From: a virus
IMG/VR virus record: IMGVR_UViG_3300021185_002143
Location: 1-64,000 of that record
DNA length: 64,000 bases
Direction: 5' to 3' (one strand)
The translations under genes were made by a program, and so were the position numbers. A model generated the notes under the pieces. The model was not told the origin of the DNA and did not search any database. It saw only the letters and a program-made list of their open reading frames with translations. Of this stretch, positions 1 through 64,000 are shown one piece after another. How positions within the stretch are numbered: the stretch's first letter is position 1; each line of letters begins with the position of its first letter.

Positions 1-282
1 GAAACCATAGTTAAAACACAGCAACAGTTCCTGAACGCCCACACACATGGGCTTAGCTTATCACAAGCAATCACTATCCTATTACTGAAAGAGGAGTCCA
101 TGACCACCAGTGCTATAAGCCGCAAGATCGGCCTGACTAGTGCCGCCATGACTGGCATCCTCGACAAGCTTGAGTCCAAACGTCTACTGTTTCGACAGAG
201 AAACAAGTTTGATCGTAGAGTAGTCACAATTGAGCTAACCGATAGTGGCAGAGAAGTAGCCCTCGACATCATCACACCATGA
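1..282 (+). CDS. MarR-like winged-helix protein, 5'-truncated by the window edge
   Basis: The reading frame is open from base 1 and has no start in the window, so this is the C-terminal part of a longer gene. An internal ATG at 100 would cut the DNA-binding domain in half and is unlikely to be the true start. The visible part has the MarR-type order: a helix (QAITILLLK), a helix-turn-helix (SAISRKIGLTSAAMTGILDKLES) and a wing rich in Arg/Asp (FDRRVVTIELTDSG). MarR-type proteins bind palindromic operators as dimers. The stop overlaps the next start as ATGA, implying translational coupling. It is clearly paralogous to the following gene. The function as a phage regulator is inferred. Confidence 0.7.
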   Translation, partial: ETIVKTQQQFLNAHTHGLSLSQAITILLLKEESMTTSAISRKIGLTSAAMTGILDKLESKRLLFRQRNKFDRRVVTIELTDSGREVALDIITP

Positions 283-560
283 ACTTACAAGCACAACTTG
301 AAGTAGCACTGGTGCGCGGTCTTAACATGAGGCAACTAGTGTCACTCCTAATTATAAGGGACTCTGGGGAGGTGAATCCGACCACCATCTCCGAGCGACT
401 GGGCATAGCCTCAGCCTCAGTGACCATCATACTCGACAAACTGGAGGGGATGAAGTTAATCAACAGGACTAGGACACGGCTCGACCGTAGGTCTGTTCGG
501 ATTCAGTTAACCGAGCTTGGCAACGCCGCGCTTAACTCTATCGAGAATGACCAAGCGTAA
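279..560 (+). CDS. MarR-like winged-helix transcription factor
   Basis: A 93-residue protein with the same winged-helix plan as the preceding gene. The recognition region reads TISERLGIASASVTIILDKLE and is followed by a wing containing RTRLDRRSVRIQLTELG. The shared ILDKLE and DRR..V.I.LT patterns mark the two genes as tandem duplicates. At 93 residues it lacks the long dimerisation helices of full MarR proteins, so it may be a minimal DNA-binding version. The start overlaps the upstream stop (ATGA). The target operators are unknown; the divergent and repeat-rich regions elsewhere in the window are candidates. Confidence 0.7.
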   Translation: MNLQAQLEVALVRGLNMRQLVSLLIIRDSGEVNPTTISERLGIASASVTIILDKLEGMKLINRTRTRLDRRSVRIQLTELGNAALNSIENDQA

Positions 561-726
561 GACAAACACACCAGAGGACTATAGGTTTCCTATTAAGAGT
601 GTGAATGTGCCGACCGAACCGAGCACCAAGGCAACTGCCGAGGAGTATTTTACCGCCCTACTGGGTGTAGCTTGGAGGGTAGGCTTAGTTCTGCTAGTAT
701 TATTCCTGATCATCACCTACGCCTAA
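547..726 (+). CDS. Small single-pass membrane protein
   Basis: About 59 residues from ATG 547, which overlaps the end of the upstream gene. An in-frame TTG at 517 is a less likely start. The N-terminal part is polar and basic (MTKRKTNTPEDYRF) and the C-terminus is one strongly hydrophobic helix (VGLVLLVLFLIITYA), so it is probably C-tail anchored in the inner membrane. No family was recognised. Its stop overlaps the next start as TAATG. Its role in the regulator operon is unknown. Confidence 0.6.
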   Translation: MTKRKTNTPEDYRFPIKSVNVPTEPSTKATAEEYFTALLGVAWRVGLVLLVLFLIITYA

Positions 727-1076
727 TGCCTAGTATGAGTAAACCACGAACACCATTCGCTAAATCCTTGGGGGCACCGACCCCCAAGGATTACGACCGA
801 CTAGTCCAACGAGCTAGTGAATTGTCTGGCATCTCGATGACCGATTTGCTATCATCAAAGCGCACCCAGCGGGTGAGCCAATGGAGACAATCTATCTTCT
901 TTGTGCTCCGCCACATGGGTGCTACCTTCCAAGAGATTGGAGCATACTTCAACAGGACACACGGCACCATCATACATGGGTGCAATACCCTAGAGAGAAA
1001 TGCTAGTAATAAAGATGTAAGACAAATCATTATAGAACTAACGAAGAAGACCGATGGAGATCCCGACAACCAGTAA
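726..1076 (+). CDS. Orphan DnaA domain IV (DnaA-box-binding domain) protein
   Basis: 116 residues from ATG 726, which overlaps the upstream stop; ATG 735 is an alternative. Residues ~30-92 match the Bac_DnaA_C plan: an SELSGISMTDLLSSKR helix pair, then a QWRQSIFFVLRHMG helix, then ATFQEIGAYFNRTHGTIIHGCNTLE. The last segment corresponds to the DnaA signature in which D/R-H-T-T-V-x-H contacts the DnaA box. There is no AAA+ ATPase domain, so it cannot be a complete initiator. It may bind DnaA boxes to redirect or block host initiation, or serve as the phage's own origin- or promoter-binding protein. Domain call is strong; role is inferred. Confidence 0.8.
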   Translation: MPSMSKPRTPFAKSLGAPTPKDYDRLVQRASELSGISMTDLLSSKRTQRVSQWRQSIFFVLRHMGATFQEIGAYFNRTHGTIIHGCNTLERNASNKDVRQIIIELTKKTDGDPDNQ

Positions 1077-1437
1077 CCTCAAATCATTAGAAGCATTCCA
1101 TGAAGTGTTCCTAGAACATATCCGACCAGTCGCTGAGCATGACCTAGTCAAGCTAAGACCTAAAGAGAAAGAAGTCATCGAGAAACTACGAGCTAAGTTC
1201 ATCCCTGCTTCCATAGTAATGGATGTGGTTAGCTTCCTTAAGTTTCATCTTAGTGAGTTTGCGGCTGACGAAGTTCTCAAGATGGGTAGTGATGGTGATG
1301 CCGAACAAATGATTGAACGGTGTGACGAGCTCGACCCCTACTTCAAAGCCACACGAGCATTAGCCCTAGCCGTACACGTGTTCGCTACTGAGGCATCGGA
1401 GACATTCACCACCGACAACGGAGACAAAGAAGAATAG
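1054..1437 (+). CDS. Hypothetical protein, helical, acidic
   Basis: 127 residues that overlap the end of the DnaA-like gene by 23 bases, so it is part of the same transcript. The sequence is mostly amphipathic helix with charged clusters (KLRPKEKEVIEKLRAKF) and a C-terminal acidic tail. No family or catalytic motif was recognised. Its position between the DnaA-like gene and a zinc-ribbon gene suggests an early regulatory or host-takeover role, but nothing in the sequence proves this. Confidence 0.6.
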   Translation: MEIPTTSNLKSLEAFHEVFLEHIRPVAEHDLVKLRPKEKEVIEKLRAKFIPASIVMDVVSFLKFHLSEFAADEVLKMGSDGDAEQMIERCDELDPYFKATRALALAVHVFATEASETFTTDNGDKEE

Positions 1438-1439
1438 CC

Positions 1440-1628
1440 ATGCCAAATTCACACCACCCATTTGAACGAGTGACTGGGGGGAAGGGCGATAGAGATATCC
1501 GCACTGACCCAGCCACTTACCGCAACAGTTTATTCTGGAAGAGATCAACGTGCTGTGATGCACACGTTCAGTCTGACCAAGGTAAGCTAGTGTGTAAAGC
1601 ATGCGGTAAAATCACCACGACCAAATAA
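1440..1628 (+). CDS. Small zinc-ribbon-like protein
   Basis: 62 residues starting 2 bases after the upstream stop. The C-terminal half holds a Cys pair (STCCDAHV) and a CxxC pair (VCKACGK) about 15 residues apart, the spacing of a minimal zinc ribbon. The N-terminal half is polar with no recognised motif. Such small ribbons often bind nucleic acid or RNA polymerase; here the partner is unknown. It is the last gene of the left rightward operon, before a terminator. Confidence 0.55.
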   Translation: MPNSHHPFERVTGGKGDRDIRTDPATYRNSLFWKRSTCCDAHVQSDQGKLVCKACGKITTTK

Positions 1629-1778
1629 ACAATCTGGTATTGTAGCGGAGTTTGTTTATGCTCTGGTTAATTACATCGCCATCCCTGTAACTACATAAAA
1701 GCAGGGAACATTTCCTAAAGTTAAGGCCCTGAGAATCGCACACACGGATTGATCCTGCACCCTGCACCGTGCTACGTC

Positions 1779-1814
1779 AGCCCTGAACCCCTTTAAATAC
1801 AGGGATTCAGGGCT
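1779..1814 (+). terminator. Rho-independent terminator of the left operon
   Basis: Two 14-base arms (1779-1792 and 1801-1814, AGCCCTGAA...TTCAGGGCT) pair with one internal mismatch around an 8-base loop. They are followed on the + strand by TTCTTGTGT. The hairpin lies between the end of the rightward operon (1628) and the end of the leftward giant gene (1824), so it can stop both converging transcripts. The rest of the 1629-1778 gap shows nothing else that can be named. Confidence 0.75.
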
Positions 1815-1823
1815 TTCTTGTGT

Positions 1824-4800
1824 CTAGAACTTCTCGTCTAACTCAATGTATCTCGACTTGTAAGTAGCCATAGCCCGATAGATAGCACCCGCTCTGTTGA
1901 GTGCTTGCTCCTCAGTCATCGTAGGGTTAGCTCCCTGTGACTTGTCATACAAACCTTTGAAAAACTTAGGTCCGAGCTTAGGCTTATCCATGACACCATA
2001 GAAAGTATTCTTAGCTCTACGCTTGCTGACCCCTGATGAAGTCATCGTGTTATATATCTGTTGATCAGTCATCCCAAGTCCCCGATACCCACGAGAGATA
2101 CGGACTAGATCATTTTGGATTATCTTACGCTTCGCTACTTCATCATGATACAGCTGACCAAGGGCGTCCTCCGACATGGGTCTACGTGAATATGATTTAT
2201 ACTTCTGGCTGGATACCCTATCATACTCTTCTCTCAGCTCGTACAGATATCTTCTGTATTGTTGTTCCACATCTACAGTATGCGCTTTGAATGGCTTGAA
2301 CTGGTCAATCATAATTTGAAGAGGCATATCTTCCTTACGTAGTAGCGTTGGGTCAACGTCTTTAGATTCATACAGTTTCTTAAACCTCTTATATATGTCT
2401 GGACCATATGCTTCCTTGAGGACATAGGCCATTCGTTTAGTCATCTTGGTGAGCGAGTCATCTGTCCGAGTCTCTACAATAGGATTATCATTAGATGAAT
2501 TTCTGTTTTCCGAGATGTCAATCAGAGATGAGGCGAGGATTTGTGGATCTAGATACTGGTCAGTCAGGAAACCTGTGATCAGTTTACCTGCACCTGATGC
2601 ATACTCACCACGTCGTACATCCTCTATCATTCTAAGAGCGGGGTCACCCAGTAGAGAGTAGGGGTTAGAGAATGTTAAGTCCAAGCTGGTAAGTTCATCT
2701 GTCTCCTTATCTCGGAAGAACCAGAACGAATGCCCACGTAAGTATGAAGGTATTCCAGCCCGCATGGACTCATCTTCTTCCTCACCTATCCCAGCAATGT
2801 GTTGGAGAACAGCTGGCACAGTAGTTGACCACACGCCCAGCATCATGCTCATACTCGCGAACCTGTTTTGTCCCCTCCTCCTGAGCACCTTGTTGCCACT
2901 ACGCATCTCCTCGAAAGATAGCCTGTATGTGTTCATAACAATCCTCGGAACCTCCGCCTTGAATCGAATAAACGGAGCGAACAGCATAGCGAAGTTGGAT
3001 TGAGACAACCCAGTAATAAATGGTGGAGCCTCACTATGTGACTGAGCCGTCATCTTAACCTTCTTAGCGGCCATTCTCTTGAGCTGATACTCATCGGTAG
3101 GTATAGTTGAATCAGGCTCACCGCTCGCCTTACGTAGGATCTTGAGCTCGTGCTCGAAGTAGCCTATCTTGTAGAACGCATCAATGGCGGAGGCTAACTC
3201 GGCTGCTTTTTCATATAAGTATTTAGCTGGTTTCGTACCTTTTTTAATCTTACTCAACACACCCATTTGTTCTTCCATTAAGATGTCAGGAGTTGTCTTA
3301 CCCCTCATTAAGTCCAGCATCATCTGACCTCGAACTTCATCTCCTATAATTCCAAGAGAGGTATACTCAATCATAGCTTCCTCAATCTGCTCACCACGTA
3401 TTGCACCCTTCGCCTTGACGCCCGCACGTTGCATCATGATCCATGGCACATCCACAACCGCCTTATAATATCCCTGTGATGGACCGAAGAAAGCCATGTT
3501 ACTGAAGGCATTACGGACAAAGAAACCAACGCTACCGAGTGTCTTACTAGCCATTGACAAGCCAGTTACCGCCCTAGAAAACATACCAAATGATGCGATC
3601 ACTTCCTCCGATTTAGTTTGGGCAGCCCTAAGTTCTGTGCGATCAAATGTCTTGTCAAATCCATCCCTTAATTCAGGTGGGCCATAGAATCCAGCAAGCG
3701 GATCACCATCAGATGTTTCATTGGTGTTTCTCATAGGAACCCAGAGCTCATACTGATCCATATCAGCCTCACGTTCCTCCTGAGTGATCAGGAAACCCTC
3801 GGCTTTACCCATCTCCGCTACATTGTTAATGAACGACTGGTTCGCAGACATCTTCGCTACAGTAGAAAATGTTCGTAGCAGGTTATCAACCGTACCATCC
3901 TGACCATACTCACCCAGTAGATTACGTAGAGATATATCTAAGTCCTTCTTTTGCTTAAGGTTATCAATCATAATGCGGTGTGACTCCGAATGATTCTTTG
4001 CAAGGGAACTCATACTATGAGGTTGATATGATTCTAGAAATTCATCCAACATACGTTGACCTTTCGGGTGTCCACTATCATCCGCCGTTCTGAGCTTCGC
4101 CTCAGCTTGCGCCTTCGCTTCTGTCTCAGTCAGATCTTTTTCCTTCACGAGCTGCGCCGTTTTATCTTTAACGTATTGCTTCTCAAAATATTTCTTAGCG
4201 GCTTCACGGACTTCATGGTAAGCAGAATCCTTCTTAACTTTGGATGCATAGTTAGAATCAGTAAACATGCGATAGGATCTAGTGATATAGAAGTCCATGT
4301 TCATGTCTAGTCTAGCTTGAAGCTCCTCATTTAATCCGAAGTTGTCCTTGATGTATGTAGACAATGGTTGGATAAGTTCCTTACGTACATCTCTGATGTG
4401 CTGAGCTAACTCAGGAGATAAGAGTTCGAGCTCCGCCATCTTCTCATCCTTTGTCCGTAGTATCTCATCCCTAGCGATGATCTCCTCGGACTGAACGGCT
4501 TGCCTCTTACGTAACTTAGACGCTTCTTCAGCAGCTTCCGCTTGCTCATTGGTGAGATCCTTGTTGTCTCTAATAGCTTTAAGCTCAGCCTCGTGAACCG
4601 TATCAATGGCCTCAAGGGTATCACTTGTTAATACAATACCCTTCGCGTCACCCATTGCCTTCTCCAACATTTCTTTTTGGTAATCGTTAGGCTCGCCATT
4701 GAATGCTTTCTTGACAAGCTTATCCATCTTCCTCTTGTATTTAGTAACAATCAGATCCGAAGCCCTTAAGAATGCTAGTCTGTTCTTATGGAGGTCGGTG

Positions 4801-7800
4801 ATGCGTGGATCTACCTCTCCTCTAAACAAACGCTGATACCATTTACGAGGCGCATTATAATCACCCGTCGTATACACAGGCATCTCAAGTGTTTTGATGA
4901 ACCCAGCCATGTTGATGCTGTCCGCCTCTACGGAAGAACCAGCCTCGAGCGATGAACGCAACGCCCTACGTGCCACAGGTTTATACTTCACATTAAATTG
5001 TTTCATGGCATCACTACCAACACCAAGGTCAAACACGAACTGCTGATCCCATCCATAGTTTCGCCACAACCCGAGACCACCCGTGCTCTGCACTACTTTT
5101 CTGACAGACCAAGTCTTCTTAGAAGTTGTGGCCATCTTCTGTAGCTCAGCGATCTGAGTCTTGTGATACTTCTGGATACGTTTAAAGTTATCTTCGATGT
5201 AGGCAACCACATCTGCATCTGCATTATCATGTACCTTCCTGACATTCCCAAGAAGGGCGAAGGAATACTCAAGATTCTTACCAACCTTCATGACTACATC
5301 TTTGTTGTTAAATGTTTGTGCGTCCACTACATCTACCATTGCCCTGACATATTCTTCAGGAGCCGCTGTAGCAAGCCACTCTGAGAACTCATTATGTATG
5401 TGAATCGGGAGCTGACTCTCTAGCCTTACTTTGAAATCACTTAAGTCTTTATCTGTGTTTTCAAAACCCCACTTGGCCCATGCATCATAACCCTTTGTCA
5501 TAGCGCCAGAACTTTGCAGGTCTTGTATCATCTTAGCTTTCTTATTAGCGCCCATACCTTCTGCTTTCTTAACAGCGGTAGTCAATACGTTACGACGAGC
5601 CCTAGACATGTTTACGATCTGTCCTGAACCTGAACCCTGAGTCTTGATTGCTGGAGCGTTAATCTCTCCATTCGCAGCTATGAGCTGGACCATTAATGGA
5701 ACAGTATTCGGGACTGGTGTCACACGACCACCCTCACTTTTAAGTTGTTCTATCTTCGCCGACAATACATCAGCTTCTTCATTCGTTAGCTCACCCTTAC
5801 TAACTCGATCTCCTAGCATAAAGAACTCATCGTCCAATGTAATCGGACTCATAGACCCAACAGAGATAGATCCATCTGAATCAATACTGAAGTCTACCAG
5901 TGACCGCGAGCCTATCTCTCCGATAGCGACCTCCATCGTGGGACTGGTAGGTAATGACAACTCGTCAGTTATAATCTCCATATAGCCAGCACCCTCGAGT
6001 TCTGATAATGCCTGTCTTAGCTTTGATACATCAGTCGTTCCGACTGCTTGATATGTAACCTCACCAGATGAGACTTCATTGTTAAGACGAGCAAGCAAAC
6101 TATCATCTGCGGCTACTTCAGATGAACCTTTAGCTTGTTGTATATCTCGAAGAGAACGTATGTATAATGCAAAAGTATCATCAAGTGCTTTAGTAAGTTC
6201 TGGGCTTGTACCAAAGTCGGCGGCCAGTCCTTCATATAAGTCAGCATCCAGTGCTTCCAGAGCAGAAAGACCTAACTTGAGATTCATAGTGTTAGGGTTC
6301 ATCAACTCATGATTAAAGCCCTCGATATATTCGGCAAGGATTCCCCTTTGTTGATCTACGTCAGGGGTGTTGATAATATTTTCTGATGTAGTAAGTGGAC
6401 TAATATCAGACCCAGATAACATTGTGTCTTCTACGAGTGCACGTACATCATCTAACACAGCTTCATAAAACTCCTCAGGAACCTCATCAGTTTCTCTGGG
6501 TATTTGTTTTAGTGCGTTCTCATATGCTTCTTCTGCAATAGAACGTCTTGCATCCGTAACACGGCGGTGTCGCGCCTGTAAAGATGTCCGTAAAGTTTTC
6601 CTAATGTCTGTTGTAGTTTGTGGTGAGCTGTCTACCTCTTCTTTTTCTGGGTAGTCAACAAGTCCACCAGTTAGGTCTCGAACAAACTCGATCTTCTGCT
6701 TAGGTATAATATCTGGTAAAGCATTTAATCCTTCTACTGCCCTTAGTTCTGCAACAAAATCCTCTGGGTCTGAAACCATCTTATCATTTAGTATAGCCGC
6801 GAGCGTCTCAAATGAATTGTCTGGGTTATTTGGGTCAAAGTTTAGGTGTGTCGGAGCGAGTCGATACCCCCTCTTAATCGCACGTAACTCATCCACTAGT
6901 CGATTGATCGAGGATGACAGGTATTTGTTATCAATACTACCCATAGCGCGAGCCGCCGCTACCCTTTTAAACAGACCCGATACATAACGGAAGAGGATCT
7001 TCATCATGGATGGGTTTGTTTTGTAAAAGGCGTGATCTTCCTCAGTTGTGTATCCACGCGTGATACGTTGTCCTACTGAACGGAGGTGTTCCTCCACTAG
7101 CATACGCTTAGTTTCGAGAATATCTTGTTCTAGGGCAGCCTTCTCCTCAGGTGTCATATCCGAAGTTATTTCTGTCGCTAGTAAAGCCTTCGCGTCATCA
7201 CGTTTAGCTTGGTTTGTGGTAAAGTAGTTATCAATAATCCTGTCAAACTCTCTAGAGTTTAGGGTCGAAGCTAACTGATCTATCTCAGACTGAGGTATTG
7301 CATTATAGGAAGCTACGTGAGCCAGCTCCTCCTCAATGACTGCTGACATCAGCAACCGAGAAGACACAACGTCCATGTCCTTGGTGAGCTGAAAAATATT
7401 CTCTGGGTTAAGGTAAACCATACCACCCTGCATCTTAGCTGGACCAGAAGATTCTGTGTCGAATGCTAGATTAACTTCAGGGGGAATCAGATTACGCATG
7501 TGCTGAACTATAACCCTTAGTTTCTTCTGAGCCTCAGTCAAACTTAGTGAATCATCGGGGACATCTAGTTCATCTAGATTGTCTATTAATGCCTCTACCT
7601 CTGCCTCATTGTCTAGTTGGTTTTGTTCGAGGGAGCTATTAAGAGCTTGTTGCTCACGTTCATTGAGGGGCTTGTCTTCATCGCGTTGGGTCTGGGCTCG
7701 GTCTTCATAACCTCGCATGTTATTAAATCCAATAGCACGGAGCATCATGTTATTACGATCCATCCGAACCATGGCGGCCTTAGCTATTCTCTTCGCCGCT

Positions 7801-10800
7801 GTCTTGGCACTAGCCTCTACACCAGCACCAGCTTTGACTGTTATGACATCTACAATAGCATCACTATACTCAGCGGCTTCTGCGGACGTAACACCTCTCT
7901 CAAAGAACCTGAGGATAGCGTCCCCAATTCTCTTGAAGAAACTCTTCTTGGCATTCTTGGATTTACCGAGTGCGAGAATCTCTTGCTGTAACTCGTTAGA
8001 AAGCATCACACCTGCGATAAACTCATCTATGTTACCAAGGGAGTCCATGATAGGACTATTGGCAGCATACCCATTGTCGGTAGCGGCTTGCCTAATCTCA
8101 CCCATCAGATTTTCTAATCGGGACATCGCTTCCTGTTGCTTAGTGCTAAGGCTATCTTTCGGTTTAGCAAACGCATCAGAAAGGGTGGCGTGTAAATACT
8201 CCTCTAGTAATACATTAGTAAGCCCTTTGCCATTGTGACCATTTAAGTTAAGAGTCACCCCATGGGAACCATCAGTATACTTGGTATACAACCCCGCATA
8301 CTTACTCAAGTTAAGTTCGGTAATATCAAAGTCTACTGACCTTATGAACGCTGGGTTCTCAAGTAGTAGCTCAGCCACTAGTGCGTGCTGTTTATTTGAC
8401 TTATTTTTTGCGATGTTTTGTAGAGCGTTGATTACACTTTCTGGATTACCAGAGACTAGTCCCAATCTATTAGCTTCTGCTCTGTTGAGTTCTCTAGCCA
8501 TGGCTTGCCCTGCTTGGCTAACCCTAGACTTGGCCATCCGACTGCGACGAACTCGTGTGTTTTCCTTGGCAAAAGCGCCAGCGTCTGCACCATTCTTAAT
8601 GTTCTTCTGGAAACTATCCTTGTAACCTGAATCCTGACTCATGTTTCCGTCAACTGAGGCAGTATTGACATTGAGAACTTTGAGAGCGTTCTGCAGACGT
8701 AATATATCAGGGTCCTGTTGGGTTGAGTCCTCATTCTGCATCGACGCAAGCCTCTCTTTAAAAGACTTGACCTTCTGGTTTTGGTTACCTTGAGCCAACC
8801 AATCTTGAAGCATAACTGCGAGCTTGGGACTTGATGCCTTCTTGACAAACTTACGGTCAGCCGTAGTACCTGAAAAAACAGAATTTAGCAGTAAATTTTC
8901 AAGTTCAGCTCTGACTGCTTTGTTTTTATCTAGATTCTCAAGGTGTGTCGCCACTTGATCATACGTCATGTATGTATCTGTCCGATTAGGTGCAAGGTCA
9001 TCAATACGGGCTCTCTCATAATTAGCTACGACCTCCCTATCGAAGTTAATAGCCCCAGCATTTCCATCACTGGCAGCGTCAATTTCAACAATCTGTATTG
9101 AGTTCTTACGTCTTTTATTGGCATCATAAAGCTGCTGAACTCCCATGCGAGTAGACACAAGCTTAGCTACGTCTTCAACAATAGGCATCTTACCGCTGGT
9201 TTGCTGGTTGTTGAGGATCTCGTCTAGGACATAGTTCGATATAGTTTCCAGACTGTTGTCACTAACCCTACTTATTGAGAGCATAGGAGCCACCTGTTTC
9301 GCTAATCTTTTTTGACCCGCTGCATTTTTAGGTAAGTCCGTAAACTCCATGAATGCCTGAAGTATTTTTGTCCTAGCCGCCAGTTCATTTTTCTGGTTTA
9401 GTTCATACTTGCCCTCTTTGTTTTGCTGAACATACGGGAGAACGCTTGTATTGCTATCACCCCTAAGCATTTCTATTCTAACGGCGCGGGTCGATGCATA
9501 GTATCTCATCTCAGCTTGCACAGACAGTGATCCAAGGGACAAATAATTCTCGTCTAGGACTCTACCTCTGGGTGTCATCAAGTTAAAGAAACTCCCCTGA
9601 GTTGATGAATTAAGGGAGGAGCTGACGTATGAGTCGGTTGACTCGATTACCTCTGATACAGATACGGTTTCACCTTCTTGTATAACACGCATCGTGGATG
9701 GACCCGACGGTATACTAGCGACGTCCACAGCCAACTCACCTACCTTAGTTTCTGAAAATATATAAGATGCAGTCATATACTTCTCTAACGTGGAAGTATC
9801 TTCGATTGTGTCTCTACTCTTTTTGGCCTTACTCTTAGTAGATATCTGCATAGCCTCTAGAACATCAGGCTTTCTAATCATTGTCACACGTCTACCCTCT
9901 TTGTAGTCTACCTCAAACGCCTCGTTGACATCACTAGGGTCCATGTCTAGAGGTATGCTAAATGGAATCTCAGCTTCTTCCAGTAGGGCCATGGTAAGTG
10001 GGTTGTTATCAAACACGCCTTTACCATCAGCATCTACATATGCCCTGTGAATACGGCGAATTGATTTTTTTTCGACTGGGTGATACCACGTCGCGGCCTT
10101 TGTATCCTTCGTAGTGATCGTCCTCCCTCCGACTGGCTCAGCGACTTCAATCCAAGGACTATTTTCATATACCTGTACCGCAATGTAGTCAGAAATACGT
10201 GAGTAATTATGGCGATTACCCCCACCTAATACAAGACCATAGCTTCGGTTACTGTTGATACGGACAGGATACCCGAGATCAATGAGACGCTGTATCTTAG
10301 GGGCGTTGTTGTTGGGATCTCCTAATCCTACTAACTCTTCTATCTCTTCACTTAGTTCCATCACCTCATCCGCTTCCTCCTGTAAGACGGGTTCTGATAT
10401 ATCTTCTTCTAAGACACGTTTGTATGATTCTTCGGAGCGTGCCTGAGTGACTTCATCTGGGTTAATACCAGTCGCTTGTAGATTACTTACTTCCCGTGGC
10501 GTAGGTGGTGGGGACAGTATGTCAAGAGACGCTGGGGATATGGTAGAGGTATCTACATCAAGGTCTAAGATAGAATCGGATTCTTGAGTGAAGTCTAACT
10601 CTAATTGAATAGGGGCCTTAGCTGATTCACGCTCGAAGTTTTCTTCAGCTATAGCTTCACGGCTAGCCCGCTCCCAATCTTCTGGGGTGCGCTCATCGAG
10701 CTCTTCCATGATAGTAAAGACATCCTGTGTGTCTTGGTCTACACCAACTTGTTCGTTAGTATCTGGGTCTATGACCCCAACGATGTTGTTCTCACGATCA

Positions 10801-13800
10801 AGCACGTAGTTCTCTGAAATAGTTACTGCGGCATCAGATTCAGAAATCTTACCATCGGTAATGGCCTCAATCTCTTGAGCAACAAACCCAGCTTCCACGA
10901 CTCCATTCTGTCTAATTAACTTAGCTACACGCTGACGGATAAATGGCTCTGACTTCTCTACACTTGGCTCAACGACGCCTATTTCTAGTGGGGCGACTGT
11001 CTCTGAATCTACTTCAATAGGATCAGCGTCCTGTTCTGTGGTGGCTTCTTGTGGGAATACAATCGTATTAAGGGTATCCGATCCATCTTCTGATGGGATC
11101 ACTACTCCATTAGACAGGCCAACTACCCTCGAGTAAGTTTTGTCACGGACTTTAACATCTTCCTTAATCGCTACAACTGTAGCTACGTTCCCGCTTGGTA
11201 GTAACACCGAGTCACCTTCGCTTAGGGCCGATACAACTTTAGCAGTAGGTGGTATACTCTGGTCAAACTCTTGCTCACCTTCGGGGACTTCTACTGGCGC
11301 GGGTTCAGGTTCCTGCGTTGGTGTGTCTTCTACTACCTCGGGTTCCTGCGTTGGTGTGTCTTCTACTACCTCAGGTGCCTGACCTTGCTCTTGAGTAGGT
11401 GCCCCAGTTGTCTCAGACCTAGTCTGAGTATACCTGTCGTAAGCTTCGCGAGCTTGATCAACCTGACCCATAGGCACAGTTAAAATTTGTTCTACAATCT
11501 GAGCCGAGGCAGGAGCACCCTTCTCATTTAAACGTGTAGTGACATCATTGATGAAGCCTTGTTGTATCGCTTGTTCCTCAGCTCTTGCCACCGCATCAGT
11601 CGTACCCCTTACGTTTTGGATAACACGTGCTCCCGTAGGCATAGCACCACCAAAGAGACCACCAGCTAAGGAAGCCCAACCAGCACCAGTGATCCGATCT
11701 AGCATCGGTGTGTCCTGATCAGTATAGAAGTCCTGTACTATACCATTGATAAACTCGTCGATAAATTCTTCCGCCCCTTCCTGAGAAGCATCTTTAAGAA
11801 CCTCCCCAATAAACGTATCTTTTAAGCCATACTTAGAGTTGCCATACACGGATTTTTTAGTGGCTTCTTTTAATACACCAGCAAGGAGCTCGTCCTGCTT
11901 GCCAGCATCGGCGACTTGTTTGCCTCTTGCACTAAGACGAGAAATAACATTAGTGGCTTGCTTCTTAGACATACCAGCTAAGAAAGTTTTCTCAGCACCA
12001 GCGGCTCCCATAGCTCCGAAAGATCCCGTGATCAAAGCAGTAAATGATCCTGCCACAAGACCAGCTCCAACCGCACGGTCATGCTTCTCCTCATGAGACA
12101 AACCACTATCTTCTAAAGAGGAATATGTTGTTGCATATGTCATTCCAGCGGATCTGTTAAAAGCGGGGATCGCCATAGCTGGAATAGTATTAAGCTTACT
12201 AGCTTGCAACTTACTGAATTTATCAATAGCTTCCATGGCACCTTTACGGCTAGAACCCGTGGCAGTGACGAAGCCATCCTTAACTAATCTGTTCAATGCA
12301 CTCTCCGCGCTTTCTCGGCCTGTCACCTTAAACGCATTAGTTACGATACCCTTTGCCAATCCTTTTGCCGTTATTTTTGCGCCTGTCTTAGCAGCCAAGT
12401 ATGCGGCTCCACCAGCTCCCGCAGAACCAAGAGAAAGCAAACCTGTAATGGCTACGTCTGTGATAACAGGAGCTACCATCTCGGCGATGTCCTGTCCCAT
12501 ACCCATCTCAACCCCAAACAAACGTGCGGTCTCTCGCCTGTTCTGGTTATCTTTAATCTGATCTATGAGATATCCTTGAGCAGTTTCAGACCCCATAATA
12601 GCTGGTAGCGCAGCGATAGCTGACCCCAACGCATTGGGTATGGACATAGCGACACCACCTACACGAGAAGTGAGTTCACTATAATTATCATCATCCTGTA
12701 CAAATTCTTCAAGGATAGTTCCCTTACTTTTACCCTCTGCAAGACCTACTTGCACGGCTTCTTGCCACTCGTCTTGAGTGTTGCCGCCAGACAAAATCTG
12801 GTTGTATGTGTCAAAGTTATTTTCCAGAGTCAACTTCCTCTGGTTTGTTAGGTTTGTCACCTGATCCTCCGAGAGCTGCGGGTTAGCTTTGATGATCGAG
12901 TCAAACATCTGCTTTCGGGGGATTGCTGCACCGTGTATGACTGGATCTTGGTATCCGTAGTCTTTAAGATTATACTTTAACTTATCGGGCTCATCTTGAA
13001 ATGCCCACATGTTCTGCTCCGCAGCAGCCCCAGCCGCAGCCTGCTCGACGACAACCTTGAGATCATCCATGTCGATGACCTCCCCTTTATCTGACACAAG
13101 GCCAGTCTGCTCTAGGATATAACCTAGGTTCTGCACATTGCTATCGTATACTTTTTTAGCTCGGTCTATCTCTTTCTGATCTCCGCTGGATAAGCTGTCA
13201 TCGTAAGTAGCTAGTGATTGAATCGTTGATTTCCAGTATTTGTTAGCCCTGTTATGTGGGTTTGCTTCTACAGTGTTCTGGTAAGGCCCAAAGAAAACTC
13301 CTTTTCCGTCCGCGTTGCTGTGTATAAGACCTGCCAACATACGTCCTTCACGGTCCACCTGCATGGTGCCTAGTGACGGACCCTCTACATCCTCCTTTGT
13401 CAACAAGACCGTAAGCTTGTCAGCAAGGTCTACATACCGACGTTGTTCAGCATAGGTAGTCCCCTTTAGGTTGATGGGGCTGTTAGCCGCCTCAATCTCA
13501 ATAGCGTCGTTGTAGTCTATACCGAGGTGTTTTGAAGATTCAATGATCTCTTTAGTGCTCATCCCCTTGGCTTGACGGCCAAGCCTTATAACTGAATTTC
13601 CTGTAGAGTCATTGACACGAGCGGCAATTAGGTTTCCTGTATTGACACTATCAATAATAGATTTGTCCCAGTCCTCACTATATGCAACTTCTTCAGCTGC
13701 TGATTTTAACTGAGCTCGTTGTTCAATATATGCTGGGTCTTCGACCATACCCAGCTTTGCGATCGCTTTCTCATTAGCGAGATACGCCGTTGCCTTTTGC

Positions 13801-14180
13801 CACGCGTCCGTGTCGCTAGAGTGAGTGCTGGTTACTAGCTGTAGTCTCGTGTCTAGACTTATTTCTTTGGGGGCATATAGATCCCTTACTTGTTCTTTGT
13901 CCTGACGATCTAGTAAACCTTTTGATTCTAGCGCAGACTCATAGTTGTTGCGTAAATCTATTTCCACCGCCGCATTCCACGTATTATCGTCAAGGTGGTG
14001 TTTCCTTACGTAATTTGAGTACCCTTTTAAATCAGCGGCATCATCCCCTGTGGCGTTTTCTTCTCCCCATTTTGAGAACTTAGAATACGTGGGTGTTGGA
14101 ATTGCCTGAGTAGTATCATAGGCGTCGGAATCTTCACTAGCCTCAAGGGGAGTGAGTAGGTATTTGGATAGATCAGTCAT
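1824..14180 (-). CDS. Giant 4118-residue polyvalent/internal virion protein
   Basis: Single 12.4-kb frame encoding 4118 residues. N-terminal ~500 residues are polar. Residues ~505-740 are Gly/Ala-rich hydrophobic segments (ALGSAIAALPAIMG, LLSLGSAGAGGAAYLAA, GSFGAMGAAGA) that could insert in membrane. About 950 is a Pro/Glu linker with a duplicated unit, then an SH3-like stretch near 990. Two zincin-like segments follow: EEYLH at 1993-1997 with a downstream DEFIAG, and EELAH at 2284-2288. Coiled coil predominates around 3000-3300. The C-terminal ~400 residues resemble the LPD38-type domain of large phage polyvalent proteins (FAPFIRFKAEVPR near 3735). Known relatives are packaged and injected with the DNA. 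No T7- or N4-type RNA polymerase motifs were found. A TAAAAT box lies 6 nt before the ATG, without a clear -35. Confidence 0.8.
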   Translation of the reverse strand: MTDLSKYLLTPLEASEDSDAYDTTQAIPTPTYSKFSKWGEENATGDDAADLKGYSNYVRKHHLDDNTWNAAVEIDLRNNYESALESKGLLDRQDKEQVRDLYAPKEISLDTRLQLVTSTHSSDTDAWQKATAYLANEKAIAKLGMVEDPAYIEQRAQLKSAAEEVAYSEDWDKSIIDSVNTGNLIAARVNDSTGNSVIRLGRQAKGMSTKEIIESSKHLGIDYNDAIEIEAANSPINLKGTTYAEQRRYVDLADKLTVLLTKEDVEGPSLGTMQVDREGRMLAGLIHSNADGKGVFFGPYQNTVEANPHNRANKYWKSTIQSLATYDDSLSSGDQKEIDRAKKVYDSNVQNLGYILEQTGLVSDKGEVIDMDDLKVVVEQAAAGAAAEQNMWAFQDEPDKLKYNLKDYGYQDPVIHGAAIPRKQMFDSIIKANPQLSEDQVTNLTNQRKLTLENNFDTYNQILSGGNTQDEWQEAVQVGLAEGKSKGTILEEFVQDDDNYSELTSRVGGVAMSIPNALGSAIAALPAIMGSETAQGYLIDQIKDNQNRRETARLFGVEMGMGQDIAEMVAPVITDVAITGLLSLGSAGAGGAAYLAAKTGAKITAKGLAKGIVTNAFKVTGRESAESALNRLVKDGFVTATGSSRKGAMEAIDKFSKLQASKLNTIPAMAIPAFNRSAGMTYATTYSSLEDSGLSHEEKHDRAVGAGLVAGSFTALITGSFGAMGAAGAEKTFLAGMSKKQATNVISRLSARGKQVADAGKQDELLAGVLKEATKKSVYGNSKYGLKDTFIGEVLKDASQEGAEEFIDEFINGIVQDFYTDQDTPMLDRITGAGWASLAGGLFGGAMPTGARVIQNVRGTTDAVARAEEQAIQQGFINDVTTRLNEKGAPASAQIVEQILTVPMGQVDQAREAYDRYTQTRSETTGAPTQEQGQAPEVVEDTPTQEPEVVEDTPTQEPEPAPVEVPEGEQEFDQSIPPTAKVVSALSEGDSVLLPSGNVATVVAIKEDVKVRDKTYSRVVGLSNGVVIPSEDGSDTLNTIVFPQEATTEQDADPIEVDSETVAPLEIGVVEPSVEKSEPFIRQRVAKLIRQNGVVEAGFVAQEIEAITDGKISESDAAVTISENYVLDRENNIVGVIDPDTNEQVGVDQDTQDVFTIMEELDERTPEDWERASREAIAEENFERESAKAPIQLELDFTQESDSILDLDVDTSTISPASLDILSPPPTPREVSNLQATGINPDEVTQARSEESYKRVLEEDISEPVLQEEADEVMELSEEIEELVGLGDPNNNAPKIQRLIDLGYPVRINSNRSYGLVLGGGNRHNYSRISDYIAVQVYENSPWIEVAEPVGGRTITTKDTKAATWYHPVEKKSIRRIHRAYVDADGKGVFDNNPLTMALLEEAEIPFSIPLDMDPSDVNEAFEVDYKEGRRVTMIRKPDVLEAMQISTKSKAKKSRDTIEDTSTLEKYMTASYIFSETKVGELAVDVASIPSGPSTMRVIQEGETVSVSEVIESTDSYVSSSLNSSTQGSFFNLMTPRGRVLDENYLSLGSLSVQAEMRYYASTRAVRIEMLRGDSNTSVLPYVQQNKEGKYELNQKNELAARTKILQAFMEFTDLPKNAAGQKRLAKQVAPMLSISRVSDNSLETISNYVLDEILNNQQTSGKMPIVEDVAKLVSTRMGVQQLYDANKRRKNSIQIVEIDAASDGNAGAINFDREVVANYERARIDDLAPNRTDTYMTYDQVATHLENLDKNKAVRAELENLLLNSVFSGTTADRKFVKKASSPKLAVMLQDWLAQGNQNQKVKSFKERLASMQNEDSTQQDPDILRLQNALKVLNVNTASVDGNMSQDSGYKDSFQKNIKNGADAGAFAKENTRVRRSRMAKSRVSQAGQAMARELNRAEANRLGLVSGNPESVINALQNIAKNKSNKQHALVAELLLENPAFIRSVDFDITELNLSKYAGLYTKYTDGSHGVTLNLNGHNGKGLTNVLLEEYLHATLSDAFAKPKDSLSTKQQEAMSRLENLMGEIRQAATDNGYAANSPIMDSLGNIDEFIAGVMLSNELQQEILALGKSKNAKKSFFKRIGDAILRFFERGVTSAEAAEYSDAIVDVITVKAGAGVEASAKTAAKRIAKAAMVRMDRNNMMLRAIGFNNMRGYEDRAQTQRDEDKPLNEREQQALNSSLEQNQLDNEAEVEALIDNLDELDVPDDSLSLTEAQKKLRVIVQHMRNLIPPEVNLAFDTESSGPAKMQGGMVYLNPENIFQLTKDMDVVSSRLLMSAVIEEELAHVASYNAIPQSEIDQLASTLNSREFDRIIDNYFTTNQAKRDDAKALLATEITSDMTPEEKAALEQDILETKRMLVEEHLRSVGQRITRGYTTEEDHAFYKTNPSMMKILFRYVSGLFKRVAAARAMGSIDNKYLSSSINRLVDELRAIKRGYRLAPTHLNFDPNNPDNSFETLAAILNDKMVSDPEDFVAELRAVEGLNALPDIIPKQKIEFVRDLTGGLVDYPEKEEVDSSPQTTTDIRKTLRTSLQARHRRVTDARRSIAEEAYENALKQIPRETDEVPEEFYEAVLDDVRALVEDTMLSGSDISPLTTSENIINTPDVDQQRGILAEYIEGFNHELMNPNTMNLKLGLSALEALDADLYEGLAADFGTSPELTKALDDTFALYIRSLRDIQQAKGSSEVAADDSLLARLNNEVSSGEVTYQAVGTTDVSKLRQALSELEGAGYMEIITDELSLPTSPTMEVAIGEIGSRSLVDFSIDSDGSISVGSMSPITLDDEFFMLGDRVSKGELTNEEADVLSAKIEQLKSEGGRVTPVPNTVPLMVQLIAANGEINAPAIKTQGSGSGQIVNMSRARRNVLTTAVKKAEGMGANKKAKMIQDLQSSGAMTKGYDAWAKWGFENTDKDLSDFKVRLESQLPIHIHNEFSEWLATAAPEEYVRAMVDVVDAQTFNNKDVVMKVGKNLEYSFALLGNVRKVHDNADADVVAYIEDNFKRIQKYHKTQIAELQKMATTSKKTWSVRKVVQSTGGLGLWRNYGWDQQFVFDLGVGSDAMKQFNVKYKPVARRALRSSLEAGSSVEADSINMAGFIKTLEMPVYTTGDYNAPRKWYQRLFRGEVDPRITDLHKNRLAFLRASDLIVTKYKRKMDKLVKKAFNGEPNDYQKEMLEKAMGDAKGIVLTSDTLEAIDTVHEAELKAIRDNKDLTNEQAEAAEEASKLRKRQAVQSEEIIARDEILRTKDEKMAELELLSPELAQHIRDVRKELIQPLSTYIKDNFGLNEELQARLDMNMDFYITRSYRMFTDSNYASKVKKDSAYHEVREAAKKYFEKQYVKDKTAQLVKEKDLTETEAKAQAEAKLRTADDSGHPKGQRMLDEFLESYQPHSMSSLAKNHSESHRIMIDNLKQKKDLDISLRNLLGEYGQDGTVDNLLRTFSTVAKMSANQSFINNVAEMGKAEGFLITQEEREADMDQYELWVPMRNTNETSDGDPLAGFYGPPELRDGFDKTFDRTELRAAQTKSEEVIASFGMFSRAVTGLSMASKTLGSVGFFVRNAFSNMAFFGPSQGYYKAVVDVPWIMMQRAGVKAKGAIRGEQIEEAMIEYTSLGIIGDEVRGQMMLDLMRGKTTPDILMEEQMGVLSKIKKGTKPAKYLYEKAAELASAIDAFYKIGYFEHELKILRKASGEPDSTIPTDEYQLKRMAAKKVKMTAQSHSEAPPFITGLSQSNFAMLFAPFIRFKAEVPRIVMNTYRLSFEEMRSGNKVLRRRGQNRFASMSMMLGVWSTTVPAVLQHIAGIGEEEDESMRAGIPSYLRGHSFWFFRDKETDELTSLDLTFSNPYSLLGDPALRMIEDVRRGEYASGAGKLITGFLTDQYLDPQILASSLIDISENRNSSNDNPIVETRTDDSLTKMTKRMAYVLKEAYGPDIYKRFKKLYESKDVDPTLLRKEDMPLQIMIDQFKPFKAHTVDVEQQYRRYLYELREEYDRVSSQKYKSYSRRPMSEDALGQLYHDEVAKRKIIQNDLVRISRGYRGLGMTDQQIYNTMTSSGVSKRRAKNTFYGVMDKPKLGPKFFKGLYDKSQGANPTMTEEQALNRAGAIYRAMATYKSRYIELDEKF
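11308..11373. repeat. 33-bp tandem duplication in the giant gene
   Basis: Two almost identical 33-bp units (11308-11340 and 11341-11373) encode two copies of an EVVEDTPTQEP-type acidic Pro/Thr linker. The unit length is a multiple of three, so copy-number change would not shift the frame. It sits between the hydrophobic N-terminal segments and the SH3-like region, and is most simply a flexible inter-domain spacer of variable length. Confidence 0.8.
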
Positions 14181-14203
14181 AGCTGAATTTTATGTGGTGG
14201 GGA

Positions 14204-15244
14204 TTATTCTAAATCCCACTGTGTGTTTGTTGGTGGTGGTGAAGTTTGGTTTTCGTTTGATTGTTGTCTGATGGGCTTGAATTGGCTGTTTTCAATGTCC
14301 ATCTCCATAGCATAGGCTGCATCATACAATTCGTCTTGTAAGTCATCGTCAGCTAACTTTAGTTCTCTTACATCTTTAAGAGACTGTTTCGTGATGCGAG
14401 CGTATATACGCTCGAGTTTCTTACGAGATTGGGGCTTGAGGACAGATGGTCCACCAGTATCGCTCGGCTCCTTCATCATAAACTGTTGAGTTTCTGGGTC
14501 AAATGCCAAGCCTCCCTTATCATCACCCGTGTAAGACAAAGAGTCGAGTGCGGAAAATGCGGATTTAACAATCGCATTGTTCTTCGCGATGAAATCAGTT
14601 CTAGCTTTAGCACCAGCCTGTTGACTAATCTTATCCTGTCCTGATCGACGCGCATATTGGGCGAAGTCTAGAGCAGATTGCTCGTCTTCGGTTCTGACAC
14701 CATCCGCGTCAATCATAGCGGTAACCTCATCCACGCCCCCTGATTCAGCATATGGTTTTAGTCTGCTCATATACTTACCGCGCTCTTCTTTTTCTTTGTT
14801 TTCTATCTTAATCCTTTCCTTTTCCTGCAACTCAAGACTCTTATAGGCGGTGCCAATTATCGAAGACCCTAAACCTGAGTTAGCTAGATACGGATTCTTG
14901 AGCTGTAGCTCGGTGAGGGCTTTGGCTTTTGATCCGCTATCCCCCTCGGCATCATTAATGTCATTAATCTGACTTACAAGATTCGGGATACGTGATTCAA
15001 GATCGCGTTCTCGGGCTGCTTTATCCTTTGAATTTTTAAGATCTGCTAATGTAGCCTCATACCGAAGATCACTATTCCTGATAGAAGCTAATTGAGATTG
15101 AATGGTCAACATGTCCTTCATGTCTTTTGTGTCTGGACCATACTTTTTAGCAAGGTACGAGCCTTCACGACTCGATAACCCAGACTTGAAAAAGCTCCCG
15201 CGCATGGGAGCTATGTCACCTTCAAATGAAAAACCTTGTGGCAT
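14204..15244 (-). CDS. Putative internal virion protein, helical
   Basis: 346 residues, ending 23 bases before the start of the giant gene. The sequence is highly charged and helical, with long Lys/Glu/Arg stretches (ELQEKERIKIENKEKEERGKYMSRL) that suggest coiled coil. There is no signal peptide and no recognised enzyme motif. The C-terminus is Pro/Asn/Gln-rich. Its position directly upstream of the giant protein, in the same operon, suggests a partner that is co-packaged or assembles with it, as in other short-tailed phages with sets of internal virion proteins. Confidence 0.6.
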   Translation of the reverse strand: MPQGFSFEGDIAPMRGSFFKSGLSSREGSYLAKKYGPDTKDMKDMLTIQSQLASIRNSDLRYEATLADLKNSKDKAARERDLESRIPNLVSQINDINDAEGDSGSKAKALTELQLKNPYLANSGLGSSIIGTAYKSLELQEKERIKIENKEKEERGKYMSRLKPYAESGGVDEVTAMIDADGVRTEDEQSALDFAQYARRSGQDKISQQAGAKARTDFIAKNNAIVKSAFSALDSLSYTGDDKGGLAFDPETQQFMMKEPSDTGGPSVLKPQSRKKLERIYARITKQSLKDVRELKLADDDLQDELYDAAYAMEMDIENSQFKPIRQQSNENQTSPPPTNTQWDLE

Positions 15245-15246
15245 AA

Positions 15247-15654
15247 TTAATATCTAGTTTCTTGTCCTCGTCGCACCTCATCTGGTTCAGTAATCCCATC
15301 TCCATCACGCCTTGTTCTGTTACGCATGAACTCATCTATCATGTCCTGCATTTGTTGCCCATAATCTATTTCACCTCCTTTTGCTCTCTCCTGAGCGTCC
15401 ACGAATGCTTGCGATTTTACTGTTGGCTCACCCGCTATTTTTTCAGCAGCTGCTCTACGCCTTAGCATACGGGCTCCTTCCTTATCTCCAGCACGTCCTA
15501 GCTTGCGAGCCTCCAACAGCATACGACCAGCTTCGGACATGATTTGTCGAGATGGTGCATCGAGCCCTGTGATGCGGAGAGCTTTAGGCCGTGCGGCTGC
15601 TTTCTGCTTGATGGAAAGCTTCGGTTTGTTCTTCTCGTCTTTGTAATATTTCAT
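15247..15654 (-). CDS. Small basic protein, probable virion component
   Basis: 135 residues, strongly basic, with Arg/Lys-rich helices (KQKAAARPKALR, EGARMLRRRAAAEK) and a charged C-terminus. It is 2 bases from the next gene, so translation is likely coupled. No family was recognised. The gene order, between two other internal-virion-like genes, suggests a DNA-associated or internal core protein. Confidence 0.55.
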   Translation of the reverse strand: MKYYKDEKNKPKLSIKQKAAARPKALRITGLDAPSRQIMSEAGRMLLEARKLGRAGDKEGARMLRRRAAAEKIAGEPTVKSQAFVDAQERAKGGEIDYGQQMQDMIDEFMRNRTRRDGDGITEPDEVRRGQETRY

Positions 15655-15676
15655 GCGTGAGATTAGATGTTTACCA

Positions 15677-16729
15677 TTACGATCTGTTGCGTCGTCTCTC
15701 CTCTTTATCTAGGTCAGCTTGGCTTGTCCTGATGTTGCTCCCTGTTCTGTTTCGCTGTAACCCCCCAGAAGCACCCTGTGTTGTCGCTCTGTTACTCCTC
15801 TGAGAGTCTACTGTGTCTAAAAACTTCCCCATATTTGCACGTCTGTAATCACGCTCTGCTTGCTTATCTAGTTGCTTGTTTGCATAAGAGTCAATTTGAT
15901 CACTACTAAGACCCATGTCTTTACCCATAGCGTAGAAATTGGCTTTGTCTTCGGAAGACGCCGTGGCTGGGTTGTAGTTAGCGGCGTTCAGTTGGGACGC
16001 AAAATCTTTTCTTTTATCAGTTCTTGCCTGATTAGCGATCTTGTTCTGGTTCATGTTGAACGCTCTTTCCGCAGCGGCTAGATTTTGAGGATTATAGTCT
16101 CGGACGTAATCACCTTGATTATTCTTAGTGACTAGTTCACTGGGGTCAAACTTAGGCTGTTTCTTCTCTAAAAAATTATCAGCTTTGGGTGTCGCCGCAG
16201 GTTGAAACTTACCTTCTCGACTTGTAGCCATCACATCATCTACTACGCCAGCGAGATCCACGGGTTCGCTAGCAATCGCTGAAAGTTGGTTTCCTTTGAG
16301 TATACCCTCTGGCGTTGTTGGCGTTGGTGCAGATCCAAATGGCACGGCTGCTCCAAGGGAAGGTGCTTTTGGACCACGAGCCATGTCCATTAACTGCTTA
16401 CTCTTACCGAGACCTTCGTATGCGCTGAGAGAATCTTGCACTGAATTAAACAAGGATGAACCACCGCCCGCTCTGTTTTTTTCCACTACGGCATTATTAT
16501 CGTATTGTCTAAGCTGCTCATCACGAGCTGCTTGGTCTGCACGACGACTCCTAGCTTGTCCCTCAGGCCCACTAAAAAATGACTCGGCTTCCTTGCCTAG
16601 ATTCTTGAACATCCCTTGGAGACTGGCGGATTGCCCCCTTTTGATTTGCTCACGTTTTAAGCTCTCTGACAATTCATCCGCAAATTCTGCAAATGTCTTA
16701 ACTCTTTTATCTTTGTCTTTGTCGGCCAT
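15677..16729 (-). CDS. Low-complexity polar protein, probable internal virion protein
   Basis: 350 residues with many Gln, Asn, Lys, Arg and Ala residues and no recognised domain. It begins MADKDKDKRVKTFAEFADEL and ends with a Ser/Arg-rich tail. It starts about 60 bases after the large terminase stop and has its own promoter-like sequence upstream (16753-16780), so it probably heads the transcript carrying the three internal-virion-like genes and the giant gene. Function is inferred from position only. Confidence 0.55.
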   Translation of the reverse strand: MADKDKDKRVKTFAEFADELSESLKREQIKRGQSASLQGMFKNLGKEAESFFSGPEGQARSRRADQAARDEQLRQYDNNAVVEKNRAGGGSSLFNSVQDSLSAYEGLGKSKQLMDMARGPKAPSLGAAVPFGSAPTPTTPEGILKGNQLSAIASEPVDLAGVVDDVMATSREGKFQPAATPKADNFLEKKQPKFDPSELVTKNNQGDYVRDYNPQNLAAAERAFNMNQNKIANQARTDKRKDFASQLNAANYNPATASSEDKANFYAMGKDMGLSSDQIDSYANKQLDKQAERDYRRANMGKFLDTVDSQRSNRATTQGASGGLQRNRTGSNIRTSQADLDKEERRRNRS

Positions 16730-16752
16730 ATATTAAGTAGGATGTACGTTTT

Positions 16753-16780
16753 AGTATATACATTGTGCCTCCGAACTCAA
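16753..16780 (-). promoter_or_regulatory. Candidate sigma70-type promoter for the internal-virion operon
   Basis: On the minus strand TTGAGT and TATACT are separated by 16 bases. The -10 box lies 22 bases before the ATG at 16729. It sits in the only gap between the large terminase and the internal virion genes. Found by eye; no start-site data. Confidence 0.45.
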
Positions 16781-16788
16781 GGGTAAAT

Positions 16789-18567
16789 TCAAGGTAAGTA
16801 AGCGGCGTCGTTCTGCAGTGCGGCTTTTAGGTGCTTCATCGACTTAGGTGGTTTCCTATAAGCCTGATTTGGATCTTCCTCACGTGGCTCCATAGCGATC
16901 AATCCGTGCCTCTGGCGAGCACAGTCAAGGGCTAGAAACGCCGCATCTGCAAGGTCGGGAGACTGTCCGAGCCTCTGCTTAAACTCTGGCTTGGACTCAA
17001 TCCTAACCTTTAGTGAGCCAGTCTTTACTAGCTCATAGTTCCGACCGACAATTTCCTGAGCTAAATCAGAGTCCACACCAAAAATTTGTCTGGTCCTCAT
17101 GAGCTCCTTGCCCACAAACCACAGCTCTGACACTCGGTTGGTATATAGCTCCAGTCCCGTAAGCTGGCTATTCACTGAGACACGCTTATCTGAGGGTCTG
17201 CCACCAAAGGTAACACGTAAGAATCTAGCCGACCACTCTCCTGCCAATACGTCACAGAAAGATGAACCTGCACCAGTTGCGTCCACCGCTAGATCATCGG
17301 GGGCTACACCCTCCTTCTTACAAATCTTCTTAATCTGCTCGACCAGCTGATATGTCCGTGGCACCGCCTTGTTGGTCGCATCATCATTAAGCTGGTAGCT
17401 CTTACCTAGCTCAAAGACAAACTGACCTGTATCGTCGGTACCTACCTGACCTACATACAGCACGGTCCTGTCACCGCCATTAGTAAAGGCAGGGTCGAGA
17501 CCAGCTACCTTGGTAGGTGATGATGCCCATCGAACCTTATTCATGCACCCGCTCTTGGTTATCTCATTCTCGCTGTAGATACCTTCGTCCTCATCTGAGT
17601 CAAAGAATACAGCTCGCACCATTCGCATATAACCACGGGAGCTAGTTCCCAGTAGCTCACGCTTCTCCGCGATCTGATCGGCACGTGGTAAGTATGGGTA
17701 GATTGTCTCACCTGCTAAGATGTTTGGACTACGCTCACCATCCAGTCGTATGTATTTACCACCCCATTTGGTACGCCAGCCGTCATCGACGTTGGTATCT
17801 ACCGAATCCCAGCCATCCTCTGGCTCAGACCACACGCCAAACGCATCGAACTTCGAGCTCGGGTTGGACATACCGATCATGCGGAACTCGGGGTTTGATG
17901 ACAAGTTGGTCAGACCAGCGTGGACCACAGCCTCAGATATCTCAGATAGCTCGTCACCTATAACAATAACCCGCCTGTTCTTAATACCGATAAACTTACC
18001 TACTGCCTCACGAGTCCTGCTCTTCTCCGCTGCAATAAGCGAAAGACCAGACTTCTCTAGGAGTGTGCCGTGCTCGTTTACGTAAGCTACGTTACCTATG
18101 GAATCCCGAATCCTGAAAGGCATATCATCTATCACTGCCAGTAAGCTGATAATAGAACCCCAGATCCGCTTACGTGCTTCACGCAACGTGGTTGAAGTAA
18201 TCAGGACTAAGGTATCCTTAGGCTGGGATAGACAGTTGATGATAGCGTAGGCCGCCATCGTGTGTGACTTGGATGAGGATGCAGCACCACCAACAGCAAC
18301 AAACTTATTCTCAAGGCAGCTTCGGATGATTATCTTAGCCCATGGGTTTGGTTGCATCAGGGGCTCAGGTAGATCTGGCCTATTCCACAGCACATCACAG
18401 GCTCTCCAGAAGTAATACTCCTTCGCCTTCATCAAGTCGTGGTTAGCAAAACCAAACAGTAAGGCAGTTAGCAAACTAGTTGGTGGTATCTCCATGCCAC
18501 CCACATCCATCTTGGTGCTAGACGGCTTAATGAACGGCTCGTATTTGCTGTCTAATTTAATCTCCAT
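16789..18567 (-). CDS. terL: Terminase large subunit (packaging ATPase/nuclease)
   Basis: 592 residues from ATG 18567; an upstream in-frame codon at 18609 would collide with the divergent gene and is rejected. The N-terminal ATPase half has a P-loop-like GGAASSSKS (93-101) and a Walker B strand ending VIVIGDE (200-206). The second half has an RNase H-like nuclease start (AGLDPAF, Asp358) and later acidic residues (AVDATGAG, PDLADAAF). Large terminases cut concatemeric DNA and pump it into proheads through the portal. The P-loop deviates from the classical GxxxxGKS by having Ser in place of the last Gly. The gene is divergent from the putative small subunit. Confidence 0.85.
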   Translation of the reverse strand: MEIKLDSKYEPFIKPSSTKMDVGGMEIPPTSLLTALLFGFANHDLMKAKEYYFWRACDVLWNRPDLPEPLMQPNPWAKIIIRSCLENKFVAVGGAASSSKSHTMAAYAIINCLSQPKDTLVLITSTTLREARKRIWGSIISLLAVIDDMPFRIRDSIGNVAYVNEHGTLLEKSGLSLIAAEKSRTREAVGKFIGIKNRRVIVIGDELSEISEAVVHAGLTNLSSNPEFRMIGMSNPSSKFDAFGVWSEPEDGWDSVDTNVDDGWRTKWGGKYIRLDGERSPNILAGETIYPYLPRADQIAEKRELLGTSSRGYMRMVRAVFFDSDEDEGIYSENEITKSGCMNKVRWASSPTKVAGLDPAFTNGGDRTVLYVGQVGTDDTGQFVFELGKSYQLNDDATNKAVPRTYQLVEQIKKICKKEGVAPDDLAVDATGAGSSFCDVLAGEWSARFLRVTFGGRPSDKRVSVNSQLTGLELYTNRVSELWFVGKELMRTRQIFGVDSDLAQEIVGRNYELVKTGSLKVRIESKPEFKQRLGQSPDLADAAFLALDCARQRHGLIAMEPREEDPNQAYRKPPKSMKHLKAALQNDAAYLP

Positions 18568-18573
18568 TAATGA

Positions 18574-18602
18574 TTGAATACATTGTAAATACAAACTATA
18601 CT
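18574..18602 (+). promoter_or_regulatory. Leaderless-type promoter for the putative small terminase
   Basis: TTGAAT, a 17-base spacer and TATACT, with the -10 box ending 7 bases before the ATG at 18610. Transcription would start at or next to the first base of the ATG. The region is only 42 bp wide and also carries the 5' end of the divergent terL. Confidence 0.6.
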
Positions 18603-18609
18603 CCAACAC

Positions 18610-19287
18610 ATGGCGAAGGACAACCCTGAAGACAAAAAAAATAAAGGCCCCGAGCCGCTACCTTTGCACAAGAAAAAGGTCACAAATCCTTTTGGCCAGA
18701 ATGGAAAGAAGCGCCGCCTGTTTAACAAGGCGATGGAAATGTATGAGCAACAATACACGTTCTCTGCCATTGCCAAGGAGTGCGGAGTCCACGTTAGCAC
18801 ACTGCGTAGATGGTTCAGGGATGCGGGTGCACCACCGAAGAAAAGCAAGTGGGAACAAAACCCCACCCCTTGGAAAGAAGGAGACGATCCCAAGCCAGAG
18901 TCAATCTTTGACGGCACAGAGGAGCATAAAGTAAAACACGCTGTAGATGCAGCGGCAGAACAGGCACACGTAGCCGAGAAAGGTAGGATCAACGAGATCG
19001 CTGAAGCTCAGGGTAGCCCAGCAGAACAATACCAAAGCTACATGGCGAGCCAAGCGGTTCGCTTAATGCGAGATGGCATGGCTCAGATGAGGCCGCCCAG
19101 CAATGTCCGAGAAGTAGAGGTGCTTGATAAGATAGCACGACGCCACTTCGGACTAGATGAAAAACAAAAAGGTGGGGCTAATAGCCTCAGCATAGATATT
19201 AACATTCTCAACGATGCCGCAGCAGCTGCCAGAAAAAGGCCAACCAAGGTTGTCGATGTAGACCCAGAACCAAACAACCAAGACTAA
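18610..19287 (+). CDS. Putative terminase small subunit, HTH protein
   Basis: 225 residues. Residues ~35-70 form a helix-turn-helix (FNKAMEMYEQQYTFSAIAKECGVHVSTLRRWFRDAGAP) like those of small terminases and homeodomain-like resolvases. The middle is helical (QAVRLMRDGMAQM) and could be an oligomerisation region. The C-terminus is basic then acidic. Head-to-head placement with terL and the size support a packaging-site recognition role, but it is transcribed with the replication genes, so a DNA-binding regulator is the alternative. The stop overlaps the next start (TAATG). Confidence 0.55.
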   Translation: MAKDNPEDKKNKGPEPLPLHKKKVTNPFGQNGKKRRLFNKAMEMYEQQYTFSAIAKECGVHVSTLRRWFRDAGAPPKKSKWEQNPTPWKEGDDPKPESIFDGTEEHKVKHAVDAAAEQAHVAEKGRINEIAEAQGSPAEQYQSYMASQAVRLMRDGMAQMRPPSNVREVEVLDKIARRHFGLDEKQKGGANSLSIDINILNDAAAAARKRPTKVVDVDPEPNNQD

Positions 19288-19544
19288 TGAAATTTTTCGC
19301 TGAACGCAGCCACGAGCCTGACCCGTTCGTTATCAAAGGGAGTGTACGCTCCAGTGTCGATTACTTCTATTCCGCAAAACAAATCACAGGTGACTTTGTC
19401 AGAGTGATTCCGAACAGCTGGAAAGAAATATCATTTATACAAAGCCTTGAGAAAGGATACAACTTGTTCGCCCCATGGCATGGAGATGGTGTGTTAGTCC
19501 GAGCAGACTTCCTCCCACCTGTCCATGATCGTAGGCGTCGATAA
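19287..19544 (+). CDS. Hypothetical small protein
   Basis: 85 residues starting in the TAATG overlap with the previous gene and overlapping the resolvase gene by 20 bases. It has a mix of aromatic and charged residues and an Arg-rich C-terminus (HDRRRR). No family was recognised. Tight overlaps on both sides indicate a real gene co-translated with the putative small terminase and the resolvase. Confidence 0.55.
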   Translation: MKFFAERSHEPDPFVIKGSVRSSVDYFYSAKQITGDFVRVIPNSWKEISFIQSLEKGYNLFAPWHGDGVLVRADFLPPVHDRRRR

Positions 19545-20016
19545 CGGATCTTGCTCTGGGGCAGCTGTGGCTATTAGTAGCTGGGATGGTGCCCTGCTAG
19601 GGTATACCCGTTTACCGAGTTACAAGAATGGTAAGAAGACTGAGCTCGACATGATCGCGTTCAGGGACTGGATACTATCATTTGAATGTCCACCTATGCG
19701 GGTGGTCATCGAGGAGCCTCTGCACCATGCCCCATCCTCACAATCCATGCGGTCTATGGCGTTGTGCTATGGTCAGCTTACTGGGCTGTGCACAGGTATG
19801 TGCTGGCCGTGGGATGCCGTCTCTGTCAGGGAGTGGCAAAAAGAAATGTTGGGTAAGTTCCCTAAGGGGCAGTCTAAGAAATATGCGATTGCCAAAGCTC
19901 AGGAAATACTACCTGATGAGAAGTGGTTAGCGACACCAAGATCGAAGACATCACACGACGGCATCGTCGATGCATTCCTTATGGCTACAAGAGAATACAG
20001 GAAAAACTTTGCCTAA
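19525..20016 (+). CDS. RuvC-like Holliday-junction resolvase
   Basis: 163 residues with the RNase H-fold resolvase signature. It has IVGVDNG at the N-terminus (Asp6), a second acidic strand RVVIEEP (Glu63/64) and a C-terminal HDGIVDAFLMA helix (Asp145, Asp149). These are the usual metal-binding carboxylates of RuvC-type enzymes, which cut four-way junctions. In a phage this resolves recombination and replication branches before packaging. The length fits the family. It is co-transcribed with the putative small terminase. Confidence 0.8.
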   Translation: MIVGVDNGSCSGAAVAISSWDGALLGYTRLPSYKNGKKTELDMIAFRDWILSFECPPMRVVIEEPLHHAPSSQSMRSMALCYGQLTGLCTGMCWPWDAVSVREWQKEMLGKFPKGQSKKYAIAKAQEILPDEKWLATPRSKTSHDGIVDAFLMATREYRKNFA

Positions 20017-20039
20017 GGAAAAAATATATTGAAAAATTG

Positions 20040-20078
20040 TTGACGGGCTAAATGACGTCTGGTAGGTATGAATCATAC
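20040..20078 (+). promoter_or_regulatory. Candidate promoter with overlapping operator palindrome
   Basis: TTGACG (20040-20045) is followed after 17 bases by TAGGTA, a weak -10. The sequence then contains a 13-bp palindrome, GTATGA-A-TCATAC (20066-20078), overlapping the likely -10/+1 area. This could be an operator for a winged-helix dimer. It lies in the 90-bp gap before the helicase gene. Confidence 0.35.
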
Positions 20079-20106
20079 AAATCAGAAACCATGAAGCCAG
20101 TAAACA

Positions 20107-21399
20107 ATGAAAACACTATTTCCCAAGCAAGAAGACGCGCATAGATTCTTTACTATTACCCAGCGTCAGGGACACAACACACTCGACACCAGCGATGCTG
20201 GAACAGGCAAAACTGTAGTTGCCGCTGCGTTAGCAAAATCATTAGGACACCCTGTTGCTGTCCTGTGCCCTAAGCAAGTTATCCCGTCTTGGGAGCGCGA
20301 GTTAAAAGATATGGGCGTAGACCCACTTTTTGTAATTAACTACGAAAAGATTCGTGGTGGTCGTACCAAGTGGATGACCAAGTCAGGTAAGAAGATAATG
20401 AAGTGGATGTTACCTATGGGAACACTTCTTCTCGTAGATGAGATCCACAAGTGCAAAGGACCCTACACACAAAATGCACAGATCGTTTTGTCACTCGTTA
20501 ACCAAGGTTATCAGATACATGGTATGTCTGCTACAGCAGCGGAAGACCCGACTGAGATGAGATCACTCGGCTACATGCTCAAGCTACACAGTCTTAACAA
20601 AGCGGACAAGCCACTGAGATCTTGGTATAGCTGGATGACTAGACTTGGTTGCGAAAAGGATTTCTGGAATCAGTGGCGTTTGACTAAAAAGAGCAAACTT
20701 AAAGACCTCAGGGAGAGCATGTATGGCATCAGCACTGACCGACTGTCCGTGCAGGACCTGCCTGACGCCTTTAAAGACAACCGTATCTTCGTTGAGCCAA
20801 TTCAATTTAAGAATTTAGCTAAGATCAAAAAGGCTTACAAAGACCTAGGTCTCACACCAGAGATCCTAGAGCAGTATATTGAGAACGGCACAGTAGAGAA
20901 CAGTGAGCATGTCATCGTCAATATCATACGTGCCCGCCAACTGGCTGAGACATTGAAGGTACCTGACCTTGTCGAGATGGCTGAGGACCTCATGTTGGAA
21001 GGACTAAGTGTTGTTATCTTTGTCAGCTTTAAAGAAACTGTAGAGTCGCTCTGCGAAAAACTACAGTGCGACCGCATCGAGGGTTCGCAGAAGTCAGATC
21101 GTCAGCAGGTCATCGACGACTTTCAGGCAGATAAGACTACTTGTATTGTTGTCAACACCGCAGCAGGTGGCACAGGTATATCACTCCATGACGTGAATGG
21201 AGAGCGGCCCCGTGTTAGTCTTATATCCCCACAGTTTTCTGCCAAGGACCACGTCCAAGTATTAGGACGCATCCACCGCAATGGCATGAAGTCAGACGCA
21301 CTTCAAAAGATTCTCGTCGCAAGTGGCAGTGTAGAGGAGGCAGTAATGTCTTCGATGCAACGTCGCCTCGACAACCTCAAAACACTACAGAACCAATGA
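20107..21399 (+). CDS. SNF2/SF2-type DNA helicase
   Basis: 430 residues with the ordered SF2 motifs. They are motif I AGTGKT (31-36), motif II DEIH (111-114), motif III SAT (141-143), a second-lobe strand VVIFVSF, motif V AAGGTGISL and motif VI QVLGRIHR near the C-terminus. The arrangement is that of compact phage SNF2-like translocases near replication genes. It probably remodels forks or recombination intermediates. The stop overlaps the next start by four bases (ATGA). Confidence 0.85.
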   Translation: MKTLFPKQEDAHRFFTITQRQGHNTLDTSDAGTGKTVVAAALAKSLGHPVAVLCPKQVIPSWERELKDMGVDPLFVINYEKIRGGRTKWMTKSGKKIMKWMLPMGTLLLVDEIHKCKGPYTQNAQIVLSLVNQGYQIHGMSATAAEDPTEMRSLGYMLKLHSLNKADKPLRSWYSWMTRLGCEKDFWNQWRLTKKSKLKDLRESMYGISTDRLSVQDLPDAFKDNRIFVEPIQFKNLAKIKKAYKDLGLTPEILEQYIENGTVENSEHVIVNIIRARQLAETLKVPDLVEMAEDLMLEGLSVVIFVSFKETVESLCEKLQCDRIEGSQKSDRQQVIDDFQADKTTCIVVNTAAGGTGISLHDVNGERPRVSLISPQFSAKDHVQVLGRIHRNGMKSDALQKILVASGSVEEAVMSSMQRRLDNLKTLQNQ

Positions 21400-22040
21400 A
21401 GCATACTAAAAAAAATCAGGTATTTGGCATTGGGATCAACGATGCTGATTACGTTGTTAACCCAAGGATAAATGGTAAACAAGTAGGCTGCCCGTTCTAC
21501 AGCACATGGAAACAAATGCTGCGCCGCTGTTACAGCAAAAAATGGTGTGCGCGTGCCCCTTCCTACATCGGTTGTTCTGTTACCAAGGAATGGCACTCAT
21601 TCATGACATTCCGCCACTGGATGTCCATGCAGAAATGGCGTGGTAAACAATTAGATAAAGACATAATCGAACCAAAAAACAAAGTGTATGGCCCTGAGAC
21701 CTGTATGTTTGTGCCCCAACATATTAATCTTTTACTTCGTGATAACAAGCGAGGTATATGTCCTTGCGGTATATGTCCTCGGGGTGTTAACTACGTGGCG
21801 AAGAATAAAAAATACAGGGCTCAGCTAAGGATTAAAAACAAGACGACTCACTTGGGTTATTACAGCACCCCCGAGGAAGCCCACGCAGTTTACTGCTTGG
21901 CAAAAGCTGACTACATTGAATCACTCTTCCCCGAGCTAACGGACGAAGACCCCAGATTAATTCCTACACTTCAAAGACACGCCGACAACTTCCGTAAAAA
22001 ATATCGTGAGCAATATGCTCACAGTAACCAAAACAAATAA
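21396..22040 (+). CDS. AP2/HNH homing-endonuclease-like protein
   Basis: 214 residues. The first ~115 residues carry the pattern of free-standing phage HNH-related genes: FYSTWKQMLRRCY, VTKEWHSFMTFRHWM, LDKDII and YGPETCMFVPQHINLLL. The rest resembles an AP2-type DNA-binding domain (GVNYVAKNKKYRAQLRIKNKTTHLGYYSTPEEAHAVYCLAK). Such proteins are usually selfish homing elements or their domesticated remnants. It sits in the replication operon between helicase and nuclease, overlapping the helicase stop. No intron boundary was seen in the flanking genes. Catalytic competence is uncertain. Confidence 0.65.
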   Translation: MKHTKKNQVFGIGINDADYVVNPRINGKQVGCPFYSTWKQMLRRCYSKKWCARAPSYIGCSVTKEWHSFMTFRHWMSMQKWRGKQLDKDIIEPKNKVYGPETCMFVPQHINLLLRDNKRGICPCGICPRGVNYVAKNKKYRAQLRIKNKTTHLGYYSTPEEAHAVYCLAKADYIESLFPELTDEDPRLIPTLQRHADNFRKKYREQYAHSNQNK

Positions 22041-22053
22041 AACAAATAACACA

Positions 22054-22221
22054 ATGAGTGAAGAAAATAAAGACAACGGACTCGACGCAATCTTACAAAA
22101 CAAGTTTGTGCAAGAGCTCCTTAAATTCGTAAGTGATATCAGAAGCGCCTTAGGTGATGAGAAAGGTGAACTAGAGAACCATGAGGTTGTCGAGCGTGCA
22201 CGTAACTCCTACAACAAGTAA
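22054..22221 (+). CDS. Small acidic hypothetical protein
   Basis: 55 residues from ATG 22054, preceded by an A-rich leader (AACAAATAACACA) like those of other genes here. An upstream in-frame ATG inside the previous gene is less likely. The sequence is helical (DAILQNKFVQELLKFVSDIRSALGDEKG). Its stop shares a base with the next start (TAATG). No family was recognised. Confidence 0.5.
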   Translation: MSEENKDNGLDAILQNKFVQELLKFVSDIRSALGDEKGELENHEVVERARNSYNK

Positions 22222-23351
22222 TGTCCGATCAGCAACCACACGCTGACCGAGGTCACGCAGAGTTCTCACCTTCTTCTTTGAAGTATGTGAAGGGCTGTGC
22301 TGCATACCACGGCAAAGATGGTTCATCTCCAGCTGCCGAAATGGGTACTCGTATTCATGAGGCACTGGAGGTTCGCGATCCTTCTGCTTTACACAACGAA
22401 GAGGAGCTCGATCTCTATAACCGCTGTGCGGATATGGAGGATGAGTATCTTGCCGAAATGTTTGTAGATGGTATTAGTGAAGACCACTATGAGGTACAGG
22501 TGGATGTGGAGCTGGATGGAACATCTACCTTCGGTACATGTGATCGCCTGACAATTGATGAGGGCGGTTCTTTTGCTGTCCTTGCTGACTATAAGACAGG
22601 CATCAGCACCATTGATAAACCTCATGAGAACATGCAAGCGATTGCATACACCATTGGTGTTTTTCAGAGGTTCCCTAAACTGCAAAAACTTACATTTGCT
22701 TTTTATGTACCCCAACGACATAGCTCTCCATTAGAGGGTGACTTCCAGCGTTCTGAACTATCCGACCTTATCGAGATGCTCAGCAACGTAATTAAGGAAG
22801 GTGAGCGGGTCCGTCCTATGTGGGGTGGTGGTCAGTGCCCTCCATCGGGAGAGTGTAACCCAACTCAGAACTGCCGCTTCTGCCGCTTTGAAGATCGCTG
22901 TCCCGCACTTGGTGGTATGGTTCTTGATGTGGCGTCTAACCTCAAGAGGAAAGACTTCACTAACATAGACATCGAAGCGGTAGATGACCCAGCCTCAATC
23001 GAGGAGCTTTGGAATATATCTAAAATAGTAGAAGCATGGGCCAAAAGGCTACGAGCTCGAGCTATGGATATGGCACATGAAGGTGCGGAGTTTCCATCAC
23101 TACGACTGTCATCCATGGGATCACCATCAAAGGTCGTAGACAACCACAAGTTTATTGAGATCGCCACCGATATGGGTGTAGATACTGATGAGCTTTTAGA
23201 AAGTGCCACATTTGCAGTAACTAAGACGGCTAAGATCGTCGGGTCTACCGCAGACAAAGGCGAGAAAGGACAAAAGTCCGCAGAATTTCTGGACGCTTGC
23301 AAAGATGCAGGTGCCCTCGAAAAACAAAAGGAGCGTTTTACGCTCCGCTAA
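22221..23351 (+). CDS. RecB/Cas4-like PD-(D/E)XK nuclease (DUF2800-like)
   Basis: 376 residues resembling the DUF2800/PDDEXK_1 phage nucleases. The N-terminus has the SPSSLKYVKGCAAYH-type start seen in RecB-like nucleases, and GTRIHEALE follows. The catalytic core is FGTCDRLTIDEGGSFAVLADYKTG (Asp and the DYKTG strand). QAIAYTIGVFQ corresponds to the QxxxY motif. A later Cys cluster (CNPTQNCRFCRFEDRCP) suggests an iron-sulfur cluster as in Cas4/AddB. The likely role is a 5'-3' exonuclease in recombination or degradation of host DNA. It lies next to an SSB-like candidate. Confidence 0.75.
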   Translation: MSDQQPHADRGHAEFSPSSLKYVKGCAAYHGKDGSSPAAEMGTRIHEALEVRDPSALHNEEELDLYNRCADMEDEYLAEMFVDGISEDHYEVQVDVELDGTSTFGTCDRLTIDEGGSFAVLADYKTGISTIDKPHENMQAIAYTIGVFQRFPKLQKLTFAFYVPQRHSSPLEGDFQRSELSDLIEMLSNVIKEGERVRPMWGGGQCPPSGECNPTQNCRFCRFEDRCPALGGMVLDVASNLKRKDFTNIDIEAVDDPASIEELWNISKIVEAWAKRLRARAMDMAHEGAEFPSLRLSSMGSPSKVVDNHKFIEIATDMGVDTDELLESATFAVTKTAKIVGSTADKGEKGQKSAEFLDACKDAGALEKQKERFTLR

Positions 23352-23384
23352 ACCAATAAACCATAAAACAAACAAAACAATAAA

Positions 23385-24047
23385 ATGGCTAAAACCAAAA
23401 ACAACGAAGAGACAGAGATCGCAGTAGCTGACACAACAGCCCTCGCGAATCCAAGCAGCAACGAATTTGTAATCGACGCCGAGGACATTGATATCCCACG
23501 ACTTAGTGTGATACAAAAAATGAGTACCTCCGACTTTGATCACGGATCTCTCGTAATCGACAAGGCTAACGAGATCATTACTCGGGAAACTAAGATTAGC
23601 TGTATAGTCCTCGGGGCTGTAAAGAAGTGGAAAGAAGACATCGACTTTGATAGTGATGAGATGCCCCAAATCGTCTCTACTAAAGAAGCACTCGATGATC
23701 TCAAGCGTACGTCAGAATATAACATTCTTGAGTTTGCTGAGTTGTATCTGATGTTTGCACAGCCTGAAGGCAATGAAGATGACGAAGCGTTCCCATACCC
23801 AATTGGAGATAACAACTACTGTATTGGAAAACTGTATGTGCAGAAGGATGCTTACCGTAAGACATACAAGTCACTTATGACTTTCGCTGCATTTAACCGT
23901 GGCATGTCTCTTGGTAGTCGTCTCTGGAACTTCGAGTCCCAGATCATGAGCAAGGGTAAGTATTCTTGGTATGTGCCTACACTGGCTGTGACCAAGGAAA
24001 TGGTTCCTGAAGCTGCTGCACAGTTCGCTGAGACATTTAGCATCTAA
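23385..24047 (+). CDS. Putative single-stranded DNA-binding or recombination protein
   Basis: 220 residues, acidic N-terminus, then strand-rich sequence (KISCIVLGAVKKWKEDIDF) and aromatic residues. It lacks a clear OB-fold signature that can be called by eye. It directly follows the RecB-like nuclease, the usual place for a phage SSB or annealing protein. Its leader is a long A/C-rich stretch with no Shine-Dalgarno. The function rests mainly on context; a structural prediction would decide it. Confidence 0.4.
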   Translation: MAKTKNNEETEIAVADTTALANPSSNEFVIDAEDIDIPRLSVIQKMSTSDFDHGSLVIDKANEIITRETKISCIVLGAVKKWKEDIDFDSDEMPQIVSTKEALDDLKRTSEYNILEFAELYLMFAQPEGNEDDEAFPYPIGDNNYCIGKLYVQKDAYRKTYKSLMTFAAFNRGMSLGSRLWNFESQIMSKGKYSWYVPTLAVTKEMVPEAAAQFAETFSI

Positions 24048-24054
24048 TACGACC

Positions 24055-24267
24055 ATGAGTAACCAACAAGTAGTCGTCTTAGAACATGAGCTCATTACGG
24101 CTAATGATCATCTTGCCCAACTTGATAGCAATATCAAGCAGCTTGAAGAGCAATACGCCAACCTCGTAGTAGTCATTGACGCATTCGAGAAGTCCAAAGA
24201 ACTGTTGCAGAAGATGGCCGATGAGCTACCTGAGCAACTTGAACTTGCACTGGACGAAGAAGAATAA
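24055..24267 (+). CDS. Small coiled-coil protein
   Basis: 70 residues, almost entirely heptad-like (LEHELITANDHLAQLDSNIKQLEEQYANLVVVIDAFEKSKELLQKMADEL) with an acidic C-terminal tail (EEE). It starts 7 bases after the preceding stop and ends just before a terminator. Probably an oligomeric accessory factor of the replication set; no family was recognised. Confidence 0.6.
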   Translation: MSNQQVVVLEHELITANDHLAQLDSNIKQLEEQYANLVVVIDAFEKSKELLQKMADELPEQLELALDEEE

Positions 24268-24290
24268 TTCTTCCAGTTTAACATAACCAC

Positions 24291-24322
24291 ACCCACCTCC
24301 TATCTATGCATAGGGGGTGGGT
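24291..24322 (+). terminator. Rho-independent terminator
   Basis: Arms 24291-24303 and 24310-24322 (ACCCACC...GGTGGGT) form a 13-bp stem with one G-U pair and a 6-base loop, followed by AATTTTA. It divides the replication block into two transcripts. A perfect TATAAT lies a few bases downstream. Confidence 0.75.
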
Positions 24323-24334
24323 AATTTTACGCCA

Positions 24335-24340
24335 TATAAT
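24335..24340 (+). promoter_or_regulatory. TATAAT box before the polymerase gene
   Basis: A perfect TATAAT lies 20 bases before the polymerase ATG and 12 bases after the terminator hairpin. The -35 position falls inside the hairpin and has no TTG-like sequence, so activation by another factor would be expected if this is a promoter. Confidence 0.35.
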
Positions 24341-24360
24341 ACCAAACGGCACACCTATAA

Positions 24361-26151
24361 ATGAATACACAAATCACTTACGCTCTCGATTACGAGACTT
24401 TCTACAGCAACGCCTGTAGCATCCGAACACTAGGCCCATTGGGCTACTTTTCTCACCACGAATTTGACGCCTATATGGTCTCCGTTGTCGGAGACAATGG
24501 CTACGAGTTTGTTGGGCATCCCAAAGACTTTGACTGGGACAAACTAATTGGCAACGTGGTCCTCGCACACAACGCCTCCTTTGATGAAACCCTATATAAA
24601 TATGGTTGCAAGCAAGGTTGGTGGCCAGAAGTCAAGTATGACAAATGGCACTGCACGGCAGACTTAGCCGCTTACTGTGGCATCCCACGAAACCTCGCAG
24701 GTGCTGCGGACTACGCACTAGGCATTAAGCCAGACAAGTCTACCCGTGACAACATGAAGGGCAAGCTTTGGGAAACAATGACACCAGAATTTCAAGCTGA
24801 AGTCTCCGAGTATGCCTTGGTTGACTCACGCCTTTGTCTGCAACTATGGCAGGAGATCGGGGACAAGTGGCCTGAGCACGAACGCGAGATTAGCCGAGTG
24901 AATAGAGAAGCCCTACAGCGTGGCATTCCTATTGACCAAGAGGAACTGAAGACTGCACAAGAACGTGTTAAGAAATATCTGTTTGATGCAGAGTCCAACA
25001 TACCTTGGCTAGGCGAGAAGCCTACCCTGTCGCGTAAAGCCTTTAACGATGAGTGCAGGAAGATGGGTATTGAACCACCTGCATCATTAGCTAAGACAAA
25101 TGCTGAGGCACAGGAGTGGATCAAGGAGCACGGGCAGAAGTACAAGTGGATACAAGCGGTCTCAGAGTGGCGTAGAATCAACTCCTTACTTAAGAAGCTA
25201 GAAGCTATTGACAATGCAACGATGGCCGACGGACGCTACTACGGAAACATCATGTATTTTGGTGCCCACACAGGTCGCTTCTCTGGCGGTGGTGGTAACT
25301 TCAACCTACAGAACCTACCACGTAAAGAGATGTTTGGTGCAGATCTGCGTAAGCTTATCTGTGCTCCTGAAGGCAAGAAGCTTGTCGTAGTTGACCTATC
25401 TCAGATTGAGGTGAGGACACTGCTATGGCTGGCGGAGGACTGGGACATGCTCAAGACCGTCGAGAAGTCAGATGATATCTACGAGGCATTTGCCGTGGAG
25501 TTTGGTAAGTGGGATCCTAAGAAAGGAGCCATGCGTGATAAAGACCCTGAACTACGTAACCTAATCAAGGCGATTGTTCTGGGTGCAGGATTCATGGCTG
25601 GGTCTAAAGCATTCTCTGCTACCTATGGATACAGCGAAAAGGATTCACAAGAGGCTATTGATTTGTATCGAGGAAAGATGAAGAAGGTCGTCAGACTTTG
25701 GAAATCTCTAGCCGACAATCTCAACGGTTACTATAGCATTGGTGGCGATCACAACTGTAATAAGAAAGATCACTGCGAGTCGCTACCCCTACGTGATATC
25801 TGCTATGGGAAACCAAAGAAGGTAAAGGGTAAGTATGGCTACATGGAGAATCTCACTAGTATCATCAAGAACTCACGACCTGTCGGGGTCCGCATATGGC
25901 AGGGTCTTATAACGGAGAACTTAGCGCAGGGATTAGCCCGAGATGTCTTTGCTGATATACTAGTAAGACTTGAGAAAGTAGGTTATGAACTTCTCTTCCA
26001 CGTCCATGACGAAGTAATCATAGAAGTAAATGACGAAAATGCTTCCGAGGCTCTCGAGGATGTGATAAGAATAATGTCGGAACCTCCTCCGTGGATACCG
26101 AATATACCACTATCTGCTGAAGGTTCTGTCCTTAAACACTACGAGAAATAA
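24361..26151 (+). CDS. PolA-type DNA polymerase with 3'-5' exonuclease
   Basis: 596 residues. The N-terminal exonuclease domain has YALDYETF (ExoI), VVLAHNASFDE (ExoII) and a YALVDSRLCLQLW region (ExoIII). The polymerase domain has motif A VVVDLSQIEVRTL, motif B RNLIKAIVLGAGF (395-411) and motif C HVHDEV. There is no 5'-3' nuclease domain, as usual for phage replicative PolA enzymes. The position equal to E. coli Phe762 is Leu407. Motif B reads KAIVLGAGF where most PolA enzymes have KxxNFGxxY. The gene follows a terminator and precedes the primase-helicase by 4 bases. Confidence 0.9.
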   Translation: MNTQITYALDYETFYSNACSIRTLGPLGYFSHHEFDAYMVSVVGDNGYEFVGHPKDFDWDKLIGNVVLAHNASFDETLYKYGCKQGWWPEVKYDKWHCTADLAAYCGIPRNLAGAADYALGIKPDKSTRDNMKGKLWETMTPEFQAEVSEYALVDSRLCLQLWQEIGDKWPEHEREISRVNREALQRGIPIDQEELKTAQERVKKYLFDAESNIPWLGEKPTLSRKAFNDECRKMGIEPPASLAKTNAEAQEWIKEHGQKYKWIQAVSEWRRINSLLKKLEAIDNATMADGRYYGNIMYFGAHTGRFSGGGGNFNLQNLPRKEMFGADLRKLICAPEGKKLVVVDLSQIEVRTLLWLAEDWDMLKTVEKSDDIYEAFAVEFGKWDPKKGAMRDKDPELRNLIKAIVLGAGFMAGSKAFSATYGYSEKDSQEAIDLYRGKMKKVVRLWKSLADNLNGYYSIGGDHNCNKKDHCESLPLRDICYGKPKKVKGKYGYMENLTSIIKNSRPVGVRIWQGLITENLAQGLARDVFADILVRLEKVGYELLFHVHDEVIIEVNDENASEALEDVIRIMSEPPPWIPNIPLSAEGSVLKHYEK

Positions 26152-26155
26152 GAGC

Positions 26156-28336
26156 ATGAAGTATTTTTATATCAAGAATCTAAGAAGCACTGACATCACT
26201 ATTGTCGGAGATGTCGCGAGCATTAAGTCCAAGGTACCATATCACAAGACTAAATCGGATCACCGTAAGTGGTCAGCTGAAGCCTCTACTGATCACGTAT
26301 TCTACAACACAGTAGAAGCTGACTCTCCTAGGGAGCGTGTCGGTGTAGACAACCCACCTCGATTAATCTATGGTGTAGTAGGTGATTATGATGCAGCTGT
26401 AGACTGGACTCTTATAGAGGATCTGCTTGAAAAAGCACCACACACTCCAACATGGATCTCTAAAACCCACAGTGACTACATGCGGTTAGTCTGGGAGTTC
26501 GAGTCTCCTGTGCCCACATCTGATGACATGTTCCCCGCGTTCATGAAGCAGATGGCTAAGATACTCACGCTTCAGAAGCTACACGCTGGGTTCGATAGCA
26601 CCTCTACCAAGTCGTCTCAGTATTTTGATCTGGGCACACACTGGAAACAGATCGGTGTCTCCCTTCCTAAATCAGTAACTCAAACAGCAGCAATCAAAGC
26701 GGCGTCTACACAAGCCCCTCGATCTGGGGACGTTGTTATACCCATTGAAGTTGTAGCTAAGGAAGTAGATACTAGATTCCCTAACCGATGGTCCAACCCA
26801 TTTGAGGTAGGTCAACGTGGTCCATTGTTCTGGATCAACGATGGTATCGAAAGGGACGGTTGCCAGATCGTCGAAGATGGTATCGTGTGTTATTCAGATC
26901 GTGCTGGTAAAGGGTTTGTGACATGGGCTGAGATCTTCGGTCGTAAGTTTGTTCAGGACTACGAGGAAGAGAAGGTCGGTAGCTTGCTGAATGACTACTG
27001 GTACAATGGCAGAAACTTCTACAAGATGAGCTACGGTCAGGCGGTCAACATCAACGAGTCCCAGATTACAAGGGAGCTCAAGAAAGCTGGGTTCTCTCAC
27101 AAGACAATAAAGGGTAAGAATACCAGCGAGATTGATGAGGCTATACTAGCTATATGCAATGTTAACAGGGTGAATGATATTGCTCCTGTGATTTTCTCGA
27201 CTGATAGGATCGTTGAGTTTAACTCCAACCGCATACTAAACACAGCTTGCTTACACCCCACAGCTCATGATAGTGACGGGGACATTAGCAAGTGGCCGTT
27301 TATCCACGAGTGGCTTCACCAGTTGTTTGCTAACTGCCAAGGGCAACGGCCTACCGTAGAATACTTCTTCGCATGGCTTCAGAGGTTTTACATCGCGGTT
27401 ACCAACCATCAGCTAACGCAGGGACAGGCTATGCTGTTAGTAGGACCTACCAACAAAGGTAAGTCTCTACTATCAAACAAAGTCATAGCTGCATTAGTGG
27501 GTGGTTTCTCAGACGCCAGTGAATACCTAAGTGGCACTAGTCAGTTTAACAAGGACCTAGCTCGAGTAGCTGCATGGGTAGTAGATGACACTACGTCAGC
27601 TGCTTCATTCCAAGACCAGCTAAAAGCAACGGAGCTTATTAAGCGTGCTGTTGCTAACCCTCGTATGGAATACATGGCAAAGTATTCTGATGCAATGTCG
27701 GTGCCGTGGACTGGTCGAGTGATCATGTCGCTCAACGAAGACGCGAATAGCCTGTCAGTTATCCCTGCCTTAGACTCATCCAACAGAGATAAGATAATGG
27801 CGCTCAGGATCTCAGAGAATGCTACAAGCAACTTCCCACCTAACCATGTGCTGGAAGAGACCATCGAACGGGAGCTACCGCACTTTGCTAAGTGGCTATT
27901 AGACCATCAACCTCACGAAGAGATTATGGATGGTCCAGCTAGATTTGGAGTGGTGAGCTTCATTGACGAGAAGATAGCCGAAGCTGCGTATGACAACTCA
28001 AGCCGAAGCTCAGTCGCTGAGCTGGTAGACTGGTTTGCCAAGCAAGCTAGGAACTATACAGCCGAGGGCGAGACGGAGTGGCGTGGGACTCTCACAGAGT
28101 TCCTCATTGCAACGATGAGCTTTAATGATGGTCGCACTGTGGGTCGTAGTAACAACCCCGAGTTTGTCCGCCGTGGTATGTGTACCATGGAGGAGACCAC
28201 TAAGACCAACACCAATGTCAGACCAGTAAGGTCGGAAGGACGCGGTGGTGGTAAGGTGTGGGTGGTCAATATCGAAGAGAAATTTGATATCGAAAAGATC
28301 GGCCATAAACCTACATCAAGTTTGGCACAGATATAG
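26156..28336 (+). CDS. Primase-helicase (AEP-like primase plus SF3-type helicase)
   Basis: 726 residues. The N-terminal part shows an archaeo-eukaryotic-primase-like acidic pair (GDYDA, Asp77/Asp79) and SDYMRLVWEFESP, compatible with the Arg-containing strand of that fold. The C-terminal part is an SF3/DUF5906-like helicase: Walker A GPTNKGKS (430-437), Walker B AAWVVDD (Asp477/478) and a downstream GRVIMSLNED motif with Asn. It would unwind and prime the fork for the adjacent polymerase. Its last 26 bases overlap the end of a convergent virion gene. Confidence 0.75.
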   Translation: MKYFYIKNLRSTDITIVGDVASIKSKVPYHKTKSDHRKWSAEASTDHVFYNTVEADSPRERVGVDNPPRLIYGVVGDYDAAVDWTLIEDLLEKAPHTPTWISKTHSDYMRLVWEFESPVPTSDDMFPAFMKQMAKILTLQKLHAGFDSTSTKSSQYFDLGTHWKQIGVSLPKSVTQTAAIKAASTQAPRSGDVVIPIEVVAKEVDTRFPNRWSNPFEVGQRGPLFWINDGIERDGCQIVEDGIVCYSDRAGKGFVTWAEIFGRKFVQDYEEEKVGSLLNDYWYNGRNFYKMSYGQAVNINESQITRELKKAGFSHKTIKGKNTSEIDEAILAICNVNRVNDIAPVIFSTDRIVEFNSNRILNTACLHPTAHDSDGDISKWPFIHEWLHQLFANCQGQRPTVEYFFAWLQRFYIAVTNHQLTQGQAMLLVGPTNKGKSLLSNKVIAALVGGFSDASEYLSGTSQFNKDLARVAAWVVDDTTSAASFQDQLKATELIKRAVANPRMEYMAKYSDAMSVPWTGRVIMSLNEDANSLSVIPALDSSNRDKIMALRISENATSNFPPNHVLEETIERELPHFAKWLLDHQPHEEIMDGPARFGVVSFIDEKIAEAAYDNSSRSSVAELVDWFAKQARNYTAEGETEWRGTLTEFLIATMSFNDGRTVGRSNNPEFVRRGMCTMEETTKTNTNVRPVRSEGRGGGKVWVVNIEEKFDIEKIGHKPTSSLAQI

Positions 28337-29297
28337 CGCCAGCACCAGATGGATTAAACTTCACCGTGGGTTTAGCAGCCCCACGGTGAGCATCCATTTC
28401 CTCTTCGAGTAATACTCGACAAGTTCCCCAATGATACTGGGCACGCTCAACATCAGCATTGTCCTCAGCGATGAAGCCGAGTAGTCCATGTTTGAGCACA
28501 TTAAGATTCCCTAAGTAAACAATATCCTGTGCGGATCTGAGTGGGACGAACTTACGTTTCATCAATAAGCGTACACTTTTGGATGAATCGGACGGATTAG
28601 AGAGCCTGTAGCGGCGATAGCGGGCAACGGCATTACCCTCGCCCCGCGCTAACGTCAGTATGGAGGTGTTCCAGTCACCAGAATCCACGGCAAAATCAAC
28701 TGTTGGGACATCATCCGTGTTAACCGCTACGATCTTGACGTCATCAGACACACTCTCGAACACGATAGATGTAATCCTAGTTGCATCTTCGTTGGCACCA
28801 ACCATTGCGGTTGATCCATCTAGCTGAAAAATTTCCTCCCCCAGTTCTCCATTTGTGTTGAGGTAGCTTACAATAACACGGCCACAGTCAGTAATATTAC
28901 CGCCCTCTACCATAGGTCTAGCGTATAGCTTATATTGCTTAGACCTGTTGAGGTCAATGATCGAAGGTGCGTATCCGTCATCCACTACGCCATACATGGG
29001 ATCTGGACCCGAACCCTGAGTCATGGTTCCTCCACCAGTTAACTTGATATCATGCCACAGCGATCTGATGGACGCGGTGCTGTCATCAATGGTCGCAGCT
29101 AAGAGGGACTCTGCACCATCAGGTAACGAAAAGTATTCATGGTCCGTCATGATAGTGTCCTCGTAGACCAGATCACGCCAGTATCCCATAGAATATATAC
29201 GTGGGAGAACCATGTTAAGGCTCGTGATAAAGTCAAAATCGGGGCGGACGTAGTCGTTTAGAGACTGGTTAATAGCTGATAAAGTGAGAGCGGGCAT
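28311..29297 (-). CDS. Hypothetical virion-associated protein
   Basis: 328 residues from ATG 29297. A GTG at 29354 is rejected because a promoter-like element ends 7 bases before 29297. The protein is strand-rich, with a helical N-terminus (INQSLNDYVRPDFDFITSLNMVLPRIYSMG) like those of small tail/neck proteins. It contains a long middle region of alternating hydrophobic residues. No family was recognised. It lies at the end of the virion block with its own promoter-like element, so a neck or tail protein is likely. Confidence 0.55.
   Translation of the reverse strand: MPALTLSAINQSLNDYVRPDFDFITSLNMVLPRIYSMGYWRDLVYEDTIMTDHEYFSLPDGAESLLAATIDDSTASIRSLWHDIKLTGGGTMTQGSGPDPMYGVVDDGYAPSIIDLNRSKQYKLYARPMVEGGNITDCGRVIVSYLNTNGELGEEIFQLDGSTAMVGANEDATRITSIVFESVSDDVKIVAVNTDDVPTVDFAVDSGDWNTSILTLARGEGNAVARYRRYRLSNPSDSSKSVRLLMKRKFVPLRSAQDIVYLGNLNVLKHGLLGFIAEDNADVERAQYHWGTCRVLLEEEMDAHRGAAKPTVKFNPSGAGAISVPNLM
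28361..28389. terminator. Hairpin at the convergent junction
   Basis: A perfect 10-bp stem (28361-28370 with 28380-28389, TCACCGTGGG/CCCACGGTGA) with a 9-base loop lies 25 bases beyond the primase-helicase stop, inside the 3' end of the opposing gene. There is no T-run. It may slow or stop converging transcription in a junction with no intergenic space. Confidence 0.4.
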
Positions 29298-29304
29298 ATG
29301 ATTA

Positions 29305-29333
29305 AGAGTAGCAGATTCAGGAATCGGGGTCAA
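29305..29333 (-). promoter_or_regulatory. Leaderless-type promoter
   Basis: TTGACC, a 17-base spacer and TACTCT, the latter ending 7 bases before ATG 29297. It overlaps the 3' end of the upstream RmlD-like gene. Confidence 0.5.
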
Positions 29334-30103
29334 GGGTTGAGGTCTTGCCAGCACCGTGCCATCTCGTGGAATAACTCCCTCGGTCTGTAGAACTGCTCTA
29401 GTTTGGAGATGTCTAGGATGTTATTTACCAATGCTAACCCCTGACTGTGTTGCAGTTGCTCCCCTGTCATTGGTGGCTTTGCGTCTATTCCCAAGCAGCT
29501 AGCAACCTGCTGAATGGTTCCGTATCCACGTTGTGCCACGTTGAAGACGCCACACTGGTCTGCATTCAATAGTGCTGTGGTTGCCTCCACGATTGTCGCC
29601 GTGCTCGTGAATGAGTTTATTTCAGTGAGGTGCTGTGAGAATTTTGGCAGCTTGCTGAGCAGGTTGTTTTTGTCTGGCAAGTCGCTGAAATAGAGGCGTG
29701 GCCTCAGGATCAAGTCTTTTGGACTGCACTCATACTCGGCTGCCAACTTGCTAACAACATACCTGCAATGGGATGCTGTGAATGAATCTTCATTTTGTGG
29801 TGAATTGTTCTGATCATAAACACATCCCGTGGAGATGTGGACAAGCTTCTTGCCATGGCTCTGACAGTAATCAGACAATGCGCCAACAAGAGTTGTATTT
29901 ACGGACATGACGCGAGGCCAGTTCTCCGCTCGCTCACAACCGCGTGTGTCTGCAATCCCAATACAATTGATAATTGTATTGTATCTTTCTAGGGTGTCCA
30001 ATTCACACGGCCATATAAATTCTCTGCGACTATATACTTCGTATCCTTGTCGTTGAAACTCATTACCGAGGAAGCCTCTCCCCAAAACAATTGTATCCTT
30101 CAT
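29330..30103 (-). CDS. RmlD-like NAD(P)-dependent sugar-nucleotide reductase
   Basis: 257 residues of the extended short-chain dehydrogenase type. The N-terminal nucleotide-binding loop is GRGFLG (8-13), and IINCIGIAD and SVNTTLV follow. The catalytic set is ST (91-92) and YVVSK (Tyr115, Lys119). It closely resembles dTDP-4-dehydrorhamnose reductases (RmlD) and related nucleotide-sugar epimerases/reductases. It would make an activated deoxysugar in the cytoplasm. It overlaps the cytidylyltransferase-like gene (ATGA) and belongs to a three-gene sugar cassette. The substrate is unknown. Confidence 0.75.
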   Translation of the reverse strand: MKDTIVLGRGFLGNEFQRQGYEVYSRREFIWPCELDTLERYNTIINCIGIADTRGCERAENWPRVMSVNTTLVGALSDYCQSHGKKLVHISTGCVYDQNNSPQNEDSFTASHCRYVVSKLAAEYECSPKDLILRPRLYFSDLPDKNNLLSKLPKFSQHLTEINSFTSTATIVEATTALLNADQCGVFNVAQRGYGTIQQVASCLGIDAKPPMTGEQLQHSQGLALVNNILDISKLEQFYRPRELFHEMARCWQDLNP

Positions 30104-30606
30104 TTTTCTATGCAGTTAAAGTTACTCGCCAAGACTTCGTCGGGATTAATTAAACTAACGAACTCAGGGGTCTGCGAATAAACCATAGCTGCAATTCTGT
30201 TTTTTAGTTTTGTAGTTGACCACCCATGTGACCTTGTCGTGTATATGGTTTTGATTGGTAAGTCGCTCCCTGTGAAATCCTTTCCGATATAGTCCTCTCC
30301 GAGGATACGGACATTGCACTGGAAGAACACAATCAACTCATACAGCTCCTCCTCTGTTTGATAGCAATAAACCTCATCAATATAGCGAATGGATTTGAGG
30401 GTTTTGTATCTCTCATAATATGGGATGACTGGTCTATATTTTGTGTTTCGGGTCTGTGAGGGGTCTTTCTGTAGGAACACAATAAAACGATCACAGTGTC
30501 TCTTTGCCTCCTCGAAGGTGACAGTGTAGCCATAATGCAAGAGGTCAAAGTTTCCTGCCGTAAAGCCCACTAACGGGGTGTTATTTACCTGAGGAGATAT
30601 TTCCAT
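30100..30606 (-). CDS. Cytidylyltransferase-like nucleotidyltransferase (HxGH variant)
   Basis: 168 residues resembling glycerol-3-phosphate or sugar-phosphate cytidylyltransferases. It has GNFDLLHYGY (18-27), the usual start of the family, and RSHGWSTTKL (125-134), matching the RTxGISTT signature. In the HxGH motif the second His is Tyr (H24-Y-G-Y27), which may reduce or alter activity. It would attach CMP to a sugar or polyol phosphate. It overlaps the glycosyltransferase gene by 26 bases and the reductase by 4. Confidence 0.65.
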   Translation of the reverse strand: MEISPQVNNTPLVGFTAGNFDLLHYGYTVTFEEAKRHCDRFIVFLQKDPSQTRNTKYRPVIPYYERYKTLKSIRYIDEVYCYQTEEELYELIVFFQCNVRILGEDYIGKDFTGSDLPIKTIYTTRSHGWSTTKLKNRIAAMVYSQTPEFVSLINPDEVLASNFNCIEK

Positions 30607-31681
30607 CGTTCTCTTTGCTGTATCTCTCGCCAGTATCGTGTGAATACCACGGGCGTGGTAGCTGCCGCAGGTGCCCTACACATTCACCTTCGATTTCATG
30701 ACCTGTGGTAATGTGAATGTACTTGTTTTTCTCCTCTCGGTGTCGAATCACATGGTCGCATGGGCAATGTGGTATTGCAGCAATTTTAATCCCACGAGGT
30801 TGCCAACCACTCCATACAACAAATAGGTCTTCCGTGCCACTACCATCATAGCCACTCCAGTCGCACAGAGCCAGTGCCTCTTTATTCATCATCGTGCATC
30901 CGAACCCACACCAATCTGAAGGCACAACAGCCCCTAGACCGATGGCTGGGTATGCGTTATCAAACCAACCACGCTGTCTCCACTTCTTAGCATTTAGTGC
31001 AAACACATTTTCCTTAGGCTGTATTTTGTCTATTTCTTTTTCGGCTGCACGAAGCTTTTCTATTAGATCCTCTGGTGGTCGTTTATGTTTTTGACTATAT
31101 TTATCGCAGCGGTCGCGGAGCTTAGTGACCTTATTTAAGAGCCGTGCTGGAACATCCTTTTCATCTTCATAAAAGCACGGAAGGATTGGTCGCTGGGGCG
31201 TTCCTCTACCACATAAAAAGGAACCACCACCTTGGCTTGGGTATGGGCACGCTGCCACGCCGTAGTAACCATTATCAAATTCCAGCATATCAATCATGCA
31301 CCGTAGTGCGTTGCTTGGTGGGAGCACGTCGCTGTCCATGCTTAAACAGTATTCCGCTCCCCATGCAACAGCCCTGCTTGTGGCCACAGTTCTTAGCTGA
31401 GCAATAAGAAGCTGGGTGGCATTGTCGTAATTTTTATCACCCGCTTGTAGACCATCGTGGTGCAACAACTCGACCTTAGCATCTGGAAGCAGTTTCTCAT
31501 ATTCTTTGACTGCTTTGAGGTTTCCCTCTGATCCATCCCCCACGACAATAATCAAAAGTTTAAGGTCGCGATCACACGCAGCCACACAACTCTGGATGCG
31601 CCTCGCTTGTGCTGTCATGGCGTATGTATATCCCTCGGTACCACATGTATATATAGCTAATCTGGTTTTTTTAGTAGGCAT
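30581..31681 (-). CDS. GT-A-fold glycosyltransferase
   Basis: 366 residues from ATG 31681; ATG 31690 is an alternative. The nucleotide-binding domain begins RLAIYTCGTEG. The metal-binding DxD is SMDSDVLPP (116-118). A charged helical insertion lies around 185-225, and the acceptor region carries SDWCGFGCTMMNKEAL and SGTEDLFVVW, where the ED could be the catalytic base. It is probably inverting family-2-like and soluble, with no membrane helix. It overlaps the fibre gene and sits in tail-fibre context, so the acceptor is probably a virion protein or a host-surface glycan. Confidence 0.7.
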   Translation of the reverse strand: MPTKKTRLAIYTCGTEGYTYAMTAQARRIQSCVAACDRDLKLLIIVVGDGSEGNLKAVKEYEKLLPDAKVELLHHDGLQAGDKNYDNATQLLIAQLRTVATSRAVAWGAEYCLSMDSDVLPPSNALRCMIDMLEFDNGYYGVAACPYPSQGGGSFLCGRGTPQRPILPCFYEDEKDVPARLLNKVTKLRDRCDKYSQKHKRPPEDLIEKLRAAEKEIDKIQPKENVFALNAKKWRQRGWFDNAYPAIGLGAVVPSDWCGFGCTMMNKEALALCDWSGYDGSGTEDLFVVWSGWQPRGIKIAAIPHCPCDHVIRHREEKNKYIHITTGHEIEGECVGHLRQLPRPWYSHDTGERYSKENDGNISSGK

Positions 31682-32828
31682 TGGATACATAAGGTATTAC
31701 ATCTTGGTAGAATTGCAAACCCGATCTTCCATACTGGTAAAGTATTTCTGCTTCTAGTTGTATTCCTATACCTTGAGGGATATCCATACTATACATACTG
31801 AAGGTGCCTATAATGGACTGCCCGAAAAAATCAAGTTCTTGGGTTATAGTGGCATTAGTTGCTGTGAGTCGTGTACTATAGCTAGATGATACTCCATCAG
31901 ACGAAATCTTAGTGCTTGTAATGTCTAAACCTGATCTAAGGTATAGTGTTTGCTTGCTGTTAAAGGTGTTGTCGCGACCCAAATTAATAGTCAATATTGG
32001 GCTAGGGGAAGCCTGAGCGTTGGTTGTAAGAATCGTATCATAATCAAGTAGAAAAAAATTATAACTAAAAGTCTCTTCATACGTGTTTGGGGAGTCTTCT
32101 TTTTCTGCAAGTTTAAATGTATAAGTGGCAAACTTATCGGAGCGTGTGCTGGTCGATCCCCCACCAGCTAGATTCCGCACTACCGTGGATGAATAAGTAG
32201 CAAGCAAAGTGGATTCAGTGTGTGACCTCTTTGTATCGTCCGTGTCGGTGGGGGCAGACCATGACATAGTCGCACCATGCGGCAATTGGCATCCTGTGTG
32301 AATGGCTTGTGGACCTTCAAATTCTATGTTAGCGGTAAGATTATTCGTGTTTGGCAGGTTGGACTCATCCCAAGTCTGACCAGAGGATTGCATAGTTAGG
32401 GATTTGTAGATGGGTGCAGTGGTGTTGAATCCTGCACCAAACCCTACCAATCCCGTTTTGTTTTGGGGGCTCTTAATAACCCAAGCTGGTTGTTGATCAA
32501 AAAATGCGCCATCGTCATAACTCAGAACAGGAGACGGGTAATCTGTGAAATCTGAATGTAAAACAACTGACGTAGATGTACTGATTTTGGTATAGATTTC
32601 ATCAAATTTATACCAAGCAGTATCCCCAGTCCTTTTTCGAGGGGCTTGATACAAGACGCCATCCACGTTACCAATGTAATGGTATTCCGTAGATCCTACG
32701 TTTTCTACTATATCTCTCGTTCGGCTGCTTATACTGCTAGAGGTAACTGTTATAGGGTTGTTATAATCGGGATAAGTTCCCGATCCTTCTAGTCTCGCAG
32801 TGGTGGTAGTACAAGCCCCCCCAACCAT
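31671..32828 (-). CDS. C-terminal part of a split adhesin/tail protein
   Basis: 385 residues from the first ATG. The same frame is open for 72 codons upstream, back to a TGA at 33045-33047 that ends the preceding reading frame. No ATG, GTG or TTG start occurs in those 72 codons. The protein is Ser/Thr-rich and strand-rich (TVTSSSISSRTRD, STLLATYSSTVV), typical of phage receptor-binding or tail proteins. It is probably the larger part of one 594-codon gene with the next feature. It overlaps the glycosyltransferase gene by 11 bases. Confidence 0.6.
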   Translation of the reverse strand: MVGGACTTTTARLEGSGTYPDYNNPITVTSSSISSRTRDIVENVGSTEYHYIGNVDGVLYQAPRKRTGDTAWYKFDEIYTKISTSTSVVLHSDFTDYPSPVLSYDDGAFFDQQPAWVIKSPQNKTGLVGFGAGFNTTAPIYKSLTMQSSGQTWDESNLPNTNNLTANIEFEGPQAIHTGCQLPHGATMSWSAPTDTDDTKRSHTESTLLATYSSTVVRNLAGGGSTSTRSDKFATYTFKLAEKEDSPNTYEETFSYNFFLLDYDTILTTNAQASPSPILTINLGRDNTFNSKQTLYLRSGLDITSTKISSDGVSSSYSTRLTATNATITQELDFFGQSIIGTFSMYSMDIPQGIGIQLEAEILYQYGRSGLQFYQDVIPYVSNAY

Positions 32829-33044
32829 AGTCGGGATTCTGGTTATCCTTACTGAGGATATACTTAAGGCTGTTGTGGTGCGTGGTATATTGTCAATCTG
32901 TTGATATGTTGTAAATGCGTTACCTTGGTCCCAACTTGTAAAACCAACAGGAGCATATTTTTGGACGGAATATCTTCCTTGGAACGTATAAGTATCATCA
33001 TATTTGTAACATCGACCGACGTTATACAGGGTTTCGGGTTTGTT

Positions 33045-33047
33045 TCA
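33045..33047 (-). other. In-frame TGA splitting the 31671-33455 reading frame
   Basis: This stop lies in the same frame as the 411-base frame upstream and as 216 open bases plus the 1158-base frame downstream. A TGG-to-TGA change would give a continuous 594-codon gene. Other genes here use TGA as a normal stop, so general recoding is unlikely. Readthrough, recent nonsense mutation and a base-call error are the options. Confidence 0.8.
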
Positions 33048-33455
33048 TCCTACGGCTTCCCCTTCCGATCCGAGACCAGTTGCTGGTTCAAGATCAGTAT
33101 TGGGGGCGTTTAGATCTGAGCCAGCAACCTCTGCCCCATTATGTTGACATTGGTTTGTTGTAACATACGACCGCCGTGTAGTATATCGTGTGCCAACGTA
33201 ACCATATGGATACCAACCAAAATAGTAATTTATTTTTGTTCGGTATACGCCATAGTTCCAGTATGTACCACCGTTTCGTTTTACCGAAGACATCCGTACA
33301 TTTGTGTCTATGACCCGTATAGTTTTACCAATTTCACCGACGCTCCAATAATGTTCTGATGTGCCTGTGCATCTTCTTCCTTCAGCATACGTGCCGCCCC
33401 CCCAACTACTGCTACCGCTGGTATAGTTTTCTACATAATTGATATAGTTTAACAT
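33045..33455 (-). CDS. N-terminal part of a split adhesin/tail protein
   Basis: 136 residues rich in Tyr, Gly, Ser and Thr (NYTSGSSSWGGGTY, NYYFGWYPYGYVGTRYTTRR). The composition resembles the downstream part in the same frame, and the sequence continues smoothly after the stop (NKPETLYNVGRCYKYDDTY). The start overlaps the stop of the upstream gene (TAATG). As a stand-alone protein it would be unusually short. It is most simply the first quarter of a larger fibre or adhesin gene. Confidence 0.55.
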   Translation of the reverse strand: MLNYINYVENYTSGSSSWGGGTYAEGRRCTGTSEHYWSVGEIGKTIRVIDTNVRMSSVKRNGGTYWNYGVYRTKINYYFGWYPYGYVGTRYTTRRSYVTTNQCQHNGAEVAGSDLNAPNTDLEPATGLGSEGEAVG

Positions 33456-33988
33456 TACGTTCCGACTTTTAATTTGTAATATGGCTCATACACCACTCTC
33501 CCAGTGCTATTATATACTCTAAAAGCCTCGTACCCTTCTAACGTAAATGATGTGCTATAAGTACTACAACCAGACTGGCCTCTCCAAACACCTATCAAAA
33601 CTAAAATTCGGGCTGGGAGCCCATCTTTTGAGGATGGGTCCATTTGTTCTAATGGGGGGAGTCCTGTATCTAGCGAATAGGAAACACTACTAGCTTGCCC
33701 GTCAGTAAAACTTACATCTGCAAAAATATAGATTGATTCTTCGTCTTCTATCAGTGAAGTGGCGACAGGTAAGCCTTGATCCCAATCCGTGTTAAGGACA
33801 TTGTTAATGGTGCCCGCGCCAACTTTGATATAATATTCTGGGATATCCGCGTCTCCTTCGTTAATTAGACTTAGTTCAAATGGAGAGCATTTAGATGATT
33901 CAATCGAACGACCACTTGGTGGGTGGCTAACTATTGGATCAGGTTGGTAGTAACCAGTAGGTCCTCCGTTGTAATCAGGATATGGCAT
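33455..33988 (-). CDS. Hypothetical tail-associated protein
   Basis: 177 residues, strand-rich and acidic, with many Tyr, Ser and Pro residues (MPYPDYNGGPTGYYQPDP). No signal peptide and no recognised family. It overlaps both neighbours (14 bases with the repeat protein and TAATG with the split adhesin), so it is part of one translationally coupled tail operon. Probably a structural or assembly factor for the repeat protein. Confidence 0.5.
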   Translation of the reverse strand: MPYPDYNGGPTGYYQPDPIVSHPPSGRSIESSKCSPFELSLINEGDADIPEYYIKVGAGTINNVLNTDWDQGLPVATSLIEDEESIYIFADVSFTDGQASSVSYSLDTGLPPLEQMDPSSKDGLPARILVLIGVWRGQSGCSTYSTSFTLEGYEAFRVYNSTGRVVYEPYYKLKVGT

Positions 33989-36900
33989 CGGATTGAACTG
34001 GTGGTTTACAAGTTACTGTTTTCTTAAGGAAACCCCCTTGGAACGGGGACACTTCGTCTGAGATCACAACATCCACCCATTGCGTTTGTGAGGTAGCTGG
34101 GATTGTGTCGTCCCATGTGTTGTATTCCCATTCCTCACTTGTAGTGCCAGTAGTACCTGTAAAGGTAATAGCCTGATGCAGACAGGGTGGTATACTTACC
34201 CTGAACAATGGGGTCACGTAGAAAACAGGAGTCGTCTTCAGGAATGGCCCGACCGATGACTGTCCTGTTGGTGCTTCCTTAGACCATGTCTCGGTCACGA
34301 TAGCTCGGCAGGGCCCACTATACTCTTCCTCTTTGTATGTAGGGAAATATGAAAAAACATCGGTGCCATCTCTCCGAAAAAAGGTTTTTGGATGTAGTTG
34401 TTCTAGAACAGCTGGCCATCTTTTGTTGACGGTGCTCTCATACGTAATGGAAGGTTCTGGGCTGAATACTGTCCTGTCAATTCTATATACCACATCTGTC
34501 GAATTATTATATACCGACGTATTTCTTACTTCCTCGTTATTCGCTGGACTTGAATTAGGTGTTTTATCATATTTAGTGAATGTTTCACTAATGAAATATT
34601 GATTGGTCTCCTTAGCTGAAGTGAACTCTACCGTGTTTGGGACAGGTGTCTCTTCGTCAATCTGAAACACTTGAACCGAAGATCCTGACACCTCACCTCT
34701 GTAAACTGCTCTGATTCGATTGATCTTATTAGCGTCACTGGCGACTCCAGTATCGTTAAAATAAGTTCTGATTTCTAGGTGACCCCAAGGGACAGATGAA
34801 TTGACTGCATACTCATAGTCGGAGTTAGGTTCTATGTCTGTAACTTCATCGACTTGGTATACTTCGGTGGTGCCATCATTGTACACCAATCTAGAATTAC
34901 CAGTGCTTGTTAAGTCCCCCTCGGTAGCGAACTTAGACTTAGTAGTAATCGTGGCGTATATAGTGGACTCTTTAGTCTCTCCGTTATCTGCCGATTTAAA
35001 TGCAAGATCTTCTACGTCTACTTGGTATATGATTTGGCCCCCACCACGGTAAACCACCCTCGATCTACCAATGCCCCCAGTGACTTCTGAGCTCTGACTA
35101 TATGTGCCAGTTGTCGTTAGTGTTCCGTATAAACGGGCTTCTTTAGTCTCACCAGCATCTGTGTTGGAACTTACTGTTGTCGTCTCTTCATCAACTTGGT
35201 AGATAACAATACCACCTCCACGGTAAGCTACACGTGAACTACCAGTTTCTGTGGCAATGTCAGGAGAAAGTCTGAACTCACTTGAAGTAGTTATGTCAGC
35301 AAAGACAGTCTGTTGTTTTGTCTGCCCAGCGTCTGGGTTGGAAGGTAAAGCTGCTACTTCGTTATCAATTTGGTAGAGGATAATACCACCACCTCGGTAA
35401 ACTACACGAGAACTTCCAGTGTCACCTGTGACATCACCAGACTGTGCATATGTACTGGTTGTGGTGATAACTGCAGAAGCTGTTTTTTGTATGGTCTCAC
35501 CAGCATCTGTGTTGGAACTTACCGTTGTCGTCTCTTCATCAACTTGGTAGATAACAATACCACCTCCACGGTAAGCTACACGTGAGCTACCAGTGTCTGT
35601 GTTGATCGTAGGAGAAAGTCTAAACTCACTAGCAGTAGATATGTCAGCAAAGACAGTCTGTTGTTTTGTCTCACCAGCGTCTGTGTTGGAAGGCAACTCG
35701 GCAACCTCGTTATCAATTTGATAAATAGTTACTCCGCCACCTCGGTATACTACACGGGAGCTTCCAGTATCGCCTGTGACATCACTATACTGAGAAAATA
35801 TGCTACTGGTAGTAATCACGGCAGAAGCTGTCTTCTGTATAGTTGTACCCGCGTCCGCATCTTCTTTGGCTACTACAGACTCCTCACTGACTTCATACAC
35901 TTGTGTAGTGCCATCATCATATATAACCCGACTAGATCCCGTTTCCGACAGAACGTCTCCACTGGTTCGGTAAAACTTATTCGTAGTTATGGACGCGTAG
36001 ATCTGCTCATTCTTCTCCTGACCTGCGGAACCTTCTTTGATTGTAAATGTGTCCTCGTCCCTCTGGTAAATTTTTAGTGTGCCATCATCAAAAACAATCT
36101 GACTTCTAGTATTATTTTGTCCGACAATAGGCTCCGTTCCTGCTGATCGGTTTGTAGTAATCTTACCGTATGGTCTTGTCTCTACTTGTGATTCATACTC
36201 AAACCCAGTGAGCTCGGCGCTGCGCTGTTGCCTCTGCCATCCACGCTCATCAAATGACACGGTGTAATTACCTTCACCATCCTTGTCATCCTCTAGGGTG
36301 GACGTTTCAATAATCTTATAGCCAATGTTATACTGGTGCTCTTCTCTAAATGACCACCCTTTCCTAGCGTATATGTCGAGTATGACGCTGTAGTATGAGT
36401 CTATCTCAGCTGGTGTCTCTTGAGATATCCTACGTGTGGCGTACTCGTACTGACCATATTCTGGATCAGATGATCCTACAGATGGTTGTGGGAAAGCTCC
36501 GACTTGATCGCGTGGAACGATCCACGTGCGGGTTACAGTTAAACCCCCTTCCTGAAGCGTGAAGTTACCTTCCTGATTCTGGGTGTCTGGTGTCTTGGCG
36601 TATATCCGCTCTTCTGAAACATACAGGGAAGAAAGGGTCTCGTCTTCGATTGGACGTTGTAATCGGTCTACGAGCAGGTAGTTACCTGTAAACTTATTCG
36701 AGGGGTCAGAAGGCATTGCTGCCCCTACCTCTGGGGAATTAGGATCATATGAGTCACGGAGAACGACGTAGCTGCGACGTACTAAGGATACACGGACTCC
36801 TCCTATATCTACAAAGGACTCAGAGAAGTTATACTGGTCTTCATTGAACCTATCGCGGGCGTAGTAATACTTGTAAAAGTCGCCAATGTTGTCGTTGGGA

Positions 36901-37811
36901 ACTGCGGCTACAAACTTATGATCCGTAAATTCTGAGTGAGCTTCCCCAAACTCAGGTAAGGGAGATGGTTCTAGCTTTTCGTTTTTACGATCTACTAACT
37001 CATAGAAGACAAAGTCATTCTGGTTGGGCGTCAGGTAAAGAAAAACCCTGCGTTCGTTGGCATCGCCATTCTGTATAGAGGAAACATAGAACCACTCCTC
37101 GGATACTTGCTCAATTGTTTTGTGAGAACCTGTATCCTCATCTATGTCCCAGAAACTATTTGACTCATCCGCCAGCAGACTACCTACACTTAAGCTTGAT
37201 CCCTCAGGGGTCTCGTCACGGTGAAGGAGGTTGGTCGTTGTAAATATATGAGCGCCTGTGTTCTTATCATACGCTGTCGTGGTGATAGGAACTCTCTTTA
37301 GGTAGAGACATTTTTCCAGAACGAACATAGAGTCCATCTCGTCTGGGTTTCTCTTTGAAGAAATACCTACTGTTTCGCCGACTCGTGATTGCTCCCTAGA
37401 AATTAGGGTATACTCGTCTGTTTCGTCAAATGGGTCTGCCTCTACGATGGGCATCGGCGAGCCCAGTGCTGGGGAATCCTCATCATACTCTGACCGTAGA
37501 GTAATATAGGTACGTATTACCTGATCGTAGGTTCCAGACTTGTGGTTAACAGTCGAGTGCTCAAAGTTGTAATCATCCTGATGATCACGTTTAGCAGCAT
37601 AATAGTAAAAGTAGGTCTGCCCTTCTTCATCTGCTTGGACCGCTTGAGTAAAGAAATGGTTAGGATACTTCCTAAAATCAGGGTGTGGGTCTCCATATTC
37701 AGGTATAGATTCCTGAATACGTTGCTTATCTACTTTCTCGTAGAATAAGAAATCTTCGTTACGTGGGCTAACGAAGATAGAGAAACGCTGACGTTGGCTA
37801 CTCAGAGGCAT
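33975..37811 (-). CDS. Large tail protein with tandem ~55-residue repeats
   Basis: 1278 residues. The first ~550 residues hold repeated strand units (FYELVDRKNEKLEPSPLPEFG and similar) that look like two or three degenerate copies of a ~250-residue domain. Residues ~550-1000 contain eight tandem ~55-residue repeats, each with a core like GSSRVVYRGGGIVIYQVD. The C-terminal ~280 residues are non-repetitive. No enzyme motif was seen. Size and repeats suggest an elongated tail or host-recognition protein. It has its own leaderless-type promoter (37818-37845) and begins the tail operon. Confidence 0.65.
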   Translation of the reverse strand: MPLSSQRQRFSIFVSPRNEDFLFYEKVDKQRIQESIPEYGDPHPDFRKYPNHFFTQAVQADEEGQTYFYYYAAKRDHQDDYNFEHSTVNHKSGTYDQVIRTYITLRSEYDEDSPALGSPMPIVEADPFDETDEYTLISREQSRVGETVGISSKRNPDEMDSMFVLEKCLYLKRVPITTTAYDKNTGAHIFTTTNLLHRDETPEGSSLSVGSLLADESNSFWDIDEDTGSHKTIEQVSEEWFYVSSIQNGDANERRVFLYLTPNQNDFVFYELVDRKNEKLEPSPLPEFGEAHSEFTDHKFVAAVPNDNIGDFYKYYYARDRFNEDQYNFSESFVDIGGVRVSLVRRSYVVLRDSYDPNSPEVGAAMPSDPSNKFTGNYLLVDRLQRPIEDETLSSLYVSEERIYAKTPDTQNQEGNFTLQEGGLTVTRTWIVPRDQVGAFPQPSVGSSDPEYGQYEYATRRISQETPAEIDSYYSVILDIYARKGWSFREEHQYNIGYKIIETSTLEDDKDGEGNYTVSFDERGWQRQQRSAELTGFEYESQVETRPYGKITTNRSAGTEPIVGQNNTRSQIVFDDGTLKIYQRDEDTFTIKEGSAGQEKNEQIYASITTNKFYRTSGDVLSETGSSRVIYDDGTTQVYEVSEESVVAKEDADAGTTIQKTASAVITTSSIFSQYSDVTGDTGSSRVVYRGGGVTIYQIDNEVAELPSNTDAGETKQQTVFADISTASEFRLSPTINTDTGSSRVAYRGGGIVIYQVDEETTTVSSNTDAGETIQKTASAVITTTSTYAQSGDVTGDTGSSRVVYRGGGIILYQIDNEVAALPSNPDAGQTKQQTVFADITTSSEFRLSPDIATETGSSRVAYRGGGIVIYQVDEETTTVSSNTDAGETKEARLYGTLTTTGTYSQSSEVTGGIGRSRVVYRGGGQIIYQVDVEDLAFKSADNGETKESTIYATITTKSKFATEGDLTSTGNSRLVYNDGTTEVYQVDEVTDIEPNSDYEYAVNSSVPWGHLEIRTYFNDTGVASDANKINRIRAVYRGEVSGSSVQVFQIDEETPVPNTVEFTSAKETNQYFISETFTKYDKTPNSSPANNEEVRNTSVYNNSTDVVYRIDRTVFSPEPSITYESTVNKRWPAVLEQLHPKTFFRRDGTDVFSYFPTYKEEEYSGPCRAIVTETWSKEAPTGQSSVGPFLKTTPVFYVTPLFRVSIPPCLHQAITFTGTTGTTSEEWEYNTWDDTIPATSQTQWVDVVISDEVSPFQGGFLKKTVTCKPPVQSDAIS
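34830..36170. repeat. Eight tandem protein repeats with a 348-bp higher-order duplication
   Basis: Each unit is ~55 residues and ends with an IYQ(V/I)D strand. Four central units form two near-identical pairs. For example, the block around 35160 recurs around 35508, exactly 348 bp (116 codons) away with very few base differences. This shows recent unequal recombination or slippage that kept the frame. Confidence 0.8.
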
Positions 37812-37817
37812 AGCAAC

Positions 37818-37845
37818 ATACTACCTACTATTCTGAGAAAACCAA
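37818..37845 (-). promoter_or_regulatory. Leaderless-type promoter
   Basis: TTGGTT, a 16-base spacer and TAGTAT, with 6 bases to ATG 37811. The -10 hexamer and spacing to the ATG are the same as at 54959-54964. Confidence 0.5.
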
Positions 37846-37854
37846 TACAAAATT

Positions 37855-38145
37855 CTATGGCTTATTCTTAAACTCAGCAGCGAGCTTGTCAAGAGAATTG
37901 CTAAGTTTACTGTATGATTCCCTGTGCTCCTGCCTATCAGCGGTTCGTTCCTGTCGGTCTTCCTGTCTGGATTGTCGGTCCTCCTGTCTAAGGAGTCTAT
38001 CTTCATCCATCATGTCTCCAAGAAAGATACGGTGGACTTCGTCTCTCTCGTTAATAGTTTTAAGGAATAACTTAGTTATAAAGTATAATCCACCTACAGC
38101 GACACCTATGGGGCCACCTTCCATTACAATACTTGTGATATCCAT
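37855..38145 (-). CDS. BhlA/UviB-like holin
   Basis: 96 residues. One membrane helix near the N-terminus (GGPIGVAVGGLYFITKLFL), preceded by a short polar start (MDITSIVMEG), is followed by a long charged helix with RQEDRQ repeats and a coiled-coil tail. This layout matches BhlA/UviB-type holins, which permeabilise the inner membrane. It lies 2 bases from the amidase stop. The RQEDRQ repeats arise from short DNA repeats. Confidence 0.6.
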   Translation of the reverse strand: MDITSIVMEGGPIGVAVGGLYFITKLFLKTINERDEVHRIFLGDMMDEDRLLRQEDRQSRQEDRQERTADRQEHRESYSKLSNSLDKLAAEFKNKP

Positions 38146-38146
38146 A

Positions 38147-38773
38147 TTATGATAAATTCATGTGCTTCTCAAGTCTAGCAACTCGCTCTTCTAAAGTCAA
38201 TGGGGGCTTTGTATGTTGACCAAATCCTAGGTATTTGCACACCCCATTAGCCACTGCACGAGCCATTTTATTGCGGTTATCCGCATCACCTATGAACTTC
38301 TCACCCAGTGGGTTATGTATAAATTCACCCTCCATAAGAACGGCAGGGCAGTTTGCTCTACGGATAACAGAGAAATTTGCTTCTTTATCTAGGTCGCCAT
38401 CAGACCAATCCATCCTAGCAAATTGTTTGGGAAACTCGGACGCGTGGGCTTCCCCAATACACGTGGCTAGCTTATCGGAGTTGTTGTCTTTCCTTGTGGT
38501 AAAGACCTCCCATCCATTGGCAAGGGCACTCTCAGCCGAATTAAAATGATATGATATAAATAGCGAACATCCTTCAGCATTACATATATCCGCTCTCTTG
38601 GTTAGGCTTAGGTATGTATCATTGGTGCGAGTCATAACCACATCAACTACTGGGTCCAACATGACCTTGATGCGCTCACAAACATCGAGAGCCATGTCAG
38701 ATTCTCTCAAACCTGATGGCCCCACGGCACCCACGTCATTACCTCCGTGACCTGCGTCTATACATACTTTCAC
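38147..38773 (-). CDS. N-acetylmuramoyl-L-alanine amidase endolysin (Amidase_3)
   Basis: 208 residues from GTG 38773, which overlaps the preceding stop (GTGA). Zinc ligands of the family are in place: DAGHGG (His9), RES (Glu24) and YHFNS (His76). The catalytic Glu is in VLMEGEFIHNP (148/150). It cleaves the bond between muramic acid and the stem peptide. There is no signal peptide, so it needs a holin to reach the wall. The C-terminus is a short helix rather than a cell-wall-binding domain. Confidence 0.9.
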   Translation of the reverse strand: MKVCIDAGHGGNDVGAVGPSGLRESDMALDVCERIKVMLDPVVDVVMTRTNDTYLSLTKRADICNAEGCSLFISYHFNSAESALANGWEVFTTRKDNNSDKLATCIGEAHASEFPKQFARMDWSDGDLDKEANFSVIRRANCPAVLMEGEFIHNPLGEKFIGDADNRNKMARAVANGVCKYLGFGQHTKPPLTLEERVARLEKHMNLS

Positions 38774-38946
38774 TTACCAGAGTAGTCTACTAGGACAGGA
38801 TTGAAACCCACGTCTAGACCGCCCTTCGCAGAGTAATCAATGACTGCTTCACCACCCATTGATTGCCCGTCACCCAAGGTAACAGTGACATCAAAAGGTA
38901 GGCAGGAAGAAAGCGATAATGCTAATAGTGCAATGATATACTTCAT
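38770..38946 (-). CDS. Small lipoprotein of the lysis cassette
   Basis: 58 residues from ATG 38946. It has a short basic start (MKY), a hydrophobic core (IIALLALSL) and a lipobox-like LSSC, so it should be exported and lipidated. The mature part is short and strand-rich (VTVTLGDGQSMGGEAVIDYSAKGGLDVGF). It could act as an Rz1-like spanin or as a superinfection-exclusion lipoprotein. The overlap with the amidase start supports a lysis role and implies a Gram-negative host envelope. Confidence 0.6.
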   Translation of the reverse strand: MKYIIALLALSLSSCLPFDVTVTLGDGQSMGGEAVIDYSAKGGLDVGFNPVLVDYSGK

Positions 38947-38950
38947 GAGA

Positions 38951-39124
38951 TTAGTCTTTCTTGAGGATGTTGATAGCCGCAATTAAGCTGACACCAGCCG
39001 TGACAATAGCTTCGATCTGTTCTGGCTGCAACTTGGCACCCACCAATGTAGCGACAACAATAAGTCCTCGCCATGTTGACTCTTGCTTGAGTCGGTTCAG
39101 TATTTCGTTTAGGGTCGTTTTCAT
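38951..39124 (-). CDS. Second small holin-like membrane protein
   Basis: 57 residues, ATG 39124 to TAA 38951. A basic N-terminus (MKTTLNEILNRLKQESTWRG) precedes two short hydrophobic stretches, LIVVVATLVGA and IVTAGVSLIAAINIL, separated by LQPEQIE, and a KKD tail. This matches the common small phage holin plan with STWRG then two helices. It lies 4 bases upstream of the lipoprotein gene. Two holin-like genes in one cassette may act as holin and antiholin. Confidence 0.65.
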   Translation of the reverse strand: MKTTLNEILNRLKQESTWRGLIVVATLVGAKLQPEQIEAIVTAGVSLIAAINILKKD

Positions 39125-39132
39125 AATTTAGA

Positions 39133-40289
<1,157 letters not shown>

Positions 40290-40296
40290 GACCCAT

Positions 40297-40324
40297 AGTG
40301 TAGGCTACAGGATCGAGGGTTCAA
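40297..40324 (-). promoter_or_regulatory. Leaderless-type promoter for the sulfotransferase
   Basis: TTGAAC, a 16-base spacer and TACACT, with 7 bases to ATG 40289. The only intergenic gap between the fibre gene and the sulfotransferase is 40 bp and holds this element. Confidence 0.5.
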
Positions 40325-40329
40325 GTTTT

Positions 40330-41961
40330 TTAGACAATCTTTAACGTGCCACCATCACTCCAGATACTCCCGCTAGGTAGACCTGTGGCTGACGTTGGAA
40401 TTTGTTTAATTGAAAGGTTGTTGACGAATGTGCAGTTGCCTCTGTCTGCCGTAATTTGGCTTCCCACGATCATGGCTTCTGAGAAATTGTTAGTGTTGCT
40501 GCTTAGTCCGCCTAATATAGAAGACCACATGCCAGTTGCCGTGTTCAATGTCCCCCCTGCTACGGTGGTGTAGTATCCGCTTGCCGTATTAGTATCACCG
40601 CCAGATACTGTTGAATTTGAACCAGATGCAGTGCAAGTCACGCCACCACCCACTGTAGAAATATAACCAGATGCAGTGTTACTCGAGCCACCTCCTACTG
40701 CGCTCTTTCTTCCCGATGCAGTATTACCACCATAAAAACCACCGCCACCTGCTACAGTAGCACCATAATCAGATGCTGTGTTGTTATTACCACCACCTAC
40801 TGTGGTGTAAGTAGCGGTCGCATTGTTAGCTTGCCCTCCCGCAATCACGCTAGTGACTCCTGTTGCATTGTTTTGTCTACCACCTCCTACTACACTTGAA
40901 CTATCCGTTGCTGTGTTTGTAGTACCACCACCCACAGTAGCATAAAGTCCAGTTGCTGAGTTTCTCTCACCCCCACCAACTGTAGCGTAGCCTTGCCCCA
41001 TATAATTAGCAGATGCTGTGTTTTTAAAACCGCCTCCGACTGTATTGCTGTTGCCACCAGATGCTGTGTTATCAACCCCGCCGCTGATCGTAGCCGCACT
41101 ACCACTCGCCACATATGCGGAGCTTGTTCGTGAAGACTGTAAATCAACAGAGTTTTCACCTCTTGAATTACCAGCTACATTACCTTCGTTAGCGGCTTGG
41201 ATGTCATATGTCTGGTCAGTCCCTTGAACTGTGCCGCCTCCGCCACCGCCACCGCCAGCGGCTTGCCATGTGCCTACGCCATTTGCATCTGAGGTCATGA
41301 CGTAAGTGTCAGTTGCGCCTGTTGGCATCTTGAAGCCAGAGCCAACATTTAGGTTTGGAACAAAAACTGTATTGCTTGCGTCTGAGGTTATGCCGTTACC
41401 AGCAATAATTACAGAATCAGAGTGATTCAAGTTGTGACCAAAACCTGCCAAAATAGCACCCCTAGCTGCTCCGCTTGCAGCTGTTTGATTCAAACCTCCA
41501 ACTGTAGCCGTCCAGTTGGCTGCATTTTGGTGATTACTACCACCAATTACGCTTGAGCCTTGACCACTGGCCGTTGAACCATCACCACCAAGAACCTCAG
41601 AGCTCGGCCCACTAGCAGTATTGTTTTGTCCACCTATTGCTGTAGCTGTTGCACCAGCAGCTGTATTGTTACCAGTTATGATTCGATTTCCTACACTAAT
41701 GTCATTGGTTGTGGTTGCTCCGTTGCTAGTTACATCATCAAGGTTTCCAACGCTTGTGATAAATCCTGCATTGTTGGTGAGCTCTGTGATGTTGTCAGAT
41801 GGCTGCAGTGCACTGTCAGCTTTGCCCCCTTGCTCTGATGTTGCGAAGTCACCAGTTGCTGCTTCGGCTGCTGTGCCTAAGCCTAGGCTCGTCCTTGCTG
41901 CTGCATTGTCAGCACTCTTTAAAAGGTTGTCTACGTCTGTTGATACGGTTACGTCTGGCAT
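40330..41961 (-). CDS. Tail fibre with YadA-like head repeats
   Basis: 543 residues. The N-terminal ~75 residues have the ATSEQGGKADSALQ-type repeats of phage fibres. A poly-Gly linker (Gly8) then precedes TVQG and TYDIQ. The C-terminal half has about fifteen 14-16-residue repeats with the pattern GGGxxNTASGxxSTVxGG. These form a left-handed beta-roll in trimeric YadA-type adhesins. No peptidase or chaperone domain was seen at the C-terminus. It is paralogous to the 1205-residue fibre two genes upstream and probably binds host surface structures. Confidence 0.8.
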   Translation of the reverse strand: MPDVTVSTDVDNLLKSADNAAARTSLGLGTAAEAATGDFATSEQGGKADSALQPSDNITELTNNAGFITSVGNLDDVTSNGATTTNDISVGNRIITGNNTAAGATATAIGGQNNTASGPSSEVLGGDGSTASGQGSSVIGGSNHQNAANWTATVGGLNQTAASGAARGAILAGFGHNLNHSDSVIIAGNGITSDASNTVFVPNLNVGSGFKMPTGATDTYVMTSDANGVGTWQAAGGGGGGGGTVQGTDQTYDIQAANEGNVAGNSRGENSVDLQSSRTSSAYVASGSAATISGGVDNTASGGNSNTVGGGFKNTASANYMGQGYATVGGGERNSATGLYATVGGGTTNTATDSSSVVGGGRQNNATGVTSVIAGGQANNATATYTTVGGGNNNTASDYGATVAGGGGFYGGNTASGRKSAVGGGSSNTASGYISTVGGGVTCTASGSNSTVSGGDTNTASGYYTTVAGGTLNTATGMWSSILGGLSSNTNNFSEAMIVGSQITADRGNCTFVNNLSIKQIPTSATGLPSGSIWSDGGTLKIV

Positions 41962-41968
41962 GATTTAA

Positions 41969-42130
41969 TTAAGGTTGAAGGTAGTAGGAAGTGCCGTCTG
42001 GCTGCTTGTATAAGCTGTTGTCTGGTTGTCTGTAATATTTTGTAATGGGTGGTGGGGAACCACCACCACCAGCAATTTGCGCCACTGCCCGTGCCGCACA
42101 CTTTGCAATTGATAGAGTAAGACCTAGCAT
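41969..42130 (-). CDS. Small protein between the two fibre genes
   Basis: 53 residues, ATG 42130 to TAA 41969. The start overlaps the preceding stop (TAATG), as expected for coupled translation. It has a short hydrophobic helix (LGLTLSIAKCAARAVAQIAG), then a Gly4-Ser-Pro3 linker and a Tyr/Gln/Pro-rich tail with YYRQPDNSLYKQPDGTSYY. No family was recognised. Possibly a fibre-assembly or small virion protein. Confidence 0.6.
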   Translation of the reverse strand: MLGLTLSIAKCAARAVAQIAGGGGSPPPITKYYRQPDNSLYKQPDGTSYYLQP

Positions 42131-42393
42131 TAGACTTGGTTATATGCAGTAACCGCTCCAGTAGCTAATGTGAAACCAGTGATCTGCCCATATAAGACAT
42201 ACCCAGCAGGATATGTAACACCAGTTCCATTATCCCCGCTTGAGTCTAGCTCAGCCCATGTCAGTGCGGACAATGTGGATTCTTCGATGAAGGCCAATGC
42301 ACAAAAGTCACCAGTCACGGCTCCTGTTGCAGGGAGTGCGATAGTAGCTCCAGCTTGACCGAATGCTTGCTTTTCAATATTTGAAGTTGCCAT
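42130..42393 (-). CDS. Small structural protein, hypothetical
   Basis: 87 residues, Ala/Thr/Gly-rich with regular strand potential (QAGATIALPATGAVTGDFCALAFIEE). The composition resembles head-decoration or fibre-attachment proteins. There is no export signal. It has a leaderless-type promoter (42400-42428) and a coupled downstream gene. Position suggests it accompanies the fibre pair. Confidence 0.5.
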   Translation of the reverse strand: MATSNIEKQAFGQAGATIALPATGAVTGDFCALAFIEESTLSALTWAELDSSGDNGTGVTYPAGYVLYGQITGFTLATGAVTAYNQV

Positions 42394-42399
42394 AGAATT

Positions 42400-42428
42400 A
42401 ATGTATCAGTAATTAGTTTCTTTGTGAA
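42400..42428 (-). promoter_or_regulatory. Leaderless-type promoter
   Basis: TTCACA, a 17-base spacer and TACATT, with 6 bases to ATG 42393. Confidence 0.5.
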
Positions 42429-42442
42429 TCTTAATATTTGAC

Positions 42443-45400
42443 TTAGAGTTTTGTCACAACTAGTTGGCCTGACTGAACAAGGAAGTTCGTGGTAGAACCT
42501 GAATCAATTGTCTGGTAGACAGCTAGTCTGGCTTGACCACCAGCCGCAACATTAACAATACCGCTTACTGTTGCACTGCCAACATCTCCATTGTTTGGCA
42601 TGGCCCTGTCAGCTACAAATCCTGTTCCCGACCAGTTTGCTCCATTAAAGTAATAAATCTCGAATTGATATTCACCAGCAACGTCGGTCGTGCAGCAGAT
42701 ATTGGCTTCGACTCTGTAAAGGCCACCAGAAGGTATTATGATATAGTTGTTGGTTGTGGTCGGTGTGGTTCCAGAAGATGGGCCAGCAGACACCCAATCC
42801 ACAGCCGTCGGTATCGTGTTACATGATGAAGTCGCAGAGTTCGCATTGTTATAAAGCATACCATAAGTACCTCCCGTAAGGGCGTTGTCGTTACCTGCAT
42901 CATCCGTAAACCAAAGCTCGTTTGGTGTTGCATCTTTAACCCAGATTTGGCCGCGACCTGCAATGTCTGCCAATGCACTGGATCTCTCAGTAATGAACAA
43001 GGGAGCAGTAATGTGCATTCCATTAGCCACTCGGAAGTTGGCTGTCCTTTCGGTGTTGCAAACGTAGTCTAAATCTTGATCGTCAGCATATATGAACTGA
43101 CCGTGCTTATTCGCTACGGTGATCTTTGCTCTCCGACCAGACATGACGGTGTAGTCGGAGTAGAATAATCTGCAATCCCTGCCGCCTAATATGACTGAGT
43201 TGGATGCGTAGTATGCTGAGTTGGTTGATCCACCAATAATACTTGTGTTGGTAGAGCCGCCAAAGAATCCGTCGATATCGCAACTTGACCCACCGCCAAT
43301 AAAGCAACCATAACCAGATAGGGTGTTGGAGCTGCCAGCGGCAATACAGCTATCGGTTCCGCCGTAGCCAGACATTGAGTTGCCAGATCCCGTTACGATG
43401 GCTGACCTCTGTCCTTGTAGGATGTCGTTGTCCTGACCAGCACCAACAAAAGAGTAAGATGATTGAATTTCGTTTGTTTGACCCCCAGCAATCACATTTC
43501 GTGAACCTGAACTGGTGGTGTTGATTAAATTTCCGTAACCTCCTGAGACAGTGGAGTAGGACGAATTAGTGATTCTGTTGTTTTTGCCCCCAAGGATGGA
43601 GCTTTGACCACTTGAGTCGATCTCATTATACTCTCCAGAGACAGTGGAAGCTTGGGATGATGATCTGATAAAATTGTATCTTCCACCCGCAATCACAGAG
43701 TAGGCGGCTTGGGTGCTTAATCCCGTTATCTGATTATACTCTCCACCACTAATAGTTGCTGCAAAGCTCTGATTGTTGTTGTTACTCCCACCTGCGACAA
43801 CGGCAAAAGCCTCGTCGGTAGAGTTGTTTCCGCCTCCACCAATCACAGATGAAACGCCTTTGGACGTCTGTGTAGATGCCGCTCTAACTGCTTGCAAGTC
43901 TACAGATTTGTCTGCCGTGCCTACTGGGGCGGTTCCAGATGCGGATGCCAGCAGAACATCATAAGTAACTGACGACCCTTGAACTGTTCCTCCTCCGCCA
44001 GCCCCAATGGCTGCATCAAGCAACTCGATCTTATCGTAGATCGCATTCTTGGAGGCAGCGTTTGTTGTGTCTCCATTCCAAGTAGCTCCGTAGACAGTAT
44101 TGGATGCAGCTGACCCTGACGCAGAGATTGTTGTCCCTGACATAGTCAACCCTGTGCCAAGGTTAATCTCCTGCATGTCTCCTGCTCCAAGGGCACTGCC
44201 ACGGCCTACGAGTTTAGAAGCGGTAGTAGATGAGACAAGGTTAGAGTAAGGTAGATCTCCGATGACATCAGATGTTAAGTCGATGTTGGTTATGCTGTTA
44301 CCAGTGCCATCTGCGTCAAATGTCTTGTTGGTGAGTGTCTCAGTGCTGGATGCGGTCGAGTATGTTCCCAAGTCGCTGATGTCAGCTTCAACAAGAGCGC
44401 GTCCTACGTATGAAGCACCATCGGCCATGAGGGCAAACTTGTCAGTAACTGCTGCTGTGGTTACATCGGATAATTCGCTAAGCTCGGCGGCACCGCCGCC
44501 CGATATAATCTCCCACCCAGTCAAGCTAGATGGATTATATTCGTTGGCTATAATTAGAGTACCAATAGTCACGTCTTCGGTCCAGAACTGCCCATCGGCT
44601 GAAACAATATATGCATCCCCAGTCGCGACTGGCTCTCTTGGGGCGCTGCCATCTAGGTCTGGGGTGTTCGTGGTGGCGTTATATTCACCTTTAAATTGCA
44701 TTGTGTCACTATTGGTACCTGTTAAGGAATCAACATAACTCTTTATGGAAGAAGACGTTGCTAGTTTAGAACTAGTTGCAGTAGCCATTGTGGCGTCATT
44801 AATGACCCACCCATTGCCGAGAACTGATGTCTGGTCGTCTCTGGTATATTCACCAGCAATCACATCGCTGACGGCTTGCTCGTCCGCATCTGTGAATGCG
44901 TTGGTGTTGGCTTCCAATTCGTAAGCAGTTTTAATCTCGGCCCCTGTCTGGTCAGCTGTTGCGGCAGTTTCTATGCCTGTGAGTTTTGTTTGGTCAGCAT
45001 CTGTGAATGCGTTGGTGTCCAAATTTGACTCGTATGTGGTCTTAACAGTTGTGGCATTCAGCCCATTAACTACTATAGTCCATTCATTTTCTGTGGATGC
45101 ATTGTTAGAATCTGCAATTATAGTTGTCCCAACTAATAATAATTGACTGTAAAAGTTACCCTCTGTATCGACAACGTATGCGTCTCCTGCACTAATGGAT
45201 ATCGCCGATGGTGACGTTAAGTCAGGTGTATTAGTTAAAGCATTATAAGCACCTTTGAACGATTGGGCTACTGCATCAATTTGCAGGATTTCATTGTCTA
45301 CGTATGACTTGACGCTGGCCTGTGTGGGAACTTTTGTTGTAGAGTTACTAGATAAAGTTACTTCATCTAAAACCCATGAGGTGCTGCTCACGTCTACGTC

Positions 45401-46060
45401 AGTTGTCCTAACGACAATATTGTTATCTGTAATTTCAGATAGGGGATGGTTGTGTGAAACCGCTGCAAATGCTGTAGCGTCTTGCAACGCTGTGTCAGCT
45501 AGGTCGCCTTGTGCTGATGTTGCAAATGCTGTTGGATCTTGCAACGCTGTGGTTGCTAAAGTACCTTGCGCTGCTGTGGCAAAGTCGGTTGTATCTGCTG
45601 CGGCTGCTGTGCCTCTGTCTGAGATGTCGGAAAGGGTGTGGGTGTGTGCGGTCGGGTCACGGTCATCTGACAACCTAGAGTCATTACCTTTGACAACTTC
45701 TCCATCTGCTGCATTACCGACTGTAGCTACATCAAGGCCAGCGGAGCTACCAGAACCAGTGATTTCTGATAGTGTGTGACTGTGTGTGGTTGGGGTTCTT
45801 GAATCACTCAGCCTTGGGTCGGTGGTGTCGATCAACGTGGCATCGGTAATGTCTGCATTAATAGACGCGAGATTACCTGCTTGAATGGCGTTGTCTGCCT
45901 TGGTTCCTTGCGTGGATGTGGCAAAATCACTTGTATTAGCTGAAGCAGCTGTGCCAGCATCGTTAATATCTGATAAAACGTGATCATGTATCACGTCTGC
46001 TTTTCCTTCTAGAGATCCAGAGACCCCTGTTAGCTTAATAACTTTGATTGGGTTGGACAT
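42443..46060 (-). CDS. Long tail fibre with YadA-like head and C1q/TNF-like tip
   Basis: 1205 residues. The first ~620 hold fibre repeats of the type HTHTLSDISDRGTAAAADTTDFATAAQGT, including a duplicated block with SVKSYVD and GDAYVVD. A GAGGGGTVQG linker follows, nearly the same as in the smaller fibre. Next come ~18 YadA-head-like repeats (VIAGGxxNxI...). The C-terminal ~140 residues (YIIIPSGGLYRVEANICC...QARLAVYQTID) resemble a C1q/TNF jelly-roll trimer tip. A trimeric fibre with receptor-binding tip is likely. It starts 1 base after the upstream stop. Confidence 0.8.
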   Translation of the reverse strand: MSNPIKVIKLTGVSGSLEGKADVIHDHVLSDINDAGTAASANTSDFATSTQGTKADNAIQAGNLASINADITDATLIDTTDPRLSDSRTPTTHSHTLSEITGSGSSAGLDVATVGNAADGEVVKGNDSRLSDDRDPTAHTHTLSDISDRGTAAAADTTDFATAAQGTLATTALQDPTAFATSAQGDLADTALQDATAFAAVSHNHPLSEITDNNIVVRTTDVDVSSTSWVLDEVTLSSNSTTKVPTQASVKSYVDNEILQIDAVAQSFKGAYNALTNTPDLTSPSAISISAGDAYVVDTEGNFYSQLLLVGTTIIADSNNASTENEWTIVVNGLNATTVKTTYESNLDTNAFTDADQTKLTGIETAATADQTGAEIKTAYELEANTNAFTDADEQAVSDVIAGEYTRDDQTSVLGNGWVINDATMATATSSKLATSSSIKSYVDSLTGTNSDTMQFKGEYNATTNTPDLDGSAPREPVATGDAYIVSADGQFWTEDVTIGTLIIANEYNPSSLTGWEIISGGGAAELSELSDVTTAAVTDKFALMADGASYVGRALVEADISDLGTYSTASSTETLTNKTFDADGTGNSITNIDLTSDVIGDLPYSNLVSSTTASKLVGRGSALGAGDMQEINLGTGLTMSGTTISASGSAASNTVYGATWNGDTTNAASKNAIYDKIELLDAAIGAGGGGTVQGSSVTYDVLLASASGTAPVGTADKSVDLQAVRAASTQTSKGVSSVIGGGGNNSTDEAFAVVAGGSNNNNQSFAATISGGEYNQITGLSTQAAYSVIAGGRYNFIRSSSQASTVSGEYNEIDSSGQSSILGGKNNRITNSSYSTVSGGYGNLINTTSSGSRNVIAGGQTNEIQSSYSFVGAGQDNDILQGQRSAIVTGSGNSMSGYGGTDSCIAAGSSNTLSGYGCFIGGGSSCDIDGFFGGSTNTSIIGGSTNSAYYASNSVILGGRDCRLFYSDYTVMSGRRAKITVANKHGQFIYADDQDLDYVCNTERTANFRVANGMHITAPLFITERSSALADIAGRGQIWVKDATPNELWFTDDAGNDNALTGGTYGMLYNNANSATSSCNTIPTAVDWVSAGPSSGTTPTTTNNYIIIPSGGLYRVEANICCTTDVAGEYQFEIYYFNGANWSGTGFVADRAMPNNGDVGSATVSGIVNVAAGGQARLAVYQTIDSGSTTNFLVQSGQLVVTKL

Positions 46061-46061
46061 A

Positions 46062-46391
46062 CTAGTGGGTAATGTGTTTGGAAGTTGTTAGGACAATGTC
46101 ATCCGAGTAATGAATGTCTCCGCCCCCATCAGTAAACTTAATGTCAAACACTAAGGTCATTTCTGGTGGCAGGTTTAAAGTGTCAGATGCAGGTGCGTAG
46201 ACACGTACCTGTCCAGCCGAGGCGGCGGTATCATCAATATTGAACGAGATAAGGGTCTCGTTACTGGCGGCAAGTTTCAGGTCACTTGCGAAGGACCACA
46301 AAGAGAGATCAATAGGTTGATCTAGCTCATCTACACAGAGGCAAGTCTGAGAAAATGTAGAACCCCTCTTGATCTCTATTTCGATAGACAT
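46062..46391 (-). CDS. Beta-rich baseplate/fibre-associated protein
   Basis: 109 residues with strand-rich sequence (MSIEIEIKRGSTFSQTCLC, VRVYAPASDTLNLPPEMTLVFDIKFTDGGG). This pattern recalls the small N-terminal fold of siphophage BppU-type upper baseplate proteins that anchor fibres. No catalytic motif. It is directly upstream of the long fibre and 3 bases from the preceding gene, so a fibre-attachment role is plausible. Confidence 0.5.
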   Translation of the reverse strand: MSIEIEIKRGSTFSQTCLCVDELDQPIDLSLWSFASDLKLAASNETLISFNIDDTAASAGQVRVYAPASDTLNLPPEMTLVFDIKFTDGGGDIHYSDDIVLTTSKHITH

Positions 46392-46394
46392 TAT

Positions 46395-46766
46395 TTAAGC
46401 GTATTCCTCTTTGTCTTTGTCTTCGTCGTCTTCGTCGTCTTCAGCGATTGCTTGTTCTACTGCGGTCGCGAAGTCGGCTTCTTCGTCTTCGTCTTCGGGT
46501 GCCTCTTCTTGGGGCTCTCCCTCAGTCATTTCCTCGGACATTTCTTCAACCATCTCTTCGTCGGCAGGTGCTCCTTCAGCAGGTGCTTCTTCGGCAGGTG
46601 CTTCTTCGCCTCCTTCGACTAATGCTTCGGCTTCAGCTACTGCTTGGTCCGCTTTGATCTGCATTTGTTGTGCCTCAAGCTGTAGAACTTCCGCTTTAGC
46701 GCGGGCTAGTTCTGCTTCGATAGCGGCGGCGAAATTGTCAGGCTCTTCTTTAGGTTGGTTGTCCAT
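46395..46766 (-). CDS. Highly acidic coiled-coil protein next to capsid gene
   Basis: 123 residues, more than a third Glu and Asp, with an N-terminal helix (AAIEAELARAKAEVLQLEAQQMQIKADQAVAEAEALVE) and a tail of EEAPAEE-type repeats ending EDDEDKDKEE. No fold could be assigned. Location just after the capsid gene, separated by a hairpin, suggests a capsid-associated or chaperone-like protein. The repeats come from a short GAAGA/GCWCC-like DNA pattern. Confidence 0.5.
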   Translation of the reverse strand: MDNQPKEEPDNFAAAIEAELARAKAEVLQLEAQQMQIKADQAVAEAEALVEGGEEAPAEEAPAEGAPADEEMVEEMSEEMTEGEPQEEAPEDEDEEADFATAVEQAIAEDDEDDEDKDKEEYA

Positions 46767-46779
46767 GAGGTAAAAGGTG

Positions 46780-46812
46780 TTGTGGGGGGTATAGATTTTA
46801 TACCCCCCACAA
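46780..46812 (-). terminator. Strong hairpin after the major capsid gene
   Basis: A perfect 14-bp stem (46780-46793 with 46799-46812; TTGTGGGGGGTATA) and a 5-base loop lie 20 bases beyond the capsid stop. On the coding strand it is followed by CACCTTTTACC, a weak U-run. It probably lowers transcription into the fibre genes relative to capsid. Confidence 0.6.
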
Positions 46813-46832
46813 CGGTTAGTTTGTTTTAGCGA

Positions 46833-48203
46833 TTAGGCTGCTGGTGTAGCAGAGTCACGCTTGAATAGGACTACATAGCCGAACTCAGTTTTGATTGGCT
46901 TGGATGCAGAAGCAAGGATGCCACGGAAGAAACCAGTGGTTCCATCAGGGTTCTTATCTTCGTGCGGGATGTTCAACCAGTTGAACTTACCCTTGTAATC
47001 ACAAGCCTCGAAGCTCAGACCGTTGGATCCACTGAATGGGTTAGGAATCTGGGACTCCATGACCTCTGAGTGAAGAACGAATGCTGCTTCGATAGGTGCT
47101 ACCTCGTATTCTGCGTTGTCAACAACGATGCCACCGACACTCATGCTGTAAGGCATAACGCGTGTGAGGACACCAGCAGCGATTGTGTAACGAGGAGCGA
47201 GATCGTCAACCATGTGGTAGTAACCACGGAAGGACTTCTCAACACCAAGCGGAGCAATGAGCTCGCTGACTTTAGCTGCGTTGTAACGTACGTCATCACG
47301 GAAGCCTGACTCAGTCTGGAGAGCGTATGAAGCCTCAGAAGAACAGACAAGTGCGAAGACTGGGCGACCATTCTCGCGACCATAAGCATCACGGCCAGCA
47401 CCCTTGCGGACGTTCTGGTAGTAAACTTTGTCGAGGAGGGCGTTGGAGATATTGGCATCTGGAGAGATGTCAGTGTCGCCTACACCAGAAGTGGTGAGAT
47501 CCATGCTACCAGCAACAGATACATCTTCAAATGCTTGGGCTGAAGTGCCGTCACCGTTGCCATCAACGATTGAGCTAACTACAGAACCAGCAGTTTGAGC
47601 ACATACAAGGTTACCAGCAAGACGCTCGTACTCATCACGATAACGGTTTTCCCATGTGTAGGCGGTAGCCTCAGTCATGAGATCCATGATAGCGCGGAGC
47701 TGGTCTTGGCGGTGAGCAGCGTAACGTAGGTCCTCCAAAGAAATCTTAGGAGACTCAACTGTTGCGCGGCGTAGGGTGTATGGCTTCAGCTTACGGCTGA
47801 AGTTGATGTATGAACGCTGATCTTGAGCAAGGTCTGTGGCAGGACTTGCAGTATCACCACCGTTGTTACCAGCGAACTGATTAGCTGCACCAGCGAGTGG
47901 CTGGTCGCCTACAAGTTGAGACTGGTTTAGGGTAGATGATGTCTCAGTGATAGCGATGTCATGCCAGTTAACACCTTGGCTACCTCCGATGGAAGTAGTA
48001 GGTAGAGCACGATCATAGATCATTGTCTGTTGTGTGTAGCCCATGCCTTCTGGGAAGGGTGACTGCTTGATAAGATCCATCCACGCAGATGTGTGGAGGG
48101 TTCGTTTGTGGATGTCAGCTCCGATGCGTCCAGCTTCCTGAACGAGGGCTGCGTCGATTGCGGTGATACCTGTGTCGGTTACACCTCCTTGGAATGTTGC
48201 CAT
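46833..48203 (-). CDS. Major capsid protein
   Basis: 456 residues. The N-terminus (TDTGITAIDAALVQEAGRIGADIHKRTLHTSAWMDLIKQSPFPEGMGYTQQ) and the long E-loop-like and strand-rich body fit an HK97-type capsid protein. Internal features such as YENVRKGAGRDAYG and SEVMESQIPNPF are typical of the non-N4 podovirus-type proteins, but the family was not pinned down. It follows the scaffold gene and a 385-bp leader, and is followed by a hairpin, the normal setting of the most highly expressed late gene. Confidence 0.75.
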   Translation of the reverse strand: MATFQGGVTDTGITAIDAALVQEAGRIGADIHKRTLHTSAWMDLIKQSPFPEGMGYTQQTMIYDRALPTTSIGGSQGVNWHDIAITETSSTLNQSQLVGDQPLAGAANQFAGNNGGDTASPATDLAQDQRSYINFSRKLKPYTLRRATVESPKISLEDLRYAAHRQDQLRAIMDLMTEATAYTWENRYRDEYERLAGNLVCAQTAGSVVSSIVDGNGDGTSAQAFEDVSVAGSMDLTTSGVGDTDISPDANISNALLDKVYYQNVRKGAGRDAYGRENGRPVFALVCSSEASYALQTESGFRDDVRYNAAKVSELIAPLGVEKSFRGYYHMVDDLAPRYTIAAGVLTRVMPYSMSVGGIVVDNAEYEVAPIEAAFVLHSEVMESQIPNPFSGSNGLSFEACDYKGKFNWLNIPHEDKNPDGTTGFFRGILASASKPIKTEFGYVVLFKRDSATPAA

Positions 48204-48269
48204 TTTATTAGTTGGTTTTTAGTTGGTTGTATTTAATGTGCCTGTCATATACGACAGACAACGAGGTTT

Positions 48270-48289
48270 GTGTATCAATTGCGATACAC
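48270..48289. repeat. Inverted repeat in the capsid leader
   Basis: GTGTATC and GATACAC arms (7 bp, perfect) with an AATTGC centre. In the capsid mRNA it would form a hairpin ~70 bases before the start codon. Confidence 0.7.
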
Positions 48290-48316
48290 GATGTCTTTTT
48301 TAGGGACGGTTACCTT

Positions 48317-48344
48317 TAAATAGAACTACTTATGGCTAGAGCGA
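48317..48344 (-). promoter_or_regulatory. Proximal tandem promoter-like repeat (capsid)
   Basis: Minus strand TCGCTC, a 16-base spacer and TATTTA. It shares most of its sequence, including CTCTAGCCAT and AGTTCTATT, with the copy 80 bp upstream. Confidence 0.45.
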
Positions 48345-48396
48345 CCGATGGTATCCGATATGTAGATGAGATAAAACTCGTGTAACTTCTCGGAGT

Positions 48397-48425
48397 CTAA
48401 TAGAACTAATTAATGGCTAGAGCAA
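48397..48425 (-). promoter_or_regulatory. Distal tandem promoter-like repeat (capsid)
   Basis: Minus strand TTGCTC, a 17-base spacer and TATTAG, followed by sequence shared with the proximal copy. The two copies also share a TATCGGATA-like block upstream of the -35. Confidence 0.5.
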
Positions 48426-48494
48426 CCTATCCGATATATTACGGATTCATTTAACCAAAAAAGTCCCACACCGTCAAGGGACAATGTGGGGTGA

Positions 48495-48547
48495 CAAGGT
48501 AAGTGGGAGGCGAATAAACATATGAAAAAAACCTACCACCTACCTTG
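48495..48547 (-). terminator. Hairpin between scaffold and capsid genes
   Basis: Arms 48495-48510 and 48532-48547 (CAAGGTAAGTGGGAGG with CCTACCACCTACCTTG) pair at 14 of 16 positions. A CCGTCAAGG/CCTTGACGG pair (48471-48479 with 48543-48551) competes for the same bases. It could attenuate scaffold read-through into capsid. Confidence 0.5.
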
Positions 48548-48588
48548 ACGGACCACAACACGGGGACACTACAACCCCTCAGTGGAAA

Positions 48589-49779
48589 TTATTGACCACC
48601 AAGTATAGACTCGATGGATGAAGCGAAGTCACCACTCTTTGAAGCGGAGCCAGCTAGTGGTGCAGAGTTAGTTCCACCTGATAGCTTAGGCTCTGCATCT
48701 TCGTATGATGCAAGCTTGCTAGTAAGTTCTTCGATGAGCTTCTGTGATGAGGCGTACTCTTTGACCATTGATGGTAAAAGGCGGGCGGCTACTGCTTGGT
48801 AAGCAAAGTCTACTGAGTGCACGACTGTTGGGTCTACATCAGCTGCTTCTTTCTGGATGCCTTCTAGGTCTAGTCCCTCGAAGCCAGATAAGAAAGGTAC
48901 CTTGTCCTTGATTCTTTGTGTGACGTTCTTAGTTACCTCAACACGCTGTGCGGCTCGGTCGGCGAGTGCTATCTTCTCACGCTCTTCTGAAACTAGGTTT
49001 GCCTCACGTAACGCCTCGTCTGCGTTTGACCGTAGGTTGTCACGTCGCTGTAGGATCGGGTCAATCTCTGCGGCTAGTCTGTAGAATACAGCCTTGTCGC
49101 GATCTGATGCTGTGGCCATGAGCTCGGCTACAACTTCTTCCTGCTGTGCCGCATCCTCGATGGTCATTGCATCTACGAGGTCCTCGTAATCTACGCCGTG
49201 TGCTTCAGCTAGCTTTTCTACGCCAGTAAAGATCTGCTCCAACGGCTGCATGACTGCCTCATTGTATGCATCGGTCTGCTCCAAGCTGGTCAGCATTTGC
49301 TGGTTCTCATACTCTTGGACACGTTGTTGTAAAGTTTCTACGGTCTCGTTGCCTACCACGCCTTCGAGCTCGGCTACTTTAGCCTCTGCTTCTTTTGCTC
49401 TTTGCGTAAGTGACTCACGCTCAACACGTTCTGACTTAAGTTCTGTCTTGAGTCGCTGGAATGCGGAACTAGCTTTCGGTGTCCAGTCATCACCGACGTC
49501 GGCGTCGAGTGAATCAAGTAGATCGGATGTCTCTTCGGTGGACTCCTCCTTGGTTGCCTCTGGTGTCTCCTCAGTTGCTTCTGCTTCTGGGGTGGACTCT
49601 TCTGTTGCTGGTTCTTCCTCCTGTACAGGTGCTTCTTCGGCTGGCTCATCAACAGCGTTGATGCTTGCCTCGAGGGCTGCTTCAAATGAGAAGTCAGCTG
49701 ATTCACCGCCATCCACTTCAGGGATGGCGGCTACTGGGTCAGCTGGGGCGGATTCGGGTGCGGGTGCAGTATCAGACAT
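48589..49779 (-). CDS. Scaffolding protein
   Basis: 396 residues, acidic and helical. The N-terminal ~100 residues are Glu/Pro/Ala-rich repeats (EEAPVQEEEPATEESTPEAEA). A long coiled coil follows (AFQRLKTELKSERVERESLTQRAKEAEAKVAELEGVV), then a more mixed C-terminal region ending in a Ser/Gly-rich stretch. This layout directly upstream of the capsid gene is typical of scaffolds, which template prohead assembly and then leave. No protease domain was seen. Confidence 0.75.
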   Translation of the reverse strand: MSDTAPAPESAPADPVAAIPEVDGGESADFSFEAALEASINAVDEPAEEAPVQEEEPATEESTPEAEATEETPEATKEESTEETSDLLDSLDADVGDDWTPKASSAFQRLKTELKSERVERESLTQRAKEAEAKVAELEGVVGNETVETLQQRVQEYENQQMLTSLEQTDAYNEAVMQPLEQIFTGVEKLAEAHGVDYEDLVDAMTIEDAAQQEEVVAELMATASDRDKAVFYRLAAEIDPILQRRDNLRSNADEALREANLVSEEREKIALADRAAQRVEVTKNVTQRIKDKVPFLSGFEGLDLEGIQKEAADVDPTVVHSVDFAYQAVAARLLPSMVKEYASSQKLIEELTSKLASYEDAEPKLSGGTNSAPLAGSASKSGDFASSIESILGGQ

Positions 49780-49794
49780 TATAATGTTGTTTTG

Positions 49795-50115
49795 TTATTG
49801 TAGGTGGTCCCATTCAGTTGTGCTGAATGTTTGGTTTAGGTTTGCTGGGGCTGAGCAAAGTTTTCGTAAATCATCGAACGCGTCACAGTAACCAGCAAAG
49901 ACTGCGTGGTTCATGGAGTTGGTCTCGGTGTTTCTAATGGATCCTCGGGTGGGTCGTGCGTTCTCTTTAAGAACGGCCTCTGCCTTGCGGAACACTTCGC
50001 TGTTCATCAGCTCTTTTAATGATCCTGCGTTACCACTGGCGTACCATCCCTTGACACTTGAGTCTACTGGGATCGGCTCGAGTGGGAATGATTGTGGTTC
50101 TTTCTTACGGAACAT
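49795..50115 (-). CDS. Small virion or assembly protein
   Basis: 106 residues from ATG 50115. An upstream TTG is rejected because a promoter-like element ends 7 bases before 50115. The N-terminus is FRKKEPQSFPLEPIPVD, then helical and acidic sequence (GNAGSLKELMNSEVFRKAEAVLKENARP). No family was recognised. Position between a nuclease-like gene and scaffold suggests a head-assembly accessory. Confidence 0.5.
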   Translation of the reverse strand: MFRKKEPQSFPLEPIPVDSSVKGWYASGNAGSLKELMNSEVFRKAEAVLKENARPTRGSIRNTETNSMNHAVFAGYCDAFDDLRKLCSAPANLNQTFSTTEWDHLQ

Positions 50116-50122
50116 GGGTTGA

Positions 50123-50151
50123 ATATTAGGGACTTGATTCCCAATGTTCAA
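50123..50151 (-). promoter_or_regulatory. Leaderless-type promoter upstream of the head genes
   Basis: TTGAAC, a 17-base spacer and TAATAT, then 7 bases to ATG 50115. It overlaps the 3' end of the nuclease-like gene. Confidence 0.55.
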
Positions 50152-50576
50152 GGTAAATCGTTAAGTATTTCCCAGTTATCTCTGGGGCTGTCTATTAGAT
50201 TCCAGCTCATTGAAGAAGGACCAATGATGTCTGTTAGAGGATACAGGGCAAAGGCTTCGTGTTCAGCGATGTACATAGCCATGTAATCGAAGTCCCCTTC
50301 TTTATATAAAGTGTAGCGTGGCTTGCCTGTGTTGTTTACCCTGCGCAGACTCGACGGCTTCCCTGAACCTATAATAACTTTCCAGCGTTCTTTGTGCGTT
50401 GGCTTGACCTGCTTTTGCTTGGCACCTTTCTTGACCTGAATCATGATGGGCTTGCACCCAGCCTTGCGGATGATCACATCCGTTTTAGTATTATGGGACG
50501 TGGGCAGGAACGCCTCGTAGCCGTGCAGGGTGGCCTGATATACAAAGGCGGCTTCGGCTACGTCTCCTGTGTTCAA
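50148..50576 (-). CDS. PD-(D/E)XK-type nuclease-like protein
   Basis: 142 residues from TTG 50576, 11 bases after the portal stop. The N-terminus has the restriction-endonuclease-fold order: GDVAEAAFVYQATLHGYEAF (Glu8), KTDVIIRK (Asp33) and IMIQVKKG (Gln47, Lys49). That spacing matches archaeal Hjc-like and Mrr-like small nucleases. The role could be packaging-linked DNA trimming or host DNA attack. There is no Shine-Dalgarno and no ATG start in frame; internal ATGs would remove the first motif. Confidence 0.6.
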   Translation of the reverse strand: MNTGDVAEAAFVYQATLHGYEAFLPTSHNTKTDVIIRKAGCKPIMIQVKKGAKQKQVKPTHKERWKVIIGSGKPSSLRRVNNTGKPRYTLYKEGDFDYMAMYIAEHEAFALYPLTDIIGPSSMSWNLIDSPRDNWEILNDLP

Positions 50577-50587
50577 ATAGTTTGGGG

Positions 50588-52867
50588 TTAAGACCTAGCG
50601 TCTTCTTGGAACTTCATTGCTGCCTCAGCGTCGCGGATTGCTTGGTCCTGCTCGTGCTTCTGCTGCTTGATTGACATTTCAAGTTCTGCCTTCTGTTGCA
50701 TGATCTGCATTTGGACTTGTGCCGCTGCGATCTTAGGATCTTCCTGCGGCTGCTCTCCACCTTGCTGCTGCATCATGGCTGCTTCCTCCTCGGTCATTTG
50801 CTGCTGGGCTTGCGCTTCGTCGCGCTGGATCTTCTCCATTGCCTTGGCAGTGTTGTTGATCATCTCTTCACCATACTGCAACGACTGCTTAGCTTGTGCA
50901 ACTAGTCCCTCAAGTGCTGGCTCGCCGCTGGCGAACTGTGTATGTTCGGCGATGTGCTGGTAGAACGCCTGTAGAACTGGCATTGCTTGCATTGGGTCTG
51001 CCTGACCCGTGTTTAATGCTTCCAGTAACTGGCCAAATGACTCTAAATGGATACCTAAGTGTGTACCATGTAACTCCGAAGACAATACAGGCATCGGTTG
51101 TCCCTGATTCAGGGTAGCGGTTTCCATGATAGCGATCTTATTGTCCACTGTTTCACGTGGAACATCCATCTGCGGTGCGTATCTGTCAGCGATATCGGCT
51201 CCAACACGGGTAGCTACGATGTCACGGGTCAGGTTAGCACGACCTACTTCGTCAAATGAACCACTAATTGCGTTCAATTCACGTAGGGAAGCTAGTCTGT
51301 TAGCCCTTGAGCCGTCTCCGATAGCCCTAACGGCTGTGGTTCTGGCTAGATCTAGGTTTTCTAGGAACTCTTTTGGCACCCCACGGTCATAACAACGGTC
51401 GCAGAAGTCCTTGGTGCGCTGGTCTTTGGGTGATTTGATCACGCGTTTTACTACTTCTCGTAGCAAACGGCCCCAAGATGCGTAGAATAAGTTCAATGCA
51501 GCACCACTTAACTGGGTGCTGATGTCCATATCACTGATAACTTGATCCTTATTCCTGTATGGGCTGGACTGAGTCGGGCCATATGGGGACTGTGTGTCCG
51601 TATTCATGGCCAATTGGTTCTGCATATCCTGCAATGCGGGCTGCACTGCGTTCGATAAGTTAGGAATTGCCTTCTCAATGATGTTAACATTGGGGCTAAG
51701 CACTGCATATGAACCGTAAAAGGTCATGTCTAGCTCCTCAAGGGCTCTGCTAGACTCTGGCTGAAGCATAACTGCCGAAGAAATCATGGCTCCGTCGATC
51801 ATCTGGCAACGTAAACGGTTGCTGGTCTGGACGTGCGAGAAGACTCGCTGCCCTAAACCACGAATCGAGTGGTATGTTCCGTTAGATCCTACGCCATACG
51901 TAAACATTACGTATGCTTCTTCTGCTGATTTGTATCGAGATGGTTTCTCGTAAAGGAATTTGGATGGGCTTGACTCGACACAGGAGTAATGACTCAGGGT
52001 TCCGTCTGTCTCACGCACCAAAAAGTGCAACACAGATACCGTTGGGTTCTCTACACCGACTAGTAAGTCGTTGTTCTTGATCTCAGCTTGCAGGGATTCG
52101 TAATCAGAGTTCAGGTTTCCTGTAGAAAAGGATCCGCGTCCGTTGGTAGTCACGTTCTTGACCATGACTCGCTTCACCTCATCGACGTTCCACCCTACCT
52201 TGGCTGCGGCTTCAGGGTTCTTGATGAAGTTTGCTAGTTCGTGAATGTGGTAAGAGCGACGGATTACGGATACGTCAATGGCTTCCTCGGAAGAGGGTGT
52301 CTGTCTCGGGATTAGGATGTCCTCGAATGAGCCTACCTTAAACTGCCAACCTTCTGGCGAGTCAAAGTATGCGACACCGACACCATGTTTAATGAATGTG
52401 GTGCAGAGGCGTAAGTAGTTCGAGTGAAACTCAGGCCATGACTTTAGTAGCTGCGTGAGTTCTGAGCTGACGATGTCTTCCCACTCGTGGCGCTGGGCAT
52501 CTTCACCGACTGTGCCTTTAACATTAACAAACTTCTCAAGGGACGAGTATAAGTCCACATAAGCTGACAAAGAAATATCAAGTAGACGCTGAGCTTCTCC
52601 AAAATTTAAGTTGGTTTTTTGACCCTGACCTGAAGCGTTAAGCTTCGACTGGTCATAGGGAGCCGCTCCATCAAACATCCCGTCGATGCGGGCGCGTTGT
52701 AGAGCTGACTGTCGATCAGCATCCTTTAAACGGGTGTATATTGCAAGGGCCGATTTAACGTCCTTGAGTCGGCGTGTCTTGGTGCCGTCTTCTTTTACCC
52801 CCATCGTGAGCCCGAGCCCATCAATAACGTCTAGGGACTTGGGTTGCTTCGTAGGTTTGTCTGCCAT
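50588..52867 (-). CDS. Portal protein (head-tail connector)
   Basis: 759 residues, within the range of podovirus portals. The N-terminal half has typical portal features: KRLKDADRQSALQRARIDGMFDG and long helices. The C-terminal ~200 residues are Gln-rich helical (QQMTEEEAAMMQQQGGEQPQED...AELEMSIKQQKHEQDQAIRDAEAAMKF), the usual portal barrel or crown tail. It forms the dodecameric DNA channel and docks the terminase. A weak promoter-like element lies 12 bases before the ATG. Confidence 0.85.
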   Translation of the reverse strand: MADKPTKQPKSLDVIDGLGLTMGVKEDGTKTRRLKDVKSALAIYTRLKDADRQSALQRARIDGMFDGAAPYDQSKLNASGQGQKTNLNFGEAQRLLDISLSAYVDLYSSLEKFVNVKGTVGEDAQRHEWEDIVSSELTQLLKSWPEFHSNYLRLCTTFIKHGVGVAYFDSPEGWQFKVGSFEDILIPRQTPSSEEAIDVSVIRRSYHIHELANFIKNPEAAAKVGWNVDEVKRVMVKNVTTNGRGSFSTGNLNSDYESLQAEIKNNDLLVGVENPTVSVLHFLVRETDGTLSHYSCVESSPSKFLYEKPSRYKSAEEAYVMFTYGVGSNGTYHSIRGLGQRVFSHVQTSNRLRCQMIDGAMISSAVMLQPESSRALEELDMTFYGSYAVLSPNVNIIEKAIPNLSNAVQPALQDMQNQLAMNTDTQSPYGPTQSSPYRNKDQVISDMDISTQLSGAALNLFYASWGRLLREVVKRVIKSPKDQRTKDFCDRCYDRGVPKEFLENLDLARTTAVRAIGDGSRANRLASLRELNAISGSFDEVGRANLTRDIVATRVGADIADRYAPQMDVPRETVDNKIAIMETATLNQGQPMPVLSSELHGTHLGIHLESFGQLLEALNTGQADPMQAMPVLQAFYQHIAEHTQFASGEPALEGLVAQAKQSLQYGEEMINNTAKAMEKIQRDEAQAQQQMTEEEAAMMQQQGGEQPQEDPKIAAAQVQMQIMQQKAELEMSIKQQKHEQDQAIRDAEAAMKFQEDARS

Positions 52868-52879
52868 AAGATGTTGGGG

Positions 52880-52908
52880 ATGTTACTATTTTATAATGAA
52901 GTGGTCAA
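52880..52908 (-). promoter_or_regulatory. Candidate near-leaderless promoter before the portal gene
   Basis: TTGACC, a 17-base spacer and TAACAT, with 12 bases to the ATG. The -35 box overlaps an A/T-rich gap after the preceding stop. Confidence 0.4.
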
Positions 52909-52914
52909 GGTGCA

Positions 52915-53184
52915 TTACCACTTGACCTTGTTGGCCCAGTAGGCGGCGGACATCTTGCCCTTCTTAATGTTCTTAGCGTGGCGAGCTTTGAACGAGGCTT
53001 GACGCTTCGTGGGTTTCCTGTCCCCAGTTACACCCTGTTGTCCAAAGCGAATGAGTTTATGCTTACCGCCCTCACTAGCCATCACCACGTGACTCTTCTT
53101 AGGGTGCTTAGGTGTGCGCTTAGGTTTATTAACCCCAGCGAGACCTAGTCTTTTGATAGTAGCCTTGACGCGATCGGAAGCCAT
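52915..53184 (-). CDS. Small basic protein with portal-proximal location
   Basis: 89 residues from ATG 53184; an upstream TTG is rejected. Strongly basic: KRTPKHPKKSHVV, GGKHKLIRFGQQGVTGDRKPTKRQASFKARHAKN, ending KKGKMSAAYWANKVKW. The GGKHKLIRFGQQG and YWANKVKW parts look like a small family conserved next to portal genes, of unknown function. The first ~10 residues (MASDRVKAT) and the leader are duplicated in the next gene upstream. Confidence 0.55.
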   Translation of the reverse strand: MASDRVKATIKRLGLAGVNKPKRTPKHPKKSHVVMASEGGKHKLIRFGQQGVTGDRKPTKRQASFKARHAKNIKKGKMSAAYWANKVKW

Positions 53185-53220
53185 GTGATTAACATTACAC
53201 AAGATCTATCTAATCGTCAA
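53159..53220. repeat. Promoter-start duplication, copy A
   Basis: 62 bp nearly identical (57/62, all differences transitions) to 53875-53936, 716 bp away. The repeat covers the promoter, start codon and first ~8 codons of two neighbouring genes. Confidence 0.9.
53192..53220 (-). promoter_or_regulatory. Leaderless-type promoter (duplicated)
   Basis: TTGACG, a 17-base spacer and TAATGT, with 7 bases to ATG 53184. All three elements are identical in the second copy. Confidence 0.6.
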
Positions 53221-53900
53221 CGCTTGATCCCCCGTGGGGAGCGTGAGGCTAACCTCTGGGCAGCGAGCTTTGCACGAACAGATCTATATTTGGATTCGTC
53301 ACCGTTAAAATATCTAATAATAGCCTTTGCTTGTGCCTTTCTTAAATCTGCGACTGCATCACCCCTTGCATACAAAGTACCCATGGGATCTAGGAGGCCC
53401 TGTGCTATGTTCTGCCCCGCGCCTTTCAGGGAAAAGCCCCTTTCCCCCATGACCTTATGTTGTTCCCGAGCTTTTTCTCGTGCCTCCTCTGAGTTAGCGA
53501 GGGATGCGGCTTCATAGGCCATTATAGCTGCTGTGACAGGTGGTGCTTTTTTTGCTATAAACTTCCCAGCTGCAGCCGCTTTAGAACCCCCTTGGATGAT
53601 TCTCTCGGCAATTTTCTTTTTAGGAACCTGAGTCGGTCTTAACTGAACTGTTCGTGGAGTAGCTTGGGTGGGGCTTATCTGAACTGTTCTCGGGCTTGTC
53701 GGAAATGTTCTGGGTGTGGCTTGGGTGGCCTTTTTCTTAAGACCATTCTTGACGTAATTTACCACTTCAATGTTGTCCAACACATCATAGGTGGCCCCCA
53801 AATCTTGTTGCTCGGTTTTTTCGATGGCACGCCTAGCTCGGTCTAGTGTCTTAGACAAAACTTTCTTTTTTGTGGTAGCCTTGACGCGATCGGAAGCCAT
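53217..53900 (-). CDS. Basic protein with TQATPRT repeats
   Basis: 227 residues from ATG 53900. It starts with the same MASDRVKAT as the next gene downstream and continues with a basic helical region. Residues ~60-90 contain repeats of the form TQATPRTVQ/SPRTVQ. A hydrophobic Ala-rich stretch follows (AAAAGKFIAKKAPPVTAAIMAYEAASLA), then a basic C-terminus (AKLAAQRLASRSPRGIKR). Probable DNA-binding or head-internal protein; no family was recognised. Confidence 0.55.
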   Translation of the reverse strand: MASDRVKATTKKKVLSKTLDRARRAIEKTEQQDLGATYDVLDNIEVVNYVKNGLKKKATQATPRTFPTSPRTVQISPTQATPRTVQLRPTQVPKKKIAERIIQGGSKAAAAGKFIAKKAPPVTAAIMAYEAASLANSEEAREKAREQHKVMGERGFSLKGAGQNIAQGLLDPMGTLYARGDAVADLRKAQAKAIIRYFNGDESKYRSVRAKLAAQRLASRSPRGIKR

Positions 53901-53936
53901 GCGGTTAACATTACACAAGATCTACCCAGTCGTCAA
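53875..53936. repeat. Promoter-start duplication, copy B
   Basis: Second copy of the 62-bp promoter/start-codon repeat described at 53159-53220. It overlaps the 3' end of the upstream gene, so the duplication spread into coding sequence. Confidence 0.9.
53908..53936 (-). promoter_or_regulatory. Leaderless-type promoter (duplicated)
   Basis: TTGACG, a 17-base spacer and TAATGT, with 7 bases to ATG 53900. It is embedded in the 3' end of the preceding gene. Confidence 0.6.
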
Positions 53937-54132
53937 TACCTGTGACTCCGCCGCCCTCCTCGAGGTTCCCCTCAATAAAAGAAACGAGAGCGAGTGTCTC
54001 GGACTTGGTTAGCTTGGTGACATGAATCTCGCCTGAGGCTCGCCATGACTTAATGATTTCTACTATGCCATTGTTCCACTGGAATGCTAGGCGATAGTTC
54101 TCTGCTTCGTATTGGTCTAGTTGTTTGCTCAT
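53911..54132 (-). CDS. Small hypothetical protein
   Basis: 73 residues that overlap the preceding stop (ATGA). Helical, acidic and tryptophan-containing (YRLAFQWNNGIVEIIKSWRASGEIHVTKLTKSETLALVSFIEG). No family was recognised. Its 3' end carries the promoter of the next gene. The tight overlap chain from 54952 to here indicates one small operon. Confidence 0.5.
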   Translation of the reverse strand: MSKQLDQYEAENYRLAFQWNNGIVEIIKSWRASGEIHVTKLTKSETLALVSFIEGNLEEGGGVTGIDDWVDLV

Positions 54133-54416
54133 AATAGTATTTGTTTAACCCACGTAGCTAATCGAGTAGGCATGTGGTCGTATAGGTAAAGTCCAATGTG
54201 GATAATGACCACTAGTTCTCTAGGAATCCTGTATCGTGTAAGCTGCTTGATGAATCGTCTACGGTTGTGTGTCGTAGTGTTGGGATACTTATTAGTAAGT
54301 ATATCGTGAAAGTCCCCTGCGCGATCAATGCGATACATGATCTCGGGTCCGTAATTACAAAGTATATACTCCCGAAGTAGGGTCGGGATTGACGCGCCAT
54401 CTGTTTCTTGTTTCAT
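54129..54416 (-). CDS. DUF1353-like protein
   Basis: 95 residues. The sequence TDGASIPTLLR...GPEIMYRIDRAGDFHDILTNKYPN matches the DUF1353 pattern, where a TDxASIP start is followed by an HD-containing helix. DUF1353 proteins are small phage proteins of unknown function. Here the acidic/His pair sits in FHDIL. It overlaps both neighbours by four bases (ATGA). Confidence 0.55.
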   Translation of the reverse strand: MKQETDGASIPTLLREYILCNYGPEIMYRIDRAGDFHDILTNKYPNTTTHNRRRFIKQLTRYRIPRELVVIIHIGLYLYDHMPTRLATWVKQILL

Positions 54417-54952
54417 TCGTGCATCTCCGTTAGTTGTTTCATACGTTCTTCCTGCATCTCTTTAATCTGCTTGCGACTGTATGTCCGTGGTCGGAATGAT
54501 ACATCCCTTAGGTTGACTCGCTCGATGGGGCAACGACCGCTTGTCTCATCCAAGTAATACTTGACCTCTCGGAAGTATATACCCTGAGCATCCTCGGTCT
54601 GGTGATATACAGTCCCACCATGGTCCACCAAGTAAAGACACCACAGGTCAGGTATCTCTATAAACTGAGAGCCAATCTCTCGAGGTCTATTAGGTAACCA
54701 GTCGTGATCTTCGCCCGCTGTTATCATAGCCTCCCTGCGAAGTGCGTGTGGGTTACGGCTACGTCTCTTACCATCGTCAAAGGTGATCTGGACACGCAGC
54801 TCTTTCCAGTTTCTGCCTTTGCGAGATGATGACGTAGTCTTAATAGGCTTGCGCGAGCCACTCTTTAGTAAGCGATATACCCTACCGTCAGAGGCGATCT
54901 CATACTTAGACGCGTTGGGTATAGGGTAAAATTGTAGTGCGGTTTCGCTCAT
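54413..54952 (-). CDS. NUMOD4-like DNA-binding protein
   Basis: 179 residues. The first ~40 residues (FYPIPNASKYEIASDGRVYRLLKSGSRKPIK) resemble the NUMOD4 motif that precedes HNH nucleases in homing endonucleases. No HNH Cys/His set follows; the rest is strand-rich with a charged C-terminal helix (RKQIKEMQEERMKQLTEMHE). It may be a domesticated homing-endonuclease DNA-binding module. It heads the small-gene operon and has a leaderless-type promoter with a perfect -35. Confidence 0.5.
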   Translation of the reverse strand: MSETALQFYPIPNASKYEIASDGRVYRLLKSGSRKPIKTTSSSRKGRNWKELRVQITFDDGKRRSRNPHALRREAMITAGEDHDWLPNRPREIGSQFIEIPDLWCLYLVDHGGTVYHQTEDAQGIYFREVKYYLDETSGRCPIERVNLRDVSFRPRTYSRKQIKEMQEERMKQLTEMHE

Positions 54953-54958
54953 AGGGGC

Positions 54959-54986
54959 ATACTACTAAAAAGTGAGGGGGTGTCAA
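54959..54986 (-). promoter_or_regulatory. Leaderless-type promoter with consensus -35
   Basis: TTGACA, a 16-base spacer and TAGTAT, with 6 bases to ATG 54952. It is the strongest -35 match seen among these elements and lies ~65 bp from the large inverted repeat. Confidence 0.6.
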
Positions 54987-55052
54987 TCCGTTTTGGAGGC
55001 TAATTTTACGGGCCGAGCTGTAGCCTATATTCTATATGGCCTAGCGGCTAAT

Positions 55053-55169
55053 AGAGATGACCACAACAACCTCTCTTTTCAGAGAAAGTTTTTTTTGACT
55101 TTGTTCCTCTTAGAAGAATAATATAGGAAAAAACTTTCTCTGAAAAGAGGGGTTGTTGTGGTCATCTCT
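55053..55169. repeat. 42-bp inverted repeat with a 33-bp spacer
   Basis: Arms 55053-55094 and 55128-55169 pair at 41 of 42 positions, with one G-U-type mismatch. The spacer (55095-55127) contains TTGACT and, 18 bases on, TAATAT, a promoter-like pair facing right. The right arm is followed by CTTTTTATTT. The function is unknown: terminator, RNase III target, cruciform or invertible element are all possible. Confidence 0.85.
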
Positions 55170-55293
55170 CTTTTTATTTAGCCCTTATTCCATAAGGCCC
55201 ACAGGCCAATAGAGGGGTTGTCAATCAGTAAAAATATAGCGTTAAATAAACGCAAACTACTTGCATTAAGCACTATATGTATTCACTTTGTGC

Positions 55294-55407
55294 CTACTTA
55301 AGCAGCAAATAGGCAATAACGACAGCCGTCGCGAAAAGCAACACGAGAGCCGCCATAACCATCAGGCACCCTGTTTCGTGAGCCTTGTCTATCTCATCCC
55401 GCATCAT
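55294..55407 (-). CDS. Tiny single-pass membrane protein
   Basis: 37 residues, ATG 55407 to TAG 55294; the start overlaps the preceding stop (ATGA). N-terminal charged part (MMRDEIDKAHETG), then one hydrophobic helix (CLMVMAALVLLFATAVVIAYLLL) and a final Lys. It is too short for most gene callers. Possibly a membrane toxin/antitoxin-like or superinfection-exclusion peptide; no family was recognised. Confidence 0.55.
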   Translation of the reverse strand: MMRDEIDKAHETGCLMVMAALVLLFATAVVIAYLLLK

Positions 55408-55718
55408 CTAGGTCTTAGATAGTTGTGTTCTAAAATCCACGGTATAATTAGGTTCTCGACGCACCTTACATACGCCTCCTCCTCATTACGCTCCATGTAT
55501 GCGATACCCGTTATTCGGAATATCATATGTGACACCTCGTGTATGAGCGTGAGCCAGTGTTGCTTCGGGTCATCTATGCACTTCAGAGATAGAAAGATGG
55601 TGAGCTGGTCATTGTCACACAGACCCCACTCCTCTATATCTGAATACCGAACCTTGATCCATTTACCCAGAACCTTGATTCGTTTGACCTTGCTGCCCTT
55701 CTCAAGTTCTTTCTTCAT
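55404..55718 (-). CDS. Minimal HExxH zinc metallopeptidase
   Basis: 104 residues. TLIHEVSHMIF contains the zincin motif His60-Glu61-x-x-His64, and the downstream NEEEAYVRC provides a likely third ligand (Glu80/81). The N-terminal half is strand-rich. It resembles small phage/DUF955-like metallopeptidases that cut host regulators. No signal peptide, so it should be cytosolic. It overlaps the upstream gene and the small membrane gene. Confidence 0.7.
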   Translation of the reverse strand: MKKELEKGSKVKRIKVLGKWIKVRYSDIEEWGLCDNDQLTIFLSLKCIDDPKQHWLTLIHEVSHMIFRITGIAYMERNEEEAYVRCVENLIIPWILEHNYLRPR

Positions 55719-55956
55719 CCGTCATCGTGATAAAGCAAGGTGTTGATTCGCCAAGCCATGCACCTATCTGGTTAAACTCAAAGAACTCTTCTGCCTCCTC
55801 ATAGTCCATACCCTCCTTCATATGCGCCGCGATGACTTTGTCACGGTCGTAGCAAATGATAGGTGGCTGCCCAAATCGTTCTACTATACCTACGATGCAC
55901 TCGTCATACCCATCCATAATGAGCATGTCCTCTGTAATTTCATCTTCTAATATCAT
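55702..55956 (-). CDS. Conserved small phage protein of unknown function
   Basis: 84 residues, acidic, with the pattern YDRDKVIAAHMKEGMDYEEAEEFFEFNQIGAWLGESTPCF. This DYEEAxEFFEFNxxGAWxGExTP pattern recurs in phage proteins of unknown function. No catalytic residues can be assigned. It overlaps both neighbours, so it is co-translated with the metallopeptidase and the dNTP-hydrolase-like gene. Confidence 0.55.
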   Translation of the reverse strand: MILEDEITEDMLIMDGYDECIVGIVERFGQPPIICYDRDKVIAAHMKEGMDYEEAEEFFEFNQIGAWLGESTPCFITMTDEERT

Positions 55957-56357
55957 GACTTCTTGTTGTATGGGCTAATTGGTGCCTCGCCTCGGTCTTC
56001 GAGTGTGCGTTGCAATAGTGCTAACGCCCGCCACGCAACTTTCGCTGCATGTAGAATACCGTCATCATCGAGCTGGTCATACTGCATCAGGTGTCTGACT
56101 AGGCAGTCCGACTCATCGGTAGACTTCTCCCTCGCCCAATGAAGCGGTTCACCTGCATTGTGTTGGTCGTTTCCTGTCTTACTACACTTAGCTACCAGCC
56201 ACAGTGCATCTGGGAAGTAGTTAAGCACTCCACTAAATATAGGCGCTTGCTTCCGTTCGTAACCCTTGTTCCAGCCTCCTTCGTCCTGTAGATAAGGCTT
56301 CGAGTCGCCTTCACCGACTCCTATACTGGACCATCCTTGTTTTTGTTTATCGCTCAT
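55953..56357 (-). CDS. DUF5664/dGTP-hydrolase-N-like protein
   Basis: 134 residues. The C-terminal two thirds follow the all-helical DUF5664 pattern: LNYFPDALWLVAKCSKTGNDQHNAGEPLHWAREKSTDESDCLVRHLMQ, then DGILHAAKVAWRALALLQ. Members occur in phages with dNTP diphosphohydrolase or MazG-like activity and may shape the nucleotide pool. The E/D-rich STDESD segment is the likely metal site. First gene of the leftward accessory operon, with a good promoter upstream. Confidence 0.55.
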   Translation of the reverse strand: MSDKQKQGWSSIGVGEGDSKPYLQDEGGWNKGYERKQAPIFSGVLNYFPDALWLVAKCSKTGNDQHNAGEPLHWAREKSTDESDCLVRHLMQYDQLDDDGILHAAKVAWRALALLQRTLEDRGEAPISPYNKKS

Positions 56358-56389
56358 TTTTGTGGTATGTATGTTTTCTTGACTATCAT

Positions 56390-56418
56390 TTTATATCTGG
56401 TCCCTGCCCGTAGATCAA
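56390..56418 (-). promoter_or_regulatory. Sigma70-type promoter for the leftward accessory operon
   Basis: TTGATC, a 17-base spacer and TATAAA (followed by AT), about 32 bases before the ATG at 56357. Unlike the virion promoters it leaves a normal leader, so it may belong to the early class. Confidence 0.6.
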
Positions 56419-56545
56419 GTATAATCAATACTTTCATTAATTTTTTCATATGCGTGTATATGTATAGTGTGCGCCCGCGCAAAAAAGACCGACCCCACCC
56501 GTAGGGTGTCCACAACTTCGCACTATAACACTAATGCGTGGTTCT

Positions 56546-56568
56546 AACCCCCTCTTACAGAGGGGGTT
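56546..56568 (+). terminator. Hairpin shared with module copy 3
   Basis: AACCCCCTC and GAGGGGGTT arms with a TTACA loop. The same CCCCCTC-TTACA-GAGGGGG hairpin replaces the usual palindrome in the module copy at 57909. Confidence 0.6.
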
Positions 56569-56588
56569 GGCTCAAACAGGCTGTGGAA

Positions 56589-56632
56589 CATGACTCAAGA
56601 GTCATGATCCGTGGGTCATGTTACATGACTCA
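56589..56632. repeat. Four alternating ATGACTC-type repeats
   Basis: CATGACTC-AA-GAGTCATG (56589-56606) is a palindrome, followed by GGGTCATG-TTA-CATGACTCA (56613-56632). Together they give two hairpins or four operator half-sites. Confidence 0.65.
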
Positions 56633-56763
56633 GGGTTAAGCGCGGACAAGGTGCGGAGCGTAGCTCGGCGCGATTGTCCATGCGAACCACATATGAACCC
56701 TGAACCCTGCTTCCCGAGCCGTTTGCCTCGCATCATGTATGTGTTGCCTCGAAGAGGGAGAGT

Positions 56764-56824
56764 TGCAATATGATATTTCAACTACCCCTTTAGGGGTAAA
56801 CTTGGCTGTCCTAACTTAGATGGT
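56764..56824 (+). repeat. Right-arm module, copy 1 (divergent end)
   Basis: It starts with the shared TGCAATATGATATTTCAAC and an ACCCC-TTTA-GGGGT hairpin, then diverges in the second half (TTGGCTGTCCTAACTTAGATGG). It lies upstream of the 56867 gene. Confidence 0.8.
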
Positions 56825-56866
56825 GAAGCTGATGGCAATTCCGCTGATCACCTTCCCAATTACATT

Positions 56867-57553
56867 ATGAAAAACACAATCGACACATCCGCTAGTTATT
56901 CCGACATCAAGACTCAAGCTAAGACTGCTATCATCCAAGCAGGAACTGCTTTCCTATCCACAGTAAAGACTGTAGGTCTTTACCGAGCCGCTTTGACTCT
57001 CAAGTCTCCTCACTACGAATCCGACCCAGCTAAAGCTTCCAGTCAAGCTTACAATCTCGTAGAGAAATGGCTTGTCCAGTCTGGTATTCCTAAGAAGCAA
57101 GCACGAGGGATTGCCAATAACTCCAAAGGAGCTTCGCTCCTTGCTGAGAAAGTTCTCACCCTCGGTCTCTCCGAGACTGTTTACAACGCTGTTCCCACTG
57201 GGAACTGTGCCAAGGCATCCGAAGCGGTGACTGAGGAAAACGTAGCGGAGCTAAACAAGATCAAGCCCAGCAAAGCTGGTAGATTGAACAAGAAAGCCAA
57301 GGACAAGTTTGGTATCTCCGATACCATAGCTAAGGAGACTCCCACTAAGAAGACGAAGTCTAGTAAGCCCAAGCCATGTGGCGAGAATCCAGATGCCCTT
57401 CACCCAGAGCTTGCATCTTGCTTAAGCAAGATCAACAAGATCAAGAAGAGCGTAGCTGAGGACTTGAACCACTCAGCGAAGCTGGAACTCAAGAGAGCCG
57501 TGCTTGACTTGCTCCACTCACTCAGCCCAGCCGTGAACAGCGAAGCTGCTTAA
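56867..57553 (+). CDS. Basic helical protein, first gene of the cassette array
   Basis: 228 residues, Lys/Ala-rich, helical. N-terminal part is mixed (SDIKTQAKTAIIQAGTAFLSTVKTVGLYRAALTL), the middle is a basic linker (KSSKPKPCGENPDALHPELASC) and the C-terminal helix is SKINKIKKSVAEDLNHSAKLELKRAVLDLLHSLSP. No family was recognised. Composition suggests nucleic-acid binding. It follows module copy 1 and precedes copy 2, so it is an independent cassette. Confidence 0.6.
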   Translation: MKNTIDTSASYSDIKTQAKTAIIQAGTAFLSTVKTVGLYRAALTLKSPHYESDPAKASSQAYNLVEKWLVQSGIPKKQARGIANNSKGASLLAEKVLTLGLSETVYNAVPTGNCAKASEAVTEENVAELNKIKPSKAGRLNKKAKDKFGISDTIAKETPTKKTKSSKPKPCGENPDALHPELASCLSKINKIKKSVAEDLNHSAKLELKRAVLDLLHSLSPAVNSEAA

Positions 57554-57574
57554 TTCCTTACCCTAAAGGGTAGT

Positions 57575-57643
57575 TGCAATATGATATTTCAACTACCCCT
57601 TTAGGGGTAAGAATGACTGTCCTACTTAGACTAACGACAACAC
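57575..57643 (+). repeat. Right-arm module, copy 2
   Basis: TGCAATATGATATTTCAAC, an ACCCC-TTTA-GGGGT hairpin, then the conserved ATGACTGTCC start (57613) and ACGACAACAC end. The short frame from 57613 ends in a TGA that overlaps the next gene's ATG at 57654. Confidence 0.9.
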
Positions 57644-57653
57644 AATCCAAATT

Positions 57654-57899
57654 ATGACCAAAGAAAAAGCAAAGCAAGTATTATCCGCCATGGCTTCCAA
57701 AGACTATGACACCCTCAGATCCCTCAAGCTAGGGGTATTCGGAAACAAGGGCAGGTTGTGGACAAACACCGCCTGTCTCATGACTCTTGACTCTGTCAAG
57801 GGTGAGTGCAACCCCCGACTGTCTCACAACTATTGTGATGTCGAACAGATCGGATGCCCCAAGTGCATGGAGACCCTCGAGCTAATCGCTGAGGGTTAA
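57654..57899 (+). CDS. Small Cys-containing protein
   Basis: 81 residues. N-terminal helix (KEKAKQVLSAMASKDYDTLRSLKLG), then a region with five Cys (CLMTLDSVKGEC, YCDVEQIGCPKCME) that could bind zinc. No family was recognised. Its end is a GAGGGTTAACCCTC palindrome that runs into module copy 3. Confidence 0.55.
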   Translation: MTKEKAKQVLSAMASKDYDTLRSLKLGVFGNKGRLWTNTACLMTLDSVKGECNPRLSHNYCDVEQIGCPKCMETLELIAEG

Positions 57900-57908
57900 C
57901 CCTCAAGT

Positions 57909-57980
57909 TGCAATATGATATTTCAACCCCCCTCTTACAGAGGGGGTGAATGACTGTCCTACTTAGACTAACGACAACAC
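57909..57980 (+). repeat. Right-arm module, copy 3 (hairpin replaced)
   Basis: The left and right parts match the other copies, but the palindrome is replaced by a CCCCCTC-TTACA-GAGGGGG hairpin. A stem is kept although its sequence changed. The ATG is at 57950. Confidence 0.9.
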
Positions 57981-57986
57981 CATCCT

Positions 57987-58169
57987 ATGAAACTACACAG
58001 CAAGCTAATTGCCCTTACCATCCACCTGTTCACCAAGCACTACTTGTTCTCCCAAGAGTGGAGAAAAGGGAACGGCATTAAGAACTGGCTCTATGAGCAT
58101 GGCATCATTGAAGCCGTCCAGATCAATCTCGAATTACTTCAACTACGAGTCGAAGACTTATCCAAATAG
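57987..58169 (+). CDS. Small hypothetical protein
   Basis: 60 residues, hydrophobic-helical N-terminus (KLIALTIHLFTKHYLF), then basic and acidic helices (IIEAVQINLELLQLRVEDLSK). Possibly membrane-associated. It starts 6 bases after module copy 3 and is separated by 4 bases from the next gene; the short frame starting in the module overlaps it out of frame. Confidence 0.5.
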   Translation: MKLHSKLIALTIHLFTKHYLFSQEWRKGNGIKNWLYEHGIIEAVQINLELLQLRVEDLSK

Positions 58170-58173
58170 AACC

Positions 58174-58452
58174 ATGAAACGTAAAGCAAGATACTTCCTC
58201 ACAATATTCGATTCAGTCTACAAATTCGACAAGCCCTACATGCTATGCAACGACGGCAAGCTCCGAGACTTCGTCTGGTTCGGCACAGTCAAGTCTGCCC
58301 TCAAGATCTACCGATCTGAGGGTTGGGCAATCCGTAAAGCCAGCGAGCTGGTGAGATCTGGTCAAGTGGGTAGCGTTGTTATCAACTATGCATATGATGG
58401 CGAGACCATCAGCAACCGAGGCGAGATCATCAAACCACAATCTGCAATATGA
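58174..58452 (+). CDS. Small hypothetical protein ending in a module-provided stop
   Basis: 92 residues from ATG 58174. It is basic and strand-rich (KRKARYFLTIFDSVYKFDKPYMLCNDGKLRDFVWFG), with WAIRKASELVRSG in the middle. The last three residues (SAI) and the TGA stop are encoded by module copy 4. No family was recognised. Confidence 0.55.
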   Translation: MKRKARYFLTIFDSVYKFDKPYMLCNDGKLRDFVWFGTVKSALKIYRSEGWAIRKASELVRSGQVGSVVINYAYDGETISNRGEIIKPQSAI

Positions 58453-58511
58453 TATTTCAACTACCCCTTAAGGGGTAAGAATGACTGTCCTACTTAGACT
58501 AACGACAACAC
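58443..58511 (+). repeat. Right-arm module, copy 4
   Basis: Full copy with perfect TACCCCTTAAGGGGTA palindrome. It provides the TGA stop (58450-58452) of the preceding gene and has the conserved ATG at 58481. Confidence 0.95.
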
Positions 58512-58526
58512 AAACCAAACATTACC

Positions 58527-59264
58527 ATGCGAACCAAACTACCTAAGCTCAGCCAATCCTACTTACTGCATGAAGATGCTAATGTCTTCATCGTCGCATC
58601 ATCCAAATCATCTAACGTCAAGACAGGTGACATGATCCAGATCTGGATACTCGATAACACCAGACACCCAGTAGACTCAAGACGAGACAAGCACGATGCA
58701 TTGAACCAATGCAAAGGATGTGTCCTAGCTAGTGGCAATGGTTGTTATGTCAACGCCAATCCACTATCAGCAATCTACCGCAAGCACAAGTCCGACAACC
58801 CATACCCCCAACTTGTCGCTGGTTCATTGGAGTTCCGTAGGTTCTTCTCTGGTAAGAAGGTGCGGTTCGGTGCATATGGAAACCCTAGCATGATTCCTTT
58901 ACCCTTAACCCAGAGCATTGCAAAGCTGGCATCCAAGTGGACTGGATACTTCCACGACTGGCACATGATGTCACCAGATGATGCCCGTGCTTATGGCAAA
59001 TACTTCATGGCATCCTGCGAGTCTACCAATTACCAAGATGCACAAGCACTAGGACTCCGCACCTTCACCACAGTAGTCAACACCCCAGACGACAAGCAGA
59101 CTGGTATGGAATGCCTAGCTGATAGCCATGATATGCAATGTGCAGAGTGTGGTCTGTGTGATGGCACGAACCGCAGAGATGGCAAGCTACCCAATGTATG
59201 GATCAAGGTGCATGGATACCAGACCAAGAAAGCATCCGTAGCTACTACCAAATCTGCAATATGA
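58527..59264 (+). CDS. Gp88-like Cys-rich phage protein
   Basis: 245 residues resembling the phage Gp88 family of unknown function. It has NQCKGCVLASGNGCYVNANPLSAIYRKH (Cys cluster), FGAYGNPSMIPLPLTQ, WTGYFHDWH (compare the family's WTGYTHQW) and a second Cys cluster (MECLADSHDMQCAECGLC). The Cys clusters may bind a metal or iron-sulfur centre. It lies between module copies 4 and 5, and its last residues and stop (SAI, TGA) come from copy 5. Confidence 0.6.
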   Translation: MRTKLPKLSQSYLLHEDANVFIVASSKSSNVKTGDMIQIWILDNTRHPVDSRRDKHDALNQCKGCVLASGNGCYVNANPLSAIYRKHKSDNPYPQLVAGSLEFRRFFSGKKVRFGAYGNPSMIPLPLTQSIAKLASKWTGYFHDWHMMSPDDARAYGKYFMASCESTNYQDAQALGLRTFTTVVNTPDDKQTGMECLADSHDMQCAECGLCDGTNRRDGKLPNVWIKVHGYQTKKASVATTKSAI

Positions 59265-59323
59265 TATTTCAACTACCCCTTAAGGGGTAACAATGACTGT
59301 CCTACTTATACTAACGACAACAC
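59255..59323 (+). repeat. Right-arm module, copy 5
   Basis: Full copy with TATACT in place of TAGACT. It provides the TGA stop of the Gp88-like gene. Its ATG (59293) is in frame with the following gene. Confidence 0.95.
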
Positions 59324-59343
59324 AAACCAAACCAAACCAAAGC

Positions 59344-59676
59344 ATGAACTATAATTTATTAGTAAACAACTACTCAGAAGAAACCCCCTGTATCGCAGTA
59401 ATTAAAGATGTAAACCTTAAAGAATTAGATTCTTTTATATCCACATTGGAGTTAGTTCTTCAGGAGCATTATTGTGGTGGTAGTTCCGTAACATTTCCTA
59501 ACGGATTCCCAGATTACATTTCATCAAAACCATTTCCAGTTTTCTGGGTTGATTTTCAAGTAGAAGAAGACAATGGAGATACTCTTTGGAATAGTCGAGT
59601 AGAGATTTCTTGTATAGCTATCTATGATTGCCCATCGAATGATGATCCAGAATTAGATAAGCTAAACATGGATTGA
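59344..59676 (+). CDS. Hypothetical protein, A/T-richer than neighbours
   Basis: 110 residues from ATG 59344; the in-frame ATG in module copy 5 (59293) would add 17 residues. Acidic and strand-rich (DSFISTLELVLQEHYCGGSSVTFPNGF, FWVDFQVEEDNG). No family was recognised. Codon use is A/T-rich compared with the genes on either side, suggesting recent transfer. Confidence 0.5.
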   Translation: MNYNLLVNNYSEETPCIAVIKDVNLKELDSFISTLELVLQEHYCGGSSVTFPNGFPDYISSKPFPVFWVDFQVEEDNGDTLWNSRVEISCIAIYDCPSNDDPELDKLNMD

Positions 59677-59695
59677 CTAACCCCCGAACACAATC

Positions 59696-59764
59696 TGCAA
59701 TATGATATTTCAACTACCCCTTAAGGGGTAAGAATGACTGTCCTACTTATACTAACGACAACAC
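59696..59764 (+). repeat. Right-arm module, copy 6
   Basis: Full copy with the palindromic hairpin and TATACT. The ATG is at 59734. Confidence 0.95.
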
Positions 59765-59779
59765 AAACCAAACATTACC

Positions 59780-59950
59780 ATGACTAAAGAACATAAGTGC
59801 GATGCTATCGCCAGACACGAAGCCAGCATTGCGACCGAGCTTGAAGTATACAACCTCCTCATTGATGGGTGTCCCGCCCTCATCGACATGAAAGATGAAG
59901 AGATAGATCAACTCATGTCAGACTACAACATCCCAACCCAAACCAAATAG
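59780..59950 (+). CDS. Small acidic protein
   Basis: 56 residues, ATG 59780 to TAG 59950. Acidic and helical (EASIATELEVYNLLIDGCPALIDMKDEEIDQLMSDYN). The last residues (TQTK) and the stop come from an A/C-rich linker that recurs elsewhere. No family was recognised. Confidence 0.5.
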   Translation: MTKEHKCDAIARHEASIATELEVYNLLIDGCPALIDMKDEEIDQLMSDYNIPTQTK

Positions 59951-59954
59951 AACC

Positions 59955-60173
59955 ATGAGATATATACTAGACATCGCTCAAACAAATGAGACACCCGCCA
60001 ACTACGCCAAGAAGTTCATGCAAGATTTCTGTGAGACAATGGAGGATCACATCGTCACCATCGTGTGCATTGATGAGACTAATGACAACCAGTTTCACAA
60101 TGACCCTACCAAGAATACGCTGACTGATACACAACTTCAGCGTTACTCTGACTACTGCCATCGTGAAGACTAA
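59955..60173 (+). CDS. Small acidic protein
   Basis: 72 residues; it follows the previous gene by 4 bases (AACC). Acidic and helical (ETPANYAKKFMQDFCETMEDHIVTIVCIDETNDN). No family was recognised. Linker sequence CCAAATAGAACC before the ATG matches the one at 58162. Confidence 0.5.
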   Translation: MRYILDIAQTNETPANYAKKFMQDFCETMEDHIVTIVCIDETNDNQFHNDPTKNTLTDTQLQRYSDYCHRED

Positions 60174-60193
60174 ACCCAAACCAAACCAATAAT

Positions 60194-60274
60194 ATGCAAT
60201 ACAGTGACCATATGATACCCATCATCGAGATACGTAAAATATTAGAATCATTAAACCAAACCCAAACCAAATAG
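60194..60274 (+). CDS. Tiny ORF in an A/C-rich linker
   Basis: 26 residues (MQYSDHMIPIIEIRKILESLNQTQTK). It lies in an A/C-rich stretch and ends in the same QTK-TAG pattern as nearby genes. It could be a true micropeptide or linker-derived. Confidence 0.3.
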   Translation: MQYSDHMIPIIEIRKILESLNQTQTK

Positions 60275-60300
60275 AAACCAAACCTATACCAAATAAACAT

Positions 60301-60531
60301 ATGCAAGTAAAACTAATGACCCATGGATGGGGAGACAATGATCTACCCATCGACTCCGACAACCAAGTGCTACCATCCCATGTCAATGACGTAGCATTAC
60401 GTGATGTGGTATTCAATGCGAAGCAACCCGACTCATTGGATGACAGTAACTTCAACCTGTTCATCTGGGTCGGGGATAGTGGCTGGCTCGTTCAGTCTGC
60501 TGACTTTGAGTTCGTAACATTTACACCATAA
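60301..60531 (+). CDS. Small hypothetical protein
   Basis: 76 residues, acidic, mostly strand-forming, with KLMTHGWGDNDLPID at the N-terminus and NLFIWVGDSGWLVQS near the C-terminus. No family was recognised. Preceded by an A/C-rich leader (ACCAAATAAACAT). Confidence 0.5.
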   Translation: MQVKLMTHGWGDNDLPIDSDNQVLPSHVNDVALRDVVFNAKQPDSLDDSNFNLFIWVGDSGWLVQSADFEFVTFTP

Positions 60532-60535
60532 CCAA

Positions 60536-60769
60536 ATGAAAACAATAATACATGTAAACCAGCACACCATCCGTGCCAACAGCAAGACAGGTGAGCGCAA
60601 CCCAGTGCTTACTTGCAAGACATACAAGTCCAATGACTACGCCAAGCGTGTCGAGATCCTCGATGATGATGGCGAGGTGACTGCGACTGTGGTCTATAGC
60701 CCAGACAAACCACTATCATGTGGTGCTAAAGTCTGGATCGAAACACAGCAACCTGTAACACTCTCCTAA
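60536..60769 (+). CDS. Small basic hypothetical protein
   Basis: 77 residues, strand-rich with Lys/Thr (RANSKTGERNPVLTCKTYKSNDYAKRVEILDDDGEVTATVVYSPDKPL). Adjacent to the previous gene with a 4-base gap. No family was recognised. Confidence 0.5.
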   Translation: MKTIIHVNQHTIRANSKTGERNPVLTCKTYKSNDYAKRVEILDDDGEVTATVVYSPDKPLSCGAKVWIETQQPVTLS

Positions 60770-60794
60770 AATAATATAAAATAGTGATTGCCAA

Positions 60795-60826
60795 ATGGCT
60801 GTCCTACTTATACTAATACTCAACAC
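60795..60826 (+). repeat. Right-arm module, partial copy 7
   Basis: Only the ATGGCTGTCCTACTTATACT part remains; the upstream block and hairpin are absent. The short frame is in frame with the DUF932-like gene that follows. Confidence 0.75.
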
Positions 60827-60875
60827 CCCCTCACTAACCACAACAAACAACAAACAACAAACACAAACAAACATT

Positions 60876-61925
60876 ATGTCCCACGAAATAACAAACATCG
60901 ACTCCGTCCTCGTCCCTAATCACTCCAAGTATGCTGCATGGCATGGTCTTGAGAAGCGTGTCGGGGATAGCATCCACCTCTCTGACGTAGAGGAACACGG
61001 ACTACACCCTCAGATTGTAGAGGGAACTGTAACTGCTGGCATTGCTGGTCAGCAGGTAACCCTCAAGGATTACAAAAGCCTCTGCGCTTTGACCAACCTA
61101 GGTGAACTCCACCCCCTGCACATTAGTGGCAACCGCTACTCTGTCATCCAGAACCGAGACGTTTGGAAGGCTATGTCTACTGCCTTCCAAGGTGTTGACA
61201 TGGACTACAAGCTGACCTGTGTCGGCACACTATGTGGTCTACGTAGATACTTTATCTCAGTTGAGGTAGGTGATGCTGGTGGTTTCTCTGTCAATGGCGA
61301 CAAGTTCCACGGCAACATTAACTTCGTGACCAGTCACGATGGGTCACTTGCCTTCCGAGCCTACGACTCCATGATCAGGATTGTGTGTAACAACACACTC
61401 AACTGGTCAGTCGAAGGTGAGAAGAACATTGACTTCAAGGTATACCACAAGGGTGATGCCAAGGTAGCTTGTCATCAGCTGGGTAAGTATCTCAATGATG
61501 TCCTACAAGGTAGGTCTATCTTCACCGAGAAGATGGAAGAGCTTGCCTCGTTCCAAGTGAGGAACGCAGACATCGAAGCTGTGGTCGGAGGCTACTTCAT
61601 CAACAAGGCACACGACCGAGGTGAGAAGCTCGAGACATTCAGCACCCGAACACTCAACCAAGTGCAGGGCATTGCTGACCTAGCCCGACATGGTCGAGGC
61701 AACCAAGGACGTAACATGTATGATGTCCTCAATGGTGCGACCGAGTTCTGGACCAGCGGTGATGGTGTAGGTAAGTCTACCACCCAAGGACGTAGAGCAT
61801 TCAGCTCTGAGTTTGGCACAGGTGCTGACCGCAAGCAGGAGTTCTCCCGCTACCTCATCAAGGGTAACTACGAACCATCCGCTGACGAAGCACAGCGTGT
61901 GCTGAATGCTACCCTCGCTGGATAA
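60876..61925 (+). CDS. DUF932/plasmid-like protein
   Basis: 349 residues from ATG 60876; an in-frame ATG in the partial module (60795) would add 27 residues. The sequence fits the DUF932 (phage/plasmid-like, TIGR03299) plan: GNRYSVIQNRDVWKAM, then VGTLCGLRRYFISVEV, FVTSHDGSLAFRAYDSMIRIVCNNTL and a C-terminal helical part. These proteins occur in phages and plasmids and their function is unresolved. It is the largest of the right-arm genes, which suggests an important early role. Confidence 0.7.
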   Translation: MSHEITNIDSVLVPNHSKYAAWHGLEKRVGDSIHLSDVEEHGLHPQIVEGTVTAGIAGQQVTLKDYKSLCALTNLGELHPLHISGNRYSVIQNRDVWKAMSTAFQGVDMDYKLTCVGTLCGLRRYFISVEVGDAGGFSVNGDKFHGNINFVTSHDGSLAFRAYDSMIRIVCNNTLNWSVEGEKNIDFKVYHKGDAKVACHQLGKYLNDVLQGRSIFTEKMEELASFQVRNADIEAVVGGYFINKAHDRGEKLETFSTRTLNQVQGIADLARHGRGNQGRNMYDVLNGATEFWTSGDGVGKSTTQGRRAFSSEFGTGADRKQEFSRYLIKGNYEPSADEAQRVLNATLAG

Positions 61926-61945
61926 CCATGAACCATGAACCCCGA

Positions 61946-61974
61946 ACCCTGTCTCCTGTATCGGGAGGCAGGGT
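61946..61974 (+). terminator. Hairpin after the DUF932-like gene
   Basis: ACCCTG-T-CTCC pairs with GGAG-G-CAGGGT (11 bp including a U-G pair) with a 7-base loop. No T-run follows. The next module (copy 8) starts at 61983. Confidence 0.5.
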
Positions 61975-61982
61975 CAACCAAC

Positions 61983-62051
61983 TGCAATATGATATTTCAA
62001 CTACCCCTTAAGGGGTAATAATGACTGTCCTACTTAGACTAACGACAACAC
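61983..62051 (+). repeat. Right-arm module, copy 8
   Basis: Full copy with the palindromic hairpin. The short frame from ATG 62021 ends TAA a few bases before the next gene start. Confidence 0.95.
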
Positions 62052-62066
62052 AAACCAAATAAACAT

Positions 62067-62633
62067 ATGAAACCTAAATTAATAACAGCAGACAATTCCT
62101 ACCTCAAGTTCGAGGGAACATCAGACCAAGCGTTCGACTTCATCGACGCAATGGCACAACTAGATGCCTCGAAAAACATGAGCGACTTGGTATTCAATAT
62201 CGAAGTTGCCCTGCAACGGGAAGGATTTCTTGATGAAGACTTCAACCGAGTTGATGATACACTCAGCTACCCATTCGAGGATGGTGACACCTTCTACACA
62301 ATCGAGAATGGTCTAGTCATTGAGTCGGTGTGGGACGAACAAGCCGAAGAGGTGCATGATGATAATCCAGATTGTGTCTACTACAAATGCCACGGTGATG
62401 CAGTGCACGAACACAAGGCACAGCTACTTGAGTTCCTATCCAACAACCTCCGAGCTGACTACTTCAAAGACCAGAGCAACCTGTATCAAAGTGCCATCAA
62501 CTACATCACCTCAACTGAGAGCACTCTATGCTCCAACTGTGGACACGACCTAGGCTATGGCTACATGAACTGTGGTGCTGGCATAGCAGGGGACTGCCCA
62601 GAATGTGGTCACAACAATAAGCAACTACATTAA
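62067..62633 (+). CDS. Protein with C-terminal zinc ribbon
   Basis: 188 residues. Acidic mixed N-terminal part; residues ~150-185 form a zinc-ribbon-like pair (CSNCGHDLGYG and CPECGHNN) separated by an insert with another Cys. Such ribbons bind nucleic acid or RNA polymerase. No N-terminal family was recognised. It follows module copy 8. Confidence 0.55.
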   Translation: MKPKLITADNSYLKFEGTSDQAFDFIDAMAQLDASKNMSDLVFNIEVALQREGFLDEDFNRVDDTLSYPFEDGDTFYTIENGLVIESVWDEQAEEVHDDNPDCVYYKCHGDAVHEHKAQLLEFLSNNLRADYFKDQSNLYQSAINYITSTESTLCSNCGHDLGYGYMNCGAGIAGDCPECGHNNKQLH

Positions 62634-62639
62634 AACATC

Positions 62640-62840
62640 ATGATCTTTACATACTGTATCATCTTACTGATCACTACATACCTAGGTTCTGTAGCATTAT
62701 CAATCGCCACCCAAAGCCACGATGGCAAGCCAGACTTATGGATCGCACTCATTGACGCATGGGTCACAACCATCAGCATCATCGTCGGACTCGGTGTGGT
62801 GTGGGTTACAATCTCTGGCGTGTTCCTCTTGGTTTCATAA
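62640..62840 (+). CDS. Small two-helix membrane protein
   Basis: 66 residues with two hydrophobic helices (FTYCIILLITTYLGSVALSIA and ISIIVGLGVVWVTISGVFLLV) and a short polar loop. It could be an inner-membrane exclusion or channel-like protein. No family was recognised. Confidence 0.5.
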   Translation: MIFTYCIILLITTYLGSVALSIATQSHDGKPDLWIALIDAWVTTISIIVGLGVVWVTISGVFLLVS

Positions 62841-62853
62841 CACACTAAACACT

Positions 62854-63090
62854 ATGACAAACAACATAAACATACGAGGCTGGATCATAACAGCCGAGCC
62901 CTACTCCGATCCCAAAGTCCTCATCGACATCGAGTCACCATGCGGTAAGTATGGATCGAGCCTAGCCCTAGCCGAAGACACAGGTAGTGTGGAAGATTAC
63001 CACACCCTGTCTAAAACAAAAGCTGTGCCTACCTCTGTGTTGAGGAGAGCACAAGAAATAGAAGAAACATATTACAACCAAACCAAATAG
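62854..63090 (+). CDS. Small hypothetical protein
   Basis: 78 residues from ATG 62854; an earlier in-frame ATG overlaps the previous gene. Acidic and strand-rich (RGWIITAEPYSDPKVLIDIESPCGKYGSSLALAED). It ends in NQTK-TAG, the shared linker. No family was recognised. Confidence 0.5.
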   Translation: MTNNINIRGWIITAEPYSDPKVLIDIESPCGKYGSSLALAEDTGSVEDYHTLSKTKAVPTSVLRRAQEIEETYYNQTK

Positions 63091-63103
63091 AACAAACACC
63101 AAT

Positions 63104-63313
63104 ATGAAAGAGATTATATACACAATTGATTGGGTCAACAAGCTGGGTGCACACTACAGGCACCACACCGACAGTCTAGAAACTGTGGGTGCTAACTTGC
63201 TCACCCGATACAAGTCTAGGCAAACAGCAACTGCCAAAGATGACAAGGGAGTAGTCATTGGACGAGCATGGAAAGACGAGAGAGCATGGAACTGGTATCT
63301 AGACCAGCAATAA
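63104..63313 (+). CDS. Small basic hypothetical protein
   Basis: 69 residues, basic, with KEIIYTIDWVNKLGAHYRHH and a Trp-rich C-terminus (WKDERAWNWYLDQQ). No family was recognised. The A/C-rich gap before it matches the cassette style. Confidence 0.5.
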   Translation: MKEIIYTIDWVNKLGAHYRHHTDSLETVGANLLTRYKSRQTATAKDDKGVVIGRAWKDERAWNWYLDQQ

Positions 63314-63328
63314 TAACCAACCAAACAT

Positions 63329-63658
63329 ATGACAAATATACCAGTAACACCAACAGATACCTACAACCTACTCATAGATTATCCTATGACCACCCCACCC
63401 ACAGTTGCTGTGCTCCGAGACCTAGTATGCTCTGACCCTAGCCCGCTGAGGCAAAAGCTAACGACTGCACTGATTAATTTCTTTGAAGCTGATGACGCCA
63501 CCTTCGGAGACATAGAGTCATCCTACCCATGTACTGTGGCCTTTGAAGTTAGCGGGGATGAGCAACCTTGGTGGTTTGACGCAGGTCTTGACCAGTGCGA
63601 CGGAACCCCCAACCAGTGGAGAGGCGAGGTGATCCTTGACTATGTTCCTACTTACTAA
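63329..63658 (+). CDS. Small acidic hypothetical protein
   Basis: 109 residues, acidic with aromatic patches (GDEQPWWFDAGLDQCDGTPNQWRGEVILDYVP). No family was recognised. Preceded by ACCAAACAT, like several neighbours. Confidence 0.5.
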   Translation: MTNIPVTPTDTYNLLIDYPMTTPPTVAVLRDLVCSDPSPLRQKLTTALINFFEADDATFGDIESSYPCTVAFEVSGDEQPWWFDAGLDQCDGTPNQWRGEVILDYVPTY

Positions 63659-63696
63659 CACCAACCAAACCAACAACACAAACCAATAGAAACACT

Positions 63697-63924
63697 ATGC
63701 AAGAATACACAAACAGATACGGAATGACTTTTAAAGTCGGACAAGTAGGGACGTTGACAAGACGCTTCAAGATGCACGATGGGGAGAAGCTAACTATTAC
63801 AGGCTTCACTCCAACGGGTCGATTCATGCACACAGAAAACGAGCGAGGCACAAGATACTCTTTCACTACCGAAAGTCAAATCCTTCGCGGATCTCACATG
63901 GGAAACTGTAAAATCACATTCTAA
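63697..63924 (+). CDS. Small beta-rich hypothetical protein
   Basis: 75 residues with strand-forming sequence (YGMTFKVGQVGTLTRRFKMHDGEKLTITGFTPTGRFMHTENERGTRYSF), possibly an SH3- or OB-like small fold. No family was recognised. Confidence 0.5.
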   Translation: MQEYTNRYGMTFKVGQVGTLTRRFKMHDGEKLTITGFTPTGRFMHTENERGTRYSFTTESQILRGSHMGNCKITF

Positions 63925-63938
63925 CCCCAACCAAACAT

Positions 63939-64000
63939 ATGACAACAACACAAGTAACACTACCCATCCACATGATTGACATCGTGCGGTATAAGAACTG
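63939..64000 (+). CDS. Start of a gene cut by the window end
   Basis: The ATG at 63939 follows the usual CCAAACAT-type leader. Twenty codons are visible (TTTQVTLPIHMIDIVRYKN...), open to the last base. Too short to identify. Confidence 0.5.
   Translation, partial: MTTTQVTLPIHMIDIVRYKN

Follow-up and report, generated by a model that had tools for sequence, protein, structure and literature searches.

A giant phage protein with a conserved scaffold, two zincin-like domains, and an exchangeable cargo slot

We analyzed a window of 64,000 bases, part of a 66,220-base IMG/VR virus record that derives from an environmental sample and represents a virus of bacteria. An earlier note, made from the letters of this DNA, had described a 4,118-residue open reading frame (ORF) at positions 1824..14180. 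The coordinates are exact and the frame is intact; the note did not give the strand, which is minus, and the gene takes up 12,357 of the 64,000 bases (19.3%). The parts of the giant protein, in order from its N terminus, and the genes upstream of it were as follows (basis in parentheses).

1824..14180, minus: giant ORF P0001, 4118 aa (ORF coordinates; orthologues L002 and L003)
11421..12683, minus: N-module, residues 500-920, Gly/Ala-rich, three conserved hydrophobic segments (profiles, hhalign)
10311..11420, minus: Pro/Glu-rich variable linker, residues 921-1290 (length variation in the clade)
8541..10310, minus: M-module, residues 1291-1880, no known fold (motif conservation in relatives)
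7821..8543, minus: Z1, zincin-like domain, residues 1880-2120, LLEEYLHA at 1991-1998, third-ligand Glu 2053 (profile, model)
6771..7763, minus: Z2, second zincin-like domain, residues 2140-2470, E2284-E2285-x-x-H2288 and E2364 (motif, model)
4941..6770, minus: cargo slot, residues 2471-3080, 610 aa (comparison of relatives)
5454..5966, minus: conserved cargo core, residues 2739-2909, G-Y-x-x-W motif (common to other slots)
1827..4940, minus: C-module, residues 3081-4118, all-helical, LPD38-like (profiles, AlphaFold2 model)
14204..15244, minus: 346-aa protein just upstream of the giant gene, no database match (position)
15247..15654, minus: 135-aa charged protein, no match (database search)
15677..16729, minus: 350-aa protein, no match (database search)
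16789..18609, minus: terminase large subunit (phrog_2, E 3.7e-20)

The giant gene is not an assembly artefact, because a copy differing by 1 nt was found in a second IMG/VR contig (L002) and a third contig (L003) encodes an orthologue of 4,135 aa that is 71% identical across its full length. In the comparison of P0001 with the L003 protein, pN was 0.18 against a saturated pS of 0.79, and we therefore conclude that purifying selection acts on the entire frame, most weakly in residues 2471-3080 (pN 0.32). Searches with the whole protein against Pfam, PHROGs, and PDB sequences returned no significant match, and a DNA-level search of phages with the giant gene also returned none. In phage genomes, tblastn with the N-terminal half of the protein found no match; the matches were confined to the C terminus, at residues about 3291-4052, and came from Cellulophaga phages and Pseudoalteromonas phage vB_Pun_Y3.

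The terminase large subunit gene, three small genes, and the giant gene form a run on one strand with the giant gene last, and the order in L003 is identical, with a 344-aa ORF in the position of the 346-aa upstream neighbour. Polyvalent proteins are expected in a late or virion-gene setting, and the place of the giant gene after the terminase is such a setting. From its position, the 346-aa protein is a candidate companion ejection protein. Among packaging and structural genes, the searches yielded the terminase and weak tail matches but neither a portal nor a capsid protein. Elsewhere in the window were a plus-strand block with a helicase, a DNA polymerase, and a primase-like protein (20107-28336), a large protein of 1,278 aa without a reliable match (33975-37811), a clear endolysin (38147-38773; phrog_435, E 5.5e-43), and a large protein of 1,205 aa with weak tail matches (42443-46060).

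Profile scans of IMG/VR identified 80 loci with the C-module and 69 loci with the middle region. When segment profiles were located in each relative, about 48 viral contigs had one fixed module order: N (500-920), M core (1290-1480), Z1 (1880-2120), Z2 (2140-2470), C (3080-3260), and an LPD38-like region (about 3228-4103). This count was made after obvious duplicates had been taken out and includes a few contigs without a detectable M or Z1; it does not equal the number of independent lineages, because closely related contigs remain in the set. The outer modules are conserved across these viruses, and the content of the middle slot is exchanged between relatives. Some relatives of the C-module (L087-L095) sit in bacterial genome contigs (Azomonas, Marinomonas, Dechloromonas, Zoogloea, and others) and are probably prophages.

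The glycine-rich hydrophobic segments described in the earlier note are Gly/Ala-rich and conserved (507-525, 565-583, 703-721, and 3774-3792), and the N-module is a candidate membrane-inserting part. Its profile matched the N termini of one group of distant LPD38-like proteins over 324 columns (hhalign, 91%, E 9e-7; 1.7% in the reversed control), so part of a wider family shares both ends with the giant protein; two other distant groups gave weak matches (12% and 4%) and a fourth gave none. Against PDB sequences, solved ejection proteins included, the N-module profile had no significant match; the top-ranking sequence was bacteriocin AS-48, which we set aside as a relative at an E value of 0.1. 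Matches of residues 500-720 in distant proteins were also set aside, their scores being within the decoy range, in favour of the profile-profile comparison with its reversed control, and a HEEKH at residue 696 was dropped as a zincin site since the motif is not conserved in the clade.

Across the clade, the gap between N2 and M varies from 130 to 761 aa. The linker in this gap holds the stretch that had been called SH3-like (about 975-1032), a reading that found no support: the region gave only a sub-threshold YajC match (980-1012; 14.5 bits, cut-off 28.2) and was absent from the aligned relatives except L003. The M-module carries the motif D-x-x-G-x-G-x-F-D-N-x-P, and G1388, F1390, N1392, P1394, and N1419 were invariant in 40 of 40 relatives.

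Both of the zincin-like sites proposed earlier proved to be real as domains, and both read E-E-x-x-H (1993-1997 and 2284-2288). Z1 scored 17.5 bits against the zincin (MPTase) of the N4 virion RNA polymerase (vRNAP), with decoys at most 3.3, and hhalign related the two at 97.2% (E 2.9e-11). Among PDB sequences, the Z1 profile matched two phage proteins, each with an HExxH in register with the Z1 motif: 8vb2_A, the PhiM1 tetrameric ejection protein gp48 (E 1.3e-7), and 9sfn_G, which is labelled "Internal virion protein" (E 3e-8). The 8VB2 structure is the ejectosome of Pectobacterium phage PhiM1; the part of its description considered here names gp48 residues 268-528 "endolysin/exotransglycosidase-like" and mentions no metallopeptidase or zinc site (PMC11440229). 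Residues 381-501 of gp48 have an HExxH plus a Glu in register with Z1, and on this alignment they may be a zincin. In our model, Z1 has three strands ahead of the motif helix and the third-ligand Glu in a later helix, a layout that agrees with the zincin core described by Iyer et al. (PMC5512222). A model of residues 1885-3084 had BFVD matches at probabilities of 0.99 to 1.0 to Internal protein D of Bordetella phage BB8, an LT_GEWL phage protein, and the virion RNAP of Vibrio phage phi 1; the BFVD output does not give the matched region of the model, and an alignment of 215 to 253 columns is about what Z1 would span. Foldseek of the same model against the PDB returned nothing reliable.

Z1 and Z2 aligned weakly, in motif register (E 0.015 in one comparison, 3% probability), and the assignment of Z2 as a zincin for this reason rests mainly on its motif, its model, and four relatives with HExxH. 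Designed helix bundles were set aside as Z2 relatives (E 0.018 for a tandem-repeat chain, with no single stretch significant). In 47 aligned sequences, position 1993 of Z1 was Glu in 24, His in 19, and Arg in 3; position 1994 was Glu in 43, 1997 was His in every one of the 46 sequences not gapped there, and 2053 was Glu in 43. In Z2, position 2284 was Glu in 42 and His in 4, and Glu 2285, His 2288, and Glu 2364 were present in all 47. One relative, L144, has HExxH in both domains. In three relatives, Z1 reads R-S where the first His and the Glu would stand. Gluzincins have HExxH plus a downstream Glu, and both domains of the giant protein instead have EExxH while keeping the catalytic Glu, the second His, and the third-ligand Glu. 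By its homology to the N4 MPTase and to the two solved ejection proteins, Z1 is of the zincin-like MPTase type found in polyvalent proteins, though its first zinc ligand is Glu. Peptidase activity is doubtful because both domains are EExxH. In these alignments, the replacement of one ligand while the others stay is unlike the free decay of a metal site, and the pair would now be mainly structural or metal-binding rather than proteolytic.

An AlphaFold2 model of the C-module was almost all helical (pLDDT 72, pTM 0.64), and the long coiled coils expected by the earlier note appear in it as long helices. Neither the model against PDB structures nor the profile against PDB sequences gave a significant match. 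The LPD38-like character of the C terminus, also proposed in that note, held as a profile-profile similarity but not as Pfam membership: the C-module matched three usable true LPD38 proteins over 343 columns (hhalign, 84%, E 7e-6; 15% and E 0.002 in an earlier alignment that included one wrong-strand ORF), and Pfam LPD38 (PF18857) was not found at E<=10 in 13 records, where the identical search found LPD38 in 4 other genomes as a positive control. We therefore call the module LPD38-like. The PHROG phrog_22602, "virion structural protein," matched 33 of 43 C-module members, P0001 itself not being among those matched. The homologue in Cellulophaga phage phi18:3, gp123, is a structural protein whose record reads "annotation based on experimental MS/MS proteomics analysis." By hhalign, the C-module had no significant match to the N4 encapsidation region. 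Since the N- and C-modules match no solved ejection protein, only Z1 ties the giant protein directly to ejection proteins.

The distance from Z2 to the C-module, here called the slot, ranged from 9 to 1,785 aa in the 48 contigs, with nine contigs at 9 to 40 aa and the remainder at 238 to 1,785 aa. Two pairs of relatives illustrate how its contents move. L121 and L124 are 95.8% identical in Z1-Z2 and 95.4% in the C-module, but their slots (684 and 1,036 aa) are without BLAST similarity to each other. Conversely, the slots of L121 and L120 are 97% identical over 447 aa, while their scaffolds are only 73.9% (Z1-Z2) and 86.7% (C-module) identical. By these comparisons, slot contents are swapped as a cassette between phages. 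Variation is not confined to the slot, its main site: other gaps, such as that between N2 and M, differ in length too. Recognised effector-type domains were found only in the slots of relatives: DUF7178 (Pfam) was above the cut-off in five (L008, L014, L017, L134, and L167) and below it in two (L013 and L153), Phage_L5_gp82 was at the cut-off in one, and ART-PolyVal was sub-threshold in one. For this family, sequence comparison establishes the modules, their homologies, the slot, and the cassette exchange.

The giant protein itself has the two zincin-fold domains and unrecognised cargo. The earlier note had pointed to several middle regions with no recognisable domain; comparison of relatives localises the unrecognised part to residues 2471-3080, which had no significant Pfam match. 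The suggestion that the protein carries an anti-defence or takeover enzyme was not borne out, as none was identified and both zincins lack the first zinc His. Within the slot, a core at residues 2739-2909 is common to the slots of seven other contigs and L003, has invariant T, G, G-Y, W, and F positions, and is more conserved than the slot as a whole (pN 0.21 versus 0.32). The core was modelled as a helix, four strands, helices, and a strand, with pLDDT mostly 77 to 89. Its profile ranked the GNAT 1r57 second in the PDB (E 0.48, a weak match), with a GNAT motif-A register visible by eye; Foldseek of the 1,200-aa model (1885-3084) found no GNAT. GNATs are a known polyvalent theme (PMC5512222), and we regard a GNAT-like core as a tentative assignment that falls somewhat short of an even chance. 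A search for solo relatives of the core returned only the query's own contigs.

Taken together, the giant protein is likely to be carried in the virion and ejected along with the DNA into the host, combining a conserved scaffold with an exchangeable cargo cassette. The earlier claim of a polyvalent-type, virion-delivered protein is supported as probable packaging by the MS/MS-annotated C-module homologue, phrog_22602, and the zincin common to ejection proteins and N4 vRNAP. Homologues and gene order point to packaging, ejection, membrane passage, retention by the C-module, and action of the cargo in the host. In such a scheme, the protein would be packed in the virion and ejected into the host together with the phage DNA; the hydrophobic Gly/Ala segments of the N-module would insert in the membrane; the scaffold (N, M, the zincin pair, and the C-module) would carry out packaging and delivery, with the helical LPD38-like C-module retaining the protein in the capsid; and the slot between Z2 and the C-module would carry the cargo exchanged among phages, whose core here may act as a GNAT-like acyltransferase on some host target. 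A broader version is a speculation that we favour less than its converse: that the fixed ejection-protein scaffold is a general delivery vehicle into which unrelated effectors are swapped at one main slot, with a new effector family here and a zincin pair converted to Glu-Glu-x-x-His with a new conserved role.

Iyer et al. proposed zincin-driven polyprotein cleavage for polyvalent proteins (PMC5512222), and active zincins might cut the giant chain before or after delivery and free the cargo. The near or full invariance of the catalytic Glu (1994 and 2285), the second His (1997 and 2288), and the third-ligand Glu (2053 and 2364) in 46 to 47 sequences is in keeping with this, as is a first-position His in 19 of 46 relatives for Z1 and 4 of 47 for Z2. 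We nevertheless consider autoproteolysis unlikely, given the change of the first-ligand His to Glu at both sites of the giant protein (E1993 and E2284; for Z2 likewise in 42 of 47), the three relatives with R-S in Z1, and the packaging of N4 vRNAP in unprocessed form (PMC5512222). Still less likely is a structural role alone, as a core or tape-measure protein whose slot is filler with no effector function. The nine contigs with empty slots (9 to 40 aa) show that cargo is dispensable for the particle, and the slot is the fastest-evolving part (pN 0.32); against this, the slots of relatives hold recognised polyvalent-type domains, slot contents are exchanged as cassettes, and the cargo core of the giant protein is more conserved than the slot average.

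Another reading is a diverged N4-kind virion RNA polymerase, with the polymerase in the N-terminal half; in its favour are the similar size, the zincin in common, and a gene arrangement broadly like that of N4, where small genes also precede the giant one. The earlier note had named a known RNA polymerase or methyltransferase domain accounting for the whole middle region as evidence against its view. At the sequence level, the M region showed no RNA polymerase similarity: its profiles scored at decoy level against N4 vRNAP, and profile comparison with the N4 polymerase core gave a probability of 0.2%. On these scores we rejected an RNA polymerase identity, which is highly improbable; a Pfam scan of the giant protein for methyltransferases found no match either.

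The favoured reading, a packaged and ejected protein with exchangeable cargo, can be set beside known systems. Polyvalent virion-delivered giant proteins have been described since 2017 (Iyer et al., PMC5512222). Like the phage-type members, the protein studied here is a giant multidomain chain with zincins, an LPD38-like module, a virion-gene neighbourhood, and cargo exchange; unlike them, it has no Pfam polyvalent domain over the cut-off, its zincins are EExxH, and its main exchange slot lies between fixed modules. It shares giant size and a homologous zincin with the N4 virion RNA polymerase gp50, but no RNA polymerase was found in it and the C-terminal regions are not detectably related. 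With podophage ejection proteins it shares Z1, homologous to residues 381-501 of PhiM1 gp48 (PDB 8VB2) and 420-546 of 9sfn_G, chains of about 1,300 aa that neither its N- nor its C-module matches. The MS/MS-supported virion protein gp123 of phi18:3 is homologous in the C-module (residues 3291-4052, about 22% identity), but it is 1,935 aa long and has no BLAST similarity outside this module. In vB_Pun_Y3, the C-module homologue (WPJ21802/WPJ21803, E 4e-24) adjoins the classical polyvalent domains ddrB-ParB, ART-PolyVal, LPD5, and LPD1; unlike the giant protein, these proteins have another cargo set and a canonical HExxH zincin (HEWWH at 2682). In this phage (L004, 831-14205), WPJ21803 opens with a stretch of about 320 residues that also occurs close to the end of WPJ21802; the direct duplication may be an artefact of an assembly in which a single giant protein was split.

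As far as we have seen, the fixed-scaffold and slot anatomy, the signs of cassette exchange, the unrecognised cargo family, the EExxH pair, and the zincin link to solved ejection proteins are new; a partial literature search found no prior description of any of them. The permanent and the exchangeable parts of polyvalent mosaics can now be separated in this family, and reading the slot between Z2 and the C-module offers a comparative route to injected phage effectors. One zincin domain links the N4 virion RNA polymerase, podophage ejection proteins, and polyvalent proteins, and the frequent replacement of its first His suggests a role mainly other than that of a peptidase, which can be tested.
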